The notes beneath the pieces are model-generated. The model worked only from the letters and a program-made list of their open reading frames with translations, was not told the DNA's origin and searched no databases. From NCBI RefSeq assembly GCF_016469035.1, contig NZ_JAEHJZ010000005.1, positions 1-64,000 of the forward strand: a stretch of 64,000 nucleotides of DNA, written 5' to 3'. Every line of letters begins with the position of its first letter. The first letter of the stretch is position 1. The stretch comes from Gelidibacter salicanalis (lineage in GTDB: Bacteria; Bacteroidota; Bacteroidia; Flavobacteriales; Flavobacteriaceae). This document shows, in pieces, positions 1 to 64,000 of this stretch. The position numbers and the translations under genes were made by a program.

Positions 1-1
1 C

Positions 2-151
2 ACCATTGGTGTGGAGGTTTTTAATATGTTCGACGTTCAAAACTCCATCACCAATACTTGGGTGAGAGATGTGTATAGCAAACGCCAATCTGCAGTTCCC
101 AATTATTTAAGCCCGCGGGTGTTTAATGTGCGACTGTCTATGAAGTTTTAA
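2..151 (+). CDS. C-terminal end of an outer-membrane beta-barrel (TonB-dependent receptor-like) protein, partial
   Basis: An open frame enters from the left edge and ends at TAA 149-151, giving 49 residues. It finishes with NVRLSMKF; a terminal Phe preceded by alternating hydrophobic residues is the usual end of an outer-membrane beta strand recognised by the BAM machinery. The segment VEVFNMFDVQNSITNTW resembles the last strands of TonB-dependent receptors, where 'N-hydrophobic-F-D/N' turns are common. The start lies outside the window, so ligand and exact family cannot be assigned. The barrel assignment rests only on this tail. Confidence 0.6.
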   Translation, partial: TIGVEVFNMFDVQNSITNTWVRDVYSKRQSAVPNYLSPRVFNVRLSMKF

Positions 152-721
152 GATTTTTAGTTTAGTAAACCCTATCTTAATAATGGATTTTACAAGAGTT
201 TTTAAATTAGTGAAACTCAATTTTTAAAAGTTGCGAAGCAATGAATTAAAAATTGTTAGTTGAACTAATCCCGCTTTTTAGCGGGATCCTTGGGTTTTAT
301 TCCCCGACGCTCTGCGTCGAAATAAAAAAGGAACTTCTACTTGATACCTCGTACCCTTGGGTCGAGGTTGTTCATTTGATACAAACTTACGGCATAAGAT
401 TATACTGTGCATTGATCTATGATAAGAAGTGATCTGTTTGGTAATCAAGTGGTTAAAACCATCCAATGGATGGATGCCTATTGGTCCTTCATTATAATGA
501 GATGTGATCTTATGATACAGCCTAGAGAGTTGTTTGTTGGAGAATTTACAATTCTAATAGTTGCAGTGGATAGTTGAGATGTTGATTTTTTGAAATATTG
601 ACGTGCCAATGTTTTATACTAAAAGTGTCTAAGAATTAGAGCGTTTTTTTAAGATAGGTTCCGTTCCCAAAGATAATCAGGTTCCTTTCATCAAACAGAT
701 GTTTACTATTGCCCCGAAGCA
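152..721. other. Gene-free intergenic stretch with several hairpins
   Basis: I see no convincing gene here. It contains the two-hairpin repeat described at 218-287, then a perfect CGACGC/GCGTCG hairpin (305-319) and an ACCTCG/CGAGGT hairpin (346-368). Genes on both sides end towards this stretch (barrel protein from the left, response regulator from the right), so the hairpins most likely work as convergent terminators. Short open frames on the minus strand look like chance translations of the hairpin sequence. Confidence 0.6.
218..287. repeat. Two-hairpin intergenic repeat, copy 1
   Basis: Hairpin A has arms CAATTTTTAA (218-227) and TTAAAAATTG (246-255) around a loop containing GCGAAGC. After TTGAACTA comes hairpin B, ATCCCGC-TTTTTA-GCGGGAT (268-287). 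The same A-plus-B layout recurs at 20087-20164 and 39329-39392 with a changed hairpin A stem that still pairs. Position after the end of a gene suggests a terminator or a mobile terminator-like element. Confidence 0.7.
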
Positions 722-1099
722 CTAAAGGTCTTCCAGCATATTTATAAATAAAGGCTTGGTTAGGAATTTTTTTACGAAAGGATATTGAAGGGAGCGTTTA
801 ATATCCTGTGGGTCATTGGAGGAGGAGAGCATGATAATCTTACAATGGGTACGGATAGCCTCTGGGTATTTTTTAAACGCTTCAAGAAAACCAAATCCAT
901 TCATTTCAGGCATCTGGATGTCAAGAAAAATGAGATCTGGAAATTCTTCGGGATTATTTTTTAAGGTTTCTAAATACTTCAAGGCCTCCACGGCGGATGT
1001 ATGTACCCCTATTTTTTTTGCTGTTTTACTTTTGGTGATATTGCGTTTCGCAATGTAATTGTCCACATTGTTATCGTCAATTAATAAGACATGTTTCAT
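722..1099 (-). CDS. Single-domain (CheY-like) response regulator
   Basis: 125 residues, only a receiver domain. Acidic pair Asp8-Asp9, phosphoacceptor Asp60 in FLDIQMPEMNG, Ser/Thr switch region MLSSS (90-94) and Lys115-Pro116 are all present. There is no DNA-binding output domain, so it probably passes phosphate to another protein or acts by protein-protein contact. It starts 11 bp after the stop of the histidine kinase read on the same strand, so the two are almost certainly one operon and a cognate pair. Regulators of this subtype in Bacteroidota often accompany soluble multi-PAS kinases; the stimulus is unknown. Confidence 0.9.
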   Translation of the reverse strand: MKHVLLIDDNNVDNYIAKRNITKSKTAKKIGVHTSAVEALKYLETLKNNPEEFPDLIFLDIQMPEMNGFGFLEAFKKYPEAIRTHCKIIMLSSSNDPQDIKRSLQYPFVKKFLTKPLFINMLEDL

Positions 1100-1110
1100 A
1101 AGTTAAGTTT

Positions 1111-4092
1111 TTAATTAAATACAGTGAGCTGATTGGGAAGGCTCACAAGAAATGTAGTCCCCTTTCCCAGTTCCGATTTTACGGTAATGGTGCCGTTAAG
1201 CTTATCTAGGGTTTCCTTTACAATATACAATCCAAGTCCAGAACCTTCGGAAGCCTTGGTGGCCCTGTAAAACATTTCAAATATTTTTTTCTGATCCTTT
1301 GTGTCAATACCAATACCGTTGTCTTTAATACGTATATTGGCCATGCCATTTCTACATTTGATAGCAATGCTTACAACTTGATTTTCTTTTGAAAGGTCTT
1401 GATATTTAAAGGCATTGGAGATAAGATTGTTTAAAACAATGTTAATTCTTCTTTTATCCGACACAAACTTCAGGTCTTGTTGGATGTCTACTTTCAGTTT
1501 GATTTTTTTAGTCTCCTCCATGTGTTTGTACTCTTTGATAAGGCCTTGCAGGGTTTCTTCAAAATTCATTTCTTCTTGTACAACCTCGGTACGGGAATTG
1601 CGTGAATATTGTAAGATGTCTTCAATAAAATCATCCAGTTTTATAATACTTTTCTTCATCATGTCCATCTGTTCCAATTGAATGACATTATCTTCATCCG
1701 TATCTTCTCTTATGATATCAGACAAGCCAAGCAATGATTTTAAGGGGGCGCGTAAATCATGGGAAGCACTGTAGACGAAGCGATCCAATTCGTTGTTTGT
1801 TTTTTTGAGCTCTCGGTTGGTAATGGTCAACTCATTAGCCCGTTTTTCAATCTCATCGTTTTGGAAAGCAAGTTTTTGGTTTTGTTGTTTGAGCTTTTCC
1901 CGAGTTTCAATACGTATGGTAATATCAACAATACTGGCATAGATTCTTGGTTTTTTAGCCTCTGGCAATAAGGCAAGTTGTACCTCACACGGAATATTCT
2001 TATTGTTGGCATCACAATGCATCCACTCAAAACTTACTTTTTCGCCTTGAATAGCCTTTTCAATATACATCTTCACTTTGTCTTCTGATAGACTGCCATC
2101 TGGTTGAAACTTTGGACTAATGTCTTGAGGTCCCATTTTAATAAACTGTTCAACTGAAAACTTGAACAATTTTACGCCATTTTTATTGGCTTTTTCAAAT
2201 TTTAGGGTTATTAAATCAAGTACAAGGATACTTTCTGGTGCATTTTCAAAAAGATTGCGAAACCTGTTTTCACTTAGGGTTAATTCTTGGGTTCTTGTTT
2301 TTATTTTTTGTTCTAATTCAATATTGAATTGTTTGATCTCCTCTCCTAACAATTTGTTTTCAGTAATATCTTCTCTAATCACTATATATTGATAAGGTTT
2401 TCCCTGTTCATTCAGGAAAGGAATGATGGTAGTATTTACCCAATAAAAAGTACCGTCCTTGGCTTTATTTTTTATTTCACCTTTCCATACCTTTCCCTTG
2501 GCAATGGTTGCCCATAAATCTCTTATAAATTCCTTGGTATGAAATCCTGAATTAATAACCCTGTGGTCCTGACCAATCAATTCCTCTCGGCTGTATTTTG
2601 AAATTTTACAGAAGTTATTATTGACGGAATTAATAATGCCCTTTTGATCTGTGATGGCGACTATGGCAGATTCGTCTAAAGCATGTTTATAATCGGAAAC
2701 TTCCTTTAAGCTCAGCTGAAGGCTGCGTTCTTTTTGTTTGCTTCCCTCTTCTAATAGTTTTTTTTCAGTAATATCTTCTCTAATCACTAAATATTGATAC
2801 GGCTTCCTTTGTTCATTCAAGAAGGGGACGATTGTAGTATTTACCCAATAAATGGTACCGTCCTTTGCTTTATTTCTTAATTCACCTTTCCACACATTTC
2901 CCTTAGCAATGGTTGCCCATAAATCTCTTATAAATTCCTTGGTATGAAATCCCGAGTTAATGATTTTGTGGTCCTGACCAATCAACTCCTCTCGGCTGTA
3001 TTTTGAAATTTTGCAAAAGTTATCATTGACGGATTTGATAATGCCCTTTTGATCTGTAATGGCTACTATACTAGATTCGTCCAGAGCATGTTTATAATCG
3101 GAAACTTCCTTTAAGCTTAGCTGAAGGTCGCGTTCTTTTTGTTTACTTTCCGTAATATCCCAATTGGTGCCTATCATCATTAAAGGGTTACCGGCTTCAT
3201 CACGTTCTATAAGTGCAAATCCTTGGATATAACGGATAGACATGTCTGGCCAGATAATCCTGAATTCGGAATTGACCTCCTTCTTACTTAGTAGGGCCTT
3301 ATTAACTTCATTATTGAAACGCTCCTTATCATCTGGATGAAGCTTTTGTTGCCATGACTTGTATATACTACTAAACGCTTGTTTGGTAAGACCATAGATG
3401 TTATACATTTGATCATCCCATTTAATTTCTTTTTTACCAATATTGTAATGCCAGATGCCCACTCCTCCTGCACGAGCGGCAAGTAACAGGTTTCTGTTGG
3501 CTTCAATAAGGTTTTCTTCGGCTTCTTTCAAATTGGAAATATCGATCCAATTGCCTACCATTTCAATAGGATTTCCCTGCCCATCATATATTAGTTTTAG
3601 CTCATCGCTCATCCAACGGTAATCTCCGTTTTTATACTTCCACCGGTAATTGTGCTTGTGCGTTCCTTTTTCAAAAAGTAAGTTGAGTCCATTAAATACC
3701 CTTTCTTTATCGTCTGGATGAATGTTGTTTGCCCAAAAACTTGGGTCCTGAATATAATCTTGAGGGGTATATCCCGTAAGTGTATGAACATTTCCGCTGA
3801 TAAAAGTGGCACCAAAAGGTGCTTCTGCTTCACATGTATAGGTAATAGTGGTCGTAGATTGAAGCAAAAACCGCAATCGATTTTCTGAATCAAGAAGTAA
3901 ATGTTTCTCTTGGTTTTGGGTCTTAAGTTTGGTTCTGGCTTTCTGAAGCTTTTCCTGTGCTTTTTTGCGTAGGTTAACCTCTTTTTGCAATAATTGCTCT
4001 TTGTGCTTCAATTTTTTCTTTACCAATAACAAATGCTCAGCCAGTTCCTGGTTTTTTTTAACCTGAAGTGCATAATGTGTAGTGTTCTCCAT
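1111..4092 (-). CDS. Cytoplasmic multi-PAS sensor histidine kinase
   Basis: 993 residues with no membrane segment. An N-terminal coiled coil (about 1-75, rich in K, E, Q and L) is followed by five PAS/PAC units (about 75-190, 200-316, 330-445, 465-580, 610-735), a second coiled coil, a HisKA dimerisation domain with phospho-acceptor His near 778 in SASHDLRAPLKSL, and a HATPase domain (N box NNLISNAFKY, G1 DNGIGI, G2 GSGLGLYI). The third and fourth PAS units are close copies (see separate entry). The downstream 125-residue receiver protein is the likely partner. PAS units of this kind sense redox state, light or small ligands, but no heme or flavin ligand is recognisable, so the input is unknown. 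Confidence 0.92.
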   Translation of the reverse strand: MENTTHYALQVKKNQELAEHLLLVKKKLKHKEQLLQKEVNLRKKAQEKLQKARTKLKTQNQEKHLLLDSENRLRFLLQSTTTITYTCEAEAPFGATFISGNVHTLTGYTPQDYIQDPSFWANNIHPDDKERVFNGLNLLFEKGTHKHNYRWKYKNGDYRWMSDELKLIYDGQGNPIEMVGNWIDISNLKEAEENLIEANRNLLLAARAGGVGIWHYNIGKKEIKWDDQMYNIYGLTKQAFSSIYKSWQQKLHPDDKERFNNEVNKALLSKKEVNSEFRIIWPDMSIRYIQGFALIERDEAGNPLMMIGTNWDITESKQKERDLQLSLKEVSDYKHALDESSIVAITDQKGIIKSVNDNFCKISKYSREELIGQDHKIINSGFHTKEFIRDLWATIAKGNVWKGELRNKAKDGTIYWVNTTIVPFLNEQRKPYQYLVIREDITEKKLLEEGSKQKERSLQLSLKEVSDYKHALDESAIVAITDQKGIINSVNNNFCKISKYSREELIGQDHRVINSGFHTKEFIRDLWATIAKGKVWKGEIKNKAKDGTFYWVNTTIIPFLNEQGKPYQYIVIREDITENKLLGEEIKQFNIELEQKIKTRTQELTLSENRFRNLFENAPESILVLDLITLKFEKANKNGVKLFKFSVEQFIKMGPQDISPKFQPDGSLSEDKVKMYIEKAIQGEKVSFEWMHCDANNKNIPCEVQLALLPEAKKPRIYASIVDITIRIETREKLKQQNQKLAFQNDEIEKRANELTITNRELKKTNNELDRFVYSASHDLRAPLKSLLGLSDIIREDTDEDNVIQLEQMDMMKKSIIKLDDFIEDILQYSRNSRTEVVQEEMNFEETLQGLIKEYKHMEETKKIKLKVDIQQDLKFVSDKRRINIVLNNLISNAFKYQDLSKENQVVSIAIKCRNGMANIRIKDNGIGIDTKDQKKIFEMFYRATKASEGSGLGLYIVKETLDKLNGTITVKSELGKGTTFLVSLPNQLTVFN
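2335..3144 (-). repeat. In-frame tandem duplication of a PAS/PAC unit inside the kinase gene
   Basis: Two adjacent 405-bp units encode residues 317-451 and 452-586. Both begin KQKER(D/S)LQLSLKEV and share runs such as SDYKHALDES, FCKISKYSREELIGQDH and GFHTKEFIRDLWATIAKG, differing at only scattered positions. The similarity runs the whole unit length including the linker, which shows a recent head-to-tail duplication rather than ordinary PAS divergence. Confidence 0.9.
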
Positions 4093-5422
4093 ATGTTACA
4101 TTTTATGGGTTAGGTGTAGAATTTGGGGGTATTCTATCTTAACAATGTCATTTTTTTAAATCTGGGATAATTTCTTTTCAATCCGTGTTGAGGTTAACTC
4201 ACACAATTATTTTTTAACCCAGAACATCTCTTTATAGCCTAAGTTATAAAAAAAATAGTTTCCAGTACGTGTAATTTTCCTGAATGCGAGAAAGATATCG
4301 TTTGTTAGCATAAAATCTCTTATTTTTGAGAGTTTATTTTCCTAATTAGCTGTTTTTCGGATTGTATATCCGGTTTTTGTCATACCAGTAAGAAAATCCG
4401 CGAACATCTCCGCAATCAGCGGGAAACAAAAATAAGCGTATGGAAAAATTATCCCGCAGATCTCGCAGATTTACGCTGAACAAAAATAAATATTTGTTAC
4501 TTTTTGATGAAATATACATTTTTATAATAAATCAATTTACTATCATTATGATGTTTTACGGACAATCAATTTTTCCGTTATAACTTCGTAAATCTAGAAA
4601 TAGCACTGCTAATTTTGGCTTCACATCTGCATGGTTCTGTAGCCTTTAATAATGCCCAGATTGCTTCGAATGATGGTTGTTCTATGCAAAGTTTCAACGC
4701 ACAAGTGCATAATCCCAATGGTATCGGAACTTCTCAAATCGGCTGGTGGATCACGGCTCACGACCCCGTTTAAAGCAGGAATCATACTGAGGTAGAATGA
4801 AAAAACAGGAATGCGATCAGCAAAGCGTTTCCAAAATTAGGTGCAGAATACTTTTTTCATTAGGCTGCCAGAGCCCTCGGGCGCTCAGGATTTACTTTTT
4901 TGATAATTTATATCGGATAAGTTTGTCTGACATCACTTCAGCGTGTATATTTGTAACTCATTAGTTCAACTTATTATTTTATAGTTATACTAATGCGTCA
5001 TTTAATGTATTGCTGTGACGGCCTTGCAATTGATTGAATCACAATAAGGAAGCATCTTCTGCTAACTTTCATGAAATTGTATAACAAGTCAATTTACCAG
5101 TGCTTTTTGAATAAAACATTCTATCTCGTGACAAAAGCTATGAAATCAACATCTTAAACGAAATCGCCTGCGGTTTGAAATAGCAAAAAAAACAGCAGTA
5201 ACATTATTCTAATTTTTATATAATCGACGGCCATCACATGTGAAGAAAGTGACACCGATTAATTATCGGAATGTAGCCAAATGGGTTGGTTACTCAAAAA
5301 ATTGCTGACATCCAGAATACACTAATGACTACTCAAGAACCCTCACTTTGAGAGTAACCACGTCTTTTGGAATGCTAAAATGTATATTCTAAAATGATTA
5401 AAAGGATAATAAATTCAACTCT
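4093..5422. other. 1.3 kb gene-poor stretch with repeat and possible gene relics
   Basis: No open frame of convincing length or family was found on either strand. One inverted copy of the large hairpin repeat lies at 4391-4509. At about 4606-4773 a plus-strand frame of about 55 codons without an ATG reads LASHLHGSVAFNNAQIASND and onward to WWITAHDPV then stop; it has protein-like composition but I recognise no family, so it may be a gene relic. The rest is AT-rich and full of stops. The promoter for the oxidase genes presumably lies at the right end. Confidence 0.55.
4391..4509 (-). repeat. Single inverted copy of the ~172 bp hairpin repeat
   Basis: Read on the minus strand this stretch runs CATCAAAAAG ... 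CAGCGTAAATCTGCGAGATC ... GGGATAATTTTTCCATACG ... TTTCCCGCTGATTGCGGAGA, the same order of blocks as each unit of the tandem array at 12586-13275. It is therefore a dispersed element of this genome, not a local duplication. Its two arms (CTGCGAGATCTGCGGGA and TCCCGCTGATT...CGCGGAT) are imperfect inverted repeats of one another. Confidence 0.8.
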
Positions 5423-7228
5423 ATGAAAAAATGTAAGATGGTCATCTTGTTATTTTTAGTCATACTTCCAAACATCTTAAGTGCCCAAGAGAAAATAACC
5501 ACGGACAACTGGCTTTCCAGTCCTGGAATTATCGGCACCTTCGTGCTTATAGCAATAGTGATGATCATTGCTATTGTCATTTTATTTGTAAAGATCAATG
5601 GCTATATCGATTCATTAAAGCGCCGTCAGATTGATACGAATAAAATGGCGTTCGATGATGAGCTTGTGGCCTTGGACGATGCGGATATTGATGCCATTCT
5701 TGAAAAACGGAAAGCCGCCTTAAAATACAAATTAAAAGGCAACGAATTATCGGGTAGTGCTATCGCAAGTGATGATAAAGGCCTGATACAACGCGTCGAA
5801 AAGGATCCGAATAATGCCTATTTTGATGAAAAGAAGAAAACATCCCTCAGCCTCGAAACGCCTTTAGAATTAAAGAAAATAGTCATCTATTATATTGGTG
5901 CTGCTACCTTGTGGCTTGTATTAGGCACTTTAATTGGGCAATATCTCGGGATGAAGTTTGTTTGGCCTGAAATGGACCATCAGTCTTGGTTGAGTTTTGG
6001 CCGTTTGCGTCCGGTGCATACCAATATGGTGTTTTGGGGATGGTCGTCCTTGGCAATGATTGGCCTTGGATATTTCGTAATTGCTAGGACCTCCAATAAT
6101 AAAATACACAATTACTCTTGGGCGTGGACCGCATGGGCGCTCATCAATGCTACGGTGTTACTGGGCAGTCTGGCATTAATGGCAGGAATCAATAATGGCG
6201 GCGGAGAGTACAGAGAATACATCTGGCCCATAATGCTCATGTTCGCCATAGGTTTAATCATCACCTTTATCAATTTTTATAAAACGGTAGCGACGCGTAA
6301 AATTTCAGAAATTTACATCTCCAATTGGTTTATACTGGCTTCCTTAATTTGGACGATCGTCTTGGCTATTATTGGCTATTTGCCATTCTATCAGGATGGG
6401 TTGGGAGAAACGGTAATTCAAGGCTATTATATGCATCAGGGCGTAGGGATGTGGTTTATGACTTTTACCTTGGGCTTGGTGTATTATTACCTGCCTTCTG
6501 CCTTAAACAAGCCTATTTATTCCTACTCTTTGGGAGTCTTGGCATTTTGGACACAAATGTTGTTTTATACCATGATCGGAACGCACCACTTTGTGTTTAG
6601 TCCGCTGCCTTGGTGGTTGCAAACCATTGCCATTGTCTTTAGTGCAGGCATGGTGATTCCGGTTGTAGCAGGAACTACCAACTTTTTAATGACCATGAAA
6701 GGCAGTTGGAATCATATCTCTAAAAGTTATGTGCTCCCGTTCTTTTTGGTGGGGACCATCTTCTATTTTGTGGGGTCCATGCAAGGAAGTGTACAGGCGT
6801 TTCGGTTTACAAATTTCGTCTGGCATTTTACAGATTTTAATGTGGCCCACTCCCATATGACCATGTATGGCATTGTGGCTTTTTTCTTGTGGGCGTGTAT
6901 CTATGCTATTTTGCCAAAATTAACCGGAAGAGAACCTTCGCAGGTATTGGTTGGTGGTCATTTTTGGCTTGCATTTATCGGGCTGTTTGCCTATATGATT
7001 TCGCTTATGGCAGGAGGTACGTATAAAGGCTTAAGCTGGATTGAAGGGAATGCCTTTATAGAATCCGTCATTTTGATGAAACCCTATTGGGTGTGGCGCG
7101 CTGTTGGCGGATCGTTGATGTTTATCTCTCATCTGATATTTGCCTATAATTTTTATTATATGGTGATAGGATATAAGAAGATAAAGTCGTCAGTACTAGC
7201 AAAACCAATAGAAGAAATAACTGTTTAA
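5423..7228 (+). CDS. ccoN: cbb3-type cytochrome oxidase catalytic subunit I with N-terminal extension
   Basis: 601 residues. Heme-copper oxidase core from about residue 150: low-spin heme His199 in RPVHTNMVFWGW, CuB His338 in MHQGVGMWF, His388-His389 in GTHHF, and the His476/His478 heme pair in AHSHMTMYG, with many membrane segments. This matches CcoN and its relative NorB in layout; the neighbouring CcoO-type cytochrome argues for an oxygen reductase. Ahead of the core are a signal-like start (MVILLFLVILPNILSAQ), one membrane helix (about 34-57) and a charged stretch (about 60-140), making it longer than stand-alone CcoN. It is followed 12 bp later by the cytochrome subunit. Confidence 0.88.
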   Translation: MKKCKMVILLFLVILPNILSAQEKITTDNWLSSPGIIGTFVLIAIVMIIAIVILFVKINGYIDSLKRRQIDTNKMAFDDELVALDDADIDAILEKRKAALKYKLKGNELSGSAIASDDKGLIQRVEKDPNNAYFDEKKKTSLSLETPLELKKIVIYYIGAATLWLVLGTLIGQYLGMKFVWPEMDHQSWLSFGRLRPVHTNMVFWGWSSLAMIGLGYFVIARTSNNKIHNYSWAWTAWALINATVLLGSLALMAGINNGGGEYREYIWPIMLMFAIGLIITFINFYKTVATRKISEIYISNWFILASLIWTIVLAIIGYLPFYQDGLGETVIQGYYMHQGVGMWFMTFTLGLVYYYLPSALNKPIYSYSLGVLAFWTQMLFYTMIGTHHFVFSPLPWWLQTIAIVFSAGMVIPVVAGTTNFLMTMKGSWNHISKSYVLPFFLVGTIFYFVGSMQGSVQAFRFTNFVWHFTDFNVAHSHMTMYGIVAFFLWACIYAILPKLTGREPSQVLVGGHFWLAFIGLFAYMISLMAGGTYKGLSWIEGNAFIESVILMKPYWVWRAVGGSLMFISHLIFAYNFYYMVIGYKKIKSSVLAKPIEEITV

Positions 7229-7240
7229 TACATCTAAAAC

Positions 7241-8251
7241 ATGCTTAATTTTCATAAAGAACATAAAAATTTGGTCCTTGCGGCAGGGGGTGTATTTATA
7301 GCCTTAAGTATTCTTATTGCTATTGTGCCAGCATTCCAGATGCAAGGTACTGAACCCATACCGGACGAAAAACCGTTAACGGCAGAAGAACGCGAAGGTC
7401 TTCACGTCTATGTTTCAGAAAACTGTATGGCTTGCCACACCCAGCAAGTCCGCAATATTGAAATGGACAATATGTGGGGAAGCCGGCCGTCCATTCCTTC
7501 AGATTATTATTACAGTAAAAAACGTCTGGATGTGTGGCGACAATCGCCGTCTGTTTTAGGAAGCGAACGAACGGGACCAGACCTGACCGATATTGGGAAC
7601 CGTCAACCTAGTGAAGATTGGCATTTGCTCCATTTGTACAACCCTAGAGCGGTTGTTTCAGCATCGGTTATGCCATCCTACCCGTGGTTATTTAGAGAAG
7701 TAGATAGCGCATTGCTGAAAAAGGATGATAAAGTAGTTGCTGTGCCAAAGGAATTATTCAATAAACCTGGCAAAAAGATTATAGCTTCCAATGATGCCCT
7801 GCGTTTGGTAGATTATTTAAAATATTTGAAACAGACGGAATTGCCGGGAGGTACTATCAATGATTTTATTCCTGCGCTTAAGAAAATTCAAGCCGAAAGG
7901 AATGAAGGTCAGCAAGCTGGCGGATTGGATGGTGCCAAATTGTTCTCACAAGTCTGTGCAGCGTGCCATCAGGAAACTGGTAAAGGCATTGTGGGTGCCT
8001 TTCCGTCTTTGGTTGGAAGCACCATTGTAACGGATGGGGATACTGAAAAACTGATTCGTGTCGTGCTTCAAGGCTATGATGCCCGTACAGATTACGGTGT
8101 GATGCCGCCATTTGGAGATCAACTTACCGATGAAGAAATTGCGGCCATACTCACCCACGAAAGGAGCAGTTGGGGTAATGATGCAGCCCCTGTTACTGCA
8201 GATGATGTAGCCAAAGTAAGACAATATGTAGAGATGGAACTAAATAAATAA
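7241..8251 (+). CDS. ccoO: CcoO-type cytochrome c subunit fused to a second cytochrome c domain
   Basis: 336 residues. An N-terminal membrane anchor (about 10-31) precedes a CcoO-like domain with heme motif CMACH (62-66) in ENCMACHTQQVRN, the conserved ERTGPDLTDIG and axial-Met motif MPSYPW. From about 228 a class I cytochrome c follows with CAACH (239-243) and a likely Met ligand in YGVMPPFGDQLTDEE. Ordinary cbb3 oxidases carry CcoO and a separate di-heme CcoP; here one extra c-type domain is joined to CcoO, so it may stand in for CcoP in receiving electrons. It lies between ccoN and a small membrane protein, with 3 bp to the next gene. Confidence 0.9.
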   Translation: MLNFHKEHKNLVLAAGGVFIALSILIAIVPAFQMQGTEPIPDEKPLTAEEREGLHVYVSENCMACHTQQVRNIEMDNMWGSRPSIPSDYYYSKKRLDVWRQSPSVLGSERTGPDLTDIGNRQPSEDWHLLHLYNPRAVVSASVMPSYPWLFREVDSALLKKDDKVVAVPKELFNKPGKKIIASNDALRLVDYLKYLKQTELPGGTINDFIPALKKIQAERNEGQQAGGLDGAKLFSQVCAACHQETGKGIVGAFPSLVGSTIVTDGDTEKLIRVVLQGYDARTDYGVMPPFGDQLTDEEIAAILTHERSSWGNDAAPVTADDVAKVRQYVEMELNK

Positions 8252-8254
8252 GAG

Positions 8255-8524
8255 ATGAAAAAAGGAGCTTTAATATTTGTGTTGTTGTTTTTCTTTGGAC
8301 ATTTTATGGCGGTTGCTTGTGATGTTTGTAAAAAAAATCAACCCAAAGGATTTGAAAACATCACGCACGGTGCGGGACCTTCAGGAGACTTCGATTATAT
8401 TATTATTTGGGGAGCTGTAATTATTGTTGGATTTACACTTTTCTACAGTCTTAAATATCTGATACGGCCTAAAGAGGATAATCCTGATCATATAAAGAAT
8501 ATTGTAAGAAACGAAGGATTTTAA
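8255..8524 (+). CDS. Small CxxC membrane protein of the oxidase operon
   Basis: 89 residues: signal-like helix (about 4-20), then ACDVCKKNQPKGFENITHGAG with a CxxC pair just outside the membrane, then one membrane helix (about 49-66) and a short charged tail. It starts 3 bp after the cytochrome subunit and ends 4 bp before the next gene, so it is co-transcribed. The size and single anchor would suit an accessory subunit such as CcoQ or an assembly factor, and the CxxC could bind metal or take part in heme c maturation. I do not recognise a named family. Confidence 0.7.
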   Translation: MKKGALIFVLLFFFGHFMAVACDVCKKNQPKGFENITHGAGPSGDFDYIIIWGAVIIVGFTLFYSLKYLIRPKEDNPDHIKNIVRNEGF

Positions 8525-8528
8525 AATT

Positions 8529-8951
8529 ATGGAAGACAATAGGATCGTAACAGTGTTTTTGGACGATGACACCAAGCCGTTTGCATCATTTGCACCTCCG
8601 GTTAAAATCGTGTTGGATACTACCAAAATACCCGACGGAAAGCACACCTTAAAAATCGTAGCAAAATCCTCCAATAATGTGGAAGGCATTCGGGAAATTC
8701 CTTTTATTGTGCGTAACGGACCAGAGATTTCAGTGGTAGGCTTAAAGGAAAACGAAACGGTAGATTCCCAGATTCCCATAACCATCAATGCATACGGTAG
8801 TGAAACCTCTGATTTTTTTGTAATCCGCGGATCTGAAACACCAAAAGCCATACCTGCATGGGTTTGGGCCTTATTGGTGATGGTGTTTGCTTTTGGTCTG
8901 TTTTATATTATTATGTATTGGGATCCTGAACTTTATAAATCATTCTTTTAA
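8529..8951 (+). CDS. Tail-anchored beta-rich protein at the end of the oxidase operon
   Basis: 140 residues. The first ~105 are predicted beta-rich, with repeating phrases of the Ig-like type (IPDGKHTLKIVAKSSN, IPITINAYGSE). A C-terminal membrane helix follows (about 112-131, AWVWALLVMVFAFGLFYIIM) and then WDPELYKSFF. There is no signal peptide, so the topology is uncertain. The four-base spacing from the preceding gene puts it in the oxidase operon. Function is unknown; a structural subunit or assembly partner of the oxidase is the simplest reading. Confidence 0.7.
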   Translation: MEDNRIVTVFLDDDTKPFASFAPPVKIVLDTTKIPDGKHTLKIVAKSSNNVEGIREIPFIVRNGPEISVVGLKENETVDSQIPITINAYGSETSDFFVIRGSETPKAIPAWVWALLVMVFAFGLFYIIMYWDPELYKSFF

Positions 8952-9053
8952 ATATGGAACGTGATGTTCTTTGAGAACATTCTTGTTTGAAAATTTAAAT
9001 CGGATAATTTTGTCCTAATTAGAATTGTTTGTATCTTTACGTTGGGGATGGAG

Positions 9054-9115
9054 GGAATAGAGAATAGAGAATAGAGAATAGAGAATAGAGAATAGAGAAT
9101 AGAGAGAAGAGAGAA
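9054..9115. repeat. Heptad tandem repeat, unit AGAATAG
   Basis: About seven head-to-tail copies of AGAATAG, six of them perfect from 9061, then degenerating to AGAGAAG. Lies between the oxidase operon and the cupin gene. Confidence 0.92.
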
Positions 9116-9119
9116 TTTC

Positions 9120-9238
9120 GAATACTGAATACTGAATACTGAATACTGAATACTGAATATCGAATATCGAATACTGAATATCTAACATCGAATTCTAAAT
9201 ACTGAATTACATAGTACTTAATACTACATACTAAATTC
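9120..9238. repeat. Heptad tandem repeat, unit GAATACT, running up to a start codon
   Basis: Seventeen units of exactly 7 bp can be laid out: five GAATACT, two GAATATC, GAATACT, GAATATC, then eight decaying units (TAACATC, GAATTCT, AAATACT, GAATTAC, ATAGTAC, TTAATAC, TACATAC, TAAATTC). The register holds even where the sequence has drifted. The array ends 15 bp before the cupin start codon, inside its expected promoter and leader. Confidence 0.92.
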
Positions 9239-9253
9239 TATAAAACAAAATAC

Positions 9254-9598
9254 ATGAAAACAGCATCATTAACCAACAACATTCAATACCATGAGACCAG
9301 ACCAACCATTCAAGTGTTATTAGAAACAGATAACGGCAAGGAAATAAGAATCGCTTTCAAAAAAGATCAAGTGATGAAAGAGCATAAAACGCCATTTCCT
9401 ATTGTTGTAGAGATTTTTGAAGGCAGTATTGATTTTGGAGTCAATGGCAATATCCATACCCTGAATATCGGAGATCTTGTGTCGCTGGAAGGTGGTGTAC
9501 CGCATGATTTAACCGCCGTAGAAGATAGTATTGTTCGGTTGAGTTTGAATAAATCCGATAGCGCCAAACGTGTGGAAGATGTTGCAAAAAACTCCTAA
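9254..9598 (+). CDS. Small cupin-domain protein
   Basis: 114 residues forming a single cupin barrel. Motif 1 is MKEHKTPFPIVVEIFEGSID and motif 2 is NIGDLVSLEGGVPHDL; metal-ligand His residues appear as His-Lys-Thr in motif 1 and Pro-His-Asp in motif 2, so metal binding is possible though the usual HxH is reduced. It opens a run of small redox-linked genes (OsmC, tandem CMD) and stands directly behind the heptad repeats. Substrate unknown; a sensor or small-molecule dioxygenase-like role is possible. Confidence 0.8.
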   Translation: MKTASLTNNIQYHETRPTIQVLLETDNGKEIRIAFKKDQVMKEHKTPFPIVVEIFEGSIDFGVNGNIHTLNIGDLVSLEGGVPHDLTAVEDSIVRLSLNKSDSAKRVEDVAKNS

Positions 9599-9639
9599 AC
9601 ATAAATTCAAAACACTATAAATATTTAAAAATCACTAGT

Positions 9640-10056
9640 ATGAAACGAACAGGACATGCCGTTTGGAACGGTTCACTCAAAGAAGGAGAGGGGAAGTTGA
9701 CCACCCAAAGTAAGGTTTTAAACAATTCACAATACTGTTTCAATTCCCGTTTTGGAGAAGGTAAGAGCACCAATCCTGACGAATTGCTGGCTGCTGCACA
9801 CGCAGGCTGTTTTGCAATGGCGCTAAGTCTTATTCTAGGTAAAGAAGGCTACATTCCGGACGAACTTGATGTGTATTCAGAAGTCACAATGGATGCCGAT
9901 AAATTGGAGCTTACTGGCTCTCATTTAATTTTGAAGGCAAGCATCCCAAACATCACCGAAGCGAAGTTTATGGAATGTGCAACTGCTGCCAAAGACAATT
10001 GCCCTGTGAGTAAAGCGCTGAGCATGCCAATTACTTTGGACGCCTCACTTCAATAA
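9640..10056 (+). CDS. OsmC/Ohr-family peroxide-reducing protein
   Basis: 138 residues. The two family cysteines are present: one in AAAHAGCFAMALS and one in KDNCPVSKAL, the pair that reduces organic hydroperoxides. The N-terminal HAVWNGSLKEGEGKL strand and TNPDELLAAAHAGC helix match the OsmC subfamily better than Ohr. It lies 41 bp after the cupin gene and 24 bp before the tandem CMD gene, so a stress-response operon is likely. Confidence 0.92.
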   Translation: MKRTGHAVWNGSLKEGEGKLTTQSKVLNNSQYCFNSRFGEGKSTNPDELLAAAHAGCFAMALSLILGKEGYIPDELDVYSEVTMDADKLELTGSHLILKASIPNITEAKFMECATAAKDNCPVSKALSMPITLDASLQ

Positions 10057-10080
10057 TTAAAACATTAAAACAAATCTATC

Positions 10081-10725
10081 ATGAACAACGCAACAGAATT
10101 AGCCAAGAAAAAAGCAGATTTGGCTCCAAAACATATAGAAGCGTGGCGAAATTTTAGCAGAACCGTTTTTAAGGAAGGGGCTTTAGATGAAAAAACCAAA
10201 CAACTTATTGCGGTGGCTGTAGCCCACGTTACCCAATGTCCGTATTGCATTAAATCCCACACACCACAAGCCATGCGTAAAGGTGCCAGTAAAGAGGAAA
10301 TTATGGAGGCTATTTGGGTTGCTGCTGCGGGTAGGGCAAGTAGCGCCTACACCCACGCAGCTATTGCCGTAGATGCCATGGAAGGAAATACCGAAGAAGG
10401 TTTGTATCCAAAAGCCACCCCAGAGATGGCTAGGAAAAAAGCAGATTTGGCGCCCAAACAAGTGGAAGCTTGGCGAACATTCAGTAATTCCGTATTTAGA
10501 GCAGGCGCCCTTGATGAAAAAACAAAACAGCTTATTGCTTTGGGGGTTTCACATGTTACCCAATGTCCAAATTGTATAAAGGGACATACTAAAACGGCCA
10601 AACTAAAAGGAGCTAGTAATGAACAAATGATGGAGGCCATTTGGGTTGCATCTGAAATGCGCGCTGGTGCGGCCTATGCCCATGCCTCAATTGCGATGGA
10701 AGAAATGGAGAAACATTCCCATTAA
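10081..10725 (+). CDS. Tandem carboxymuconolactone decarboxylase (AhpD-like) protein
   Basis: 214 residues made of two copies of one CMD domain. Both copies run KKADLAPK.(I/V)EAWR.FS, then KTKQLIA, HVTQCP and (I/V)MEAIWVA. The redox motifs are CPYCIKSHT in the first half and CPNCIKGHT in the second, the CxxC-xx-H arrangement of AhpD, which passes electrons to peroxiredoxin. Both active sites look intact, so each half may work. The two halves are similar enough to mark an internal duplication. It follows the OsmC gene. Confidence 0.92.
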   Translation: MNNATELAKKKADLAPKHIEAWRNFSRTVFKEGALDEKTKQLIAVAVAHVTQCPYCIKSHTPQAMRKGASKEEIMEAIWVAAAGRASSAYTHAAIAVDAMEGNTEEGLYPKATPEMARKKADLAPKQVEAWRTFSNSVFRAGALDEKTKQLIALGVSHVTQCPNCIKGHTKTAKLKGASNEQMMEAIWVASEMRAGAAYAHASIAMEEMEKHSH

Positions 10726-10800
10726 AATCTGTTTTTATAGCTCCTGCAGATAAGATGTCAAAATAAAGAGAATGTGATAAAATAATAATGTAACAAGGTC

Positions 10801-11100
10801 ATGAATCTTATTGAAAACATTGTGCAGTTTTTGCAGAAACCCAAAGAAGAAACTGAAGGGAAATCGCCAACGGGGACTTGTCCCGTATGTTGGGGCTATC
10901 AGCAATACGACACTAAAATACGCGAGTTATTCAAGGACAAACAAATAGACGTCAACAACCACAGGGGCAGTTATATGCGAATCCAAAAATTTATGAAAAC
11001 GTATATTGATGGCATTCGGTTAAAACAAGGAGAAATCAAAGATTGCCCAACTTGCGGCAAACATTCAAGAGCGGATCAAAATCCAGGATCCGAATCTTAA
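10801..11100 (+). CDS. Conserved-type Cys-rich small protein of unknown function
   Basis: 99 residues. Two Cys pairs, CPVCWGYQQYD (about 27-37) and CPTCG (about 82-86), frame a charged helical middle that includes KDKQIDVNN and IDGIRLKQG. This spacing suits a two-knuckle zinc ribbon. No enzyme motif is visible and I do not know an assigned function. It lies among redox genes with 75 bp on the left. Confidence 0.75.
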   Translation: MNLIENIVQFLQKPKEETEGKSPTGTCPVCWGYQQYDTKIRELFKDKQIDVNNHRGSYMRIQKFMKTYIDGIRLKQGEIKDCPTCGKHSRADQNPGSES

Positions 11101-11257
11101 CAAATGCTTCCCAACTATGGAAGTCTCAATAAATTTAAAAAAAACACACCTTTTATTGCTCAGTTGCGAAGTCAATTCCCGTCCGCTTTTTGTGCTGGCA
11201 ATTATGACAAAGTTATTTAAAAAGCGTGGTAACAAATAGGATTAAACGATAGGTTGA

Positions 11258-11689
11258 GTGGAAGACAAAATTTATCTTTACCTCTCCAATTACTCATGCT
11301 TTGTGGAACGATATTATGACTTGTATCGACCGAAAAATTATAAACTAAATGGAATACGCCCTATGATACCCGAAAGTTATGACTTTACCTATATTAATGA
11401 GTTTGGTGAAGCGTGCAAAGTAGAATTCAAAATCAATGACTATCATAGTCTAATGGAGTTGCTATTTGATAAATATATGGAAGATTGGGGCGACTGCAAG
11501 GGTCGGGCATGGTGTGGTACTTGCCATATTCAAATTCTTGAGGGCCATCTATCCCAGACCGTGGATAGAGATGAAAAATACACGCTTTCTAAAATCGAAG
11601 ACACCAAAGAAAACAGTCGCTTGGCCTGTCAGATTCCAGTCAATGCTGAACTGCATAAGTTGGTTTTTAAAATTATGGAACGCACATAG
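11258..11689 (+). CDS. 2Fe-2S ferredoxin (adrenodoxin-like)
   Basis: 143 residues if the GTG at 11258 is used. The cluster ligands follow C-x5-C-x2-C in DCKGRAWCGTC with a fourth Cys in LACQIPV, the adrenodoxin/bacterial ferredoxin pattern. The beta-grasp fold begins at about residue 40 (SYDFTYINEFGEACKVEFK). The first 35 residues are not typical, and an ATG at 11363 would give a normal ~108-residue ferredoxin, so the true start is open. It lies upstream of an AhpD-like gene; the redox partner is unknown. Confidence 0.85.
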   Translation: MEDKIYLYLSNYSCFVERYYDLYRPKNYKLNGIRPMIPESYDFTYINEFGEACKVEFKINDYHSLMELLFDKYMEDWGDCKGRAWCGTCHIQILEGHLSQTVDRDEKYTLSKIEDTKENSRLACQIPVNAELHKLVFKIMERT

Positions 11690-11789
11690 GTATGAAATCC
11701 ATTCTTTGAGGTCTATTATATTGGTTCAGGATAAAAGACCCACTCCTATAGTGTAAGCCAATTATAACAAAGTATAATCTAATGTAACC

Positions 11790-12251
11790 ATGAAACAACG
11801 ATTGAATTACCAAACGGTAGCTCCAGAAGCCTTAAAAGGAATGATGGAATTGGAGAAATATGTAGCTGGTTCAGGACTGGAACACAGTTTATACGAACTC
11901 GTCAAACTTCGTGCCTCGCAAATAAACGGCTGCGCTTACTGTATTGATATGCACAGCAAGGATGCGCGTAAAGCTGGTGAAACCGAGCAACGCTTGTACG
12001 CCCTTACGGCTTGGAAGGAAACCTCGTTTTACACGCAGCGGGAACGTGCCGCCTTAGCTTGGACTGAAGCCATGACGCTAATTTCAGAAAACGATATGCC
12101 AGATGCATTGTATCAACAGTTAACCGAGCATTTTAGTGAAAAGGAGCAGGTGGCATTGACCATGGCAATAGTGGCCATAAATGGTTGGAACCGATTGGCC
12201 ATAGGTTTTCGGGTAGAGCCAGGCAGCTATAATCCGAGTAAAGCCGTATGA
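11790..12251 (+). CDS. AhpD-like alkylhydroperoxidase (CMD domain)
   Basis: 153 residues, one CMD domain. The motif GCAYCIDMHSKDARKAGE gives the CxxC-xx-H active site, and TSFYTQRERAALAWTEAMT is the family's second helix. This is the single-domain YciW/AhpD-like type rather than the tandem form at 10081. The predicted role is thiol-dependent peroxide reduction with a peroxiredoxin partner. The neighbouring decayed dehydrogenase begins 18 bp downstream, so it may once have been in the same operon. Confidence 0.9.
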   Translation: MKQRLNYQTVAPEALKGMMELEKYVAGSGLEHSLYELVKLRASQINGCAYCIDMHSKDARKAGETEQRLYALTAWKETSFYTQRERAALAWTEAMTLISENDMPDALYQQLTEHFSEKEQVALTMAIVAINGWNRLAIGFRVEPGSYNPSKAV

Positions 12252-12269
12252 TATTCAGAATAGCATAAG

Positions 12270-12538
12270 ATGGATCTTGATATAAAAATAGCATGGGTAA
12301 CTGGCGTAAGCAGTGACCTAGGTGCTGCCATTCCGGCAGGTTTGATTTGTAACGGAACAAAAGTTATAGGCTTGCGCGTAACACAAATGCACTGAATTCT
12401 CTACAAAAAGAATTACGAGATCAATTTATTCCGGTGTCCTTAGATATTTCAGGTTATACAGCGGTGAACATATGGATCGACGAAACGATTTGAGAAAACA
12501 AAATGCACGATTTGAAAATAGTAATTGATTGTCCTTAA
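12270..12538 (+). pseudogene. Remnant of a short-chain dehydrogenase/reductase (SDR)
   Basis: From ATG 12270 the frame reads MDLDIKIAWVTGVSSDLGAA, a decayed SDR cofactor site (normally TGxxxGIG), and stops at 12393-12395. A one-base frame change continues the family sequence: NTNALNSLQKELRDQF, then IPVSLDISGYTAVN and IWIDETI before a second stop, then ENK. These pieces follow the order of the first ~90 residues of a ~250-residue SDR; the catalytic YxxxK half is absent. A frameshift, stops and truncation together make it a relic. Confidence 0.8.
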
Positions 12539-12585
12539 AACATCGTAATGCAATAAATTGATTCATTGTAATAACAGGTATATCT

Positions 12586-13275
12586 CATCAAAAAATGTGA
12601 TTTTGTTTAGCGTAAATCTGCGAGATCTGCGGGATAATTTTTCCATACGTTTAGGGTTGTTTCCCGCTGATTACGGAGGTTTTCGCAGATTTTTCGACGC
12701 ATATCGCAACTAACAGAAACAGGATCAATAGTATGGAGTGCTGTGGAAAAACTGCATCAAAAAAAATATGTGATTTTGTTCAGCGTAAATCTGCAAGATC
12801 TGCGGGATAATTTTTCCATACGTTTAGGGTTGTTTCCCGCTGATTACGGAGGTTTTCGCAGATTTTTCGACGCATATGGCAACTAACGGAAACAGGATCA
12901 ATAGTATGGAGTGCTGTGGAAAAAGGTCATCAAAAAAAAATATGCGTTTTTGATCAGAGCAACTCTGCGAGATCTGCGGGATAATTTTTCCTGACGCTTA
13001 TGATTGTTTCCCGCTGATTACGCAGATGTTCGCAGATTTTTAGACGCGTATCGCAACTAACGGAAACACGATCAATAGTATGGAGTGCTGTGGAAAAAGG
13101 TCATCAAAAAAAAATATGCGTTTTTGATCAGAGCAACTCTGTGAAATCTGCGGGATAATTTTTCCTGACGCTTATGATTGTTTCCCGCTGATTACGGGGA
13201 TGTTGGCAGACTTCTTTGCTAGTATTACAAATAGCGGAAACACATTAAATAGTATGGTGTGTTTTGGAAAAAAAA
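12586..13275. repeat. Four tandem copies of a ~172 bp hairpin repeat
   Basis: Units start with CATCAAAAAA at 12586, 12755, 12928 and 13102 (lengths about 169, 173, 174 and 172). Each has a left arm CTGCGAGATCTGCGGGATAA, a right arm TTTCCCGCTGATTACGCAGA (with small changes), then a tail ACTAACGGAAACAGGATCAA and TAGTATGGAGTGCTGTGG. The arms are imperfect inverted repeats, so each unit can fold on itself. Copies 1 and 2 share CATACGTTTAGGGTTG, copies 3 and 4 share CTGACGCTTATGATTG, so the array grew in steps. No open frame runs through it. A fifth, inverted copy is at 4391-4509. Confidence 0.93.
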
Positions 13276-13316
13276 AGATGTTAGCGGCTTTATAATTTGC
13301 CACAAACATCTTTTTT
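13271..13316. terminator. Bidirectional terminator after the catalase gene
   Basis: Perfect 12-bp arms AAAAAAGATGTT (13271-13282) and AACATCTTTTTT (13305-13316) make a stem with a T-run on either strand. It lies 54 bp past the catalase stop and at the edge of the repeat array. Confidence 0.75.
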
Positions 13317-13369
13317 AGTTTAACTCTGCTAATACCGTCTGCTCAGTAGGTTAAAACGATTCAAAAATC

Positions 13370-14884
13370 CTATCTGTTGGTTGGTTTCGGTGCCCATCTA
13401 TCATAAGGGGTCATGTCGAAATTATTCACTTCGTCCATCGATAATCCTAGAGCTCTTGCCACACCTGTTCCATATTCGGGATCGGCTTTGTAGCAGTTTC
13501 TAATATGACGAATCTGAATAAATTGTTCTGCACCACCCACTTGGGCCGCCGTGTTGTTATATAAGGCCTCTTCTTTACCATCTGCTTTTATAATGCGGAA
13601 CAAGTCGCCGGGCTGGGTGAAATAATCCTCATCATCATCCCTGAAATTGTGCGCATAGGCATCACCACTTAGTTCTAAAGGCGGTTCTTGCGCTTCAGGC
13701 TGTTCTTGCCATTCGCCATAGCTGTTTGGTTCATAATGTTTGGTCGCCCCATAATTACCGTCCACGCGCATCGCGCCATCTCTGTGGTAGGAATGGTATG
13801 GGCAGGTTGGTTTATTTACAGGAATTTGATAATGGTTAACGCCCAGTCTGTAACGTTGTGCATCGCCGTAAGAAAAGAGTCGTCCCTGTAGCATTTTATC
13901 TGGAGAGAACCCGATTCCTGGAACAATATTCGTCGGATTGAAAGCCGCTTGTTCTACATCTTGGAAATAGTTTTCTGGGTTTCTGTTCAATTCAAATTCG
14001 CCAACAGGAATAAGTGGAAAATCTTTTTTAGACCACACTTTTGTCAAATCGAACGGATGAAAACGGTAGGTTTTGGCTTGCGCTTCGCTCATTACCTGAA
14101 TGAACATGTTCCATTTTGGGAAGTCGTTGGCTTCAATCGCATCAAACAGATCTCTTTGAGAAGATTCTCTGTCCATGCCTACAATGTCTTTAGCCTCTTC
14201 GTCCGTCAGGTTTTCAATACCTTGTTGCGTTACAAAATGGAACTTTACCCAATGTCGTTCATTATTTTGGTTGATCAAACTATAGGTGTGACTTCCGAAT
14301 CCGTGCATATGTCGGTAGCCTCTAGGAATTCCTCGGTCACTCATAATGATAGTTACTTGGTGCAAGGCTTCCGGCAGCAGCGTCCAAAAGTCCCAGTTGT
14401 TGTTAGGGCTCCTTAAGTTGGTTTTAGGATCTCGTTTTACAGCGTGGTTTAAATCCGGGAACTTCATCGGGTCACGAAAGAAAAATACGGGCGTATTATT
14501 TCCTACCATATCCCAAATGCCTTCTTCGGTATAAAATTTTAGTGCAAATCCGCGAATATCGCGTTCAGCATCAGCAGCACCACGTTCACCGGCAACCGTA
14601 GAGAATCGGCTAAACATATCGGTTTGTTTGCCAACTTCACTAAAAATTTTCGCCTTGGTATAAGGGGTAATGTCATGCGTTACCGTAAAAGTTCCGAAAG
14701 CGCCAGAACCTTTGGCGTGCATGCGTCGCTCAGGAATTACTTCCCGATCAAAATTCGCCATTTTTTCCAGAAACCAAGCGTCCTGCATCAACATGGGGCC
14801 GCGTGGCCCTGCCGTTTGGACGTTCTGATTGTCCGGAACTGGTGCCCCAGTCTGTCTTGTGAGTTTTGATTTTTTATCCTCCAT
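13370..14884 (-). CDS. katA: Monofunctional heme catalase
   Basis: 504 residues, small-subunit catalase size. The catalytic His56 lies in [20 protein letters not shown], the distal Asn at 129/130 in [13 protein letters not shown], and the proximal heme-ligand Tyr339 in [19 protein letters not shown]-binding type residues follow in the C-terminal part. It breaks down hydrogen peroxide in the cytoplasm. It is transcribed away from susC1, with a 373-bp divergent intergenic region that holds two palindromes; the oxidative-stress genes to its left give a common theme. Gene symbol is by family; katE-type naming is possible. Confidence 0.96.
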
Positions 14885-15045
14885 TTTATATTGATTTTAG
14901 ATGATTAGTTAAAAGATTGAAGTTACAATATTTTCAATAGGAATAAAAGAACTTTTGGCAGATTTAAAATCTAGAAACACCCTAATTCGACCAGTTTTAG
15001 AAGACGGGAGTGCGCCATAAGATGATTTAAAATTTTGTTAAAAGA

Positions 15046-15092
15046 AACGCTATAATAGCGTTAAAAAATTGCAGAAACGCTGTAATTACGCT
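15046..15092. promoter_or_regulatory. Pair of 17-bp palindromes, likely operator
   Basis: AACGCTATAATAGCGTT (15046-15062) is a perfect palindrome; AACGCTGTAATTACGCT (15076-15092) is a degraded copy 30 bp away, close to three helical turns. The spacing and likeness point to cooperative binding by a dimeric regulator. Whether it serves catalase or susC1 is not clear. Confidence 0.5.
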
Positions 15093-15186
15093 GATTATGA
15101 TGGATAAAGAGTTGTAGTAATTTATTTAAAGCGTTAAGATTTTCTTAAATAATTCCTTTGAGAAGTTAAAAATAAATGTTAGTATT

Positions 15187-15207
15187 GCATTATGTATAAC
15201 ATAATGC
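15187..15207. promoter_or_regulatory. FadR/GntR-type operator upstream of susC1
   Basis: A perfect 9-bp inverted repeat, GCATTATGT then ATA then ACATAATGC, holding the GT-N3-AC core typical of FadR-subfamily GntR proteins. The same core, ATTATGTATWACATA, occurs between the gntR gene and the epimerase gene. It lies about 27 bp after a near-consensus promoter box TTCCTTTG (15153-15160), a place where a bound repressor could block transcription. Confidence 0.7.
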
Positions 15208-15257
15208 TTTTATACATAGCTAACTTAATTCAATCTAATTCATCAAAATTATTTCGT

Positions 15258-18200
15258 ATGAAAAAAAGAAATTCCAATATCATTTATATGATATTTATTT
15301 TACTTTTCGCTTTGCCTGCCCTAAGTTTCGGCCAGGAAAAGACAATCACAGGAACTATAATATCGTCCACGGATAAGATCCCGCTTACTGGGGCTACCGT
15401 TATTGTAAAAGGCACAAGTACAGGAGCCGTTACAGATTTTGACGGTAATTATACCATAACAGCTAATTCAGGAGATGTCCTAGTATTTAGTTTTGTAGGT
15501 TTTCAAAATAAAGAAGTTACTGTTGCAACCCAGACCGTTATTAATGTGTCTTTAGCGGAAGATACTGCAATGTTGGATGAAATCGTTATTACAGGATATG
15601 GGAAACAGAGTCGTGCAACTTTAACGACGTCCATATCTAAATTAGATACGCAAATTTTAGAAACATCGTCAAGATCAAATGCTGCAACTGCTTTGCAGGG
15701 CACGATTGCGGGCTTGAGGGTAACTAATAATACAGGGCAGCCAGGGTCTACACCTTCTATAGTTCTGCGTGGTGGAACAACATTTGGTGGCGGTGGATCA
15801 CCTTTGATTTTAATTGATGGGGTTCCAGGCTCATTTTATGCCTTAAATGCAGATGATATTGAATCAATTGAAGTTTTAAAGGATGCGGCAGCTACTGCAA
15901 TTTATGGAGCAAGATCGGCAAATGGTGTTATTTTGGTCACAACTAAAACAGGAAAAGTAGGAAGGTCTTCTATCAACTATAAATATAAATATAGTATGAA
16001 TAATAGAAGGGATGATCAAGAGTTCTTAGGGGCGGCAGACTTTATAAAGTATAACAGGCAAGCCGTTGCCTACTACAATGAAGTGACTGGCAGAACCAAC
16101 TTTGATTCCGGATTCTTGAATAATGGACGGACAGCATTTTCTACCGGTAACAATACGACAGATTCAGCCTTTACTACTCAATTTCTTACAGATGAAAATC
16201 GATATCTCTTGGGACAACCAGGATGGAAAACGGTAGAAGATCCATTAAATCCTGGTAAACAAATTTTATATTTAGATAATGATGTAAGTGATAATATTTA
16301 TCAGCAGAGCGAGATTAAAGATCATTATCTATCCTTTGATGGTGGTAACGAGAAGGGTACCTATTATTTAGGATTAGGATTTTTAGATAACGATGGATTG
16401 ATCTTAGGGTCAGGATTTAAAAGATATTCTGGTAAATTCAGTGGGTCTTATAAAATAAAAGAGAATTTAAGGGTCAACTCAAATATTCTATACGCGCATT
16501 CTAATTTGAGTAGAAGTCCTTTAGGCAGTGATGATACAGTGTTTAGAAGATTTGCCGGACAAGCACCCACTTCAAGAACTTATGACACTAATCCTGATGG
16601 AACTATGTCAACAATTTTAAGTCCTGGAACTAATACTGGGTTTGGTAATCCATTATATTATCAAGATAAATTTGTCAGAAAAAATTTAGAACAACGTTTA
16701 ACTGCTTCTGTAGGTGTGGATTGGGATATTTTAAAAAGTCTAACAGCATCGGTGCAGGGCAGTCATTTTACAATCAATAATCATAATGAGTTTTTCGCTA
16801 AAGCTTTTCGTCAAGGGAGTACTTCAGCTACGTTAAATACATCCCGTGATGCATCCACAAGTTTAACAAGAACTTTAAGAAATCAGGTAACAGCTACTTT
16901 GGCTTACACTAAGAAAATTGGAAATCATAATTTTAATGCCTTATTGGGAACAGAATATTTTAAAGAAAACGTATTTAGTTCTTATGCTGCAACGAAAGGG
17001 TCTCCAACAGATTTAATTTTCACCCTTAACGCAGGAGCTGAACCTACAGGAGCCTCAAGTTATGAAACTGAATATGCACTAGTTTCCACATTTGGTAGAT
17101 TACTGTATGATTTTGATAGTAAGTATTTATTTTCCGCAACGTTTAGACGTGACGGTTCATCACAATTGGGGAATGAAAAGTTTGATTTTTTTCCAAGTGT
17201 TTCTCTGGGGTGGAATGCGCACAATGAGGAATTTATCCAAAACTCATTTATTGGTGGCTTTGTATCTAGGCTTAAGCCAAGGGTAAGTTATGGTTCTAAT
17301 GGTAATCTTCAAGTGATTTCTGATCGAGGTAATTTCCTTGTTTTTGGTTCTTATGGCTCACAAGGAACATACAATGGCCAAACTGGTTACGGAAATACTG
17401 GTCTCCCAACCTTAGATCTCGTTTGGGAAAAATCAACAACATTTAATGTTGGATTGGACCTCTCATTTTTTGATAATAGAATTAATTTTATTGCAGATGT
17501 GTATTCAAGAGATGTGAAAGATAAATTAGCAGATTTAACATTGCCTTATTACACAGGGTTTGGAAGTATATTGACTAATAACGGAACACTTAGGAATAAA
17601 GGCTTTGAATTAGAAATGAATGCTGATATTATTAGAAACGATAATTTAACTTGGAATATTGGGGCTACTGTAACAACCAATAAAAATTATGTCATTAAGT
17701 TGCCTGAAAATGATAACCCTTTAAACCGACAAGGAGGGACAGAGATTTTTAATCCAGCAACTGGCCAGAACGAGTGGGTAGGTGGTTTGCAAGAAGGTCA
17801 ACGTGTAGGGAATGATCTTATTGTTACTTATGAACAAGACTATATTTACGCAGATCAAGCAGCAGTCGATGCCCATGCTACTAGGGTAGATGAATTATTG
17901 AATGACCCTACAAAACGTTTTCCTGGAGATGTGGCGTGGGTGGATCAAAATGGAGATAATATAATCAATAGTTTAGATAGAAAAGTTATTGGTAGAGCAA
18001 CCCCTAATTTTGTAGGAGGTTTAACCACTAGCTTAACCTATAAAAACTTTAATTTATTTGTCAAAACAGATTTTGCGACAGGTCACATGATCAATAATCA
18101 TATCAGAGCTAAAGGGTATGCACAAACACAAGGGAATTTAAATCAACCTATTGAAGTATTGAATTCTTGGACACCAACAAATACCAATACAGATCTACCA

Positions 18201-18488
18201 CGTTTTGTGTTTGTAGATGCTCAAGCAAATATACTGAGAGGTGCCACGGGTTCCACTCGGTTTTGGGAAAAAGGCGACTACTTGGCTTTAAGGGAGGTAA
18301 CCTTAAGTTATAACATCCCAGCAACATACTTTAATGATGTCATAAATAACCTGAGTGTTTATATTACAGGTTCCAATTTACATTATTTTAAGTCCTATAG
18401 TGGTGATTCACCAGAAGAAGGGGGGGTGCAACTCGGTGAGTTTCCAATGCCAAGAACAATAACTATAGGGTTAAACGTATCATTTTAA
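15258..18488 (+). CDS. susC: SusC-family TonB-dependent outer-membrane receptor (first pair)
   Basis: 1076 residues from ATG 15258, chosen because it begins a clean signal peptide (MKKRNSNIIYMIFILLFALP, cut near SFGQ); the longer frame from 15192 would overlap the operator. A carboxypeptidase-regulatory-like domain (about 28-115, GTSTGAVTDFDGNYTI), a plug (LDEIVITGYGKQSR onward, with the SusC phrase DDIESIEVLKDAAATAIYGA) and a 22-strand barrel ending TIGLNVSF follow. No N-terminal signalling extension is seen, so it is not coupled to an anti-sigma factor. Role: TonB-driven import of a sialylated or related glycan, with the SusD protein 12 bp downstream. Confidence 0.94.
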   Translation: MKKRNSNIIYMIFILLFALPALSFGQEKTITGTIISSTDKIPLTGATVIVKGTSTGAVTDFDGNYTITANSGDVLVFSFVGFQNKEVTVATQTVINVSLAEDTAMLDEIVITGYGKQSRATLTTSISKLDTQILETSSRSNAATALQGTIAGLRVTNNTGQPGSTPSIVLRGGTTFGGGGSPLILIDGVPGSFYALNADDIESIEVLKDAAATAIYGARSANGVILVTTKTGKVGRSSINYKYKYSMNNRRDDQEFLGAADFIKYNRQAVAYYNEVTGRTNFDSGFLNNGRTAFSTGNNTTDSAFTTQFLTDENRYLLGQPGWKTVEDPLNPGKQILYLDNDVSDNIYQQSEIKDHYLSFDGGNEKGTYYLGLGFLDNDGLILGSGFKRYSGKFSGSYKIKENLRVNSNILYAHSNLSRSPLGSDDTVFRRFAGQAPTSRTYDTNPDGTMSTILSPGTNTGFGNPLYYQDKFVRKNLEQRLTASVGVDWDILKSLTASVQGSHFTINNHNEFFAKAFRQGSTSATLNTSRDASTSLTRTLRNQVTATLAYTKKIGNHNFNALLGTEYFKENVFSSYAATKGSPTDLIFTLNAGAEPTGASSYETEYALVSTFGRLLYDFDSKYLFSATFRRDGSSQLGNEKFDFFPSVSLGWNAHNEEFIQNSFIGGFVSRLKPRVSYGSNGNLQVISDRGNFLVFGSYGSQGTYNGQTGYGNTGLPTLDLVWEKSTTFNVGLDLSFFDNRINFIADVYSRDVKDKLADLTLPYYTGFGSILTNNGTLRNKGFELEMNADIIRNDNLTWNIGATVTTNKNYVIKLPENDNPLNRQGGTEIFNPATGQNEWVGGLQEGQRVGNDLIVTYEQDYIYADQAAVDAHATRVDELLNDPTKRFPGDVAWVDQNGDNIINSLDRKVIGRATPNFVGGLTTSLTYKNFNLFVKTDFATGHMINNHIRAKGYAQTQGNLNQPIEVLNSWTPTNTNTDLPRFVFVDAQANILRGATGSTRFWEKGDYLALREVTLSYNIPATYFNDVINNLSVYITGSNLHYFKSYSGDSPEEGGVQLGEFPMPRTITIGLNVSF

Positions 18489-18500
18489 AACTTTTACACA

Positions 18501-20012
18501 ATGAAAAAATATATATACATATTTATAGCGGTAATTACTTTGAGTGCTTGTGAAAGCGAACTTGAAATAAAAAGCCCTAGCGAATTAACAGCTGCTGGTT
18601 TCTGGGATACTGAGGAAGGCGCAAAAGCAGCTCATACTGGTTTGTATGGCACGTATCGGTTTAGTAACTATACATTCTGGTTGTTAGGTGAAATAAGAAG
18701 CGATGTTTGGGGAGGTGATACTTTTGAGTCAGCAAGTGCGCTTGATCTTATAAGATCTAACTTTACGGTTACAACAGCACCTTTTGGTGGATGGGCGGGG
18801 CTGTATTCTAATATGCATAAGCTCAATGATTTTATCAAAAATGTACCTAACGTGCCTTTTACCAAAGAAGAAGAGAAAAATCACTTAATGGGACAGGCGT
18901 ATGGTTTGAGAGCTTTTTATTATTACACTCTTTTGAAAACATGGGGTGGTGTTCCAATTGTTTTAGAACCATTGAGCACTGTAGATCCTGCAGGATTGAG
19001 TAGAGCAAGATCGTCTCAAAGTGAGGTAATGGCCCAAATAAAAATGGATATCACGGCTTCTTTAAGTGCATTTGGGTCAGATAACAGTTTTTGGGAGGGT
19101 AGCAATGTCTATTGGTCCAAAGCGGCTTCCTTGACCTTGAAAGGAGATGTGTATATCTGGTCTGGAAATTTAATGGGTGGCGGGAATGCCGATTTTTCGG
19201 AAGCTAAGACAGCACTTGAGCAAATTTCATCTTTAGGGGTGAGCTTAGAGCCAAGTTACGCTAGTTTATGGGGCATAGATAATGAAGATAATAGTGAATT
19301 TATATTTTCAGTGCAATATAAAGAGAATGAGTTTTCCAACTTTTATAATAGCTTTACGGGAAGATCAACAGAAATTAATCCTGCGTTTGATGATAGTGGC
19401 GCATCTATGAATGGTTTCATCATTAATGGCGCTAATAGGTTTGGGCCATCAGAAAAAACATTATTAACGCTTGACGATAATGAAGATACACGTAAAGCAG
19501 TTAACTTTATATACTTATATGCAAATGATAATGAAGGTGCCGGATATCCTAACTATAATGCCGCTAATTACTTTGGAGCGGTATTTAAGAAGTTTCTAGG
19601 TGTTGAAGATGGGACTGGTGGAAGGATTTTCGAAAATGATGTACCTCTATACAGATATGCTGACGTTGTATTAATGTTAGCAGAAGCTAAGAATTTATTA
19701 GGTGAAGATCCTTCTGCCGAAATTAATCAAATTCGTGAAAGAGCTTACGGTGCAGATTATGACCCTGCAGTACATGGGTATGTCAATAGCTCGCCAACAG
19801 CTAATGCCAACGCCATTTTAAATGAGCGTTATAAAGAGTTTATTGGTGAAGGTAAAAGATGGTGGGATTTAAGACGCGCTGGAAACAGTTTTGTTATAGA
19901 TAACATCAGTTTTTTAAACCCTGGAGATGAGTATAAATTAATATTACCAATCACTAATGATATGATTGGAAGAAACCCATTGTTGGAACAAACACCTGGG
20001 TATACAAATTAG
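18501..20012 (+). CDS. susD: SusD-family glycan-binding surface lipoprotein (first pair)
   Basis: 503 residues. Signal peptide with lipobox LSAC (Cys17) for a lipid anchor. The family pattern is clear: SPSELTAAGFWDTEEGAKAA near the start, TPR-like helices, and near the end the RagB/SusD phrase INQIRERAYG, then NERYKEFIGEGKRWWDLRR and LPI. It caps the SusC barrel and presents glycan. Immediately after it are hairpins of the dispersed repeat, so transcription into nanA may be reduced or re-initiated. Confidence 0.94.
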   Translation: MKKYIYIFIAVITLSACESELEIKSPSELTAAGFWDTEEGAKAAHTGLYGTYRFSNYTFWLLGEIRSDVWGGDTFESASALDLIRSNFTVTTAPFGGWAGLYSNMHKLNDFIKNVPNVPFTKEEEKNHLMGQAYGLRAFYYYTLLKTWGGVPIVLEPLSTVDPAGLSRARSSQSEVMAQIKMDITASLSAFGSDNSFWEGSNVYWSKAASLTLKGDVYIWSGNLMGGGNADFSEAKTALEQISSLGVSLEPSYASLWGIDNEDNSEFIFSVQYKENEFSNFYNSFTGRSTEINPAFDDSGASMNGFIINGANRFGPSEKTLLTLDDNEDTRKAVNFIYLYANDNEGAGYPNYNAANYFGAVFKKFLGVEDGTGGRIFENDVPLYRYADVVLMLAEAKNLLGEDPSAEINQIRERAYGADYDPAVHGYVNSSPTANANAILNERYKEFIGEGKRWWDLRRAGNSFVIDNISFLNPGDEYKLILPITNDMIGRNPLLEQTPGYTN

Positions 20013-20086
20013 TTAGTGATTTTTTTGAGTTAGTCTGAAAAGGGAGTTATGTTTAAAAGCTTAGCTCTCTTTTTCTTAGTGAAACC

Positions 20087-20164
20087 CAAAACATAAAAGC
20101 GAAGCGCATTATGTTTTGTTGGATGTCCCGATAGCTACGGGATAATCCCGCTTTTTGGCGGGAT
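20087..20164. repeat. Two-hairpin intergenic repeat, copy 2
   Basis: Hairpin A: CAAAACATAA (20087-20096) and TTATGTTTTG (20109-20118) around AAGCGAAGCGCA. A TCCCG/CGGGA hairpin (20126-20142) is inserted, then hairpin B ATCCCGC-TTTTTG-GCGGGAT (20145-20164), followed by TTTTAGTTGAAC. It separates susD1 from nanA and may act as an attenuator or terminator, so that surface proteins and lyase are made in different amounts. Confidence 0.75.
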
Positions 20165-20239
20165 TTTAGTTGAACTTGCCATAAAGCATTTATTAATTTA
20201 GCAAACGTAAAAATAACCCAAAGAGATTGATTAAAAATA

Positions 20240-21145
20240 ATGAAGATAAAAAATTTAATAGCAGCAACATACGCTCCCATGCACCAAGATGGTTCATTAA
20301 ATACTAGTATTATTGGGGAGTATAGTAAGTTCTTAGTAAGAAATAAAATCTCTGGAGTGTTCATGAACGGCTCTACGGGAGATTTCACGTCCTTATCTAG
20401 CGACGAAAGAAAGGAAATAACAACCGCATGGTCAGAAAATAAATCCTCAGATTTATATCTAATAGACCACGTTGGTGATTCAAGTTTAAAAGTTGCCAAA
20501 GACTTAGCAACGCATGCAGCTGATAAAGTAGATGCCATTGCCGTTTTAGCACCATTTTATTTTAGGTTGAACACTATTGAAAAGTTGGTGCAGTATTGTA
20601 AAGAGGTTGCGGCATGCGCACCTAATTTACCGTTTTATTATTACCACATTCCTGTATTGAGCGGTGCCAATTTAAATATGCTCGACTTTTTAAAAGCAGC
20701 ATCTAAAGAAATTCCCAATTTAGAAGGCATCAAGTTTACTAATAACAACCTGATTGACTATTTGCACTGCAAAAACTTTGAAGGTGGCAAATACAATATC
20801 CTTTTTGGTTTTGATGAAATTTTCCTGTCAAGTTTACCGCTTGGCGCTGATGGATGGGTAGGCAGTACTTACAACCACTTGGCTCCGGTATATTACAAGA
20901 TCAAAACATTATTTGAGGAAGGCAAAATGGCGGAAGCTGCTGCCTTGCAAACAAAAGCCATAAGATTTGTTGAAATTTTGGATGGTTACGGTGGGTTCAA
21001 CGGCGTCGCTAAAGGCTTTATGAAAACCTTTGGTATTGATTGTGGACCGAGTAGATTTCCGCATACCACACTTTCTGATGCTGTTTATACTGATATTAAA
21101 ACAGAATTGGAGAGTATTGGATTATTAGAGCTTTTAAGCAAATAA
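20240..21145 (+). CDS. nanA: N-acetylneuraminate lyase (dihydrodipicolinate synthase family)
   Basis: 301 residues, cytoplasmic TIM barrel. Schiff-base Lys165 in GIKFTNNN, catalytic Tyr near 135 in FYYYHIP, and the carboxylate-binding GSTGD (44-48) are present; Lys165 falls at the same number as in E. coli NanA. The reaction splits N-acetylneuraminate into N-acetylmannosamine and pyruvate. Context (sialidases, epimerase, YhcH) supports lyase over dihydrodipicolinate synthase. It lies between the post-susD1 hairpins and a sialidase gene 96 bp on. Confidence 0.93.
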   Translation: MKIKNLIAATYAPMHQDGSLNTSIIGEYSKFLVRNKISGVFMNGSTGDFTSLSSDERKEITTAWSENKSSDLYLIDHVGDSSLKVAKDLATHAADKVDAIAVLAPFYFRLNTIEKLVQYCKEVAACAPNLPFYYYHIPVLSGANLNMLDFLKAASKEIPNLEGIKFTNNNLIDYLHCKNFEGGKYNILFGFDEIFLSSLPLGADGWVGSTYNHLAPVYYKIKTLFEEGKMAEAAALQTKAIRFVEILDGYGGFNGVAKGFMKTFGIDCGPSRFPHTTLSDAVYTDIKTELESIGLLELLSK

Positions 21146-21241
21146 TCTCTATTTGTAATTTTAAAATGATTTTGCCTGCTGAAATTTTATCTCTAAAGGA
21201 TTGACTTATGAATTTTTATAAACCATTAAAAACTTATATCT

Positions 21242-22411
21242 ATGAGCAGCAATTTGATTAGTAAGTATGTTTTAGTTTTATGCTTGGTCTTTTTTTTAGA
21301 AGTTAAAGCTTCAGAGAGTCCTTTAGACTCCATCCGTAAAACAATTGTTTTCAATGCGGGAGATGATGGAATTGACTCTTATCGCATTCCTACGCTTACC
21401 ACTAGCAAGAAAGGAACCTTACTTCTTTTTACAGAAGCTCGTAAAGTGAGCTCTACTGATAAGACGCCCACAGATATAGCTTTAAAAAGAAGTGAAGATG
21501 ACGGAAAAAGTTGGTCCAAAATTCAAATCTTAACCAACAGTGGCGAAAACGCCTTCATGGATCCAGTTGCTTTAGTAGATAAAGTTACTGGAAGAATATT
21601 TCTTTTTACAACCTTATGGCCTTCAGAGGATCATAGCAAGTTGAAAAATACCGCATGGGTCATTATATCTGACAATGATGGTATAAGTTGGAGTAAGCCT
21701 CGTGAAATCACCAAAGAAATCGTTGCGCCTAATCATTATATCGGCGGATTTGGTCCAGGTGCAGGCCTTCAAATGCAAGGGAGTCGGTTTAAAGATAGGC
21801 TGATAGTGCCAACTAGGCAAACTGATGGTAAAATCTCCAAAAACAGAACAGTATATAGCGACGATCATGGTGAGACTTGGGAAATTGGAACTAGCGCTCC
21901 TGATGGTGGAGAGTACCAAATTTCAGAATCTCCATATAATGTTTTAAGATATAATCTCAGAGCAGGTAAAGGTAAGCGCACGGTGGCCACAAGCCGAGAT
22001 GGAGGGATGACATGGAGTAATAGTCATATTGATTTCCGCTTGCAATCATCAGTTGATTATGGTGGCTGTCAGGGTAGTATGTTAGGAATTGATACTATGC
22101 TGTTTTATGTTGGGCCTGCTGGGGGATTAGGTGATGCTAATCATGAAGATCGTCAGAACCTGTTTATTTATCGTAGTTTAAATGGCGGTGAGACTTGGGC
22201 AAATGATTATTTGTTGCATGATAAATCAGCAGGCTATAGTTGCATCACACAATTGTCAGATGGGCGTCTTGCCATTGTCTTTGAGGCATCAGATAGTAAT
22301 GGGTTTCCAAAAATGACTCCCGGCAACCGTCCCCCTGGGTGGATGCGTTTAGATGTTATTATTCTTCCTAAGGAAATAGTTAATAAAGACACTTGGTTCA
22401 ATCATTTGTAA
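21242..22411 (+). CDS. nanH: Secreted sialidase, GH33 (first)
   Basis: 389 residues with a signal peptide (about 1-23). The six-bladed propeller is marked by the RIP motif (SYRIP, Arg48) and five Asp-box repeats: SEDDGKSWS, SDNDGISWS, SDDHGETWE, SRDGGMTWS, LNGGETWA. A candidate nucleophile Tyr lies in SAGYSCITQL near the end. It frees terminal sialic acid from glycans, probably in the periplasm. It is rather unlike the second sialidase at 26184 and its start lacks a lipobox, so linkage preference or location may differ between the two. Confidence 0.92.
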   Translation: MSSNLISKYVLVLCLVFFLEVKASESPLDSIRKTIVFNAGDDGIDSYRIPTLTTSKKGTLLLFTEARKVSSTDKTPTDIALKRSEDDGKSWSKIQILTNSGENAFMDPVALVDKVTGRIFLFTTLWPSEDHSKLKNTAWVIISDNDGISWSKPREITKEIVAPNHYIGGFGPGAGLQMQGSRFKDRLIVPTRQTDGKISKNRTVYSDDHGETWEIGTSAPDGGEYQISESPYNVLRYNLRAGKGKRTVATSRDGGMTWSNSHIDFRLQSSVDYGGCQGSMLGIDTMLFYVGPAGGLGDANHEDRQNLFIYRSLNGGETWANDYLLHDKSAGYSCITQLSDGRLAIVFEASDSNGFPKMTPGNRPPGWMRLDVIILPKEIVNKDTWFNHL

Positions 22412-22712
22412 AACTCCATTCTTTCTTGTAAAAACCCCGACTCCTTTTAAAATTGTACGATGGAAACTTATATATTTAGGTCTGGCTTCCGCTAATCTCG
22501 TTTAGGTTGGGTCACACAAAAAGAAATTGAACATCGATAAAAAAATGAATTGCTTAACTATAGACCACAATGACCCAATTAGAATTATTGATTTAAAAAT
22601 CACTTGATAAAATTGCAGACCTGAGGTGTCAAAAAAGAATAATTAATATGAAATATACCAAAGTTTGAATCAACATTTTGAACTTGGTTTCTTAATCTTT
22701 AAACATGTTATA
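22412..22712. other. Intergenic stretch before the YhcH-type gene
   Basis: Holds no gene that I can support. An upstream in-frame ATG at 22665 would lengthen the next protein by 16 residues but the family normally starts at MIVDKIENA. No strong terminator or operator is visible; an own promoter is possible given the length. Confidence 0.5.
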
Positions 22713-23171
22713 ATGATTGTAGACAAAATTGAAAATGCACAGCTCTATCAAGGCCTTCACCCAGGAATTGATAAAGCTTTAGAGTATATTAAAAACACCA
22801 ATTTTTCTGATTTACCTTTCGGAAAGCACGAGATTGAAGGCGACGCTGTGTTTGTCATTTTAAAGGAATACGAAACAAAGCAAATAGACGGAAACCTGTT
22901 AGAGTCTCATCTTAAATACATTGATGTTCAATATATTATTGAAGGAGTGGAACAAATGGGCGTCACTATGCGTACGGATCAATTGCCAAAAAAAGCATAC
23001 GATGCCGACGACGATTATATGCTGTTCGATGAATCGTATGACATCATAACCGTTAAGGAAGGTATGTTTGCTATCTTTTTTCCTGACGATATCCACATGC
23101 CAGACATGACTACAGGCTCACCATCACATGTGAAAAAAGCTGTCTTTAAAGTTAAAATTCAGAATTCTTAA
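22713..23171 (+). CDS. nanQ: YhcH/NanQ-type protein, probable sialic acid anomerase
   Basis: 152 residues from ATG 22713, where the typical family start MIVDKIENA begins. The cupin-like core keeps metal-ligand type residues in ESHLKYIDVQYIIEG and FFPDDIHMPDM. E. coli YhcH (NanQ) is known to speed interconversion of N-acetylneuraminate anomers: sialidases release one anomer and the lyase uses the other. Its place beside nanA and nanH fits. The last 20 bp overlap the end of the convergent gntR gene, so the two transcripts are antisense at their ends. A role on another sugar (YiaL/EbgC type) is less likely here. Confidence 0.88.
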   Translation: MIVDKIENAQLYQGLHPGIDKALEYIKNTNFSDLPFGKHEIEGDAVFVILKEYETKQIDGNLLESHLKYIDVQYIIEGVEQMGVTMRTDQLPKKAYDADDDYMLFDESYDIITVKEGMFAIFFPDDIHMPDMTTGSPSHVKKAVFKVKIQNS

Positions 23172-23871
23172 GGACTCTTTCAAAATGTGGTTCTAAATGC
23201 AAGGCCAAGCCCTTTCTGAACTTCTTGATATCATTAGCCTGTAAATAATTTAAAAGATCGCGATGGGTCACAAACTTTTTGGAATATTTATAAGTTTTAG
23301 CATCTAATAATTTATAGTCATGGACATATTTAAACACTGGCAATAAAATATGTTGCACGCGTTTTAAGGTTCTGTTTCCAGACATTTCGTATAATTTTCC
23401 ATGAAATGCCACTTCATTCTGTAAGCTAAACACATGGGCTTCCGGTTGGTTTTTTTCCATCCGTTCTACAATTTCTGTAAGTTCCACCAAATCGGCATCA
23501 GTTTTTCGGGCAAAAACCAAATCAACCATACCCATTTCTAAAATGAGTCGAAGTTCAAAGATGTCTTTCAAGGCGCGATCGCCTAATAAATTGGTTTCTA
23601 TAACCTTTTCAAAATTCTTGATGATATCTGGCTGAGAAAGAACCATGCCCTTGTGCTTTTTTGAATCGATAATGCCAATGGTGCGGAGCCTTGTTAAAGC
23701 CTCTCTAATTACCGTTCTACTCACACCAAGCGTTTCTGCAAACTCCATTTCTTTAGGAATCGCATCGCCAACTTTAAGATTATTATTTTTGATATATTCT
23801 GTAATGCTTATTTCTACCTTATCTACTAGCGTTAAATTAGTTAGGGGTTTTAGAGCAATGCGATCTTTCAT
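23152..23871 (-). CDS. FadR-subfamily GntR transcriptional regulator of the sialic acid genes
   Basis: 239 residues. N-terminal winged helix (about 15-80) with the recognition segment LGVSRTVIREALTRL; C-terminal FCD domain with likely metal/ligand His residues in EVAFHGKLYEMSGN, THRDLLNYL and LHLEPHF. The effector is likely sialic acid or an intermediate such as ManNAc. It is divergent from the epimerase gene, and a GT-N3-AC palindrome lies in the shared promoter region, pointing to autoregulation. The same core upstream of susC1 suggests one regulator controls both arms. Confidence 0.92.
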   Translation of the reverse strand: MKDRIALKPLTNLTLVDKVEISITEYIKNNNLKVGDAIPKEMEFAETLGVSRTVIREALTRLRTIGIIDSKKHKGMVLSQPDIIKNFEKVIETNLLGDRALKDIFELRLILEMGMVDLVFARKTDADLVELTEIVERMEKNQPEAHVFSLQNEVAFHGKLYEMSGNRTLKRVQHILLPVFKYVHDYKLLDAKTYKYSKKFVTHRDLLNYLQANDIKKFRKGLALHLEPHFERVLKNSEF

Positions 23872-23887
23872 AAGAATTTATTTTGAG

Positions 23888-23948
23888 CAAATGTAAATTA
23901 TAAATCTAAATTCGCTAAGTTTGTATTATGTATTACATATGATACAAA
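23888..23948. promoter_or_regulatory. Divergent promoters and GntR operator between gntR and epimerase genes
   Basis: TAAGTTTG (23916-23923, plus strand) matches the Bacteroidota -7 box TAnnTTTG and points to the epimerase gene. TACATTTG on the minus strand (23895-23888) matches it too and points to gntR. Between and overlapping them is the 13-bp palindrome TATGTATTACATA (23927-23939), flanked by TTTGTAT (920-926) and ATACAAA (942-948). No good -33 TTG was found, so strength may depend on a regulator. Confidence 0.7.
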
Positions 23949-24004
23949 TATAATAATTTTTTGACTTGTAAGTAGGACTTTTAATTTTCAACAATTATAA
24001 TGCA

Positions 24005-25174
24005 ATGAATTACACTTCACTTTATAAAAATACACTTTTAAACGATATTATCCCGTTTTGGGAAACTTACTCTATAGATGCTGAACACGGGGGCTATTTT
24101 ACATGTTTGGATAAGACAGGTAAAGTTTATGATACCGACAAGTTTATGTGGCTTCAAGGGCGCCAGGCGTGGACGTTCTCCATGCTTTATAACACCGTCG
24201 AAAAAAATGAGAATTGGTTGAAGTTGGCTAAACACGGTATCGATTTTATCATCAAACACGGCATGGACAAACACGGAAATTTTTATTTCTCAACCACCAG
24301 AGAAGGAAACCCCTTAGTGCAACCCTATAATATATTTTCAGACTGTTTCGCCGCCATGGCATTTAGTCAATACGCCATGGCGTCTGGGGATGAAGAGATC
24401 AAGAAGCTCGTTAAACAAACCTATCTTAACATTCTTAAAAAGAAAGACAATCCTAAAGGGAGTTATGAGAAATCAACAGGGGAACGCCCGTTGAAAAGTT
24501 TTTCACTACCCATGATCTTGTCAAACTTAGTGTTGGAATTGGAAGGGGTTTTGGATGAAGAAGAAGTGAATAAAACCATCGATTTCAGTATCAATGAAGT
24601 TATGAATGTCTTTTTGGATAATGAATCTGGTTTGGTGTACGAATTTGTCCGTCCTGATGGCACCCATGAAGACAGTTATAATGGCCGTCTTTTAAATCCT
24701 GGGCACGGCATCGAAGCCATGTGGTTTATGATCGATATTGGTGTTAGAAGAAACAATACTGAACTTATCGATAAAGCCGCAGATACTATTTTGCGTATCT
24801 TAGATTACAGTTGGGATAAAGAGGACGGCGGTATTTTTTATTTTATGGACGTGCTAGGAAAGCCGCCACAACAATTGGAATGGGATCAGAAGCTATGGTG
24901 GGTACATTTGGAAGCTTTAGTTGCACTAGCCAAGGCTTATGAGCAGACCGGTAGAAAGGAATTAATGGCATGGTATGAAAAGGTGCACGATTATGCCTGG
25001 GGTCATTTTTCAGATCCTGAAAATGGCGAATGGTATGGGTACCTCAACCGTCAAGGCGAGGTGCTTTTAGATCTGAAAGGCGGCAAATGGAAAGGTTGTT
25101 TCCACGTGCCTAGAGCCATGTGCCAATGTTGGAAATCATTCGAAAAAATAGAACATAAAAAAGTAACATCATGA
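24005..25174 (+). CDS. N-acylglucosamine 2-epimerase (AGE/RenBP family)
   Basis: 389 residues, no signal peptide, an (alpha/alpha)6 barrel of the AGE family. Conserved His and neighbours are seen in [37 protein letters not shown] and [12 protein letters not shown]. It interconverts N-acetylmannosamine and N-acetylglucosamine, the step after the lyase. Bacteroides-type sialic acid routes use this kinase-independent epimerase rather than phosphorylation first; a hexosamine kinase is not present in the window. It overlaps the next gene by 4 bp (ATGA), so translation is coupled. Confidence 0.92.
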
Positions 25175-25944
25175 CGAAGACTATACGACCTTATGTGTTG
25201 GCAGAAACCAATTGGAAGTCTGTTAAAGACACCAATTATACCGTGGCCATTTTGCCGTGGGGCGCTACGGAAGCCCACAATTACCATTTGCCGTATGCTA
25301 CCGATACTATTCAAGCGAAATATGTAGCTATTGCTGCTGCGGAACAAGCATGGGCTAAAGAGGCGAAGGTCATCGTGTTGCCAACCATCCCTTTTGGAGT
25401 GAATACAGGTCAAATGGACATTTCATTGTGTATGAATATGAATCCCAGCACACAATATGCCGTCTTGAGGGATGTGGTTGAGGTGTTGGATGGCCAAAAC
25501 ATTCAAAAACTAGTGATTGTCAATGGGCATGGCGGTAATAATTTTAAGCAGATGATTCGCGAATTGAGCTTAGAATTTCCCAACGTATTTGTGTGTGCCC
25601 TCAATTGGTTTCAGGCAGCCAATGCTAAAGACTATTTTGATGAACCTGGAGATCATGCTGGTGAGCTGGAAACTTCGGCAGTGCTGCACATTATGCCACA
25701 TTTGGTATTGCCACTGGAACACGCTGGAAACGGAAGTGCCAAACAATTTAAAATTAAAGGCCTAAAAGAAGGTTGGGTAAGTTCCCAACGCCAATGGACA
25801 CAAGTCACTGAAGATACCGGTGTGGGCAATCCGACAAAAGCGACTGCAGAAAAAGGCAAAACTTTTTTAGACGCCGTAGTAAAAAACATCACTGAATTTT
25901 TCGAAGAATTACATCATGCGAATGTTCATAATATGTACGAATAA
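25171..25944 (+). CDS. Creatininase-family metal-dependent amidohydrolase
   Basis: 257 residues. The two-metal site is intact: Glu34 and His36 in [15 protein letters not shown], Asp45, His120 in VNGHGGN and a Glu in [10 protein letters not shown]; these match creatininase positions. The family opens cyclic or simple amides. Creatinine use is unlikely here. The overlap with the epimerase (4 bp) says its substrate belongs to the sialic acid pathway, for example an amide or lactam/lactone form of sialic acid or an N-acyl group, but that is inference. Confidence 0.88.
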
Positions 25945-26087
25945 ATGATAAAGGCTGTCAAAATAGATCGGGACTGATTCGAGATCTTCAAAATGAATTT
26001 ATTCATATGAAAAAACAGTATGAGACTAATTGGGCAAATCTATTTTAAACTCAGATTGTCCATCATTAAAGTTACAATCAAGTCTTT

Positions 26088-26142
26088 GTTCTCTTATCTA
26101 ACAGCGAAGCGCCTGCCTGCCGGCGAGGCAGGGTCTTAATTC
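26088..26142 (+). repeat. Intergenic repeat with CAGCG(A/C)AGCG core, longer form
   Basis: TCTAACAGCGAAGCG ... GTCTTAATTC matches, in opposite orientation, the element at 61781-61814. Here a block CCTGCCTGCCGGCGAGGCAGG, a near-perfect hairpin, is inserted before GTCTTAATTC. It lies between the creatininase and the second sialidase genes. Confidence 0.65.
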
Positions 26143-26183
26143 TATATTAAATAAGAAAACAATAAAATAATACATTTTTAACC

Positions 26184-27311
26184 ATGAGAAAACTAATTGC
26201 ATTACTGATTCCAGTATTCCTTTTTAATTGCGGGGTCAAAACCCAAAATACGAGCACTACTGATGGAGCGCCCGTCTTTCAAGATTTGTTCAACACTTCA
26301 ATGACTGAAGGCGTGGAATGTTACCGTATCCCGGCTATTATTACCGCTCCAAATGGCGATGTCATTGCTGCTATTGATGAGCGTGTACCGGGCTGTGGCG
26401 ATTTGAAATGGAGTAAAGATATTAATATTATTGTCAGACGTAGTGCTGATAATGGAAAAACATGGTCAGACATTGAAACGGCTGTAGATTTTCCTTTCGG
26501 ACAATCGGCGTCAGATCCGTCATTGATTGTAGACCATGTGACCAATGATATTTTTATGTTTTATAATTACATGAATTTAGATACTGAAAAAGACATCTAT
26601 TACCTACATTATGTAAAAAGTTCTGACGATGGTAAAACTTGGAGTGAACCCGTAGATATTACCTCTCAAATAGCCAAACCAGAATGGCACGAAGATTTTA
26701 AATTCATCACTTCTGGTAGAGGTATTCAAACCCGCTCTGGTAAATTACTACATACCATGGTGAATTTAAACAGTGGCTTGCATTTATTTGGTAGTGATGA
26801 CCATGGTAAAACGTGGTATTTTATAGACACACCAATTCAACCTGCCGACGAATCTAAGGTCATTGAGCTTGTTGATGGCACCTTAATGATCAACGCTCGT
26901 GTTAATGGTGAAGGCTTACGTTATGTGCACACGTCTAAAGACGAAGGCAAATCATGGACTACCGTTCCTGCGCCTGAGTTGGTTGATCCGGGTTGTAATG
27001 CCAGCATCATTCGTTATACAGCAATTGAAGATGGGTATAAAAAGAATAGATTGCTTTTTTCTAATGCGAAGTCTGAAAAAGGCCGTGTAAATATGACCGT
27101 TCGTGTAAGTTATGACGAAGGTAAAACGTGGACTGAGGGCAAAACAATTTACGAAGGTCCTTCTGCCTATTCAGATATGACCATTCTTGAAAATGGCGAT
27201 ATCGGATTGTTTTTTGAGCAAGACGGCTATACCAAGAACCCATTTGTGAGTTTTTCACTAAATTGGTTGACTGATGGTAAGGATACCTATCAAAAACCTA
27301 AGAAAAAATAA
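26184..27311 (+). CDS. nanH: Lipoprotein sialidase, GH33 (second)
   Basis: 375 residues. Likely lipoprotein with Cys16 in VFLFNCGVK. RIP motif CYRIP (Arg48), a DER motif (AIDERVPG) and Asp boxes SADNGKTWS, SSDDGKTWS, SDDHGKTWY, SKDEGKSWT and SYDEGKTWT mark the propeller; a likely nucleophile Tyr is in GPSAYSDM. This is the standard bacterial NanH layout without extra domains. Lipid anchoring and the surface SusC/SusD pairs suggest action at the outer membrane. The LrgA gene follows after 27 bp. Confidence 0.94.
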   Translation: MRKLIALLIPVFLFNCGVKTQNTSTTDGAPVFQDLFNTSMTEGVECYRIPAIITAPNGDVIAAIDERVPGCGDLKWSKDINIIVRRSADNGKTWSDIETAVDFPFGQSASDPSLIVDHVTNDIFMFYNYMNLDTEKDIYYLHYVKSSDDGKTWSEPVDITSQIAKPEWHEDFKFITSGRGIQTRSGKLLHTMVNLNSGLHLFGSDDHGKTWYFIDTPIQPADESKVIELVDGTLMINARVNGEGLRYVHTSKDEGKSWTTVPAPELVDPGCNASIIRYTAIEDGYKKNRLLFSNAKSEKGRVNMTVRVSYDEGKTWTEGKTIYEGPSAYSDMTILENGDIGLFFEQDGYTKNPFVSFSLNWLTDGKDTYQKPKKK

Positions 27312-27338
27312 TCTTAGTTCTTACAGCGCTGAAAATTA

Positions 27339-27704
27339 ATGAATCCACTAAGTAGTCGGTTACGAATGCTCAAAGCGTTCCTTTGGATTTTTTTATTCCT
27401 CGGAATAGGAGAGTTGATCAGCTACGTTACTGATGTTCCAATTCCTGGGAATATCTTGGGGATGATTTTAATTTTCAGCGCTTTAAAATTAAAGCTGATC
27501 CATCTCAAAGACGTAAAACCTGCTTCAGACCAGTTATTGAAGTATATGGTGTTGTTTTATGTGCCTTACGGTGTGGGACTCATGTCTTATTTTGATTTTA
27601 TAAGCTCGTATTGGATGGTTCTTTCTGTTATTGCAGTTGTTACAACGCTGCTCACCCTTTACATTACAGCGCTCGTACAACAAAAACTGGAAAAACATGA
27701 TTGA
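27339..27704 (+). CDS. lrgA: LrgA/CidA-family membrane protein
   Basis: 121 residues, about four membrane helices, with the family phrases GELISYVTDVPIPGNILGM and PYGVGLMSYF. LrgA/LrgB pairs were first linked to holin-like control of lysis, but some act in small-molecule movement: PftA/PftB of Bacillus subtilis move pyruvate. Here the pair stands in a sialic acid operon whose lyase makes pyruvate. It overlaps lrgB by 8 bp. Confidence 0.9.
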   Translation: MNPLSSRLRMLKAFLWIFLFLGIGELISYVTDVPIPGNILGMILIFSALKLKLIHLKDVKPASDQLLKYMVLFYVPYGVGLMSYFDFISSYWMVLSVIAVVTTLLTLYITALVQQKLEKHD

Positions 27705-28398
27705 CTTCTATCAGCTTCCCATTTTTGGTATCCTCCTAACTGTTGTCGTTTTTTTTGCTGCGCGAGCTTTACGGAACAACATAAAATTCGTTCTATTTAA
27801 TCCTGTCTTAATAGCCATAACACTCATTATTTTGTTTTTGGTGGTTTTTGATATCCGTTTTGAGGACTATAACAAAGGCGGTAAATATTTGAGTTTTTTT
27901 CTAGGACCGGCAATTGTAGCGCTTGGTGTCCTCTTTTATGAAAAGTACCAGTTGATCAGGCACAACATATATCCCTTTTTACTGGCCGTAGGTTGTGGCG
28001 GTTTGATCAGTATTGCTTCGGTCTCCTTGATTTCAATTGTGATGAACGCGCCGGATGTCATAATTAGATCACTAGTGTCCATGTCGGTCACCACGCCAAT
28101 CGCGATTGAAATCACCAAAATCACTGAAGGTATTCCGTCCTTAACGGCAGGCGTTGTGATTGCGGTAGGAGTTTTTGGAAATGCCTTTGGATCGGGGTTT
28201 TTGAAATTAGTGGGCATCCAGAGCCAGACTGCTGTAGGAACGGCACTCGGAACGGCAGCACATGGTATCGGTACAGCGCGCGCCATTGAGATTGGACCCT
28301 TACCTGGTGCTTATAGCGGATTGGCCATGTGTGTTAATGGGATTCTGACCACACTTATTTCGCCATATGTTGTACTTTGGATTGTAGGATCTATTTAA
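27697..28398 (+). CDS. lrgB: LrgB-family membrane protein
   Basis: 233 residues from ATG 27697; the longer frame from 27631 would run through the lrgA coding sequence and lacks family likeness. Eight or so membrane helices. Family motifs SLVSMSVTTPIAIEITK, GVFGNAFGSGFLKL and GTALGTAAHGIGTARAIE are intact. It should form one membrane complex with LrgA. In this setting a role in pyruvate or other anion transport is an inference from context, not from sequence. Confidence 0.9.
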   Translation: MIDFYQLPIFGILLTVVVFFAARALRNNIKFVLFNPVLIAITLIILFLVVFDIRFEDYNKGGKYLSFFLGPAIVALGVLFYEKYQLIRHNIYPFLLAVGCGGLISIASVSLISIVMNAPDVIIRSLVSMSVTTPIAIEITKITEGIPSLTAGVVIAVGVFGNAFGSGFLKLVGIQSQTAVGTALGTAAHGIGTARAIEIGPLPGAYSGLAMCVNGILTTLISPYVVLWIVGSI

Positions 28399-28408
28399 AA
28401 AATTCAAG

Positions 28409-30496
28409 ATGAAAAATTCCTCAAATAACTGCCGGATAATTTTAATGACTTTGATGTTGTGTTTTTCTTTATTATTAAATTCCCAAACTATAAAAGTTGC
28501 CTGTGTGGGCGATAGTGTGACCTATGGCGCGGGGATTGAGGATCGTGAAGAAAACGCCTATCCGCAACAACTGCAAGAGCGTTTAGGCGCAAATTACGAA
28601 GTTGGCAATTTTGGGTTTTCAGGGGCAACCCTACTTAAAAATGGTCATAAGCCGTATTGGAAGACAGCCGAATTTAAGCAATCACAAGATTTTGCGCCTA
28701 ACATTGTCATCATTCATTTAGGACTGAATGATCAAGGCAATAATAATTGGCCAGATCACCACGCCGAATTTGAACAGGATTATTTGGAGATGATTGCGCT
28801 CTATAAAAATCTGCCATCGAAGCCTGAAGTTTTGATTTGCAAAATGACGCCAACCTTTTCTGGGCACCATTGGTTTGAAGAAGGCATGCGCGAAAGTTTT
28901 AAGGAAATCCAGACGACAATAAAAGGCATTGCCGAAAAAGCAGAAGTTCAAGTCGTCGATTTGCACGAACCGCTCTACCGTTTTCCTGAATATTTCCCTG
29001 ATAATTTGCATCCAACTAAGGAAGGTGCGGCAATAATTGCCCAAAAAGTGTTTAGTGCCATTACTGGCAATTATGGGGGATTAAAACTCCCTGTGATCTA
29101 TGGTGAAAACATGGTATTGCAACGTAATGAACCCATGAGTTTTAATGGTACAGCCAATACGGATGAAACTATTACTGTTCGATTTAACAACGTCACGAAA
29201 ACAACAAAAGCTGATGTGCATGGCAAATGGCAGGTCAATTTTCCTCCAATGCCAGCAGGCGGCCCTTTTGCCTTAAAATTTGCAACGGCTAAAACATCTG
29301 TTGAAATTAAATCGGTTAATATAGGAGAAGTGTGGTTGGCTTCTGGGCAGTCTAATATGGATTTTAAAGTCCGTGATATGGACAATGCGGCGACCGTTTT
29401 AAAAGACTCCCTTAATCCGCAAGTGTTCTTATTCTCCATGGACGGAAAAGTGTTGTCTGAGAAACCTTATACGGAAGCCGAGCTTAAAGATTGCAATGCC
29501 AATGCGTATTTTAAGAACTCAGGATGGACCGCGTCTACAACCAAAAACCTCGACAATTTTTCGGCAGTAGCCTATGCATTCGCCTATAGACTTCAAAAGA
29601 AATTGGGGATTCCTGTCGGGATTATTTGCAATGCTGTGGGTGGGGCGCCCATTCAAAGTTGGATCAGTAGGGAGGCAATGGAACAACATCCTGAAACTGT
29701 GAATCTGTTAAATGATACCCATTTACATCCAAAAGTAGATACTTGGGTTGCGGAGCGGGCAGCCTTAAATATGAAAGGTGATTCTAAGAGTGGGATTAGG
29801 GCCAGACATCCCTATCACCCAACAATGCTCTTTGATGCAGGCATTATGCCCATCAGAGACTACAGGATCAAAGGTGTAATTTGGTATCAAGGCGAATCGA
29901 ATACCGAGCATGTCAAGTTACATTCAAAACTATTAAAACTGTTGGTAGACGATTGGCGTAACCATTTCAAAACACCAGAGTTGACATTTTATTACGTGCA
30001 GTTGAGCAGTATCAATAGGCCAAATTGGGGTCTATTTAGAGATTCCCAACGCCGATTATTGGAAATTCCTAACACAGGCATGGCGGTCAGTTTGGACGTG
30101 GGCCATGCATCCGATGTGCATCCAAAACAGAAATGGGTTGTAGGAGAGCGCCTTTCGAGAATTGCACTTCATAACACTTATGATGTCGAAATTCCTTTCT
30201 CTGGACCACTTTTAGATTATATAAATGTCAATAAGAATAGGTTGGAAATCCATTTTAAACACGGACAAGGCCTGAAAACTCTGGAAAACACTTGTGTAAA
30301 TGATATTTATATTGCCGGACCGGACAAAAAATTTGTTCCCGCACAGACCAAAATAGTGAATGACATTTTGCAAGCATGGTCTCCGGAAATTGAAAATCCT
30401 CGATTTGTAAACTATGGGTATACCTCCTTTTCGGAAGGGAATTTAGTCAATAGTGCGGGATTGCCAGCATCCACATTTTCAAATAGTACTAATTAA
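28409..30496 (+). CDS. Two-domain esterase: SGNH hydrolase plus sialate O-acetylesterase
   Basis: 695 residues with a signal peptide (about 1-26). N-terminal SGNH/GDSL domain (about 28-213): GDSVTYG with Ser nucleophile, GLND, and DNLHP with the catalytic Asp/His. From about 218 a sialate O-acetylesterase (SASA) domain: beta-sandwich lead-in, GQSNMDF with Ser nucleophile, WYQGESN and SDVHP. Two different acetylesterases on one chain could remove O-acetyl groups at different sialic acid positions. Spacing of 10 bp from lrgB and 7 bp to the next gene shows one operon. Confidence 0.9.
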   Translation: MKNSSNNCRIILMTLMLCFSLLLNSQTIKVACVGDSVTYGAGIEDREENAYPQQLQERLGANYEVGNFGFSGATLLKNGHKPYWKTAEFKQSQDFAPNIVIIHLGLNDQGNNNWPDHHAEFEQDYLEMIALYKNLPSKPEVLICKMTPTFSGHHWFEEGMRESFKEIQTTIKGIAEKAEVQVVDLHEPLYRFPEYFPDNLHPTKEGAAIIAQKVFSAITGNYGGLKLPVIYGENMVLQRNEPMSFNGTANTDETITVRFNNVTKTTKADVHGKWQVNFPPMPAGGPFALKFATAKTSVEIKSVNIGEVWLASGQSNMDFKVRDMDNAATVLKDSLNPQVFLFSMDGKVLSEKPYTEAELKDCNANAYFKNSGWTASTTKNLDNFSAVAYAFAYRLQKKLGIPVGIICNAVGGAPIQSWISREAMEQHPETVNLLNDTHLHPKVDTWVAERAALNMKGDSKSGIRARHPYHPTMLFDAGIMPIRDYRIKGVIWYQGESNTEHVKLHSKLLKLLVDDWRNHFKTPELTFYYVQLSSINRPNWGLFRDSQRRLLEIPNTGMAVSLDVGHASDVHPKQKWVVGERLSRIALHNTYDVEIPFSGPLLDYINVNKNRLEIHFKHGQGLKTLENTCVNDIYIAGPDKKFVPAQTKIVNDILQAWSPEIENPRFVNYGYTSFSEGNLVNSAGLPASTFSNSTN

Positions 30497-30503
30497 ATAA
30501 AAA

Positions 30504-33215
30504 ATGAAAACACTACCAATTTTTATGAGAATACCTAAAGTTGCAATTGTCGTTATAGCCATAAGCCTGTCCATGTTTTCCAGCATGTTTGCTGATGCTA
30601 CTCAAAACCGTGTTTTAGAGAAGAAATATCCAATCATCCCAACGCCTCAAGATATCCAATACGGGAAAAGTGAAGTGACCTTTAAAGCGTTTCAAATCGT
30701 AAAAACTGATTTTATAAATGAGTCCAATCAATTAAAATCGTTTTTTAAAAACAATGGTGTTTCAGAAGCGCCAGACGGGTTAAAAATTCACATGATCCAG
30801 GAGCATATTCCGGTTCATAATGCTGAAGAAGCCTATAAAATACAAATCGATTCTGAAATTAAAATCTGGGCCAGCACTGAAAAAGGTGCGTATTATGCTC
30901 TAAAAACCCTTCAACAAGTGTTCAGACAGCAAGGCGATTTTGGTGTCAGCCCACAACTGCAACTCACCGATTGGCCTGCGTTTAAAGTCAGAGGGTTTAT
31001 GCACGATACGGGTAGAAATTTTCAATCGGTTGCCCAATTAAAGGAGCAGTTGGAAGTCTTGTCCCAATACAAATACAATGTTTTCCATTGGCATTTAACG
31101 GACGATCCAGGATGGCGACTTGAGAGTAAGTTGTATCCGCAGTTACAAAACGAAGACGCCACTTCTCGAGGGAAAGGGAAGTTTTACACCCAAGACGATT
31201 TTAAAGAAATCTTAGCCTTTTGTAAAGCACGGCATATTACCGTAATACCGGAATTTGATATTCCAGGGCATTCGCGTGCTTTTAGAAATGCGATGGGTTT
31301 TGAAAACATGAAAGATGAACGTGCACTTCCAACTTTACTAGACTTATTTGATGAATTGATGGACTTGGCAAGCGCTGAGGAGATGCCTTATATTCACATT
31401 GGTACGGATGAAGTGAGAAACAAAGAAGAATATGTTCCAGACGGGTTTGTCAAAACCATCATGGACCGTGTGAAATCTAAAAATAGGGAACTCATTGTTT
31501 GGAAGGAAGGCATTGAAATTGAAGAAGATTCCACTTCCATCAATCAGCTATGGGCGCAGCATACGCCACGTAAAGGGCATCGTTTTATAGATTCGCGCGC
31601 CAATTACATCAATCATTTGGATCCTTTTGCGGGAATGTCGCGATTGTTTTTCCAACAGCCTGCACGTCAACCACAAGGCGATTCTTTAGCCTTGGGCGGC
31701 ATTTTAGCAGCATGGCCAGACAATAATGTGGCTAAGGAGCGCGACATTTTAATTCAAAACCCAATCTACCCATCCATGGTTTTTTATGCCGATGCGATAT
31801 GGAAAGGACGCGCGGAAAATAAGCTGGAGTATTGGGCGAAATTTCCACCAGTCGGTTCAAAGGAATTGGAGGAATTCAAAGCGTTTGAAGACAAAGTCAT
31901 TGCCCACCGCTTTTTTTTTTTTAAAGGCAAGGAATTTCAATATGTAAAGCAAACTAATTTGGAATGGAATGTGATTGGGCCATTTGAAACACATGGCGAT
32001 GTTAACTTGCGTTTCCCGGTTGAAGACTCGTTGACTGCTTCCTATAAAGTAGACGGGAAAGATTATACATGGTCTCAACCTATTGTAGGTGGTACTACAC
32101 ACTTTAAACATTTCTTTGGCTTCCCAGCGGTAACCACCGAACGAACAGGAACCTATTATGCCTATACTGAAATTTATTCGCCAGATGATCGGGTACAAGA
32201 TTTTTGGATAGGTTTTCAAGGCTGGTCACGTTCAGGCGGAAGACGTGTTGGTCCATTTCCTGATCAGGGGCAGTGGCATACCACCAATCCTAAGATTTGG
32301 GTGAATGGAACAGAAATAGCGCCGCCCGTGTGGAAGCAGCCAAATTTAGGTACTCGAACGGACGAAATCCCATTTATAGACGAAGATTATTTTTATAGAG
32401 CACCAACCAAAATTGCCCTCAAAAAAGGCTGGAATAAAGTGCTGTTGAAAATTCCGCAAGATAAGAATTCATGGAAATGGATGTTTACCTGTGTGCCAAT
32501 TCATCTAGAAAATGGTGCTGTTAAAGAGGTAAACGATTTAAAGTTTAGAGCGGTTTTTAATACGGAGCCAAAGGTTTCCGTAACCGAATTCCCGAAGGAG
32601 AATCAGTTATACGCAAGAGATACAGCTAATAGGGCAACGGTTGCTGTTTCAGGAATAGCTGATAGCACTGTGGATAGTGTACTTGTAAGAGTGCATCGTG
32701 ACAAAGGCGTTATCACAAGCCATTCAGTCGCTGCAAATGGTGCTTTTTCTATCCTTTTAACTATTGAGGCTTTAAAACACAATTATACTATTGAACTTTT
32801 CGCTAAACGTAAAAAGGAAGAAGTATATCTTATTAAAAGGGCCACACATGTCACCGCGGGTGATGTGTATGTGTTAAGCGGACAATCTAATGCTTGGGCC
32901 ATAGATTATGACAATGCGTATAATAAAGAGCATATGTCTTCAAATGTACAATGGGTGCGTACCATTGGCGCCATGCATGTGTACAATAGTCCAGCCATCT
33001 ATCCTGAAGCTGGAAATACAGATTGGTATATAGCCAGTGGCAAAGCACCTGATATGGTTGGTAAAGCGGAACGCGTAGGCAAGGGCATGGTAGGTGTGTT
33101 AGGGATGAACATTGGTCTTAATTTAGTAACATCTCAAGATGTGCCCATCGCGATCATCAACGGTGCGGGAGGTGGAGGCGCCATTGCATTCTATCAAAAA
33201 AAAACTTTAATTTAG
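30504..33215 (+). CDS. GH20 beta-hexosaminidase fused to sialate O-acetylesterase, N-terminal part (frame ends early)
   Basis: 903 residues up to a stop at 33213-33215. Signal peptide (about 1-30), GH20b domain, then the GH20 barrel with HWHLTDDPGWRLE and the catalytic pair Asp302-Glu303 in HIGTDEV (Thr replaces the usual second Gly). A beta-rich middle follows (about 480-770), then the start of a SASA domain: AGDVYVLSGQSNAW. The frame breaks inside that SASA domain, in A9 at 33196-33204. One extra A, or a -1 shift of the ribosome, would join it to the part at 33203-34006 and give a single protein of 1167 residues. A T12 run at 31911-31922 codes for four Phe. Confidence 0.88.
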   Translation: MKTLPIFMRIPKVAIVVIAISLSMFSSMFADATQNRVLEKKYPIIPTPQDIQYGKSEVTFKAFQIVKTDFINESNQLKSFFKNNGVSEAPDGLKIHMIQEHIPVHNAEEAYKIQIDSEIKIWASTEKGAYYALKTLQQVFRQQGDFGVSPQLQLTDWPAFKVRGFMHDTGRNFQSVAQLKEQLEVLSQYKYNVFHWHLTDDPGWRLESKLYPQLQNEDATSRGKGKFYTQDDFKEILAFCKARHITVIPEFDIPGHSRAFRNAMGFENMKDERALPTLLDLFDELMDLASAEEMPYIHIGTDEVRNKEEYVPDGFVKTIMDRVKSKNRELIVWKEGIEIEEDSTSINQLWAQHTPRKGHRFIDSRANYINHLDPFAGMSRLFFQQPARQPQGDSLALGGILAAWPDNNVAKERDILIQNPIYPSMVFYADAIWKGRAENKLEYWAKFPPVGSKELEEFKAFEDKVIAHRFFFFKGKEFQYVKQTNLEWNVIGPFETHGDVNLRFPVEDSLTASYKVDGKDYTWSQPIVGGTTHFKHFFGFPAVTTERTGTYYAYTEIYSPDDRVQDFWIGFQGWSRSGGRRVGPFPDQGQWHTTNPKIWVNGTEIAPPVWKQPNLGTRTDEIPFIDEDYFYRAPTKIALKKGWNKVLLKIPQDKNSWKWMFTCVPIHLENGAVKEVNDLKFRAVFNTEPKVSVTEFPKENQLYARDTANRATVAVSGIADSTVDSVLVRVHRDKGVITSHSVAANGAFSILLTIEALKHNYTIELFAKRKKEEVYLIKRATHVTAGDVYVLSGQSNAWAIDYDNAYNKEHMSSNVQWVRTIGAMHVYNSPAIYPEAGNTDWYIASGKAPDMVGKAERVGKGMVGVLGMNIGLNLVTSQDVPIAIINGAGGGGAIAFYQKKTLI
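33196..33204 (+). other. A9 slip site at the break in the GH20/esterase gene
   Basis: The sequence is TAT CAA AAA AAA ACT TTA ATT TAG. Re-reading one A gives CAA AAA AAA AAC TTT AAT TTA GAT, which continues the same esterase domain. A run of nine A offers a place for polymerase or ribosome slippage, for a reversible on/off switch, or for a sequencing error. Confidence 0.7.
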
Positions 33216-34006
33216 ATACACCTTACGGTCGATTATATCACAGATTAGAAGCGTCGGGATTAAAACAGCATATCAAAGCATTTATTTGGAATCAAGGAGA
33301 AAGCAATGCGGGCGATTCTGTTTTAGAGTATAAAACTGCGCTTACGCAACTGTATCATGATCTCAACTCAGAGTATACATTTGAAAAATTTTACCTGGTA
33401 CAGACCCCACCTGGTTGCAGCGCATCAAGCGGCCATCAAACCGTGAGAGAAGCGCAACGGCAATTTGCTGAACAGCATTCTCAAGTCAACATCATAACGC
33501 GTCATGGGTTTCCTACCAATCCATTATTTGATGGTAACTATTTTTTATCTGATGGCTGTCATTACCACGCCCTCGGGTATGAGGTGTTGGCCGATTGGAT
33601 TTCACATATGGCTCTGTATGACTTTTATAATGGCAGTGTAGATTTTCAAGCACCACAAGTTATTAGTGTAAAAAGGGAGACGTCTAAGTCCCTGAGTATC
33701 GAATTTGACAAACCTATTGCCATTCAGCCAGACTTAAAAATAGATGGTATTGTGTATACTGTAAAAGATCAATTGTTCGCTGTCAATTCTAAAAAAATCA
33801 CTTCAATTTCTGAGTTGAAAGTCGATTCTAAAAACCCTAAAAAGCTTCGAATAACCTTTAAGGGGAAACGCCTTAAAAAAGGTGCTGTTCTTACCTATAT
33901 TTTAGGTGACACTTACCCAGAAACATCAATTCCATATCGCGGACCGTGGCTTGTAGATGCCAGAACAGGAATCGGTGCCGTAGGGTTCACTTCAACGATA
34001 AAATAG
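33203..34006 (+). CDS. C-terminal part of the GH20/sialate O-acetylesterase fusion, in the -1 frame
   Basis: About 267 residues read from the A9 run onward. It holds the rest of the SASA domain: FIWNQGESNAGDS, the Asp/His site DGCHYHALGYEVLADW and a final beta-domain (about 33640-34000) ending VGFTSTIK. A GTG at 33443 could start a shorter 187-residue product, but that would lack the GESN motif and is unlikely to be used. It belongs to the preceding gene. Confidence 0.75.
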   Translation, partial: NFNLDTPYGRLYHRLEASGLKQHIKAFIWNQGESNAGDSVLEYKTALTQLYHDLNSEYTFEKFYLVQTPPGCSASSGHQTVREAQRQFAEQHSQVNIITRHGFPTNPLFDGNYFLSDGCHYHALGYEVLADWISHMALYDFYNGSVDFQAPQVISVKRETSKSLSIEFDKPIAIQPDLKIDGIVYTVKDQLFAVNSKKITSISELKVDSKNPKKLRITFKGKRLKKGAVLTYILGDTYPETSIPYRGPWLVDARTGIGAVGFTSTIK

Positions 34007-34210
34007 ATTTAAGCTGTTAAATTGATAGTTGTAAGAAGAAATTTATGAGACTATCATAATTATTATGCTGTTTTAGTTGTATATTAATAATGCGCTAAAA
34101 TCGAGATTATCCTACCAACTCCTCACTAGAAACGTCATTAGTCGAAAAAATTTACTAGTGTCTGATATTTTGCATTCATTTAAACTGTTAAATTAAACTT
34201 AAATAATATT

Positions 34211-37200
34211 ATGACAAAAAAGGTACTTAATTTACTGTTTGTGTTAGGCATTCTATGCACTTATGGTATGCAAGCACAAACAACTGTAAAAGGAGTTGTT
34301 GTTGATGCTGCGAGCAGTTTGGGACTTCCGGGAGTAAGTGTTGTTGTTAAAGGCACGAGTAAAGGGGTTACAACAGATTTTGATGGTAATTACAGTATTG
34401 AAGTATCAGATACTGAAAGCATCTTGCAATTTTCTTATGTGGGGTTTACAACACAGGAAATTGCCGTTAATGGAAATAGCACCATTAATGTTTCTCTCAT
34501 TGAAGATGTGAGTAAATTGGACGAAGTGGTGGTAACCGCCCTCGGTATTAAAAGAGAACGTAAATCTTTAGGATATTCTGTGCAAGAAGTTAAAGGAGAA
34601 ACTTTAACAGATACAAGAGAACCTAACGTGGTAAACGCATTATCTGGAAAAATAGCCGGTGTGCAAATTATTAAGGGAAGTAATGGTCCTGCTGGATCAT
34701 CAAAAATTGTTTTAAGAGGAAACAGTTCTCTTACTGGAGACAACCAACCATTAATTGTTGTTGATGGTGTGCCAATGGATAATTTTACTGGAGCTTCTAA
34801 CAATGATTTTTTCAATCCATCCTCAGATTTAGGTAATGGTTTGGGAGATTTAAACTCTGAAGATATCGAGAGTTTATCTGTATTAAAAGGAGCTTCTGCT
34901 GCTGCATTATATGGATCGCGTGCTGGTAACGGTGTTATTTTGATAACAACTAAAACAGGTAAAGGGAAAAAAGGATTGGGGATTTCATATTCTTCAACTA
35001 CTGGCTTTGAATCTATTTTCATGACACCTGATTTACAAAACAACTTTGCTCAAGGAAGTAATGGTATATATGACCCTCAATCTGGTACAAGCTGGGGTCC
35101 AAGAATGGACGGACAATCGGAAATAGATTATAGTGGAAACAGCGTTGTCTTAAAACCTTATGACAATATTGGTAATTTTTACAATAATGGGTTTAGTCAA
35201 ACACATGCAGTATCCTTTCAACAGCAAGTGGGAGAAGGATCTTCATTTTACACTTCTATAAGCAACACTAGTGATAAAAGTAATATCCCTGGTGCAGAAT
35301 TAGAAAGATTAAATGTACTTACAAGAGGTGTTTCTAAATTTGGAGAAGATAAGAAATGGACGATTGATGCTAAAGTACAATATGCCAATACAATTGCTAG
35401 AAATCGACCTTTAGCAGGAAGCAATATTAGAAACGCTTACGGTACTATTGCACAGTTGCCTAGATCAATTGATATTAGAGATTTTAGTGAAGGAAGAGAT
35501 GAATTTGGTAACCATATCTGGTATCAAGAAGATGCTAGCACAGTAAACCCTTATTGGGCTGAAAAGTTTAACTTGAATGAAGATTCTCGTGATCGATTTT
35601 TGTTAAATGGATCTTTGAAGTATGAATTTACGGATTGGTTAAGAGCTGAGGTTAATGCAGGAGCCGATTTATATACCACCAATGGAGAATCGAAGCAGTA
35701 TGCAGGAAGCCCACTTTCAAACAATGGACGTTACAGTTTGTCAAAAAACACGTTTATAGAGCGGAATTATAGCACCTTAATTGTGGCATCTAAAGATAAC
35801 CTTTTTGGTAAATTTGGAGGTTCTGTAACGCTTGGAGGTAATTTAATGTCACAAAACTCTAGCGGGTTAAATTCTAATTCTGGAGAGTTAGAAGTTCCTG
35901 ATTTGTTTAGTTTGAATAACGGACAAAATTCAGCTTCAGTTGGTCAAGGGTTTAGTGAAAAGAAGATTAATTCTTTATATGGTTTGTTTCAATTAAACTA
36001 TGATGGGTACTTATTTGTTGATGTTACCGCGAGAAACGATTGGTCCTCGGCATTAAGTAAGGCAAATAGATCTTTTTTCTATCCTTCAGTAAGTGGTTCT
36101 TTGGTTATTTCAGATATGATAAGAAAAACTGGAGGAGAGACGCCAAGTTGGTTTGATTTTGGAAAAGTTAGAGCATCCTATGCAACCGTAGGAAATGATT
36201 TAGATGCTTATCAGTTGTACAATTCTTTTGGGATAGGGAGCGATGCAAACGGAAACACAACAGCGGGCACTAATAATACTTTGCTTAATCCAGATATTAA
36301 AAGTGAGTTAATTAAATCATTGGAGTTTGGTTTTGAAACCCGCATGTTTAATAATCGTGTTGCTTTAGATTTTACTTGGTATAAGTCTAATGCTACAAAT
36401 CAAATACTTGACCTTGCATTAGATCCTTTTAGTGGATTTAATGGTCGGAAAATTAATGCGGGTGATGTACAAAATACGGGGATAGAGCTTGGGATTAATG
36501 CTGATATTATTAGATCCGATGATTTTAATTGGAATATGAGTGTTAATTTTTCTAATAATAAAAACACCATTGAAGCACTTGACCAAGATGTGGTCCAGTT
36601 TGGTTTAGGTGGTTTTGACAATTTATCTGTTATAGGAGTAGTTGGAGGAACTTATGGAGAGATTAGAGGTACCAAATATGTGAGAGTGGAAGACAGCAAT
36701 AGTCCTCATTTTGGAAAAATTGTCTTAGATGGTGATGGACTTTTTGTTAGTGATACTGATAAGTTTAAATTAGGAGATCAGCAGGCAGATGCTTTGTTGG
36801 GTATTACAAATACATTTTCTTATAAAAACTTTACTCTTGGTTTCTTAATAGATGCACGTATTGGTGGGGAGATTTTTTCTGGGACAAACCTCGTATTACA
36901 AGAATCTGGTAATGCAGCTGTGACAGTTATTAACGGACAAAGAGAAGATATTGTAGTAGATGGCGTTGTTAGTGATGGGAATGGTGGCTTTACACCAAAT
37001 ACTGTAGCAGTTTCACCGCAACAATATTGGGAGGCAATTACAGGAAGAACAGGTAATTTAGGAATTAATGAAGCTAATATTTATGATGCCACAAATGTGA
37101 GATTGAGAAATGTAAGTTTGAACTATAATTTTCCAACCAAGACGTTAAAAAATTTACCAATTCAAAATTTAAAGCTTGGTATTTCAGCAAATAATGTTTG

Positions 37201-37333
37201 GATGATTTCTAGTCATTTGAATGGTATTGATCCAGAATCTGTTTACTCTACGGGAACTAACGCTACTGGTTTTGAGAGTTTATCATCTCCATCAACAAGA
37301 AGTGTTTTTTTAAATTTAGTAGTTAATTTTTAA
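34211..37333 (+). CDS. susC: SusC-family TonB-dependent outer-membrane receptor (second pair)
   Basis: 1040 residues. Signal peptide (about 1-22, cut near MQAQ), carboxypeptidase-regulatory-like domain (GTSKGVTTDFDGNYSIEV), then KLDEVVVTALGIKRERKSLG, the plug with SEDIESLSVLKGASAAALYG, and a barrel ending FLNLVVNF. The ALGIKRE variant marks a different SusC branch from the first pair (GYGKQ), so a different glycan is likely. A 204-bp gap follows the esterase gene, with no clear terminator, so it may be on its own promoter. Confidence 0.94.
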   Translation: MTKKVLNLLFVLGILCTYGMQAQTTVKGVVVDAASSLGLPGVSVVVKGTSKGVTTDFDGNYSIEVSDTESILQFSYVGFTTQEIAVNGNSTINVSLIEDVSKLDEVVVTALGIKRERKSLGYSVQEVKGETLTDTREPNVVNALSGKIAGVQIIKGSNGPAGSSKIVLRGNSSLTGDNQPLIVVDGVPMDNFTGASNNDFFNPSSDLGNGLGDLNSEDIESLSVLKGASAAALYGSRAGNGVILITTKTGKGKKGLGISYSSTTGFESIFMTPDLQNNFAQGSNGIYDPQSGTSWGPRMDGQSEIDYSGNSVVLKPYDNIGNFYNNGFSQTHAVSFQQQVGEGSSFYTSISNTSDKSNIPGAELERLNVLTRGVSKFGEDKKWTIDAKVQYANTIARNRPLAGSNIRNAYGTIAQLPRSIDIRDFSEGRDEFGNHIWYQEDASTVNPYWAEKFNLNEDSRDRFLLNGSLKYEFTDWLRAEVNAGADLYTTNGESKQYAGSPLSNNGRYSLSKNTFIERNYSTLIVASKDNLFGKFGGSVTLGGNLMSQNSSGLNSNSGELEVPDLFSLNNGQNSASVGQGFSEKKINSLYGLFQLNYDGYLFVDVTARNDWSSALSKANRSFFYPSVSGSLVISDMIRKTGGETPSWFDFGKVRASYATVGNDLDAYQLYNSFGIGSDANGNTTAGTNNTLLNPDIKSELIKSLEFGFETRMFNNRVALDFTWYKSNATNQILDLALDPFSGFNGRKINAGDVQNTGIELGINADIIRSDDFNWNMSVNFSNNKNTIEALDQDVVQFGLGGFDNLSVIGVVGGTYGEIRGTKYVRVEDSNSPHFGKIVLDGDGLFVSDTDKFKLGDQQADALLGITNTFSYKNFTLGFLIDARIGGEIFSGTNLVLQESGNAAVTVINGQREDIVVDGVVSDGNGGFTPNTVAVSPQQYWEAITGRTGNLGINEANIYDATNVRLRNVSLNYNFPTKTLKNLPIQNLKLGISANNVWMISSHLNGIDPESVYSTGTNATGFESLSSPSTRSVFLNLVVNF

Positions 37334-37351
37334 TATTTAAAATAATTGATT

Positions 37352-39253
37352 ATGAAAAAAATAATAATAAAGCTAGGGTTACTTAGCATCGTTTTATTAT
37401 TCTCTCAATGCTCCGACTTTGAAGAAATAAATACAGACCCCTTGGCTGCAAATGCAGACCAAGTACAAGTTGAATACCTCATAAATGCTTCAATTGGTGG
37501 TGCTCAAATGAATCCACACATAGCAGAACGTGTGTTTTTCTTATATTGGTTAGATGCATCAAATATGAACAGAGTAGGTACTTTGTCTGTAGGAGATTAT
37601 AATGATGGATGGTCAAATGACTATTTTCAAGATTATGTGTCTAAATGGTTAAGAAACATAAATACCGCCGTTTCTGTTGCCGAAGAAAAAATTGCTTCAG
37701 GTAATGTTAAAGAATATACAAATAACTTATTGCAAATTTCAAGAATCTGGCGCGCTTATATTATGAGCGAAATGTCAGATAATTTTGGTCCTGTTCCCGT
37801 CAATGGTTTTAAAGGAGTAAATCCAGAGTATAGTAGTGTAAAGGATGTTTACTATTATATGCTTGCTGAATTAGATGAGGCGGTTAGTTTATTGGATGAC
37901 AATATTACTGCTCAACCGGATGCAAAATTTGATCAAGCTTATGGGTTTAATTATTCACAATGGAAAATGTATGGTAATTCTTTAAGAATGCGTTTGGCAA
38001 TGCGCTTATCTGAAATTGATCCTGCCAAAGCACAACAGGAATTTGAAGATGCTGCAAGTAGTGGATTATTTATAAGTGCAGCAACAGACAATTTTACAGT
38101 ACACCAACTAGATGGTTGGAATGACTATTCAGGCGTTATGTCAAGGGGATACAGTAGTCATTATATTTCTGCCACATATAGAAATTTAGCATTAGGTTTA
38201 GGAGGTGTAACATCAGCGGCACAAATACCAATGAATCAACACGCCAATATCAAACCCGCTAACTATATGGGGCTTAAATTTGAGAAGCATTATAGCAAAC
38301 TTACTAACGACCCAACAACAGGCTTTTGGCTTGATGGTCTTCCAAATACAATTGATCCTAGAGCTTATAAAACATTTCCTATTACAGGCGATTTTGATAA
38401 TTCTGATTTTTATAATGTGGGTAATTCAACTGAAAGAAATTTACTGAATCCCGCCAATAGCAGCAATGTGTTGCTTGCCATAGATGGGGCCTTTACCTAT
38501 AATGCTTTTCCTGTTGGAGATTTAGGAGTACCTGGCTCATTAAACCAGCTACCTAATCGCGCTACTTTACCTCGTATAGCAGAGCATTTCAGATTTGGTA
38601 CAGATGCTAAAGATAATCGCGTATTTTTTGCGTCATGGGAAACACATTTTTTAATTGCAGAAGCAGCTGTTAGAGGTTGGAGCGTACCAATGAGTGGTCA
38701 AGCTGCTTATGAAACAGGTATTGGTGAAAGTTTTGCCTTTTTTGGGGTATCGAATCATCTTGCAACTTATTTAGCATCTCAAGATTATAATAATGCTGGT
38801 ACATCAGTTAGTTGGACACATACTACTGAGCCTCCTGCTACCAAAACAATGGAATATATTGATGGTTATACAAAAACACCAGGGACGTTTAACTATAAAT
38901 TTCCAGAAAACACAATTTATGAAGGTGGAAATGTAAAAAACGACCTTTTAAGTAAAATTATAACGCAAAAGTATATTGCGCAAACACCATGGTTGCCTTT
39001 AGAAGCTTGGAGTGATCATAGAAGGCTTGGTTTGCCATTTTTTGAAAACCCTGCGGTTGAAAATCCATTGACAGGATTGCCAGCTTTAAATGCAGGTAAC
39101 GTTATGACTAATAAAGTAGAGTTTTTTCCACAACGATTAAAATACCCATCATCTTTTGAGACTAACATACCTGTTGGTTATTCACAAGCTGTTCAGGTAT
39201 TAGGAGGTCCTGATGCTGTACTTACACCATTATGGTGGGCAAAACAGAATTAA
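37352..39253 (+). CDS. susD: SusD/RagB-like surface lipoprotein (second pair, long type)
   Basis: 633 residues from ATG 37352 (a TTG 6 bp upstream is less likely). Lipobox LFSQC (Cys20) followed by SDFEEINTDPLAAN, the start pattern of the SusD-like group paired with ALGIKRE-type SusC. Later motifs include RIWRAYIMSEMSDNFGPVP, YGNSLRMRLAMRLSEIDP and a C-terminal LPLEAWSDHRRLGLP. It is longer than the first SusD and belongs to another branch. It is followed by the two-hairpin repeat. Confidence 0.93.
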   Translation: MKKIIIKLGLLSIVLLFSQCSDFEEINTDPLAANADQVQVEYLINASIGGAQMNPHIAERVFFLYWLDASNMNRVGTLSVGDYNDGWSNDYFQDYVSKWLRNINTAVSVAEEKIASGNVKEYTNNLLQISRIWRAYIMSEMSDNFGPVPVNGFKGVNPEYSSVKDVYYYMLAELDEAVSLLDDNITAQPDAKFDQAYGFNYSQWKMYGNSLRMRLAMRLSEIDPAKAQQEFEDAASSGLFISAATDNFTVHQLDGWNDYSGVMSRGYSSHYISATYRNLALGLGGVTSAAQIPMNQHANIKPANYMGLKFEKHYSKLTNDPTTGFWLDGLPNTIDPRAYKTFPITGDFDNSDFYNVGNSTERNLLNPANSSNVLLAIDGAFTYNAFPVGDLGVPGSLNQLPNRATLPRIAEHFRFGTDAKDNRVFFASWETHFLIAEAAVRGWSVPMSGQAAYETGIGESFAFFGVSNHLATYLASQDYNNAGTSVSWTHTTEPPATKTMEYIDGYTKTPGTFNYKFPENTIYEGGNVKNDLLSKIITQKYIAQTPWLPLEAWSDHRRLGLPFFENPAVENPLTGLPALNAGNVMTNKVEFFPQRLKYPSSFETNIPVGYSQAVQVLGGPDAVLTPLWWAKQN

Positions 39254-39616
39254 GAAACTGTATATTTTTATTTTATGTTAGTCGAAAATGGAGAACTGTA
39301 ATGGTTCTCCTTTTTTTTTAGTGAAACCCAAAACCCAAAAGCGCAGCGCATTGGGTTTTGATGGTTGAACTAATCCCGCTTTTTAGCGGGATCTTTAAAT
39401 TAAAAGTATGGAACCCAAAGGTGAAGCACATTTGGTTTTGATGGTTGAATTAATCCGGGGGCTTAGCAATGCGGAGCTTTGTACGTGTATCACGCAGTGT
39501 TCTGTAATTGATACACCTTGCTTGAGATGAAGAAGTGCTTTCTTTTCTTTTTAAGAGGCATTGAAGCCAATATTCACAGAGCTTTTTATCTAATGATATG
39601 ATACGTCTTAATTCGT
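39254..39616. repeat. Convergent intergenic stretch with two-hairpin repeat copy 3 and a degraded copy
   Basis: Hairpin A: CAAAACCCAA (39329-39338) and TTGGGTTTTG (39351-39360) around AAGCGCAGCGCA; then GGTTGAACTA and hairpin B ATCCCGC-TTTTTA-GCGGGAT (39373-39392). A weaker copy follows (AACCCAAAG ... GTTGAATTAATCC, about 39412-39457). It lies between the ends of susD2 (plus) and the LytTR regulator (minus), as expected of a two-way terminator. No gene is seen in the rest. Confidence 0.75.
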
Positions 39617-40327
39617 TTAAATTGAAGAATTTAAAATCTTTGCTTTTACTTCGTCTATATAAGAGCGGCCAATACTATATCTCATGCCATCAATTTCAAT
39701 ACTATTGCCTTCAACAGCGTCAATTTTACTGATCGATATAGTATAGGACCTATGAATTCTGATAAAGTCGGAAGCGGGGAGTAAGTCGGTGAAGTCTGAT
39801 AAGGTACTGTGGATCATAAACCGACCGTTGATAGTGATGATTTTTAGGTAGTCTTTTTGGCTTTCAATAACCAAAATTTCGTCTAAAAATATTTTCTTCA
39901 TCTTTTTCTTGTCGATCTTAATGAAAATATAGGGTCGCGAGTGGCTGATATCTGAAGGCGCTTGCTTCAAGTTTAACCGTCTGTAAACTTTGTTTAGCGC
40001 ATTCATGAATCTTGGAAACTCGATTGGTTTTACCAGGTAATCGATGACATCTAGAGCATAGGTTTCTACTGCATATTCTGTATACGCTGAAGTAATGATA
40101 ATCAAGGGTGGTTCTTTTAGACTTTTAATAAAACTAATGCCGTCCAAAATGGGCATGCCAATATCTAAGAAGATCACATCTACCTTATGGTGCTTTAAAA
40201 AATTTAAACCATCAATGGCATTGTTGAACGTATTCACCAATTCTATGTCTTCAATTTTCTGTAGATAATTTTTGATGACATTAATTGCTAAAGGCTCATC
40301 ATCAATAATTAAACATTGTATTTTCAT
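39617..40327 (-). CDS. LytTR-type response regulator
   Basis: 236 residues. Receiver domain (about 1-120) with Asp9/Asp10, phospho-acceptor Asp55 in FLDIGMPILDG and Lys100-Pro101; LytTR DNA-binding domain (about 135-236) with DEILVIESQKDYLKI and FIRIHRSYTISISKI. It is read after the sensor kinase with a 44-bp gap. LytTR proteins bind direct repeats upstream of targets; candidates here are the N-glycan block starting at 41717 or the lrgAB genes, as LytST controls lrgAB-type genes in Firmicutes. That link is inference. Confidence 0.93.
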   Translation of the reverse strand: MKIQCLIIDDEPLAINVIKNYLQKIEDIELVNTFNNAIDGLNFLKHHKVDVIFLDIGMPILDGISFIKSLKEPPLIIITSAYTEYAVETYALDVIDYLVKPIEFPRFMNALNKVYRRLNLKQAPSDISHSRPYIFIKIDKKKMKKIFLDEILVIESQKDYLKIITINGRFMIHSTLSDFTDLLPASDFIRIHRSYTISISKIDAVEGNSIEIDGMRYSIGRSYIDEVKAKILNSSI

Positions 40328-40371
40328 AACATATTTTTTAAATAGCCGCCATTATGAGCAGGTGTAAAACT

Positions 40372-41433
40372 TTACTGAGTTACCTTAATTTTAAGGTGAA
40401 TTGTAAAGGTTTGCGCATTACTTTTAATGGTCAGCTCATAATCATTCTTATCATACCCTAAACTTAATCTTTTTTTTACGTTTTCTAAACCTATCCCGCT
40501 AGATTGATCAAACTTGTTTGGGATGATGTGCTCGGCGGGCAATGGATTGGTGATGGTAAAATAAAGAAAATCGCCTGTTACAGTAAAGTCAATATCCACC
40601 TTTACTACCCCAATATTTTTGTTTACACCGTGCTTAAAAGCATTTTCAACAAAAGTCAACAATAAAATAGGGGCAATGGTTTTATCTTGTATGTCTCCAG
40701 AAATAGACATGTTGACCTTTAGTCGCTCGTCATGACGAATTTTTTCCAGATCGAGATAATTTTGGGTGCAGAGAATCTCATCTTGTAAAGACTGTCGCTC
40801 AGACTTTGTCTCATAAAGTAGGTAGCGCATTAACTCTGAAAGCCGCAAAATAATTTTGGGCGTTTTATTTGATTTCTCTAGCGCTAGGGAATGGATATTA
40901 TTAAGTGTATTAAAGAAAAAATGTGGAGAGATTTGCGATTTTAAAAACAATAATTCGGTTTCTAATTGGGCCTTTTCAAGATCCGCAACCCGTTTGTGCT
41001 CCTTCACAAAATCTAAGGTCACTTTTATGGCCGTCACAAACGTAATCACGTACAATTCCCCAATCATCATATCAATCACATAATTGAGCGTCAAGGTATT
41101 GATGGGGTTGGGGCCTTCGGGCCACACTTCATTGCTGATTAAAAAATAGGTCAGATTAAATTTTGCGAGCACCATTAAAAAGATGGCCGACAAAATCAAG
41201 ATCACATAGGGTACATATTTCTTTTTGAACAAAAACTTGGGCATCAAAAAGTAGATGTTGAAGTAAGATAACGTAATATGAATTGGAAACCCGAGAAAGT
41301 TTGTTTTTAGAGAATACAAGTAATCATCAAAGTAACTTCCCCATCTAAAAGTGTTAAATAAAAAATAAACAGACCAAAAAATAATATGGTGCCAAAACGA
41401 GATTCTATAGAGTCTGTTGGATTTAAGGTTCAT
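40372..41433 (-). CDS. LytS/YehU-type membrane sensor histidine kinase
   Basis: 353 residues. About four membrane helices in the first 140 residues, a short coiled linker, then the His_kinase domain with phospho-acceptor His171 in QISPHFFFNTLNNIHSL and an ATP-binding end (LLTFVENAFKHGV, SGIGLENVKKRL). No periplasmic sensor domain is visible, so it likely senses through its membrane part. It pairs with the LytTR regulator in the same operon, divergent from the GH92 gene. Confidence 0.93.
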   Translation of the reverse strand: MNLKSNRLYRISFWHHIIFWSVYFLFNTFRWGSYFDDYLYSLKTNFLGFPIHITLSYFNIYFLMPKFLFKKKYVPYVILILSAIFLMVLAKFNLTYFLISNEVWPEGPNPINTLTLNYVIDMMIGELYVITFVTAIKVTLDFVKEHKRVADLEKAQLETELLFLKSQISPHFFFNTLNNIHSLALEKSNKTPKIILRLSELMRYLLYETKSERQSLQDEILCTQNYLDLEKIRHDERLKVNMSISGDIQDKTIAPILLLTFVENAFKHGVNKNIGVVKVDIDFTVTGDFLYFTITNPLPAEHIIPNKFDQSSGIGLENVKKRLSLGYDKNDYELTIKSNAQTFTIHLKIKVTQ

Positions 41434-41716
41434 TAAAAAAATCTTTTGTGATGTTCAGGAGAGTTAACGTGTCGTCCGTCTAATTTAATTTCAATTCCGG
41501 TTAAATTTATGAAAATTTATGGAGTGAATTCAGTTTGTTTTTTTTCTTTCCATTTAAAAAGTAAAATGATAGCAAACCTTAAGGAAAGTAGCGAATTGCT
41601 TTTGCAAATTCTAAACTGACATAACGGTCTCGAAAAGAGTAGAAATGGATCATTATTTCCCTCTTTTAAAATTTAATTAACGAAAACGATTGCTTAATTC
41701 AGGTTAAACCATAATC
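41434..41716. promoter_or_regulatory. Divergent control region upstream of the N-glycan block, with a LacI-like site
   Basis: No gene here. At 41681-41694 CGAAAACGATTGCT fits 10 of 12 fixed positions of the LacI/CcpA-type operator TGNAANCGNTTNCA and lies 22 bp before the GH92 start. No LacI-family gene is in the window, so the match may be chance or may point to a remote regulator. The region also holds the promoter of the LytS-type kinase gene. Confidence 0.35.
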
Positions 41717-43975
41717 ATGAAAAAAAGATACTTAATTTTTTTATCCGCACTTCTGCTTGTCGGCTGTAATGACAAAGTAGAAAAGACTGCAGAAGTAAAA
41801 CCAGACGCCATTAGTTATGTCGATCCATTTATCGGAACTGGAGGTCATGGCCATACCTATCCAGGTGCTACTGTGCCTTTTGGAATGCTACAAGTGAGTC
41901 CTGTAAATGGCATCAGCGATTGGGATTGGTGCTCAGGCTACCATTATTCTGATGATGTGGTTATCGGATTTAGCCATTTAAACCTAAGCGGAACGGGCAT
42001 TGGCGATTTGGCAGATATTCTTTTAATGCCAACTAATAAAGCGGCCGATTTAACTTTAAATCCGACGTCTCGAGACAGCCTGCCTTACAAGTCGTCCTAC
42101 AGTCATAGCAAGGAAACTGCAACACCTGGCTATTATCAGGTATTTTTAGAAGATCATAATGTGAATGTGGAGCTGACCACTTCAAAAAGAACGGCCTATC
42201 ACCGATATACTTTTAAAGAAGATGATGAGCAGTCGGTAATTATTAATTTAGGATTCGCAATCAATTGGGATAAAGCGGTTGCAACATCCCTAAAAGTAGA
42301 AGACCGCTACACTATTAGCGGCTATCGCCATAGCACCGGATGGGCACAGAATCAAAAAGTATTTTTTGTGGCTAAATTTTCAAAACCCATTGCCGATTAT
42401 AAATTGTATGTAGATGGTCAGGTTTTTGAAGACGGCGATCATGAAGGCGTGCAATCGTCCATTCAGGTAGTCTTTGATCCGAACGAAAAGAGCCCTGAAT
42501 TATTGGCAAAAGTAGCCTTGTCGTCTGTGAGTATAGAGAACGCCAAAGACAATATGGGAACGTCCGGATTTGATTTTGATAAGACAAAAACAGCTGCGGA
42601 AAAGCTATGGAATACGGCATTGGCTTCCTTTGAAGTGGAGAGCCCAACTGATTCCTTAAAAACCATTTTTTATACGGCATTGTACCACACCCAATTGGCG
42701 CCAGTTACTTTTAGCGATAAAAATGGCCAGTTCAGAATGGAGAATGACAGTATTGTTACGGCTAAGGATTATACGGCATATTCTACACTTTCACTTTGGG
42801 ATACGTTTAGGGCAGAACATCCATTATTAACCATCATTGCGCCAGATAGAGTTTCTGACATGGTCAATTCCATGTTAGCGTATTATGAAGTCAGAGATAT
42901 ATTACCGGTCTGGACATTGTACGGTAAAGAAACGAATACCATGACGGGCTACCATTCCATCCCTGTAATTGTGGAAGCTTATAAAAAAGGAATCCGAGGC
43001 TTTGATGCCGAACGCGCTTACGAGGCCATGAAAACTACCATGATGCAAGACGAGCGTGGCCTCAATCACTATAAAAAGTACGGCTATATTCCGTACAGTT
43101 TGTTGGATGAATCTGTAACCATCACGTTGGAATATGCCTATGACGATTGGTGCGTGGCAGAAATGGCGAAAGCACTAGGTAAGGAAGAGGATTATCAGTA
43201 TTTCTCAGAGCGTTCTAAAGCTTACCAACATTTATTTGATAACGAGTCCGGATTTATGCGCGGAAAATCTGTCGCCGGAAATTCTTGGAACGAACCTTTT
43301 GATCCGAAACACTCCAACCACAGGGAACAAACGGATTATACCGAAGGTAACGCGTGGCAACACAGTTGGTTTGTGCCACATGCGGTCGATAACCTTATAA
43401 AACTTCACGGGGGTAACGAAAAATTCACCAGCCGTTTAGAGCAATTGTTTTCCGAGAGTTCTGAAATTACTGGCGATAATATTTCTGCAGATATTACAGG
43501 ACTTATCGGTCAGTATGCACACGGCAATGAACCAAGTCATCATATTGCCTATATGTTTAATCATGCTGACCAACCTTGGCGCACACAATATTGGGCACGT
43601 CATATTATGGATACGCAGTATAATACCACACCAAATGGATTGAGTGGTAATGAAGACTGCGGACAAATGAGTGCTTGGTATGTGTTGAGTTCAGTTGGTT
43701 TGTACCCAATGAATCCAGCTTTTGGAGAGTATGAAATAGGGACCCCAATTTTTGAAAAGGCAAGCATCAATCTACCTAATAAAAAGTCATTTGTTATAGA
43801 AGCAGAAAATGTTTCAGACAAAAATTTCTATATCCAATCGGCAACACTTAATGGCAAAGCCTTTAATAAAACAGCCATTGCTCATGATGTTATTTTAAAA
43901 GGCGGAACGCTACATTTTGTAATGGGCGCAACGCCTAACAAACAGTGGGGCACCGCTAAAACTACTACAGACTAA
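41717..43975 (+). CDS. GH92 alpha-mannosidase, lipoprotein (first)
   Basis: 752 residues. Lipobox LLVGC (Cys17). GH92 pattern: GTGGHGHTYPGATVPFG near the start, DTFRAEHPL, YTEGNAWQHSW with the catalytic-acid Glu, HGNEPSHHIAYMFN, and SGNEDCGQMSAWYVLSS with the catalytic-base Asp. It removes alpha-linked mannose, using calcium, from N-glycan branches. The HGNEP form is found in GH92 members acting on alpha-1,2 links, which I offer as likely, not shown. Its stop overlaps the symporter start (TAATG). Confidence 0.93.
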   Translation: MKKRYLIFLSALLLVGCNDKVEKTAEVKPDAISYVDPFIGTGGHGHTYPGATVPFGMLQVSPVNGISDWDWCSGYHYSDDVVIGFSHLNLSGTGIGDLADILLMPTNKAADLTLNPTSRDSLPYKSSYSHSKETATPGYYQVFLEDHNVNVELTTSKRTAYHRYTFKEDDEQSVIINLGFAINWDKAVATSLKVEDRYTISGYRHSTGWAQNQKVFFVAKFSKPIADYKLYVDGQVFEDGDHEGVQSSIQVVFDPNEKSPELLAKVALSSVSIENAKDNMGTSGFDFDKTKTAAEKLWNTALASFEVESPTDSLKTIFYTALYHTQLAPVTFSDKNGQFRMENDSIVTAKDYTAYSTLSLWDTFRAEHPLLTIIAPDRVSDMVNSMLAYYEVRDILPVWTLYGKETNTMTGYHSIPVIVEAYKKGIRGFDAERAYEAMKTTMMQDERGLNHYKKYGYIPYSLLDESVTITLEYAYDDWCVAEMAKALGKEEDYQYFSERSKAYQHLFDNESGFMRGKSVAGNSWNEPFDPKHSNHREQTDYTEGNAWQHSWFVPHAVDNLIKLHGGNEKFTSRLEQLFSESSEITGDNISADITGLIGQYAHGNEPSHHIAYMFNHADQPWRTQYWARHIMDTQYNTTPNGLSGNEDCGQMSAWYVLSSVGLYPMNPAFGEYEIGTPIFEKASINLPNKKSFVIEAENVSDKNFYIQSATLNGKAFNKTAIAHDVILKGGTLHFVMGATPNKQWGTAKTTTD

Positions 43976-45852
43976 TGGGAATTATAGATGTATCAATTAT
44001 AGTCCTCTATATTATCATCACTTTGGCGGTAGGGATCTGGATTTCCAAACGCGCTTCTAAAGGCTTGGACTCTTACTTTCTTGGAGGCAAAAGTATCAAA
44101 TGGTATTACTTAGGGTTGAGCAACGGTTCAGGAATGTTTGATGTTTCCGGAACCGCCTGGATGGTTGGGATTCTATTTCTCTATGGCGCTAAAAGTTTCA
44201 TGTTTATGTGGATGTGGCCCATCTGGAATCAGATTTTCATCATGATTTTCTTGGCTGCTTGGATTCGCCGTTCCAATATCATGACGGGTTCAGAGTGGAT
44301 TTTAACCCGTTTTGGTGATGGGAAAGCAGGAAGGGCATCACATTTAATTGTGGCTATTTTTGCCGTAGTGGCCTCCATCGGATTTATTGCTTACTTTTTT
44401 GAAGGTGTTGGTAAATTTATGAGCATTATTTTACCATGGGATTTAACCCTTATGATGAATGGAGATGTGTTCTTAACTTCAGATCAAAATTATGCGCTTA
44501 TTATCATATTCCTTACCACTATTTACACTATTAAAGGGGGGATGTTTTCGGTTGTTGCTACAGAAGTGTTGCAATATGGTATCATGGTTATTGCAGGAAT
44601 TCTGATTGCGGGTTATGCGTTTGTTACCGTTACTGATATTCAAATTAATGAGGTGATTTCAACAGAATGGTCTAGTATTTTGTTTACCAATCAACTGGAA
44701 GGTTCATGGTCTGAAAAGTATGCCGCATTTAATAGTTTGATCGATACCCAAGGTTATAAAATGTTTGGCGCTTTTATCGGGATGTCACTTTTTAAAGGTT
44801 TTTTTGCCAGTATAGCTGGGCCAACACCTAGTTATGATATGCAACGCATCCTTTCCACTCGATCAGTTAAAGAAGCCGCCTATATGAGCGGATTTACTAA
44901 CTTGGTGCTTTTTATTCCGCGGTATTTGCTTATTGGTGGTATTGTGGTGCTTGGATTGGTGTATTTGGCACCAGGAATGGCAGCTTCTGGCACATTAACC
45001 GGCGCCGATTTAGAAGTTATTCTGCCTAAAGTCATCAATGAGCATGTGCCCGTTGGTATTAAAGGCCTGTTGCTAGCTGGACTTTTAGCCGCGTTTATGT
45101 CGACTTTCTCAGCCTTTGTAAACTCTGGTCCTGCTTATATTGTAAATGATATTTATAAAAAATATTTTAAACCTGTAGCAACAGATAAGCATTATATAAA
45201 AGCAAGCCATATCGCTTCTTTTGCCCTTGTGATTCTCGGGGTAACGATGGGATTCTTTGCCGGATCCATCAATAGCATAACGCTCTGGATTACCAGTGCA
45301 CTTTATGGAGGTTATGTTGCCGCTAATTTCTTGAAATGGATTTGGTGGCGTTTTAACGGTTGGGGCTATTTTTGGGGAATGACCTCAGGATTGTTTGTGG
45401 CTACATTACAGTTTTTATTAGACCAAAATAAGGGTAATTTTGAAGTAGGAACCTGGCTGTATGATGTTTCACAGATACCTGCCATTTATATGTTTCCGTT
45501 TATTTTTGTAGTATCATTATTAGGCTCATTTCTAGGAACATTATTGACGCCTGCTACTTCCATGGAAACTTTAAAAACGTTTTATTCAAACGTACGCCCA
45601 TGGGGTTGGTGGAAGCCTGTGTATAACGCTTTGCAAAAGGATAATAGTGAGGCAACTCAAAATAAAGATTTTGTAAGTGATATGTTAAATTGTGTGGTGG
45701 GTGTCGTTTGGCAATCGAGTATGATTTTATTGCCCATCTACTTCCTGATCAGAGACTACCCAAAAGCGTGGACAGCGGTATTGATATTTGGCATTACCAC
45801 CCTTATTTTAAAATTCACTTGGTTAGATAAAGTTAAAAAATATAAAGATTAA
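43975..45852 (+). CDS. Sodium/solute symporter (SSS family)
   Basis: 625 residues, about 14 membrane helices, with the SSS phrases [19 protein letters not shown] and [31 protein letters not shown]. It sits between GH92 and GH130, joined by a 1-bp overlap on the left and 5 bp on the right, so the cargo is most likely the mannosyl-GlcNAc disaccharide used by the phosphorylase. Some sialic acid carriers also belong to SSS, which is a second choice because the sialic acid block lacks an obvious inner-membrane carrier. Confidence 0.92.
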
Positions 45853-45857
45853 AGCAG

Positions 45858-46823
45858 ATGAATTCAATTCCATGGCAAGATAAGCCTGACAACTGTAACG
45901 ACGTGATGTGGCGTTATTCTGAAAACCCAATTATTAACCGATACGATATTCCATCATCCAACAGTATTTTTAATAGTGCGGTAGTGCCTTTTGAAGATGG
46001 TTTCGCCGGTGTTTTTAGGTGTGATAATAAAGCAGTGCAAATGAATATTTTTGCTGGTTTTAGCAAAAACGGCATCGATTGGGAGATCAATCATGACCCG
46101 ATTGTGATGCAGGCTGGAAATACAGAGATGATAGAATCCGATTATAAATATGACCCTCGCGTGGTTTTTATTGAAGATCGGTATTGGATTACCTGGTGTA
46201 ATGGGTACCACGGGCCAACTATCGGTATTGCCTACACTTACGATTTTAAGGAATTTTTCCAGTGTGAAAATGCCTTTTTACCATTCAACAGAAACGGGGT
46301 CTTATTCCCTCAAAAAATAGACGGCAAATTCGCTATGTTAAGTCGCCCAAGTGATAACGGTCACACGCCATTTGGAGATATTTACATCAGCTACAGTCCA
46401 GATATGAAGTACTGGGGAGAGCACCGTTGTGTGATGAAAGCCACGCCGTTTGTGGACAGTGCATGGCAATGCACCAAAATTGGGGCGGGTCCAATTCCTA
46501 TTCTTACTGATGACGGTTGGCTGATGTTGTACCACGGCGTTATCAATACCTGTAACGGATTCCGTTACGCCATGGGTGCTGCTATTTTGGACGAACAGCA
46601 ACCCGATAAAGTTAAATATAGAACACAACCCTATTTACTAGGTCCAGCCGAACTTTATGAAACCACGGGCGATGTACCTAATGTGGTGTTCCCTTGCGCC
46701 GCCTTGCACGATACCAAAGAAGATAAATTGGCCGTATATTACGGTGCCGCAGATACCGTGGTGGCTTTGGCATTCGGAAAGTTGAGTGAAGTGATACAGT
46801 TTACAAAAGATAACAGTTTATAA
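45858..46823 (+). CDS. GH130 beta-1,4-mannosyl-N-acetylglucosamine phosphorylase
   Basis: 321 residues, no signal peptide, five-bladed propeller. GH130 motifs: [55 protein letters not shown] and [10 protein letters not shown]. The size and sequence fit subgroup 2, whose members split Man-beta-1,4-GlcNAc with phosphate to mannose 1-phosphate and GlcNAc. That is the disaccharide left when an endo-acting enzyme cuts the chitobiose core and alpha-mannose is removed. It is cytoplasmic and follows the symporter by 5 bp. Confidence 0.9.
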
Positions 46824-46834
46824 AAACAATTTTG

Positions 46835-47905
46835 ATGGATTTGAGATTTCGATATGCGTTAGTATGCTTTTGGTGTATGTCTCTGACAGCGTTTGCCCAA
46901 ACAACTAACAGTAAAATTCCTAAAAGCTATATTGCCTATCACACGGCTGATTCTATAAAGGTTGATGGAAAGGATGCTGATGCCTCTTGGAATAAAGTGG
47001 AATGGACCGATCTGTTTATTGATATTGAAGGGGTCAAAAAACCGACTTACAATACCCAGGCAAAAATGTTATGGGATAGTACTTATTTCTACATTTTAGC
47101 CAAAATGGAAGAGCCACATGTGTGGGCAGATATTACAGAACACGACGCGATTATTTTTCATAATAACGATTTTGAAGTGTTTATCGACCCCACTGGCGAT
47201 ACCCATAATTATTATGAAATTGAGATCAACGCCATCAACACCGTTTGGGATTTATTTGTGTCAAAACCCTATCGCGAAGATAATGTGGTGTTAAACGATT
47301 GGATGGCTACGGGAATGAAATCCGCCATAACCATTGACGGCACTTTAAATAATCCGAAGGATACTGATAAAGGATGGATGCTCGAAATTGCCATTCCGTG
47401 GTCTGTTTTCAAGAAAGCCTATTTTGAAGAAAATGTACCTAAAGACGACTTTTGGCGCGTGAATTTTTCTAGAGTCAATTGGGATTACCAACTCAATGAC
47501 GGTGCTTACGGACGCAAGAAAGATGCGGAAGGCAATTACCTCCCAGAATACAATTGGGTGTGGTCGCCACAAGGTGTCATTAACATGCACGAACCTGAAC
47601 ATTGGGGCTATGTTTATTTTTCTTCAAAGGAAGCTGGAGTAAAAGATACGTTTGAAATTCCAAATGACGAAAAAATCAAATGGGCATTGTATGAATTGTA
47701 TCGCGCGCAAAAGACTCATTTTGAAGCTCATGCTGCTTGGATAACGTCTATTGAAAAACTATCTTCATCCCCTATCATTGTTGACGGGAAAACGATAACA
47801 CCAAAACTAGAAAATCATGGTTTTGGATGGACGATTTCAGTTATGAGTCCGTTTTCAAATAAATTGTTGATTTTAAAAGAGGATGGTAAATTTATAATAA
47901 AATAA
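46835..47905 (+). CDS. Secreted CBM9-like carbohydrate-binding protein
   Basis: 356 residues from ATG 46835 (a TTG 3 bp earlier is less likely). Signal peptide (about 1-22). From about 30 to 250 a CBM9-like beta-sandwich: IKVDGKDADASWNKVEWT, ILAKMEEPHVWADITEHDAI, DFEVFIDPTGDTHNYYEIEI, WRVNFSRVNWD, PEHWGYVYF. The last ~100 residues are helical with no known fold. A role in holding glycan or helping the hydrolases is likely; no catalytic motif is seen. It lies 11 bp after GH130. Confidence 0.85.
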   Translation: MDLRFRYALVCFWCMSLTAFAQTTNSKIPKSYIAYHTADSIKVDGKDADASWNKVEWTDLFIDIEGVKKPTYNTQAKMLWDSTYFYILAKMEEPHVWADITEHDAIIFHNNDFEVFIDPTGDTHNYYEIEINAINTVWDLFVSKPYREDNVVLNDWMATGMKSAITIDGTLNNPKDTDKGWMLEIAIPWSVFKKAYFEENVPKDDFWRVNFSRVNWDYQLNDGAYGRKKDAEGNYLPEYNWVWSPQGVINMHEPEHWGYVYFSSKEAGVKDTFEIPNDEKIKWALYELYRAQKTHFEAHAAWITSIEKLSSSPIIVDGKTITPKLENHGFGWTISVMSPFSNKLLILKEDGKFIIK

Positions 47906-47934
47906 AAATAGAATAATAAAAGATTTAGCGGTTA

Positions 47935-47969
47935 GAGACCTCACAGGTTTATAAAACCTGTGAGGTCTC
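47935..47969. terminator. Perfect 16-bp hairpin after the CBM9-like gene
   Basis: GAGACCTCACAGGTTT, loop ATA, AAACCTGTGAGGTCTC. The stem is perfect; no clean T-run follows (CGGCC), so it may be an RNA-stabilising or dispersed hairpin as much as a terminator. It splits the N-glycan block into two transcripts or protects the upstream one. Confidence 0.6.
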
Positions 47970-48053
47970 GGCCACCCTCAAAGACACAAGAAGTTTATTT
48001 CTTAAAATTAATTTTGCCATGCGCAGGACAAACTAAATTTAAAAATAACCAAC

Positions 48054-49667
48054 ATGGAGTTCAATAAACACATTTTAATTTTATTCCTAATCGGATTTTT
48101 GAGCTTCCCTGCTCTTTCACAGGACAAAGAATTGTCATGGGAAGAACTCAGTGCAACTTATGAATTCCCTGCGTGGTATACAGAAGCCCGATTTGGAATT
48201 TGGGTACATTGGGGTGCGCAAACCGAGCCAATGCAAGGCGGAGGTTGGTATGCGAGACACATGTATATGGAAGACGTGAAACATGAAAAATGGGGGAGAA
48301 ACGCTTATGCCTATCACAATAAAACCTATGGCCATCCAACTGAAATTGGATATAAAGATGTGCTCAATGAATGGAAAGCTGATAAGCTAGACACGGATGC
48401 GCTTGTTTCATATTTCAAAAGTGTTGGCGCAAAGTATTTTGTTGCCTTAGCCAATCATCACGATCATTTTGATAATTTTAATTCCACCTATCATCCTTGG
48501 AATTCCGTTAATTTGGGACCAAAACGAGATATCATTGGGCAGTTTGAGAAGTCATCTAAAAAACATAACATGAGGTTTGGGGTGAGTTCTCATGATGACC
48601 GCTTTTTGGGTTGGTGGGAACCTGCTTTTGGAGCTGACACTTCAGGACCTTATAAGGGCATTCCTTATGATGGACATATGACTATTGAAGATGGAAAAGG
48701 CAAATGGTGGGAAGGTTTGGATCCTGCCGACTTATACGGTTTGCCACCAGCAAAACGGACTCCTGAGTATATTGAATCCGTAAAGGAAAACTGGAAGTTA
48801 CGCCACACCGAACTCGTTACAAAATATGATTTAGATTACCTGTGGTTTGATGGGTATAATTTTCCTTATGGCGATTATGGAAAGACGGTGAGCACCACTT
48901 ATTTCAACAAAAAACGTCAGAGCAATGGAAAAATTGATGCGGTTTTAGCGGGTAAATTTAGCAGTGAACCCACAACCGTTAAAGATATTGAACGTGGTGG
49001 GGCTTCTGAAATACTAGCTTTTCCGTGGCAAGGGATAACAACCCTCCGTACTTGGTTTTATAAAGAAGATGAAGGCGGGTTGGATTATCGCCATAGCGCA
49101 AGAACCGTTATCGAAACCTTGGCCGATTACAATAGTAAAAATGGTAATCTCGTGCTGAATGTTGAATTGTTACGTGATGGCACCATCCCTACCACCCAAA
49201 AACTAATTTTGGATGACGTTGGTGCGTGGATACACCTCAATAGTGAAGCTATTTACGCCAGCAAACCTTGGAAAATATATGGAGACAATCTGGATTCTTA
49301 TCTCAAGGTACTAGAAAATAGTAGCATTGGGGAAGCAGATCTTGAAGCCTTAAAAAAGCAAAAGAGCGAGGAGCATTTCAATGAAAGAACGCTAGCTAGT
49401 CCTGCTTATGGGAGTGATGAAGTGCGGTTTACTACAAACGGAGATGTGCTGTACATGTTTGTGCTGAATCCAGCGGAGGGGGAAATTGAATTACCAACTT
49501 TAGGTTTAAAATCAAAACAAAAGCCAGGCAAAATAAGCGCTATTGAGATGATTGGTAGTGACCAAAAAATCGAGTATAAACAAGACAATAATAAGCTTGT
49601 ACTTACAATGCCAGCAAATCGACCTAATACATTAGCAACGGTTTTTAGAATTAAAGGAGCTCTATAA
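48054..49667 (+). CDS. GH29 alpha-L-fucosidase (first)
   Basis: 537 residues, signal peptide (about 1-22). GH29 barrel: FGIWVHWGAQ, ALANHHDHFDNFNSTYHPW, and nucleophile Asp266 in YLWFDGYN. The insertion between barrel parts (about 180-250, GWWEPAFGADTSGPYKG) and the HDHFDNFNS variant set it apart from the two GH29 at 59070 and 60432. It probably removes one class of fucose (core or antennary) from N-glycans. A beta-sandwich C-terminal domain follows. Confidence 0.91.
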   Translation: MEFNKHILILFLIGFLSFPALSQDKELSWEELSATYEFPAWYTEARFGIWVHWGAQTEPMQGGGWYARHMYMEDVKHEKWGRNAYAYHNKTYGHPTEIGYKDVLNEWKADKLDTDALVSYFKSVGAKYFVALANHHDHFDNFNSTYHPWNSVNLGPKRDIIGQFEKSSKKHNMRFGVSSHDDRFLGWWEPAFGADTSGPYKGIPYDGHMTIEDGKGKWWEGLDPADLYGLPPAKRTPEYIESVKENWKLRHTELVTKYDLDYLWFDGYNFPYGDYGKTVSTTYFNKKRQSNGKIDAVLAGKFSSEPTTVKDIERGGASEILAFPWQGITTLRTWFYKEDEGGLDYRHSARTVIETLADYNSKNGNLVLNVELLRDGTIPTTQKLILDDVGAWIHLNSEAIYASKPWKIYGDNLDSYLKVLENSSIGEADLEALKKQKSEEHFNERTLASPAYGSDEVRFTTNGDVLYMFVLNPAEGEIELPTLGLKSKQKPGKISAIEMIGSDQKIEYKQDNNKLVLTMPANRPNTLATVFRIKGAL

Positions 49668-49734
49668 TTGACGCATGACGTCAAAATAATAATTACAACT
49701 AAAACCAATGGCATTTTTTTAAAACAAAAAAGAG

Positions 49735-50892
49735 ATGAGATTTATAAAATTTATGGTCCTATTACCCCTGTTTTTTGCCTGCAACAATGCACCTGAAAAA
49801 TCGGAATTACCAGTTGAAGCTCAAGAGGTCTCCAAGGAGGATGCAGAACCTGTCGATATGAAAATCATCGGTTATGCGGCAGGATATGAAGATTATGATT
49901 TCTCAGAAATTGACGCCACAAAACTGACCCATATCAATTTTGCCTTTGCCAATATTGTAGAAGGTAAAGCGGCTTTTGAACTCGACACTGATGCCGTTAA
50001 AATTGCGACGCTTATCGGACTCAAACAACAAAACCCCGACTTAAAAGTATTGTATTCTGTAGGAGGATGGGTTTGGTCTGATCAATTTTCAACTATGGCT
50101 GCATATGAGGAGTCGCGTAAAATATTTGCAGAAAGTTGTGTGGCGCTCCTTAAAAAACATGAATTTGATGGGGTCGATTTAGATTGGGAATATCCAGGCC
50201 AACGCGCCGAAGACAACGTCTTCCGTCCGTCAGATAAAGATAATTTCACGTTGCTTTTAAAAGCGATTCGTGAAGCACTCGATGTGCAAGGTGAAAAAGA
50301 CGACACTCATTATTTATTGACTATTGCTACTGGCGCTGATCAGGCGTATATAGATAATACCAATTTAGGAGAGGCGCATGAGTACCTTGATTTTATTAAT
50401 GTGATGGGCTACGATTTTTATCAAGGCTGGATGTATCAAACCGGGCACCACGCCAATTTATATCCATCAGATAAGGAAAAATATGGCGGGAATAGTGGTG
50501 TTGAAGCTATTGAAAGACATATTGTTGCTGGCGTTCCTGTGCACAAACTCGTTTTGGGTATTCCATTTTATGGCAGACAATGGGAGAAAGTAGCACCAAC
50601 AGAGGTTCCTTTGTACTCGTCGGCTAATGAAGGTGGCTATATCATTTCCTACTGGCAAATTCTTGAAAAGCTAAAATCCGGAAAGTATAAAAAAATGTAC
50701 GACGAATCGGCAAAAGCATCCTATCTATGGAATGAAACAGACAACATTTTTGTATCTTGGGATACCCCAAAGGAAATTAAGTTGAAAGCGAATTATATCA
50801 AAGAAAAGGGCTTAGGTGGCGCGATGTTTTGGGAGTATAGTCTTGATAAGGATCAGGAATTGTTGAATGCGCTTTTCGAAAATTTAAACTAA
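49735..50892 (+). CDS. GH18 lipoprotein, likely chitobiose-core endo-glycosidase or chitinase
   Basis: 385 residues. Lipobox FFAC (Cys16). TIM barrel with VLYSVGGW and DGVDLDWEYPG, giving the catalytic DxDxE with Glu152, then NVMGYDFYQGW and GGAMFWEYSLD. An alpha/beta insertion (about 275-345) as in chitinases is present. GH18 has both chitinases and endo-beta-N-acetylglucosaminidases. The surroundings (GH92, GH29, glycosylasparaginase, GH20, GH130) favour cutting of GlcNAc-GlcNAc in N-glycans, though the insertion is chitinase-like. Confidence 0.9.
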   Translation: MRFIKFMVLLPLFFACNNAPEKSELPVEAQEVSKEDAEPVDMKIIGYAAGYEDYDFSEIDATKLTHINFAFANIVEGKAAFELDTDAVKIATLIGLKQQNPDLKVLYSVGGWVWSDQFSTMAAYEESRKIFAESCVALLKKHEFDGVDLDWEYPGQRAEDNVFRPSDKDNFTLLLKAIREALDVQGEKDDTHYLLTIATGADQAYIDNTNLGEAHEYLDFINVMGYDFYQGWMYQTGHHANLYPSDKEKYGGNSGVEAIERHIVAGVPVHKLVLGIPFYGRQWEKVAPTEVPLYSSANEGGYIISYWQILEKLKSGKYKKMYDESAKASYLWNETDNIFVSWDTPKEIKLKANYIKEKGLGGAMFWEYSLDKDQELLNALFENLN

Positions 50893-50916
50893 TAAGTTAT
50901 ATTAAATCGCTTTCGG

Positions 50917-52029
50917 ATGAAAACCAACTTTTTATTTTTTATACTGATCGTTTTAGGGTTGGTCAGCTGTAATCAAATGGAACGGAAGCAGGAAACTGCG
51001 GATACAAAACCTTCAGAAGAAGCAAGTTTTAATTTTGGCACTTGGATCACCTCCAACAAAGACAAATCTAGCGAAGATTACGCTGCCGAATTTAAACGCT
51101 ATAAGGCAGGTGGAATTGACGAGTTGTTAATCAACACGGCTACAGATGTTAAAGAATTGGAGCGATTGGTGGCCATTGCAGCAAAGGAAGATCTTAAAGT
51201 TCACGCTTGGATGTGGGCGGTCAACCGACCGGGCGACACCATTGCTCAGAAACATCCGGAGTGGTATATGGTGAGCAGAGATGGCAAATCGTGCTATGAC
51301 ACCCAGCCTTACGTAAACTATTACCAATGGCTTTGCCCTACTAGAGAAGCGTCCCGAAACCATATTTTAAGTTTGGTAGAACGTATGGCTAAAGTGGATG
51401 GGATTGAAAGTGTACATCTCGATTATATCCGCTTTCCGGATATTTTCCTACCGATAGGATTACTGCCTAAATACAACCTTACCCAAGATACTGAAATGGC
51501 AGAATACGACTTCTGTTATTGTGAAGCCTGTATCAGTGCCTTCGAAAAAATCCATCATAAAAACCCACTGGAAAGTAACAATACCGCTATTGACATGGAA
51601 TGGAAGAACTTCCGTTTGAATGCCATTAGAAACTTGGTTAATGACGCTTACGAGATCGTCCATAAACACAACAAGAAATTAACCGCTGCCGTTTTTCCTT
51701 ATCCGGAAATGGCGGACCATATGGTGCGCCAACGTTGGGATAAATGGAATATTGATGCCGTTTATCCGATGATATACCACGGCTTTTACAACGAAGAAAT
51801 CGATTGGATTGGCTACGCTACCAAACAAGGCGTCACCGATTTGGAATCTAAGAATGTCCTTCTGAACACTGGCGTTTTTGTGCCGCCGTTTACATCTGCG
51901 GAGGAACTCAAAGAAGCCATTCATTACGCTAAAGACAACGGCGCAAAAGGCGTGACATTTTTTGACGGCCCACAACTAACAGATGCGTATTTACAGACTA
52001 TTAAAGAAATAAAAGGAAGCTTTAACTAA
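50917..52029 (+). CDS. Putative TIM-barrel glycoside hydrolase-like lipoprotein
   Basis: 370 residues. Lipobox LVSC (Cys18). The barrel-type order of strands resembles the GHL10/YngK-like proteins: GTWITSN, IDELLINTATD, VHAWMWAVNRPGD, ESVHLDYIRFP, NKKLTAAVFP, WNIDAVYPMIYHG, VLLNTGVF and AKGVTFFDGP. The LDYIRFPD segment is where related hydrolases carry an active-site Asp. No known CAZy family fits with certainty. Its place 24 bp after GH18 and 10 bp before the sugar carrier makes it a strong candidate for a new N-glycan-acting enzyme. Confidence 0.6.
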   Translation: MKTNFLFFILIVLGLVSCNQMERKQETADTKPSEEASFNFGTWITSNKDKSSEDYAAEFKRYKAGGIDELLINTATDVKELERLVAIAAKEDLKVHAWMWAVNRPGDTIAQKHPEWYMVSRDGKSCYDTQPYVNYYQWLCPTREASRNHILSLVERMAKVDGIESVHLDYIRFPDIFLPIGLLPKYNLTQDTEMAEYDFCYCEACISAFEKIHHKNPLESNNTAIDMEWKNFRLNAIRNLVNDAYEIVHKHNKKLTAAVFPYPEMADHMVRQRWDKWNIDAVYPMIYHGFYNEEIDWIGYATKQGVTDLESKNVLLNTGVFVPPFTSAEELKEAIHYAKDNGAKGVTFFDGPQLTDAYLQTIKEIKGSFN

Positions 52030-52039
52030 CACATAACCT

Positions 52040-53353
52040 ATGTCAAACCAGAAATCATACCGCTCCGCATTTATTTTATTGACTATCCTATTTTTCCTTT
52101 GGGGATTTATAACTGTGTTGGTCGACTCCCTAATTCCGCGATTGCGTGAATTGTTTACCTTAACTTATTTTCAGGCAGGACTGGTTCAATTTGCATTTTT
52201 TGGAGCTTATTTTTTACTGTCCATTCCGGCAAGTTATATCCTTTCCAAAATCGGCTATAAAAAAGGAATCATTCTCGGATTATTGACCATGGCTTTGGGT
52301 TGTTTACTGTTTTATCCCGCGGCATCCTATCGCATCTTTGGAATCTTTATGTTGGCGTATTTCATTTTGGCAGGAGGGATTACCATTTTACAGGTGGCTG
52401 CCAATCCGTTTGTAGCAGTTTTGGGTTCTGAAGAAGGCGCGTCGAGTAGATTAAACCTTTCCCAAGCCTTCAATTCCTTAGGCACCGCTATCGCGCCAGC
52501 AATTGGCGCCTTGTTTATTTTAAGCGATGTGATAAAAACCAAGGAAGAAATTGCAGTATTAGAAGGTTCGGCGAAGGAAGCGTACCTCTCCGCAGAAGCT
52601 GCAGCCGTGCAAACACCATTTTTGGGCTTGGCGCTTTTTATAGGCTTGATCGCGGTTATTTTCTTGTTCGCAAAGTTGCCTACCATGATTTCGGAAACTT
52701 CTACGGGAACTTATAGAGAAGCCTTAAAGAATAAAAAATTGATGCAGGGCGTATTGGGTATCTTCTTTTATGTAGGTGCTGAAGTAGCCATTGGGAGCTA
52801 TTTGGTCAACTACTTTTTAGATATGAACCTGGTTTCCGTAATCAAAGAATCTAGTGTGATGCGGTCTATAGCAGAAACCATTCTAAATTCAGGTTTGGCA
52901 GATAAAGACGATAAAGCCGTCGTGGGTGTGTTTGTCACATTTTATTGGTCCGGTGCGATGATTGGAAGGTTTGCAGGCGCTTATCTTACCAGAATTATGC
53001 AGCCAGGAAAAGTCTTGGCGATTTTCGCAACCATTTCCATCAGCTTGATTGTACTATCTATTAGTACCGTCGGTTTGGTGAGCATGTGGAGTATTTTGGC
53101 GGTTGGTTTGTTCAATTCTATCATGTTCCCAACCATTTTCACCTTAGCGATTGACGGCATTGGGCATTTAAAACCTAAAGCTTCAGGCTTGTTGTGTACA
53201 GCCATTGTGGGTGGTGCCATAATTCCGCCAACGTTCGGGTTTTTAACCGATCAGATAGCGTTTAAAAATGCCATGATTTTTATAGTGTTGTGCTATGCGT
53301 ACATTGTGTGGTTTGGGTATAAAAATGGGAAATCGAAGGTGGCTATAGTGTAA
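52040..53353 (+). CDS. FucP/NagP-type sugar:proton symporter (MFS, FHS group)
   Basis: 437 residues, about 12 membrane helices. Family marks: FFLWGFITVLVDSLIPRL, GYKKGIILGLL, and ANPFVAVLGSEEGASSRLNL. FHS carriers move L-fucose, GlcNAc or glucose/galactose. Both fucose (from GH29) and GlcNAc (from GH20 and GH18) are set free by neighbours, and NagP-type carriers are the usual GlcNAc importers in marine Bacteroidota, so GlcNAc or fucose is the likely cargo. It starts 10 bp after the putative hydrolase. Confidence 0.9.
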   Translation: MSNQKSYRSAFILLTILFFLWGFITVLVDSLIPRLRELFTLTYFQAGLVQFAFFGAYFLLSIPASYILSKIGYKKGIILGLLTMALGCLLFYPAASYRIFGIFMLAYFILAGGITILQVAANPFVAVLGSEEGASSRLNLSQAFNSLGTAIAPAIGALFILSDVIKTKEEIAVLEGSAKEAYLSAEAAAVQTPFLGLALFIGLIAVIFLFAKLPTMISETSTGTYREALKNKKLMQGVLGIFFYVGAEVAIGSYLVNYFLDMNLVSVIKESSVMRSIAETILNSGLADKDDKAVVGVFVTFYWSGAMIGRFAGAYLTRIMQPGKVLAIFATISISLIVLSISTVGLVSMWSILAVGLFNSIMFPTIFTLAIDGIGHLKPKASGLLCTAIVGGAIIPPTFGFLTDQIAFKNAMIFIVLCYAYIVWFGYKNGKSKVAIV

Positions 53354-53372
53354 GGTACATGGGCTGTAGTGT

Positions 53373-53428
53373 AGAGAAAAGAGAACAGAGAGAAGAGAAA
53401 AGAGAAAAGAGAATAGAGAATAGAGAGA
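53373..53428. repeat. Heptad purine repeat abutting the second GH92 start codon
   Basis: AGAGAAA and AGAGAAT-type units with a 7-bp period run to 2 bp before ATG 53430. Being all-purine and in the leader, it covers the place where a ribosome-binding site would be. Confidence 0.85.
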
Positions 53429-53429
53429 A

Positions 53430-55676
53430 ATGAGAAAAATTGTGGTAATTGGTCTGATGAGTATGGGGTTTTTGTGGCATTGCAAAGCACCTAAGACTGT
53501 AGTACCTCAAAAGAAATTAACCCAATATGTGAATCCGTTTATTGGTACGGATGGACCGGGGAATACATATCCTGGCGCCACCGTTCCGTTCGGGATGGTA
53601 CAGTTGAGTCCCGATATCGGCATCCCAGGTTGGGACCGTATTGCGGGTTACTTTTATCAAGATTCCATAATTTCTGGATTTTCGCACATGCATTTGTCCG
53701 GTACCGGCGCTGGTGATCTTTACGATATTTTGGTAATGCCAACCAACAGTCGCTTTTCTGAGCGTATGGAAGCCAACAGCTTTAAACCTTTTTCAAGTTT
53801 TTCTCACGACAAAGAAGCCGCCTCTCCAGGCTATTATACCGTAGACTTGTTAGATTATGGTATTAAAGCGGAATTGACCGCCACCGAACGCACAGGAATT
53901 CATAAATATACCTTCCCTAAAGACGACAGTACGCAAATTCATATCGATTTAGGTTACGCTTTAAATTGGGACAGTCCTACCGAAACACATATCAATGTGG
54001 TAAATGAAACCACTATTGAGGGCTACAGAAAATCTACAGGTTGGGCAAAAGACCAGAGGGTTTATTTTGTTATTAAAATTTCAAAGCCATTCAAAAGCTA
54101 TCAGGTCTTTAAAAATGACTCGCTGACAAGTTCTCCAGTCACTCACAAAAACACCAAAATTATTCTGGATTATACAACCTCAGAGGGCGAGGAAATCGTC
54201 TTAAAAACAGGGGTGTCTTCCGCAAGTATTGAAGGCGCTTATAAATCTTTGGAAATTGAAGCGGCACATTTTGATTTTGAAGCACTAAAACATCAAGCAG
54301 AAAATAAATGGGAAACCCAACTCAATAAGATCAACATCACCGTAGCTGATGACACGAAAAAACGAATTTTTTACACCATGTTGTACCAGTCCATGTTGGC
54401 GCCAACCTTATTGAGTGATCTTAATGGCAACTACAAAGGCGCCAATGATACCATCATGAAGGCTGACGGATTTGACCGTTACGATACGTTCTCATTATGG
54501 GATACCTATCGCGCAGCACATCCACTTTACACCATCGTACATCCTACACACGTGTCAGATATGGTCAATTCCATGCTGGCTCATTACAAGGAAACAGGAT
54601 TGTTGCCCGTTTGGTCCATGCAGGGCAATGAAACCAATATGATGATTGGCTACCACGCTGTTCCGGTGATTGTGGATGCTTATTTTAAAGGCATTAAAAA
54701 TTTTGATGCTGATTTGGCATACGAAGCCTGCATCGCCAGTGCCACAGATGCGTCGAGAGAAATTGATAAATACATGGCCTTAGGCTATGTTCCTATTGGT
54801 GAAGGCGGCGATGATTGGTCGGTATCCAAAACCTTGGAATATGCTTATGACGATTGGTGCATTGCGCAATTCGCTAAAGCGTTAGGAAAAACGGAAGATT
54901 ATAATACCTTTCTAAAACGTTCCGATAACTGGCGTAATGTTTACGATACCCAAAGCACCTTTATGCGTCCAAAATTGGAAGATGGTACTTTTATAGCCGA
55001 TTTTGACCCTAAAGCGTATTCCGCACATTTTTGCGAAAGCAATGCTTGGCAGTACTTCTGGTCCGTGCAACACAATATTGAAGGTCTAGCCGAACGGGTT
55101 GGTGGCAATGAACTATTCGAAAGAAAACTCGATTCCATGTTTTCGTTAAATCCGCTTCCTGACGATAAATTACCCATTTTCAGTACCGGAATGATTGGCC
55201 AATATGCACATGGTAATGAACCGAGTCATCATGTCGCCTATCTTTATAATTATGTTGGTAAACCATGGAAAACCCAAAAGTTGGTCCGCGAAATTCTAGA
55301 AACCCAATATCAAAATGAGCCTAGCGGCCATTGTGGTAATGAAGATTGCGGCCAAATGTCGTCGTGGTACGTCTTTAGTGCTTTAGGTTTTTATCCGGTC
55401 AATCCAGCACAAGGAGTCTATGCTTTTGGATCGCCAAGTGTTGATTCGGCAACGCTCAACTTAGAAAATGGAAAGACTTTTAAAATCACTGTGCTTAATA
55501 ACAGTCCAAAGCATATCTACATCCAGTCCGTTACTTTAAATGGCGAGACTTTAGAAACTAATTTTATCACGCATAAACAAATAATTGAAGGTGGCGCGCT
55601 CCAGTTTAATATGGGTAGTGAGCCTAATAAAAACACGAGCAATACCATGGCGCCTTCATCACAACTATATAAATAA
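53430..55676 (+). CDS. GH92 alpha-mannosidase (second)
   Basis: 748 residues. Weak lipobox FLWHC (Cys18). GH92 pattern: GTDGPGNTYPGATVPFG, DTYRAAHPL, FCESNAWQYFW, HGNEPSHHVAYLYN and CGNEDCGQMSSWYVFSALGFYP. It keeps the NEDC site and HGNEP of the first GH92 but has CESNAWQYFW where the first has TEGNAWQHSW, so link preference may differ. The purine heptad repeat stands directly before its ATG, and glycosylasparaginase follows 7 bp after. Confidence 0.92.
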   Translation: MRKIVVIGLMSMGFLWHCKAPKTVVPQKKLTQYVNPFIGTDGPGNTYPGATVPFGMVQLSPDIGIPGWDRIAGYFYQDSIISGFSHMHLSGTGAGDLYDILVMPTNSRFSERMEANSFKPFSSFSHDKEAASPGYYTVDLLDYGIKAELTATERTGIHKYTFPKDDSTQIHIDLGYALNWDSPTETHINVVNETTIEGYRKSTGWAKDQRVYFVIKISKPFKSYQVFKNDSLTSSPVTHKNTKIILDYTTSEGEEIVLKTGVSSASIEGAYKSLEIEAAHFDFEALKHQAENKWETQLNKINITVADDTKKRIFYTMLYQSMLAPTLLSDLNGNYKGANDTIMKADGFDRYDTFSLWDTYRAAHPLYTIVHPTHVSDMVNSMLAHYKETGLLPVWSMQGNETNMMIGYHAVPVIVDAYFKGIKNFDADLAYEACIASATDASREIDKYMALGYVPIGEGGDDWSVSKTLEYAYDDWCIAQFAKALGKTEDYNTFLKRSDNWRNVYDTQSTFMRPKLEDGTFIADFDPKAYSAHFCESNAWQYFWSVQHNIEGLAERVGGNELFERKLDSMFSLNPLPDDKLPIFSTGMIGQYAHGNEPSHHVAYLYNYVGKPWKTQKLVREILETQYQNEPSGHCGNEDCGQMSSWYVFSALGFYPVNPAQGVYAFGSPSVDSATLNLENGKTFKITVLNNSPKHIYIQSVTLNGETLETNFITHKQIIEGGALQFNMGSEPNKNTSNTMAPSSQLYK

Positions 55677-55683
55677 ATACTGT

Positions 55684-56703
55684 ATGTCAGACAGAAGAGA
55701 TTTTATAAAAAAAGCAGCCTTAGGCACTATAGGAATTAGTTCCGTATTGAGCTGTACCAGTGTAACTAGTGCCACTGCCGCAGTACCAGTAGTGAGTTCA
55801 GGAAAGAAGGGATCGAAACCTTTTGTGATTTCAACCTGGAACCACGGGTTGCCAGCCAACGACGAGACTTGGAAGCAACTTAAAAATGGCAAATCGGCCA
55901 TAGATGCGATTGAAGCAGGAATGAGAATCCCTGAAGCAGATCCTAAAGTAAGAAGTGTGGGGTATGGCGGTTTTCCGGATCGCGAAGGCAAAGTAACTCT
56001 AGACGCTTGTATTATGGATCATAATAGCGATTGTGGGGCGGTGTCCTTTTTACAAGGCATTAAGCATCCAATTTCTGTGGCTAAAAACGTCATGCAAAAT
56101 ACACCGCATGTGATGCTTTCGGGTGAAGGCGCCCTTCAATTTGCCTTGTCTGAAGGTTTTAAAGAAGAAAACCTTTTAACGGCAGAAGCAGAAGCGGATT
56201 GGAAAAAATGGATGGAAGAATCGAAGTATAAACCGGTCATCAATATGGAAAATCACGATACCATTTCCATGTTGGTTATTGATAAGGACGGCAATATTTC
56301 AGGTGGCTGTACTACAAGTGGAGCGGCTTGGAAAATGCACGGACGTGTTGGCGATTCGCCAATTATTGGTGCAGGTTTATTTTTGGATAATGAAGTGGGC
56401 GGCGCAGCCTCAACAGGATTGGGTGAAGCGGTCATACGAACTGCCGGCAGTGCCATGGTGGTCGAATTGATGCGCCAAGGCAAATCGCCTTTAGAGGCCT
56501 GTAAAGAAATTGTAGAACGCATTTATAACAAACATAAAAACCATAGAGATATGGAATATTTGCAGGTTGGTTTTATCGCTATTAATAAAAATGGAGAACA
56601 CGCCGGCTATAGTTTGCGTTCCGGATTTAATTATGCGATAACCGATGAAGCAGAAGGCAGCAGAATGGAAGATGCCACTTTCAAAATGTCTTGGGAAGAA
56701 TAG
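55684..56703 (+). CDS. N4-(beta-N-acetylglucosaminyl)-L-asparaginase (glycosylasparaginase)
   Basis: 339 residues from ATG 55684; the longer frame runs through the preceding GH92 gene. Twin-arginine-like start DRRDFIKKAALGTIG. Ntn-hydrolase: self-cleavage would occur before Thr193 in NHDTISMLVID, followed by GGCTTSGAAWKMHGRVGDSP and GAGLFLDNEVGGAA, close to the Elizabethkingia enzyme. It splits GlcNAc-Asn to Asp and aminated GlcNAc, the last step for the peptide-linked core sugar. It lies between GH92 and GH20. Confidence 0.94.
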   Translation: MSDRRDFIKKAALGTIGISSVLSCTSVTSATAAVPVVSSGKKGSKPFVISTWNHGLPANDETWKQLKNGKSAIDAIEAGMRIPEADPKVRSVGYGGFPDREGKVTLDACIMDHNSDCGAVSFLQGIKHPISVAKNVMQNTPHVMLSGEGALQFALSEGFKEENLLTAEAEADWKKWMEESKYKPVINMENHDTISMLVIDKDGNISGGCTTSGAAWKMHGRVGDSPIIGAGLFLDNEVGGAASTGLGEAVIRTAGSAMVVELMRQGKSPLEACKEIVERIYNKHKNHRDMEYLQVGFIAINKNGEHAGYSLRSGFNYAITDEAEGSRMEDATFKMSWEE

Positions 56704-56735
56704 AAAATTAATTGATCATATAAAATTTTAGAAAA

Positions 56736-59066
56736 ATGAGTGTATTTAGAAAGCTAGTTGTTTTAGCATTAATTGCGATAACGTGGTCTTGTGAAGAAAA
56801 CAAGGTGAACAAAACGTTTACAGAAAAGGAGATCGCTGTTATTCCGAAACCTGCGCAACTAACCTTGGCGGAAGGGTCTTTTCAATTTAGTGATGACACA
56901 AAAATTGTCATTTCAGACGCCTCTCAAAACGATGTGATTTCTGGATTTTTAAGTAAATTCAAAAATGCAGCGGGATGGGATTTAGAGGTGTCAGAAAAAG
57001 CGCCAAAAGCGGATTTTGTGCAATTGGTTGTGGATAGCAATTTAGAAGTGGAAGCCTATAAATTAGACGTCAATTCTGATCGTGTCATCGTCTCTGCGAA
57101 AGGAAATGCTGGATTTCTCTATGGATTGGAAACACTGAGACAATTACTTCCTGTAAGTATTGAAAGCCCTGATAAAATTGGTGATATAGCCTGGATTATT
57201 CCAAACTTGACAATTTCTGATCAACCACGTTATAAATACAGAGGTTTGATGTTGGATGTGTCCCGTCATTTTTTTGAAATCGATTATTTAAAGGAAACCA
57301 TTGATCGTTTGGCAATGCTTAAAATGAATGTCTTGCATTTGCATTTGGTGGATGATCAAGGCTGGAGGATCGAAATAAAAAAATACCCAAAATTGACAGA
57401 AGTTGGGGCATGGAGAGTCGATCAAGAAGATAAGCATTGGGACGGGAGAGAAGAAACTTCTCCAGACGAAAAAGGCACCTACGGCGGATTCTACACCCAA
57501 GAAGAATTAAAAGATTTAGTAGCCTATGCGGCGACTAAAAATGTGGAAATTATTCCTGAAATAGAAATGCCTGCGCACGTCACTTCAGCAATTGCGGCCT
57601 ACCCAGAATTATCTTGTCATGAACGTCCAGTTGGTGTGCCTTCAGGAGGTGTTTGGCCAATTACAGATATTTATTGTGCAGGAAAAGAACATACTTTTGA
57701 ATTTTTAGAGAATGTATTGTTAGAAGTTATGGAGATTTTTCCATCTAAATACATTCATGTTGGTGGCGATGAAGCGACCAAAACCAATTGGGCAACCTGT
57801 CCAAATTGTAAGCAACGCATGCAAACAGAAGGTTTAAAAAATGTTGAAGAATTGCAGAGTTATTTCATCACGCGCATGGAGCGTTTTATCAACGCCAAAG
57901 GGAAACGTCTGATTGGATGGGATGAAATTTTAGAAGGCGGAATCGCACCTGAAGCAACGGTTATGAGTTGGAGAGGTGTTGCCGGCGGTGTTGAAGCAGC
58001 AAAACAAGGTCATGATGTGATCATGACGCCAGGTTCACATGCCTATTTTGACCATTACCAAGGCCCGCAAAATGAAGAGCCTTTAGCGTGGGGCGGCTAT
58101 ACGCCATTAAGTAAAGTGTACACGTTTGATCCATTGGTAGAAGGCATGACGGACGAGGAAGCAAAACACGTTTTGGGCGGGCAGGCCAATTTATGGTCTG
58201 AACAAATAAAAACTACGGACCATTCCGAGTATATGATTTTCCCGAGATTGGCAGCGTTATCTGAAACCTTGTGGTCTCCAAAAGAGTCTCGTAATTGGGA
58301 AGATTTCTCTTCGCGTATCGAAACCATGTTTAAGCGTTATGATTTGATGGACATCAATTATGCAAAGAGTTCCTACTTAGTTATGGAAGATGTAAAAATT
58401 GATATGGAAACAAAAGAGGTTTCTGTAGAATTGAAAAATGAGTTTACAGATGCTGATATTCGTTATGCATTAAATGATGCGAAACTAACAGACAACGCAA
58501 CAAAATATTCAGAGCCCTTAGTAATTGATAAAACTACTGAAATTCATGCCTCACTATTTAAAGATAATAAACCAGTTGGCGTGCCTTTTAATACAACGAT
58601 TGAATTTCATAAAGCAGTTGGAAAGGACGTTACTTTTAAGGAACCATACAATAAACAATACCAAGGTGAAGGCCAATTTGGTATGGTAAACACCTTACGA
58701 GGCACTAAAAATTTCCACGATGGCCATTGGCAAGCATGGTTAGGTAAAGATATGGAAGCCGTAGTTGATTTGGGTGTAGAGACTTCCATTTCTAAAGTGG
58801 CTTTAGGTACTATGGAAAATCAAGGTCCTGGCATCTATTTCCCAACCGCAGTAACTGTTTATGTTTCTAAGGATGGTAAGAGTTATAAGGAAGTTGGTTC
58901 TGAGAAAAGAGCTTTTGCTAAAAATCCTTCTTTTGATCTGAAAGATTTTACAATTTCATTTGATGAACAATCCGTTAGATATGTAAAAGTTATAGCCACA
59001 AGTTTAAAAACGCTTCCAAAAGGTGGGCATGTGTGGCTATTTGTAGATGAAATAATAATTAATTAA
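56736..59066 (+). CDS. GH20 beta-N-acetylhexosaminidase, lipoprotein, with C-terminal discoidin-like domain
   Basis: 776 residues. Lipobox TWSC (Cys19). GH20b domain (about 30-165), catalytic barrel (about 166-500) with HLHLVDDQGWRIEIKKYP and catalytic pair Asp345-Glu346 in HVGGDEATKTNW. From about 620 an F5/8 type C (CBM32-like) domain: FHDGHWQAWLGKDMEAVVDL, ending VWLFVDEIIIN. It removes terminal GlcNAc or GalNAc from glycan ends. It differs from the GH20 at 30504 in keeping HVGGDE and lacking an esterase. Confidence 0.94.
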   Translation: MSVFRKLVVLALIAITWSCEENKVNKTFTEKEIAVIPKPAQLTLAEGSFQFSDDTKIVISDASQNDVISGFLSKFKNAAGWDLEVSEKAPKADFVQLVVDSNLEVEAYKLDVNSDRVIVSAKGNAGFLYGLETLRQLLPVSIESPDKIGDIAWIIPNLTISDQPRYKYRGLMLDVSRHFFEIDYLKETIDRLAMLKMNVLHLHLVDDQGWRIEIKKYPKLTEVGAWRVDQEDKHWDGREETSPDEKGTYGGFYTQEELKDLVAYAATKNVEIIPEIEMPAHVTSAIAAYPELSCHERPVGVPSGGVWPITDIYCAGKEHTFEFLENVLLEVMEIFPSKYIHVGGDEATKTNWATCPNCKQRMQTEGLKNVEELQSYFITRMERFINAKGKRLIGWDEILEGGIAPEATVMSWRGVAGGVEAAKQGHDVIMTPGSHAYFDHYQGPQNEEPLAWGGYTPLSKVYTFDPLVEGMTDEEAKHVLGGQANLWSEQIKTTDHSEYMIFPRLAALSETLWSPKESRNWEDFSSRIETMFKRYDLMDINYAKSSYLVMEDVKIDMETKEVSVELKNEFTDADIRYALNDAKLTDNATKYSEPLVIDKTTEIHASLFKDNKPVGVPFNTTIEFHKAVGKDVTFKEPYNKQYQGEGQFGMVNTLRGTKNFHDGHWQAWLGKDMEAVVDLGVETSISKVALGTMENQGPGIYFPTAVTVYVSKDGKSYKEVGSEKRAFAKNPSFDLKDFTISFDEQSVRYVKVIATSLKTLPKGGHVWLFVDEIIIN

Positions 59067-59069
59067 AGT

Positions 59070-60377
59070 ATGAAAAGGATCCGAATTTTGTTATTGACAC
59101 TGCTTCTTTTTATCACTGCAGAAAATATTGCCCAAACTAATTATGAGCCAACCCAAAGCAATTTGGAAGCTCGGCAGTGGTTTGAGGATGCGAAATTCGG
59201 ACTCTTTATTCATTGGGGTGTTTATAGTATTTTGGGTGATGGGGAATGGGTGATGAATAATCAAAATATCTCCATTGATGCCTACAAAAAGCTGCCTTCA
59301 TTTTTCAATCCCATTGAATTCAATGCTGAAGAATGGGTGAAGATTGCTAAAAATGCTGGGATGACATATATAACCATCACTACCAGGCATCATGATGGAT
59401 TTTCAATGTTCGATTCTAAAGCTAGTGATTATAACATTGTTGAAAAAACACCCTACGGAAAGGATGTTATCAAAGATTTGGCAAAGGCTTGTGAAAAGGA
59501 AGGTATCAAACTGTTTTTTTATTATTCATTATTGGATTGGCATAACGATGATTATTTTCCAAGAGGTAAAACAGGTAATGACATTGAGGGAAGAAAGGAA
59601 GGCGATTGGGATGCTTATATCAATTTCATGAAGGCTCAATTAACAGAATTGTTGACTAACTATGGTGACGTTGCTGGTATTTGGTTTGATGGCGATTGGG
59701 ATAAAAAGGATGAAAATTGGCATTATGACGAGATTTATAAATTGATACATGAGTTGCAGCCCCAGTGTTTAATTGGGAATAATCATCACGACGCGCTCAA
59801 ACAAGGTGAAGATTTTCAAATGTTTGAACGCGACTTGCCTGGAGAGAATAAAACAGGTTTTGGGACATCAGAATCGAATGTTGGCAGATTACCAAAAGAA
59901 GTTTGTGCGACAATTAATGGCTCTTGGGGTTTTGACTTACAAGACAAAAAACACAAATCAAAGAAAGAGCTTATTCACTATTTAGTGAGAGCATCGGGGT
60001 TTGGAAGTAACTTGTTACTAAATGTCGGACCAATGCCGAATGGCAAGATACAAGACGAACATATCCAGTCCTTAGCAGAAATAGGTGATTGGTTAAAAAT
60101 AAACGGTGAAACCATCTATGGCACCAAAGCTGGAATTATAGCACCTAGCAAAGATTGGGTTTCAACCCAAAAAGGAAATGTGCTCTACGTTCATTTATTA
60201 GAAAATAGAACTACGGCTTTTGTTATTCCGGAGTTTAATGCATCAATAAAATCGGCTAAGTTATTCGCTACTAAAAAAAAGGTCAAGACCAAACAAACAA
60301 AAGATGGGTTACTTATAGAAATCCCTGAAAGTGATCAGAATGACATCGACACCATAGTAGAAATTACTTTGAAATAA
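59070..60377 (+). CDS. GH29 alpha-L-fucosidase (second)
   Basis: 435 residues, signal peptide (about 1-21). GH29-A pattern: FEDAKFGLFIHWGVYSI, TTRHHDGFSMFDSK, WHNDDYFPRGK, and nucleophile Asp207 in GIWFDGDWD. A short C-terminal beta domain follows. It is similar in plan to the third GH29 but with only moderate likeness. It starts 3 bp after the GH20 gene, so the two are translated together. Confidence 0.93.
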   Translation: MKRIRILLLTLLLFITAENIAQTNYEPTQSNLEARQWFEDAKFGLFIHWGVYSILGDGEWVMNNQNISIDAYKKLPSFFNPIEFNAEEWVKIAKNAGMTYITITTRHHDGFSMFDSKASDYNIVEKTPYGKDVIKDLAKACEKEGIKLFFYYSLLDWHNDDYFPRGKTGNDIEGRKEGDWDAYINFMKAQLTELLTNYGDVAGIWFDGDWDKKDENWHYDEIYKLIHELQPQCLIGNNHHDALKQGEDFQMFERDLPGENKTGFGTSESNVGRLPKEVCATINGSWGFDLQDKKHKSKKELIHYLVRASGFGSNLLLNVGPMPNGKIQDEHIQSLAEIGDWLKINGETIYGTKAGIIAPSKDWVSTQKGNVLYVHLLENRTTAFVIPEFNASIKSAKLFATKKKVKTKQTKDGLLIEIPESDQNDIDTIVEITLK

Positions 60378-60431
60378 TGAGTGTTTTTATTAAAAAAAAA
60401 GATTTACCAACTATAATCAAATCAGTTAACA

Positions 60432-61781
60432 ATGAGATATTATAAAGTTATAGCAGTCCTGTTTTTCTTAGTCGCTAATCACGTGGTAGCACAAGAAAAA
60501 CTGTCAAAAGAAGAACGATTAGAGTGGTTTCAAGATGCCAAATTTGGGGTCTTTATCCACTGGGGCTATTATGGCGTAAAAGGCATTGGCGAATCGTGGT
60601 CCATGTATCACAAACGCATTTCTTATGACGATTATATGTCCCAAGGAAAAGAATTTACCGCCAAAAATTACGATCCGGAAGCTTGGGCAAAACTCTTTAA
60701 GAAAATTGGAGCACGTTATGCGGTATTGACTACCAAACATCATGATGGTGTCGCGTTATGGGATACCAAATTCAGCCATTTAAACGTTGTAGAAAAAACG
60801 CCAGCGAAGCGCGATTTAGTAGGGCCTTATGTAGACGCACTGCGGGCAGAAGGTTTAAAAGTTGGCTTGTACTACTCGCTAATTGATTGGTCGCATCCGG
60901 ATTATGATGTTGTTTTTCCGCGTCCTGATACTCGTAAAAACTATCCTCAAAAAAATCAAAATCAATTGTCGCCATGGCAACGTTTTTTGAGATTTAATGA
61001 TGGGCAGTTAAAAGAATTGAGTACCAGATACAATCCGGATTTATATTGGTTTGATGGCGATTGGGAAAAATCTAGCGAGCAATGGCGCGCAGAATCCTTG
61101 AAAGATTCCTTATTGGCTTGGAACCCAAAAGTGATTGTGAATTCCCGTTTGAAAACCCACGGCGATTATAGCACCCCAGAACAAGGTGTGCCAGTAGTAA
61201 GGCCAGAAGGTGCATGGGAGTTTTGTATGACCATGAACGATAATTGGGGCTATTTCCCATCCGACACGAATTACAAACCGGTATCTCAAATCATCAGAAC
61301 TTTTGTTGAGGTGATTGCTACCGGAGGAAATTTATTATTGAATATCGGGCCTAAACCTGACGGGACTATTGCAGAAGAGCAGTTAGAACGTTTGGAAGCT
61401 TTAGGGGAATGGGTTAATAAACATGAATCGGCTGTTTTTAGTGCTAAAGCAGGTTTGCCTTACGGACATTTTTACGGCCCTACCTTGTTGAGCAAAGACG
61501 ACACAAAAATCTATTTGGCATTATTTGACAATCCTAAAAACTACATCTCTTTAAAAGGAATTCAGAATAAAGTGAAATCCATCAAAGTTGTGGGGAGTGG
61601 ACAAGAATTGAGTTTCGAAAGAAATGGTGGTGCAGAATGGAATAATATTCCTGGAATCTTAAGAATTGAAATCCCTCAAGAGAAGAATTTAGATGCGAAT
61701 GTAACCCTGATTGAAGTGGAGTTGGAAGATGCGTTGGTGTTGTATAGAGGGCATGGGAATGCGGTGGAGTTGAATAAATAG
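60432..61781 (+). CDS. GH29 alpha-L-fucosidase (third)
   Basis: 449 residues, signal peptide (about 1-20). GH29-A pattern: FQDAKFGVFIHWGYYGVKG, TTKHHDGVALWDTK, nucleophile Asp208 in LYWFDGDWE and a Glu in MTMNDNWGYFPSD. It is a sister of the gene before it, 54 bp away, and probably covers another fucose link. Its stop overlaps the dispersed repeat at 61781. Confidence 0.93.
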   Translation: MRYYKVIAVLFFLVANHVVAQEKLSKEERLEWFQDAKFGVFIHWGYYGVKGIGESWSMYHKRISYDDYMSQGKEFTAKNYDPEAWAKLFKKIGARYAVLTTKHHDGVALWDTKFSHLNVVEKTPAKRDLVGPYVDALRAEGLKVGLYYSLIDWSHPDYDVVFPRPDTRKNYPQKNQNQLSPWQRFLRFNDGQLKELSTRYNPDLYWFDGDWEKSSEQWRAESLKDSLLAWNPKVIVNSRLKTHGDYSTPEQGVPVVRPEGAWEFCMTMNDNWGYFPSDTNYKPVSQIIRTFVEVIATGGNLLLNIGPKPDGTIAEEQLERLEALGEWVNKHESAVFSAKAGLPYGHFYGPTLLSKDDTKIYLALFDNPKNYISLKGIQNKVKSIKVVGSGQELSFERNGGAEWNNIPGILRIEIPQEKNLDANVTLIEVELEDALVLYRGHGNAVELNK

Positions 61782-61913
61782 AATTAAGACCGCTGCGCTG
61801 TTAGAATTAAGAACAAAGATGGAAGACTTAGGACTTAAGACTTAAGACGTAGGACGGATTAAACCTAACACAAAACATTTTGTGATTCGTCTTACGTCCT
61901 GCAGTCCTAAGTC
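61781..61913. repeat. Intergenic repeat region before the third GH92
   Basis: 61781-61814 is the short, inverted form of the element at 26088. At 61824-61858 come 7-bp units AGACTTA, GGACTTA, AGACTTA, AGACGTA, GGACGGA. Opposite-strand copies (GTCTTACGTCCTGCAGTCCTAAG, in 61889-61911) let GACTTAGGACT (61825-61835) pair with AGTCCTAAGTC (61903-61913). Between them is a CACAAAA/TTTTGTG hairpin (61869-61884). Confidence 0.8.
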
Positions 61914-61958
61914 AATAAAAGGGCTTCAAACAAATAAGCATATTAAATAAATAATAAA

Positions 61959-64000
61959 ATGCCAATACTTATTTTAAAACGGTCGTGGGTTGTTTTACTT
62001 GCCATTGTATGTGCAGGAACAACTGGCATAGGTCAGAATAATAGCTACATCGACAGTCACGATTTGGTGGATTTTGTCAATCCTTTAATGGGCACGGATT
62101 CATCTTTCGATTTGTCCAACGGGAATACCTATCCCGCCATTGCCACGCCTTGGGGGATGAATTTTTGGACCCCAATGACTTCAAAAATGGGCGATGGCTG
62201 GACTTATAAATACCGTGAAAACAAAATTAGAGGCATCAAACAAACCCACCAACCGAGTCCGTGGGTGAATGATTATGCAGCGTTTTCCTTTATGGCCGTA
62301 ACCGGCGATTTAAAATTTCAAGAAGATGAGCGCGAATCTTGGTTTTCGCATAAAGCAGAAACGGTAACGCCGTATCATTATTCGGTGTATTTGGCCGATT
62401 ATGATGTGGTGGCTGAGGTAACACCAACAGAACGAGCGGCGCAATTTAGATTTACCTTTCCAGAATCGGACAGTTCCTATATCATCCTCGATGCGTTTAA
62501 CAAAGGATCCATGGTGAAAATCATTCCTGAAGAACGCAAAATTATTGGCTACGCTAGAAACAATAGCGGTGGGGTGCCCGAGAATTTTCACAACTATTTT
62601 GTGGCTGAATTTGATAAAGATTTTGAGCTCAACCACACTTGGAAAGATGGTTGGCAATTGGTTGAAAACACTACTGATAGCGAAGGTGACCATGTGGGCG
62701 CCATTATCGGATTTAAAACAAAAAAAGGAGAAGTGGTAAACGTTAAAGTGGCGTCGTCATTTATAAGTCCTGAGCAAGCAGCACTAAATCTTTCAAGAGA
62801 AATTGGCGCAGACACTTTTGACCAAACAAAAGAAAAAGCAAAACAAGCTTGGGAAACTGAGTTGGGCAGAATTAAAATTGAAGATGATAACATCGATAAT
62901 CTCAGAACATTCTATTCCTCTTTATACCGTGTGTTGCTATTCCCAAGAAAATTTTATGAGTTTGATGCCAATAATGAGATGATGCATTATAGCCCGTATA
63001 ATGGGAAAGTCTTACCGGGCTATATGTTCACGGACAATGGGTTTTGGGACACTTTCAGAGCGGTGTTTCCGTTTTTTAATATGATGTATCCTGAGCTTAA
63101 TGGCAAAATTATGCAAGGCTTGGCTAATACGTATAAAGAATCGGGTTGGTTGCCAGAATGGGCAAGTCCGGGACATCGGGATGTGATGATTGGCTCCAAT
63201 TCAGCGCCTATTATTGCTGATGCCTTTTTAAAAGGTGCCAAAGATATGGATGCCGATATTTTAATGGAAGCCATACTTAAAAATGCCACCGTTGCAGACG
63301 GACGTCCTGTAAATTCCGTGGGCAGAGCCGGATTGGAATATTACAACACATTGGGTTACGTGCCGTATGATGTGGATATCAACGAAAATGCAGCCAGAAC
63401 TTTAGAATACGCTTACGCCGATTTTACCATCGCTCAAATGGCGGAGAAAATGGGAAAACCAAAGCTTGCCAAAAAGTATTTTAAGCAATCCATGAATTAC
63501 AAAAACCTTTTCGATCCATCCACCAATTGGATGCGTGGGAAAAACAAGGATGGCAGTTTTCAAAGTCCGTTTAATCCTTTAAAATGGGGCGATGCGTTTA
63601 CCGAAGGCAATAGTTTGCACTACACGTGGTCCGTTTTTCATGATATTCAAGGCTTGATTGATTTGATGGGCGGCAAGGAACCATTTGTGGGCAAGTTGGA
63701 TGAAGTTTTTGACATGCCACCAAAATTTGACGCGTCCTACTACGGATTTACGATTCACGAAATTCGAGAAATGCAAATCGTCAACATGGGCAACTATGCG
63801 CACGGCAATCAACCCATTCAGCACATGATCTATTTGTATAATTATGCCAATCAACCCTACAAAGCTCAAGAGAAGGTTAGGAACGTGATGACGAAATTGT
63901 ATTCAGCAACACCTGACGGCTATTGTGGTGATGAAGACAACGGTCAAACGTCGGCTTGGTATGTGTTCAGCGCATTAGGCTTTTATCCGGTAACCCCGGG
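61959..64000 (+). CDS. GH92 alpha-mannosidase (third), cut by window end
   Basis: The frame opens at ATG 61959 and stays open to the window edge (680 codons), so the last ~50-100 residues are missing. Signal peptide (about 1-29). GH92 marks: NPLMGTDSSFDLSNGNTYPA, DTFRAVFPF, FTEGNSLHYTW, YAHGNQPIQHMIYLYN and GDEDNGQTSAWYVFSALGFYP. HGNQP and GDEDNGQ differ from HGNEP and GNEDCGQ in the other two, and NSLHYTW from NAWQ, so this belongs to another GH92 branch and likely another mannose link. Confidence 0.93.
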   Translation, partial: MPILILKRSWVVLLAIVCAGTTGIGQNNSYIDSHDLVDFVNPLMGTDSSFDLSNGNTYPAIATPWGMNFWTPMTSKMGDGWTYKYRENKIRGIKQTHQPSPWVNDYAAFSFMAVTGDLKFQEDERESWFSHKAETVTPYHYSVYLADYDVVAEVTPTERAAQFRFTFPESDSSYIILDAFNKGSMVKIIPEERKIIGYARNNSGGVPENFHNYFVAEFDKDFELNHTWKDGWQLVENTTDSEGDHVGAIIGFKTKKGEVVNVKVASSFISPEQAALNLSREIGADTFDQTKEKAKQAWETELGRIKIEDDNIDNLRTFYSSLYRVLLFPRKFYEFDANNEMMHYSPYNGKVLPGYMFTDNGFWDTFRAVFPFFNMMYPELNGKIMQGLANTYKESGWLPEWASPGHRDVMIGSNSAPIIADAFLKGAKDMDADILMEAILKNATVADGRPVNSVGRAGLEYYNTLGYVPYDVDINENAARTLEYAYADFTIAQMAEKMGKPKLAKKYFKQSMNYKNLFDPSTNWMRGKNKDGSFQSPFNPLKWGDAFTEGNSLHYTWSVFHDIQGLIDLMGGKEPFVGKLDEVFDMPPKFDASYYGFTIHEIREMQIVNMGNYAHGNQPIQHMIYLYNYANQPYKAQEKVRNVMTKLYSATPDGYCGDEDNGQTSAWYVFSALGFYPVTP

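Follow-up and report, generated by a model that had tools for sequence, protein, structure and literature searches.

An LrgAB pair within a sialic acid operon

How does sialic acid enter the cell of a marine Gelidibacter, and what is an LrgA/LrgB membrane pair doing among its sialic acid genes? Antiholin is a common annotation for proteins of this kind, whose substrates in the living cell are a matter of debate. We analysed a window of 64,000 nucleotides from Gelidibacter salicanalis, in which the pair lies within an operon of the sialidase/NanA/AGE type (Table 1) that we infer to be co-transcribed. The region 20240-27311 holds a NanA-like DHDPS protein, two BNR sialidases, a YhcH protein, a GntR/FCD regulator, and an AGE epimerase. 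The lyase, epimerase, sialidase, and NanR-like regulator that mark a nan operon therefore occur together; AGE passes its NCBIfam equivalog cut-off, and NanA and NanR both score below their own. The two equivalog scores of NanA are 153.3 (cut-off 281) and 128.8 (cut-off 382), so its name is based on family plus context. The O-acetylesterase-like gene begins 10 bases past lrgB. The YhcH/NanQ-like frame could start further downstream than listed.

Table 1. Genes and predicted operator of the G. salicanalis nan locus
Feature	Position	Strand	Evidence
susC1-susD1, outer-membrane uptake pair	15192..20012	+	
nanA-like sialic acid lyase, pyruvate-releasing	20240..21145	+	PF00701, 147.4 bits
BNR sialidase 1	21242..22411	+	PF13088
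YhcH/NanQ-like, sialic acid anomerase family	22665..23171	+	PF04074; NF040884 110.4 < 160
nanR-like GntR/FCD regulator	23152..23871	-	PF00392 + PF07729; NanR best NCBIfam match, 86.2 < 260
Predicted NanR operator TGTATTATGTATTACA	23922..23937	.	between nanR and AGE
AGE, N-acyl-D-glucosamine 2-epimerase	24005..25174	+	PF07221; NF052547 644.6 > 600
Creatininase-like hydrolase	25171..25944	+	PF02633, 202.2 bits; PDB 3lub, E 8.7e-66
BNR sialidase 2, immediately 5′ of lrgA	26184..27311	+	PF13088
lrgA, LrgA/CidA-family small membrane protein, 121 aa, 3 TM-like segments	27339..27704	+	PF03788, 98 bits; hydropathy
lrgB, LrgB/CidB-family membrane protein, 233 aa, 6 TM-like segments	27697..28398	+	PF04172
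GDSL + SASA sialate O-acetylesterase-like protein	28409..30496	+	PF13472 + PF03629
GH20 hexosaminidase	30504..33215	+	PF00728
susC2-susD2 pair, closes the stretch	34211..39253	+	

The earlier note on this DNA had claimed that between susC1 and susC2 no proteins other than LrgA and LrgB are polytopic, and a hydropathy scan of all open stretches of at least 60 codons in six frames (15192 to 37333) agrees, since only these two have at least three TM-like segments. Its companion claim also held, as Pfam searches of the same interval found no NanT, TRAP, or SSS gene.

Both proteins exceed the Pfam gathering scores of the CidA/LrgA and CidB/LrgB families and are encoded by adjacent genes. LrgA clears a PF03788 cut-off of 28 and has the only match to that family in the genome. 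In the frame 27631-28398, LrgB reaches 234.6 bits against a cut-off of 25. Within this frame the ATG at 27697 is a likelier start than the TTG at 27631 chosen previously; from this ATG, the first 8 bases of lrgB are shared with the 3′ end of lrgA. The named LrgAB, CidAB, and YohJK models of NCBIfam were not reached: the best match for LrgA is PRK01821, which we take to be the YohJ model (87.7 bits, below 124), and for LrgB it is TIGR00659 (191.8, below 249.7). A PDB sequence search with LrgB found no relative at E ≤ 1 and a Foldseek search with its model nothing significant; by one aligner, the predicted structure weakly resembles CitS, which has the 2HCT carboxylate carrier fold.

The pair occurs in the nan locus of all eight other Gelidibacter loci compared (L075-L082), so its placement is not chance; sialidase 1 is missing from three of them. 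Against six of the eight, LrgA gave a dN/dS of 0.07-0.12 and LrgB one of 0.04-0.07 (a single LrgB value could not be computed). Several pairs are near saturation at synonymous sites; the values indicate purifying selection on both genes.

A candidate sialic acid carrier at another locus

A NanM mutarotase-SSS fusion with an N-terminal NanM/kelch domain is encoded on another contig (C314:7793-10402); 157 bp 5′ of the gene, at C314:7620, lies a predicted NanR operator. Its best PDB match is SiaT (ST5 SSS symporter, 5NV9; E 1.1e-118). In the alignment it keeps the SiaT carboxylate-binding residues S60, T63, and R135, the Na2/Na3 residues 57, 182, 342, 343, 345, and 346, and the contact F78 (roles as given in the available text of PMC5931594). 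While the carboxylate and sodium residues are common to both proteins, the NanM/kelch fusion and changes at six pocket positions (T58, G81, Q82, F243, N247, and Q250, with T58 to L, Q82 to N, N247 to A, and Q250 to T) are found in NanM-SSS only. Four of the six, T58, Q82, N247, and Q250, count among the substrate contacts of SiaT, and given these changes sialic acid is a probable substrate of the fusion.

We found the fusion in 14 of the 16 family genomes with NanA and in 0 of the 183 without (199 genomes in total). It is also present in 25/25 NanA-positive genomes that carry a related LrgAB; LrgAB therefore does not stand in for it. It was not found inside the fetched Gelidibacter nan loci. 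With such a gene under a predicted NanR operator elsewhere, LrgAB is not needed for sialic acid carriage, and sialic acid very probably enters via a protein other than LrgAB, encoded elsewhere in the genome. We thus reject, on the NanM-SSS evidence, the earlier suggestion that LrgAB fills the place of the missing carrier by moving a sialic acid-related anion. This mutarotase-symporter fusion is likely the sialic acid importer of marine Flavobacteriaceae.

Other candidates were set aside. Further along the window are an SGLT-like SSF protein (43975-45852) and a FucP-like MFS protein (52040-53353), both missing from the earlier list. The first matches SGLT1 best in the PDB (E 6.1e-21) and SiaT weakly (1.5e-6), and has a GH92/GH130 setting; the second is FucP. 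No protein of the genome exceeded the cut-off of TIGR00891 for an E. coli-type NanT (best 56.6 of 552.9); a second carrier, such as a Bacteroides-type MFS NanZ or a TRAP system, may exist beside the fusion.

Operator-like sites

The predicted operator between nanR and AGE, which the GntR protein probably binds, is among three genome sites with one mismatch. It was found by a looser pattern; a strict palindrome scan missed it. The reversed control was compared at up to 3 mismatches, where both counts are 86 sites, and it is the three one-mismatch sites alone that carry weight. Operator-like sites lie 5′ of lrgA in five nan-positive genomes, and the genera with such sites include Arenibacter, Maribacter, and Galbibacter; the nan-containing loci L083, L085, L212, L213, and L225 have no site at a score of 12 or more. 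The motif offers a means of assigning further genes. At 15193, a weak site resembling the operator overlaps the listed start of susC1; L139, a distant locus from Bacteroidales that has no nan genes, carries a site upstream of lrgA.

Distribution of the LrgAB clade and its creatininase-like neighbour

LrgB is rare in the family, with 11/199 genomes over the cut-off. Gelidibacter, Arenibacter, Maribacter, Gramella, and three further Flavobacteriaceae (L083, L085, and G142) all have lrgAB linked to nan genes. The earlier note had named two observations that would jointly count against its proposal: a dedicated sialic acid carrier at another place in the genome, and relatives in which lrgAB and nanA do not occur together. 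The first was found and the second was not. Gene order around the nan-linked LrgB clade differs between genera, and two Arenibacter loci place LrgAB between AGE and the carrier gene. Most nan loci and NanA genes have no adjacent LrgAB, which makes LrgAB facultative, and 16 of 41 LrgAB genomes keep it without NanA. Salinimicrobium lacks NanA (4/4 searched); its LrgAB sits in a peptidoglycan/MurNAc cluster and in one case adjoins MurQ. NanA yields pyruvate and MurQ yields D-lactate, both C3 acids.

The creatininase-like gene is a frequent neighbour of this clade. Genes with at least 60% identity occur in 6/11 LrgB genomes versus 4/188 others (p about 1e-6), and 16 of the 48 named loci have the order Creat-lrgA-lrgB but no nan genes. 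The gene also occurs without a nearby LrgAB in five nan loci (G021, G030, G115, G162, and the contig-limited G170) and is absent from all five Salinimicrobium loci. Among paralogues of 50-58% identity, 11 of 20 fetched loci adjoin a conserved FtsH / phosphatidylserine decarboxylase / fatty acid hydroxylase neighbourhood, which says nothing on the nan-type enzyme.

Proposed role of LrgAB

The genes, their conserved linkage, the separate carrier gene, the operator-like sites, and the weak fold similarity are established computationally. We favour, with moderate confidence, the reading that lrgA-lrgB is a nan-operon-borne facilitator of C3 monocarboxylates of the PftAB/YohJK type, the substrate most likely being pyruvate. 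Sialosides would cross the outer membrane via SusCD and be trimmed by the sialidases and esterase, after which the NanM-SSS fusion, under the same predicted NanR control, would equilibrate and import free Neu5Ac. NanA would then split Neu5Ac into ManNAc and pyruvate, AGE would convert ManNAc to GlcNAc, and LrgAB may pass pyruvate across the inner membrane for overflow relief and/or later re-uptake. As sialic acid very probably enters elsewhere, LrgAB more likely handles the pyruvate from its breakdown, and pyruvate is the better half of the earlier proposal, which had also offered sialic acid carriage. This reading gains support from the MurNAc context and, weakly, from the CitS-like predicted fold. 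More tentatively, the Flavobacteriaceae clade as a whole could be a C3-acid relief valve for NanA pyruvate from sialic acid and MurQ D-lactate from MurNAc, recruited per catabolic locus, sometimes under the sugar's own regulator, with the creatininase-like hydrolase as its usual enzymatic partner. Such a clade beside pyruvate- or lactate-releasing enzymes is a natural substrate test outside the Firmicutes.

It is unlikely that LrgAB instead works alongside the creatininase-like hydrolase and moves a different small acid released in this pathway, for example acyl-derived acetate or glycolate. The co-occurrence and the nan-free Creat-lrgA-lrgB loci fit this, as does plant PLGG1, which derives from an LrgA-LrgB fusion and carries glycolate/glycerate (available text of PMC5626966); against it, the putative hydrolase reaches none of the four listed NCBIfam equivalog cut-offs, and either gene set occurs without the other. 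A conserved passenger without part in sialic acid use is improbable: the rarity of LrgB, its differing contexts, and its absence beside most NanA genes would suit one, but the pair is under purifying selection, is retained despite differing gene orders, and has operator-like sites 5′ of lrgA in three further genera. We give slightly less credence still to a holin/antiholin-like regulator of murein hydrolases. Historical annotation, the peptidoglycan-degrading genes adjoining Salinimicrobium LrgAB, and the finding that CidA and LrgA aid endolysin-induced lysis and render vesicles leaky (available text of PMC8805020) speak for it; however, neither the repeated linkage to sialic acid catabolism nor the operator-like sites follow an obvious murein logic, and the LrgB model is weakly like carboxylate and ion carriers. 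Import of Neu5Ac or a related anion by LrgAB is very improbable, since its position as the sole polytopic pair, its nan linkage, the fit of an acid sugar to a carboxylate family, and the altered SiaT pocket are outweighed by the retained SiaT residues of NanM-SSS, its almost perfect association with NanA, and the LrgAB genomes that lack NanA.

Comparison with known systems

In the available text of the open-licence papers searched, including PMC6281302, the LrgAB pairing with sialic acid is not described, and the earlier note had thought it undescribed; searches of open-licence papers for creatininase with sialic acid in Bacteroidetes and for an LrgA gene cluster with sialic acid in Flavobacteria found nothing. 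The nan operons of B. fragilis and Tannerella forsythia resemble that of Gelidibacter in lyase, AGE-type epimerase, SusCD-like NanOU, sialidase, hexosaminidase, and O-acetylesterase, but their carrier is an MFS protein (NanT/NanZ) rather than the likely NanM-SSS at another locus (available text of PMC3969230 and PMC10017367), and lrgAB and the creatininase-like gene are extra in Gelidibacter.

B. subtilis PftAB (YsbAB) and LrgAB of S. mutans / S. aureus share the two Pfam families in adjacent genes and the pyruvate link. They are reported under LytST/LytSR control (PMC5626966 and PMC6790026, available text), whereas in Gelidibacter a nan operon houses the pair, a predicted NanR operator precedes AGE, and the scores fall below the LrgA/LrgB equivalog cut-offs. 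As to direction, which for Gelidibacter we infer only as facilitation either way, the available text of PMC6790026 points to uptake rather than export by S. mutans LrgAB, and that of PMC5626966 to pyruvate export on glucose that does not depend on PftAB in B. subtilis. E. coli YohJK, a putative 3-hydroxypropionate exporter in the YieP regulon (PMC7642389, available text), would likewise take a C3 monocarboxylate as substrate. A LytTR regulator and a His_kinase gene (39617-41433) lie 11 kb downstream of the Gelidibacter lrgAB.

Content of the nan locus

Between the two susCD pairs of the window, Pfam identifies a NanA-like lyase, two BNR sialidases, YhcH, a GntR/FCD regulator and an AGE epimerase, together with a creatininase-like protein, LrgA, LrgB, a GDSL/SASA esterase and a GH20 protein. 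An earlier note had taken LrgA and LrgB for the only polytopic proteins of this stretch, and they are indeed its sole frames with at least 3 TM-like segments (15192-37333). LrgB is 94% identical to its counterpart in an uncultured Gelidibacter and 92% identical to that of G. sediminis. The creatininase-like hydrolase, with 3lub as closest PDB entry, recurs in nan loci and also next to LrgAB. A terminator-like inverted repeat separates susD1 from nanA. A LytTR response regulator and a His_kinase gene lie 11 kb 3′ of lrgAB; according to the available text of two papers, Firmicutes lrgAB is controlled by regulators of this type (PMC5626966, PMC6790026). An N-glycan-type cluster is found downstream of the nan locus.

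Features of the window, its genome and related loci (C434, contig of the window; C314, another contig of the same genome; L-numbers, loci of the named or sampled genomes)
Feature	Location	Remarks
Terminator-like inverted repeat	20144-20165	AATCCCGC/GCGGGATT
Creatininase-like gene	25171-25944	
lrgA	27339-27704	
lrgB	27697-28398	
LytTR response regulator and His_kinase gene	39617-41433	
N-glycan-type cluster	41717-61781	GH92, SGLT-like SSF, GH130, fucosidases, GH18, FucP, asparaginase-family protein; scan without 56736-59066
NanM-SSS fusion	C314:7793-10402 (= L068:7793-10402)	869 aa
One-mismatch operator-like site	C434:23922	between nanR and AGE; score 18.5
One-mismatch operator-like site	C314:7620	157 bp upstream of fusion ATG; score 18.5
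One-mismatch operator-like site	C434:67922 (= L234:3922)	precedes a 1044-aa frame (SusC-like by length only) by ~60 bp
GDSL-type esterase and sulfatase close to nanA, G142	L063:2143-4871	
Sulfatase beside lrgB, Galbibacter	L062:7721-9358	
MurNAc/peptidoglycan catabolic cluster with lrgAB	L119:483-10690	MurQ
MurNAc/peptidoglycan catabolic cluster with lrgAB	L120:1-11983	NamZ

A NanM-SSS fusion as the likely sialic acid carrier

Outside the stretch, the window encodes an SGLT-like SSF and a FucP-like MFS protein. The whole genome holds 10 SSF genes (11 matched stretches, two within one frame), among them one on C314 whose product joins a NanM/kelch domain to an SSF domain and has as its best PDB match the sialic acid symporter SiaT of P. 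mirabilis (E 1.1e-118). Among the SiaT residues named in the available part of PMC5931594, T57, S60, T63, F78, R135, D182, S342, S343, S345 and S346 are kept in the fusion and six are changed (T58 to L, G81 to L, Q82 to N, F243 to G, N247 to A, Q250 to T), so that the carboxylate and sodium sites are conserved and other pocket positions differ. From this comparison we infer that the fusion would transport Neu5Ac. We found no mention of a NanM-SSS fusion in the accessible portion of one review (PMC10017367).

We searched 199 Flavobacteriaceae genomes with cut-offs of E ≤ 1e-50 for NanA and E ≤ 1e-100 for the fusion. NanA occurs in 16 genomes and the fusion in 14, every one of them among the 16 (Fisher p 1.1e-19); the two NanA genomes without it are G023, whose NanA reaches only 38% identity, and G170, which is 77% complete. 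Across the family, the fusion follows the pattern of a nan carrier, and it lies inside the nan locus in 12 of the 13 non-Gelidibacter genomes examined (G023 left out), the exception being a 10.5-kb contig of G170. Gelidibacter keeps it separate, on another contig in the genome studied here and ~80 kb from nanA in G013; none of eight named Gelidibacter nan loci contains it within the DNA fetched per locus.

The suggestion that LrgAB carries sialic acid for want of another carrier fails, since a SiaT-like fusion is encoded on C314. Among 33 LrgAB-clade genomes searched (L105 left out), 17 have NanA, as do all eight Gelidibacter added by their loci, and the fusion is present in all 25 of these NanA-positive genomes, which rejects LrgAB as a substitute for the carrier. 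Where NanA was not found (16 genomes searched), the fusion appears once, in a MAG (L111). In 8 of the 25, lrgAB is distant from the nan genes (L087, L090, L097, L102, L104, L108, L112, L116). The fusion is likely the sialic acid importer of NanA-positive Flavobacteriaceae, and the carrier puzzle of the nan operon is very probably resolved by this gene elsewhere in the genome.

Linkage of lrgAB with nan genes

LrgB exceeds the Pfam cut-off in 11 of the 199 family genomes, and NanA is present in 5 of these versus 11 of the 188 others (p 6e-4). Both share one locus in three (the present genome, G013 and G142); no NanA was seen near LrgB in the remaining eight within roughly 20 kb examined. A scan of named genomes by LrgB alignment covered the best 80 of 215 loci and is therefore biased to close relatives; its G. 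salicanalis record is G013. LrgB identity is at least 52% in 48 of these best 80 of 215 loci, and among the 48, NanA, AGE or the fusion falls in the DNA examined in 14 (L075-L083, L085, L094, L107, L110, L118); in three more (L100, L101, L103) the contig of lrgB also carries the fusion, ~10 kb away, and NanA, ~26 kb away; two (L099, L111) have sialidase and creatininase-like genes, L111 also SASA and GH20; 16 have a creatininase-like gene adjoining lrgAB but lack nan genes nearby; and the remaining 13 lack both. When the window's proteins were run by tblastn against the other 32 of the best 80 of 215 loci, several of which are short or one-sided, none of these genes turned up.

Gene order varies by genus, running AGE, lrgA, lrgB, fusion in Arenibacter L107 and L110. 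Co-occurrence of lrgAB with nanA in relatives, which the earlier note had proposed to check across Bacteroidota, is borne out as linkage in several genera with differing gene order: the pairing is real, yet facultative. It had also been thought undescribed, and no paper on it was found in the open-licence literature searched. Arenibacter certesii has two lrgAB copies (L093, L103), one near nan genes and the other apart. The sulfatase beside lrgB in Galbibacter is related to the nanA-neighbouring sulfatase of G142.

The creatininase-like gene occurs in 38 of the 199 family genomes. Ten copies reach ≥60% identity; each belongs to a genome that has NanA or LrgAB, and in eight cases NanA lies ≤12 kb away. 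The 16 creatininase-only named loci (best 80 of 215) comprise 12 Salegentibacter, 3 Zunongwangia and one Flavobacteriaceae MAG.

An LrgB tree rooted by midpoint only was built from a chosen subset of 62 rows: 59 taken from the named loci (best 80 of 215), plus the window and two further sequences. One side (support 98/98) unites 50 rows, namely the nan-linked, the creatininase-only and 13 others; the opposite 12, several also Flavobacteriaceae, are unlinked within the DNA examined. The two deepest rows of the 50-row group are nan-linked, which makes an ancestral nan link for this group possible, but both sit on long branches.

An operator-like motif

In several genera a palindrome of 16 bases, TGTATTATGTNATACA or a near variant of it, is found in the interval from nanR to AGE and also ahead of nan genes or carrier genes; some of the nan loci scanned lack the motif. 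Its position suggests binding by the GntR protein. The whole genome studied here holds three sites at one mismatch and none at fewer, and a simulated 1-Mb sequence gave no site scoring ≥13. At ≤3 mismatches, 86 sites were found versus 86 in the control, so weaker sites carry little meaning. The site at C434:67922 is possibly a further NanR target. In Galbibacter marinus, with lrgAB and nanA on separate contigs, lrgA is preceded by an operator-like site that begins 56 bp ahead of the gene's estimated start. Four Arenibacter/Maribacter loci have such sites 141-158 bp upstream of lrgA, which may serve the divergent susC.

LrgAB as a putative C3-acid facilitator

The available sections of the relevant papers describe PftAB as a facilitator of pyruvate import and export that is dispensable for pyruvate export on glucose (PMC5626966), YohJK as a likely exporter of 3-hydroxypropionate (PMC7642389), LrgAB as aiding pyruvate uptake in S. 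aureus (PMC8805020, PMC12632267), and S. mutans LrgAB as acting in uptake, with export improbable (PMC6790026). The best reading of LrgAB here is a putative C3-acid facilitator co-expressed with NanA. It would release or recover pyruvate alongside NanA, either direction being possible.

A second context is seen in Salinimicrobium, where lrgAB lies downstream of a GH3/beta-lactamase-family fusion in all five loci, with NamZ in four and an amidase, a NagB-PIG-L fusion and a ROK protein in three (Pfam on L120 only, BLAST clusters for the other loci). L119 has instead a sugar MFS protein, MurQ (TIGR00274, 324 > 302) 7.4 kb from lrgB, an enolase-superfamily protein and NlpC/P60; in L115, L117 and L120, MurQ is on the same contig, 28-32 kb off. 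NanA was not found in the four Salinimicrobium genomes searched. These peptidoglycan neighbours could also favour the old idea that lrgAB acts in autolysis. As to a C3-acid facilitator, NanA yields pyruvate and MurQ yields D-lactate, so that the nan and MurNAc contexts both release a C3 acid.
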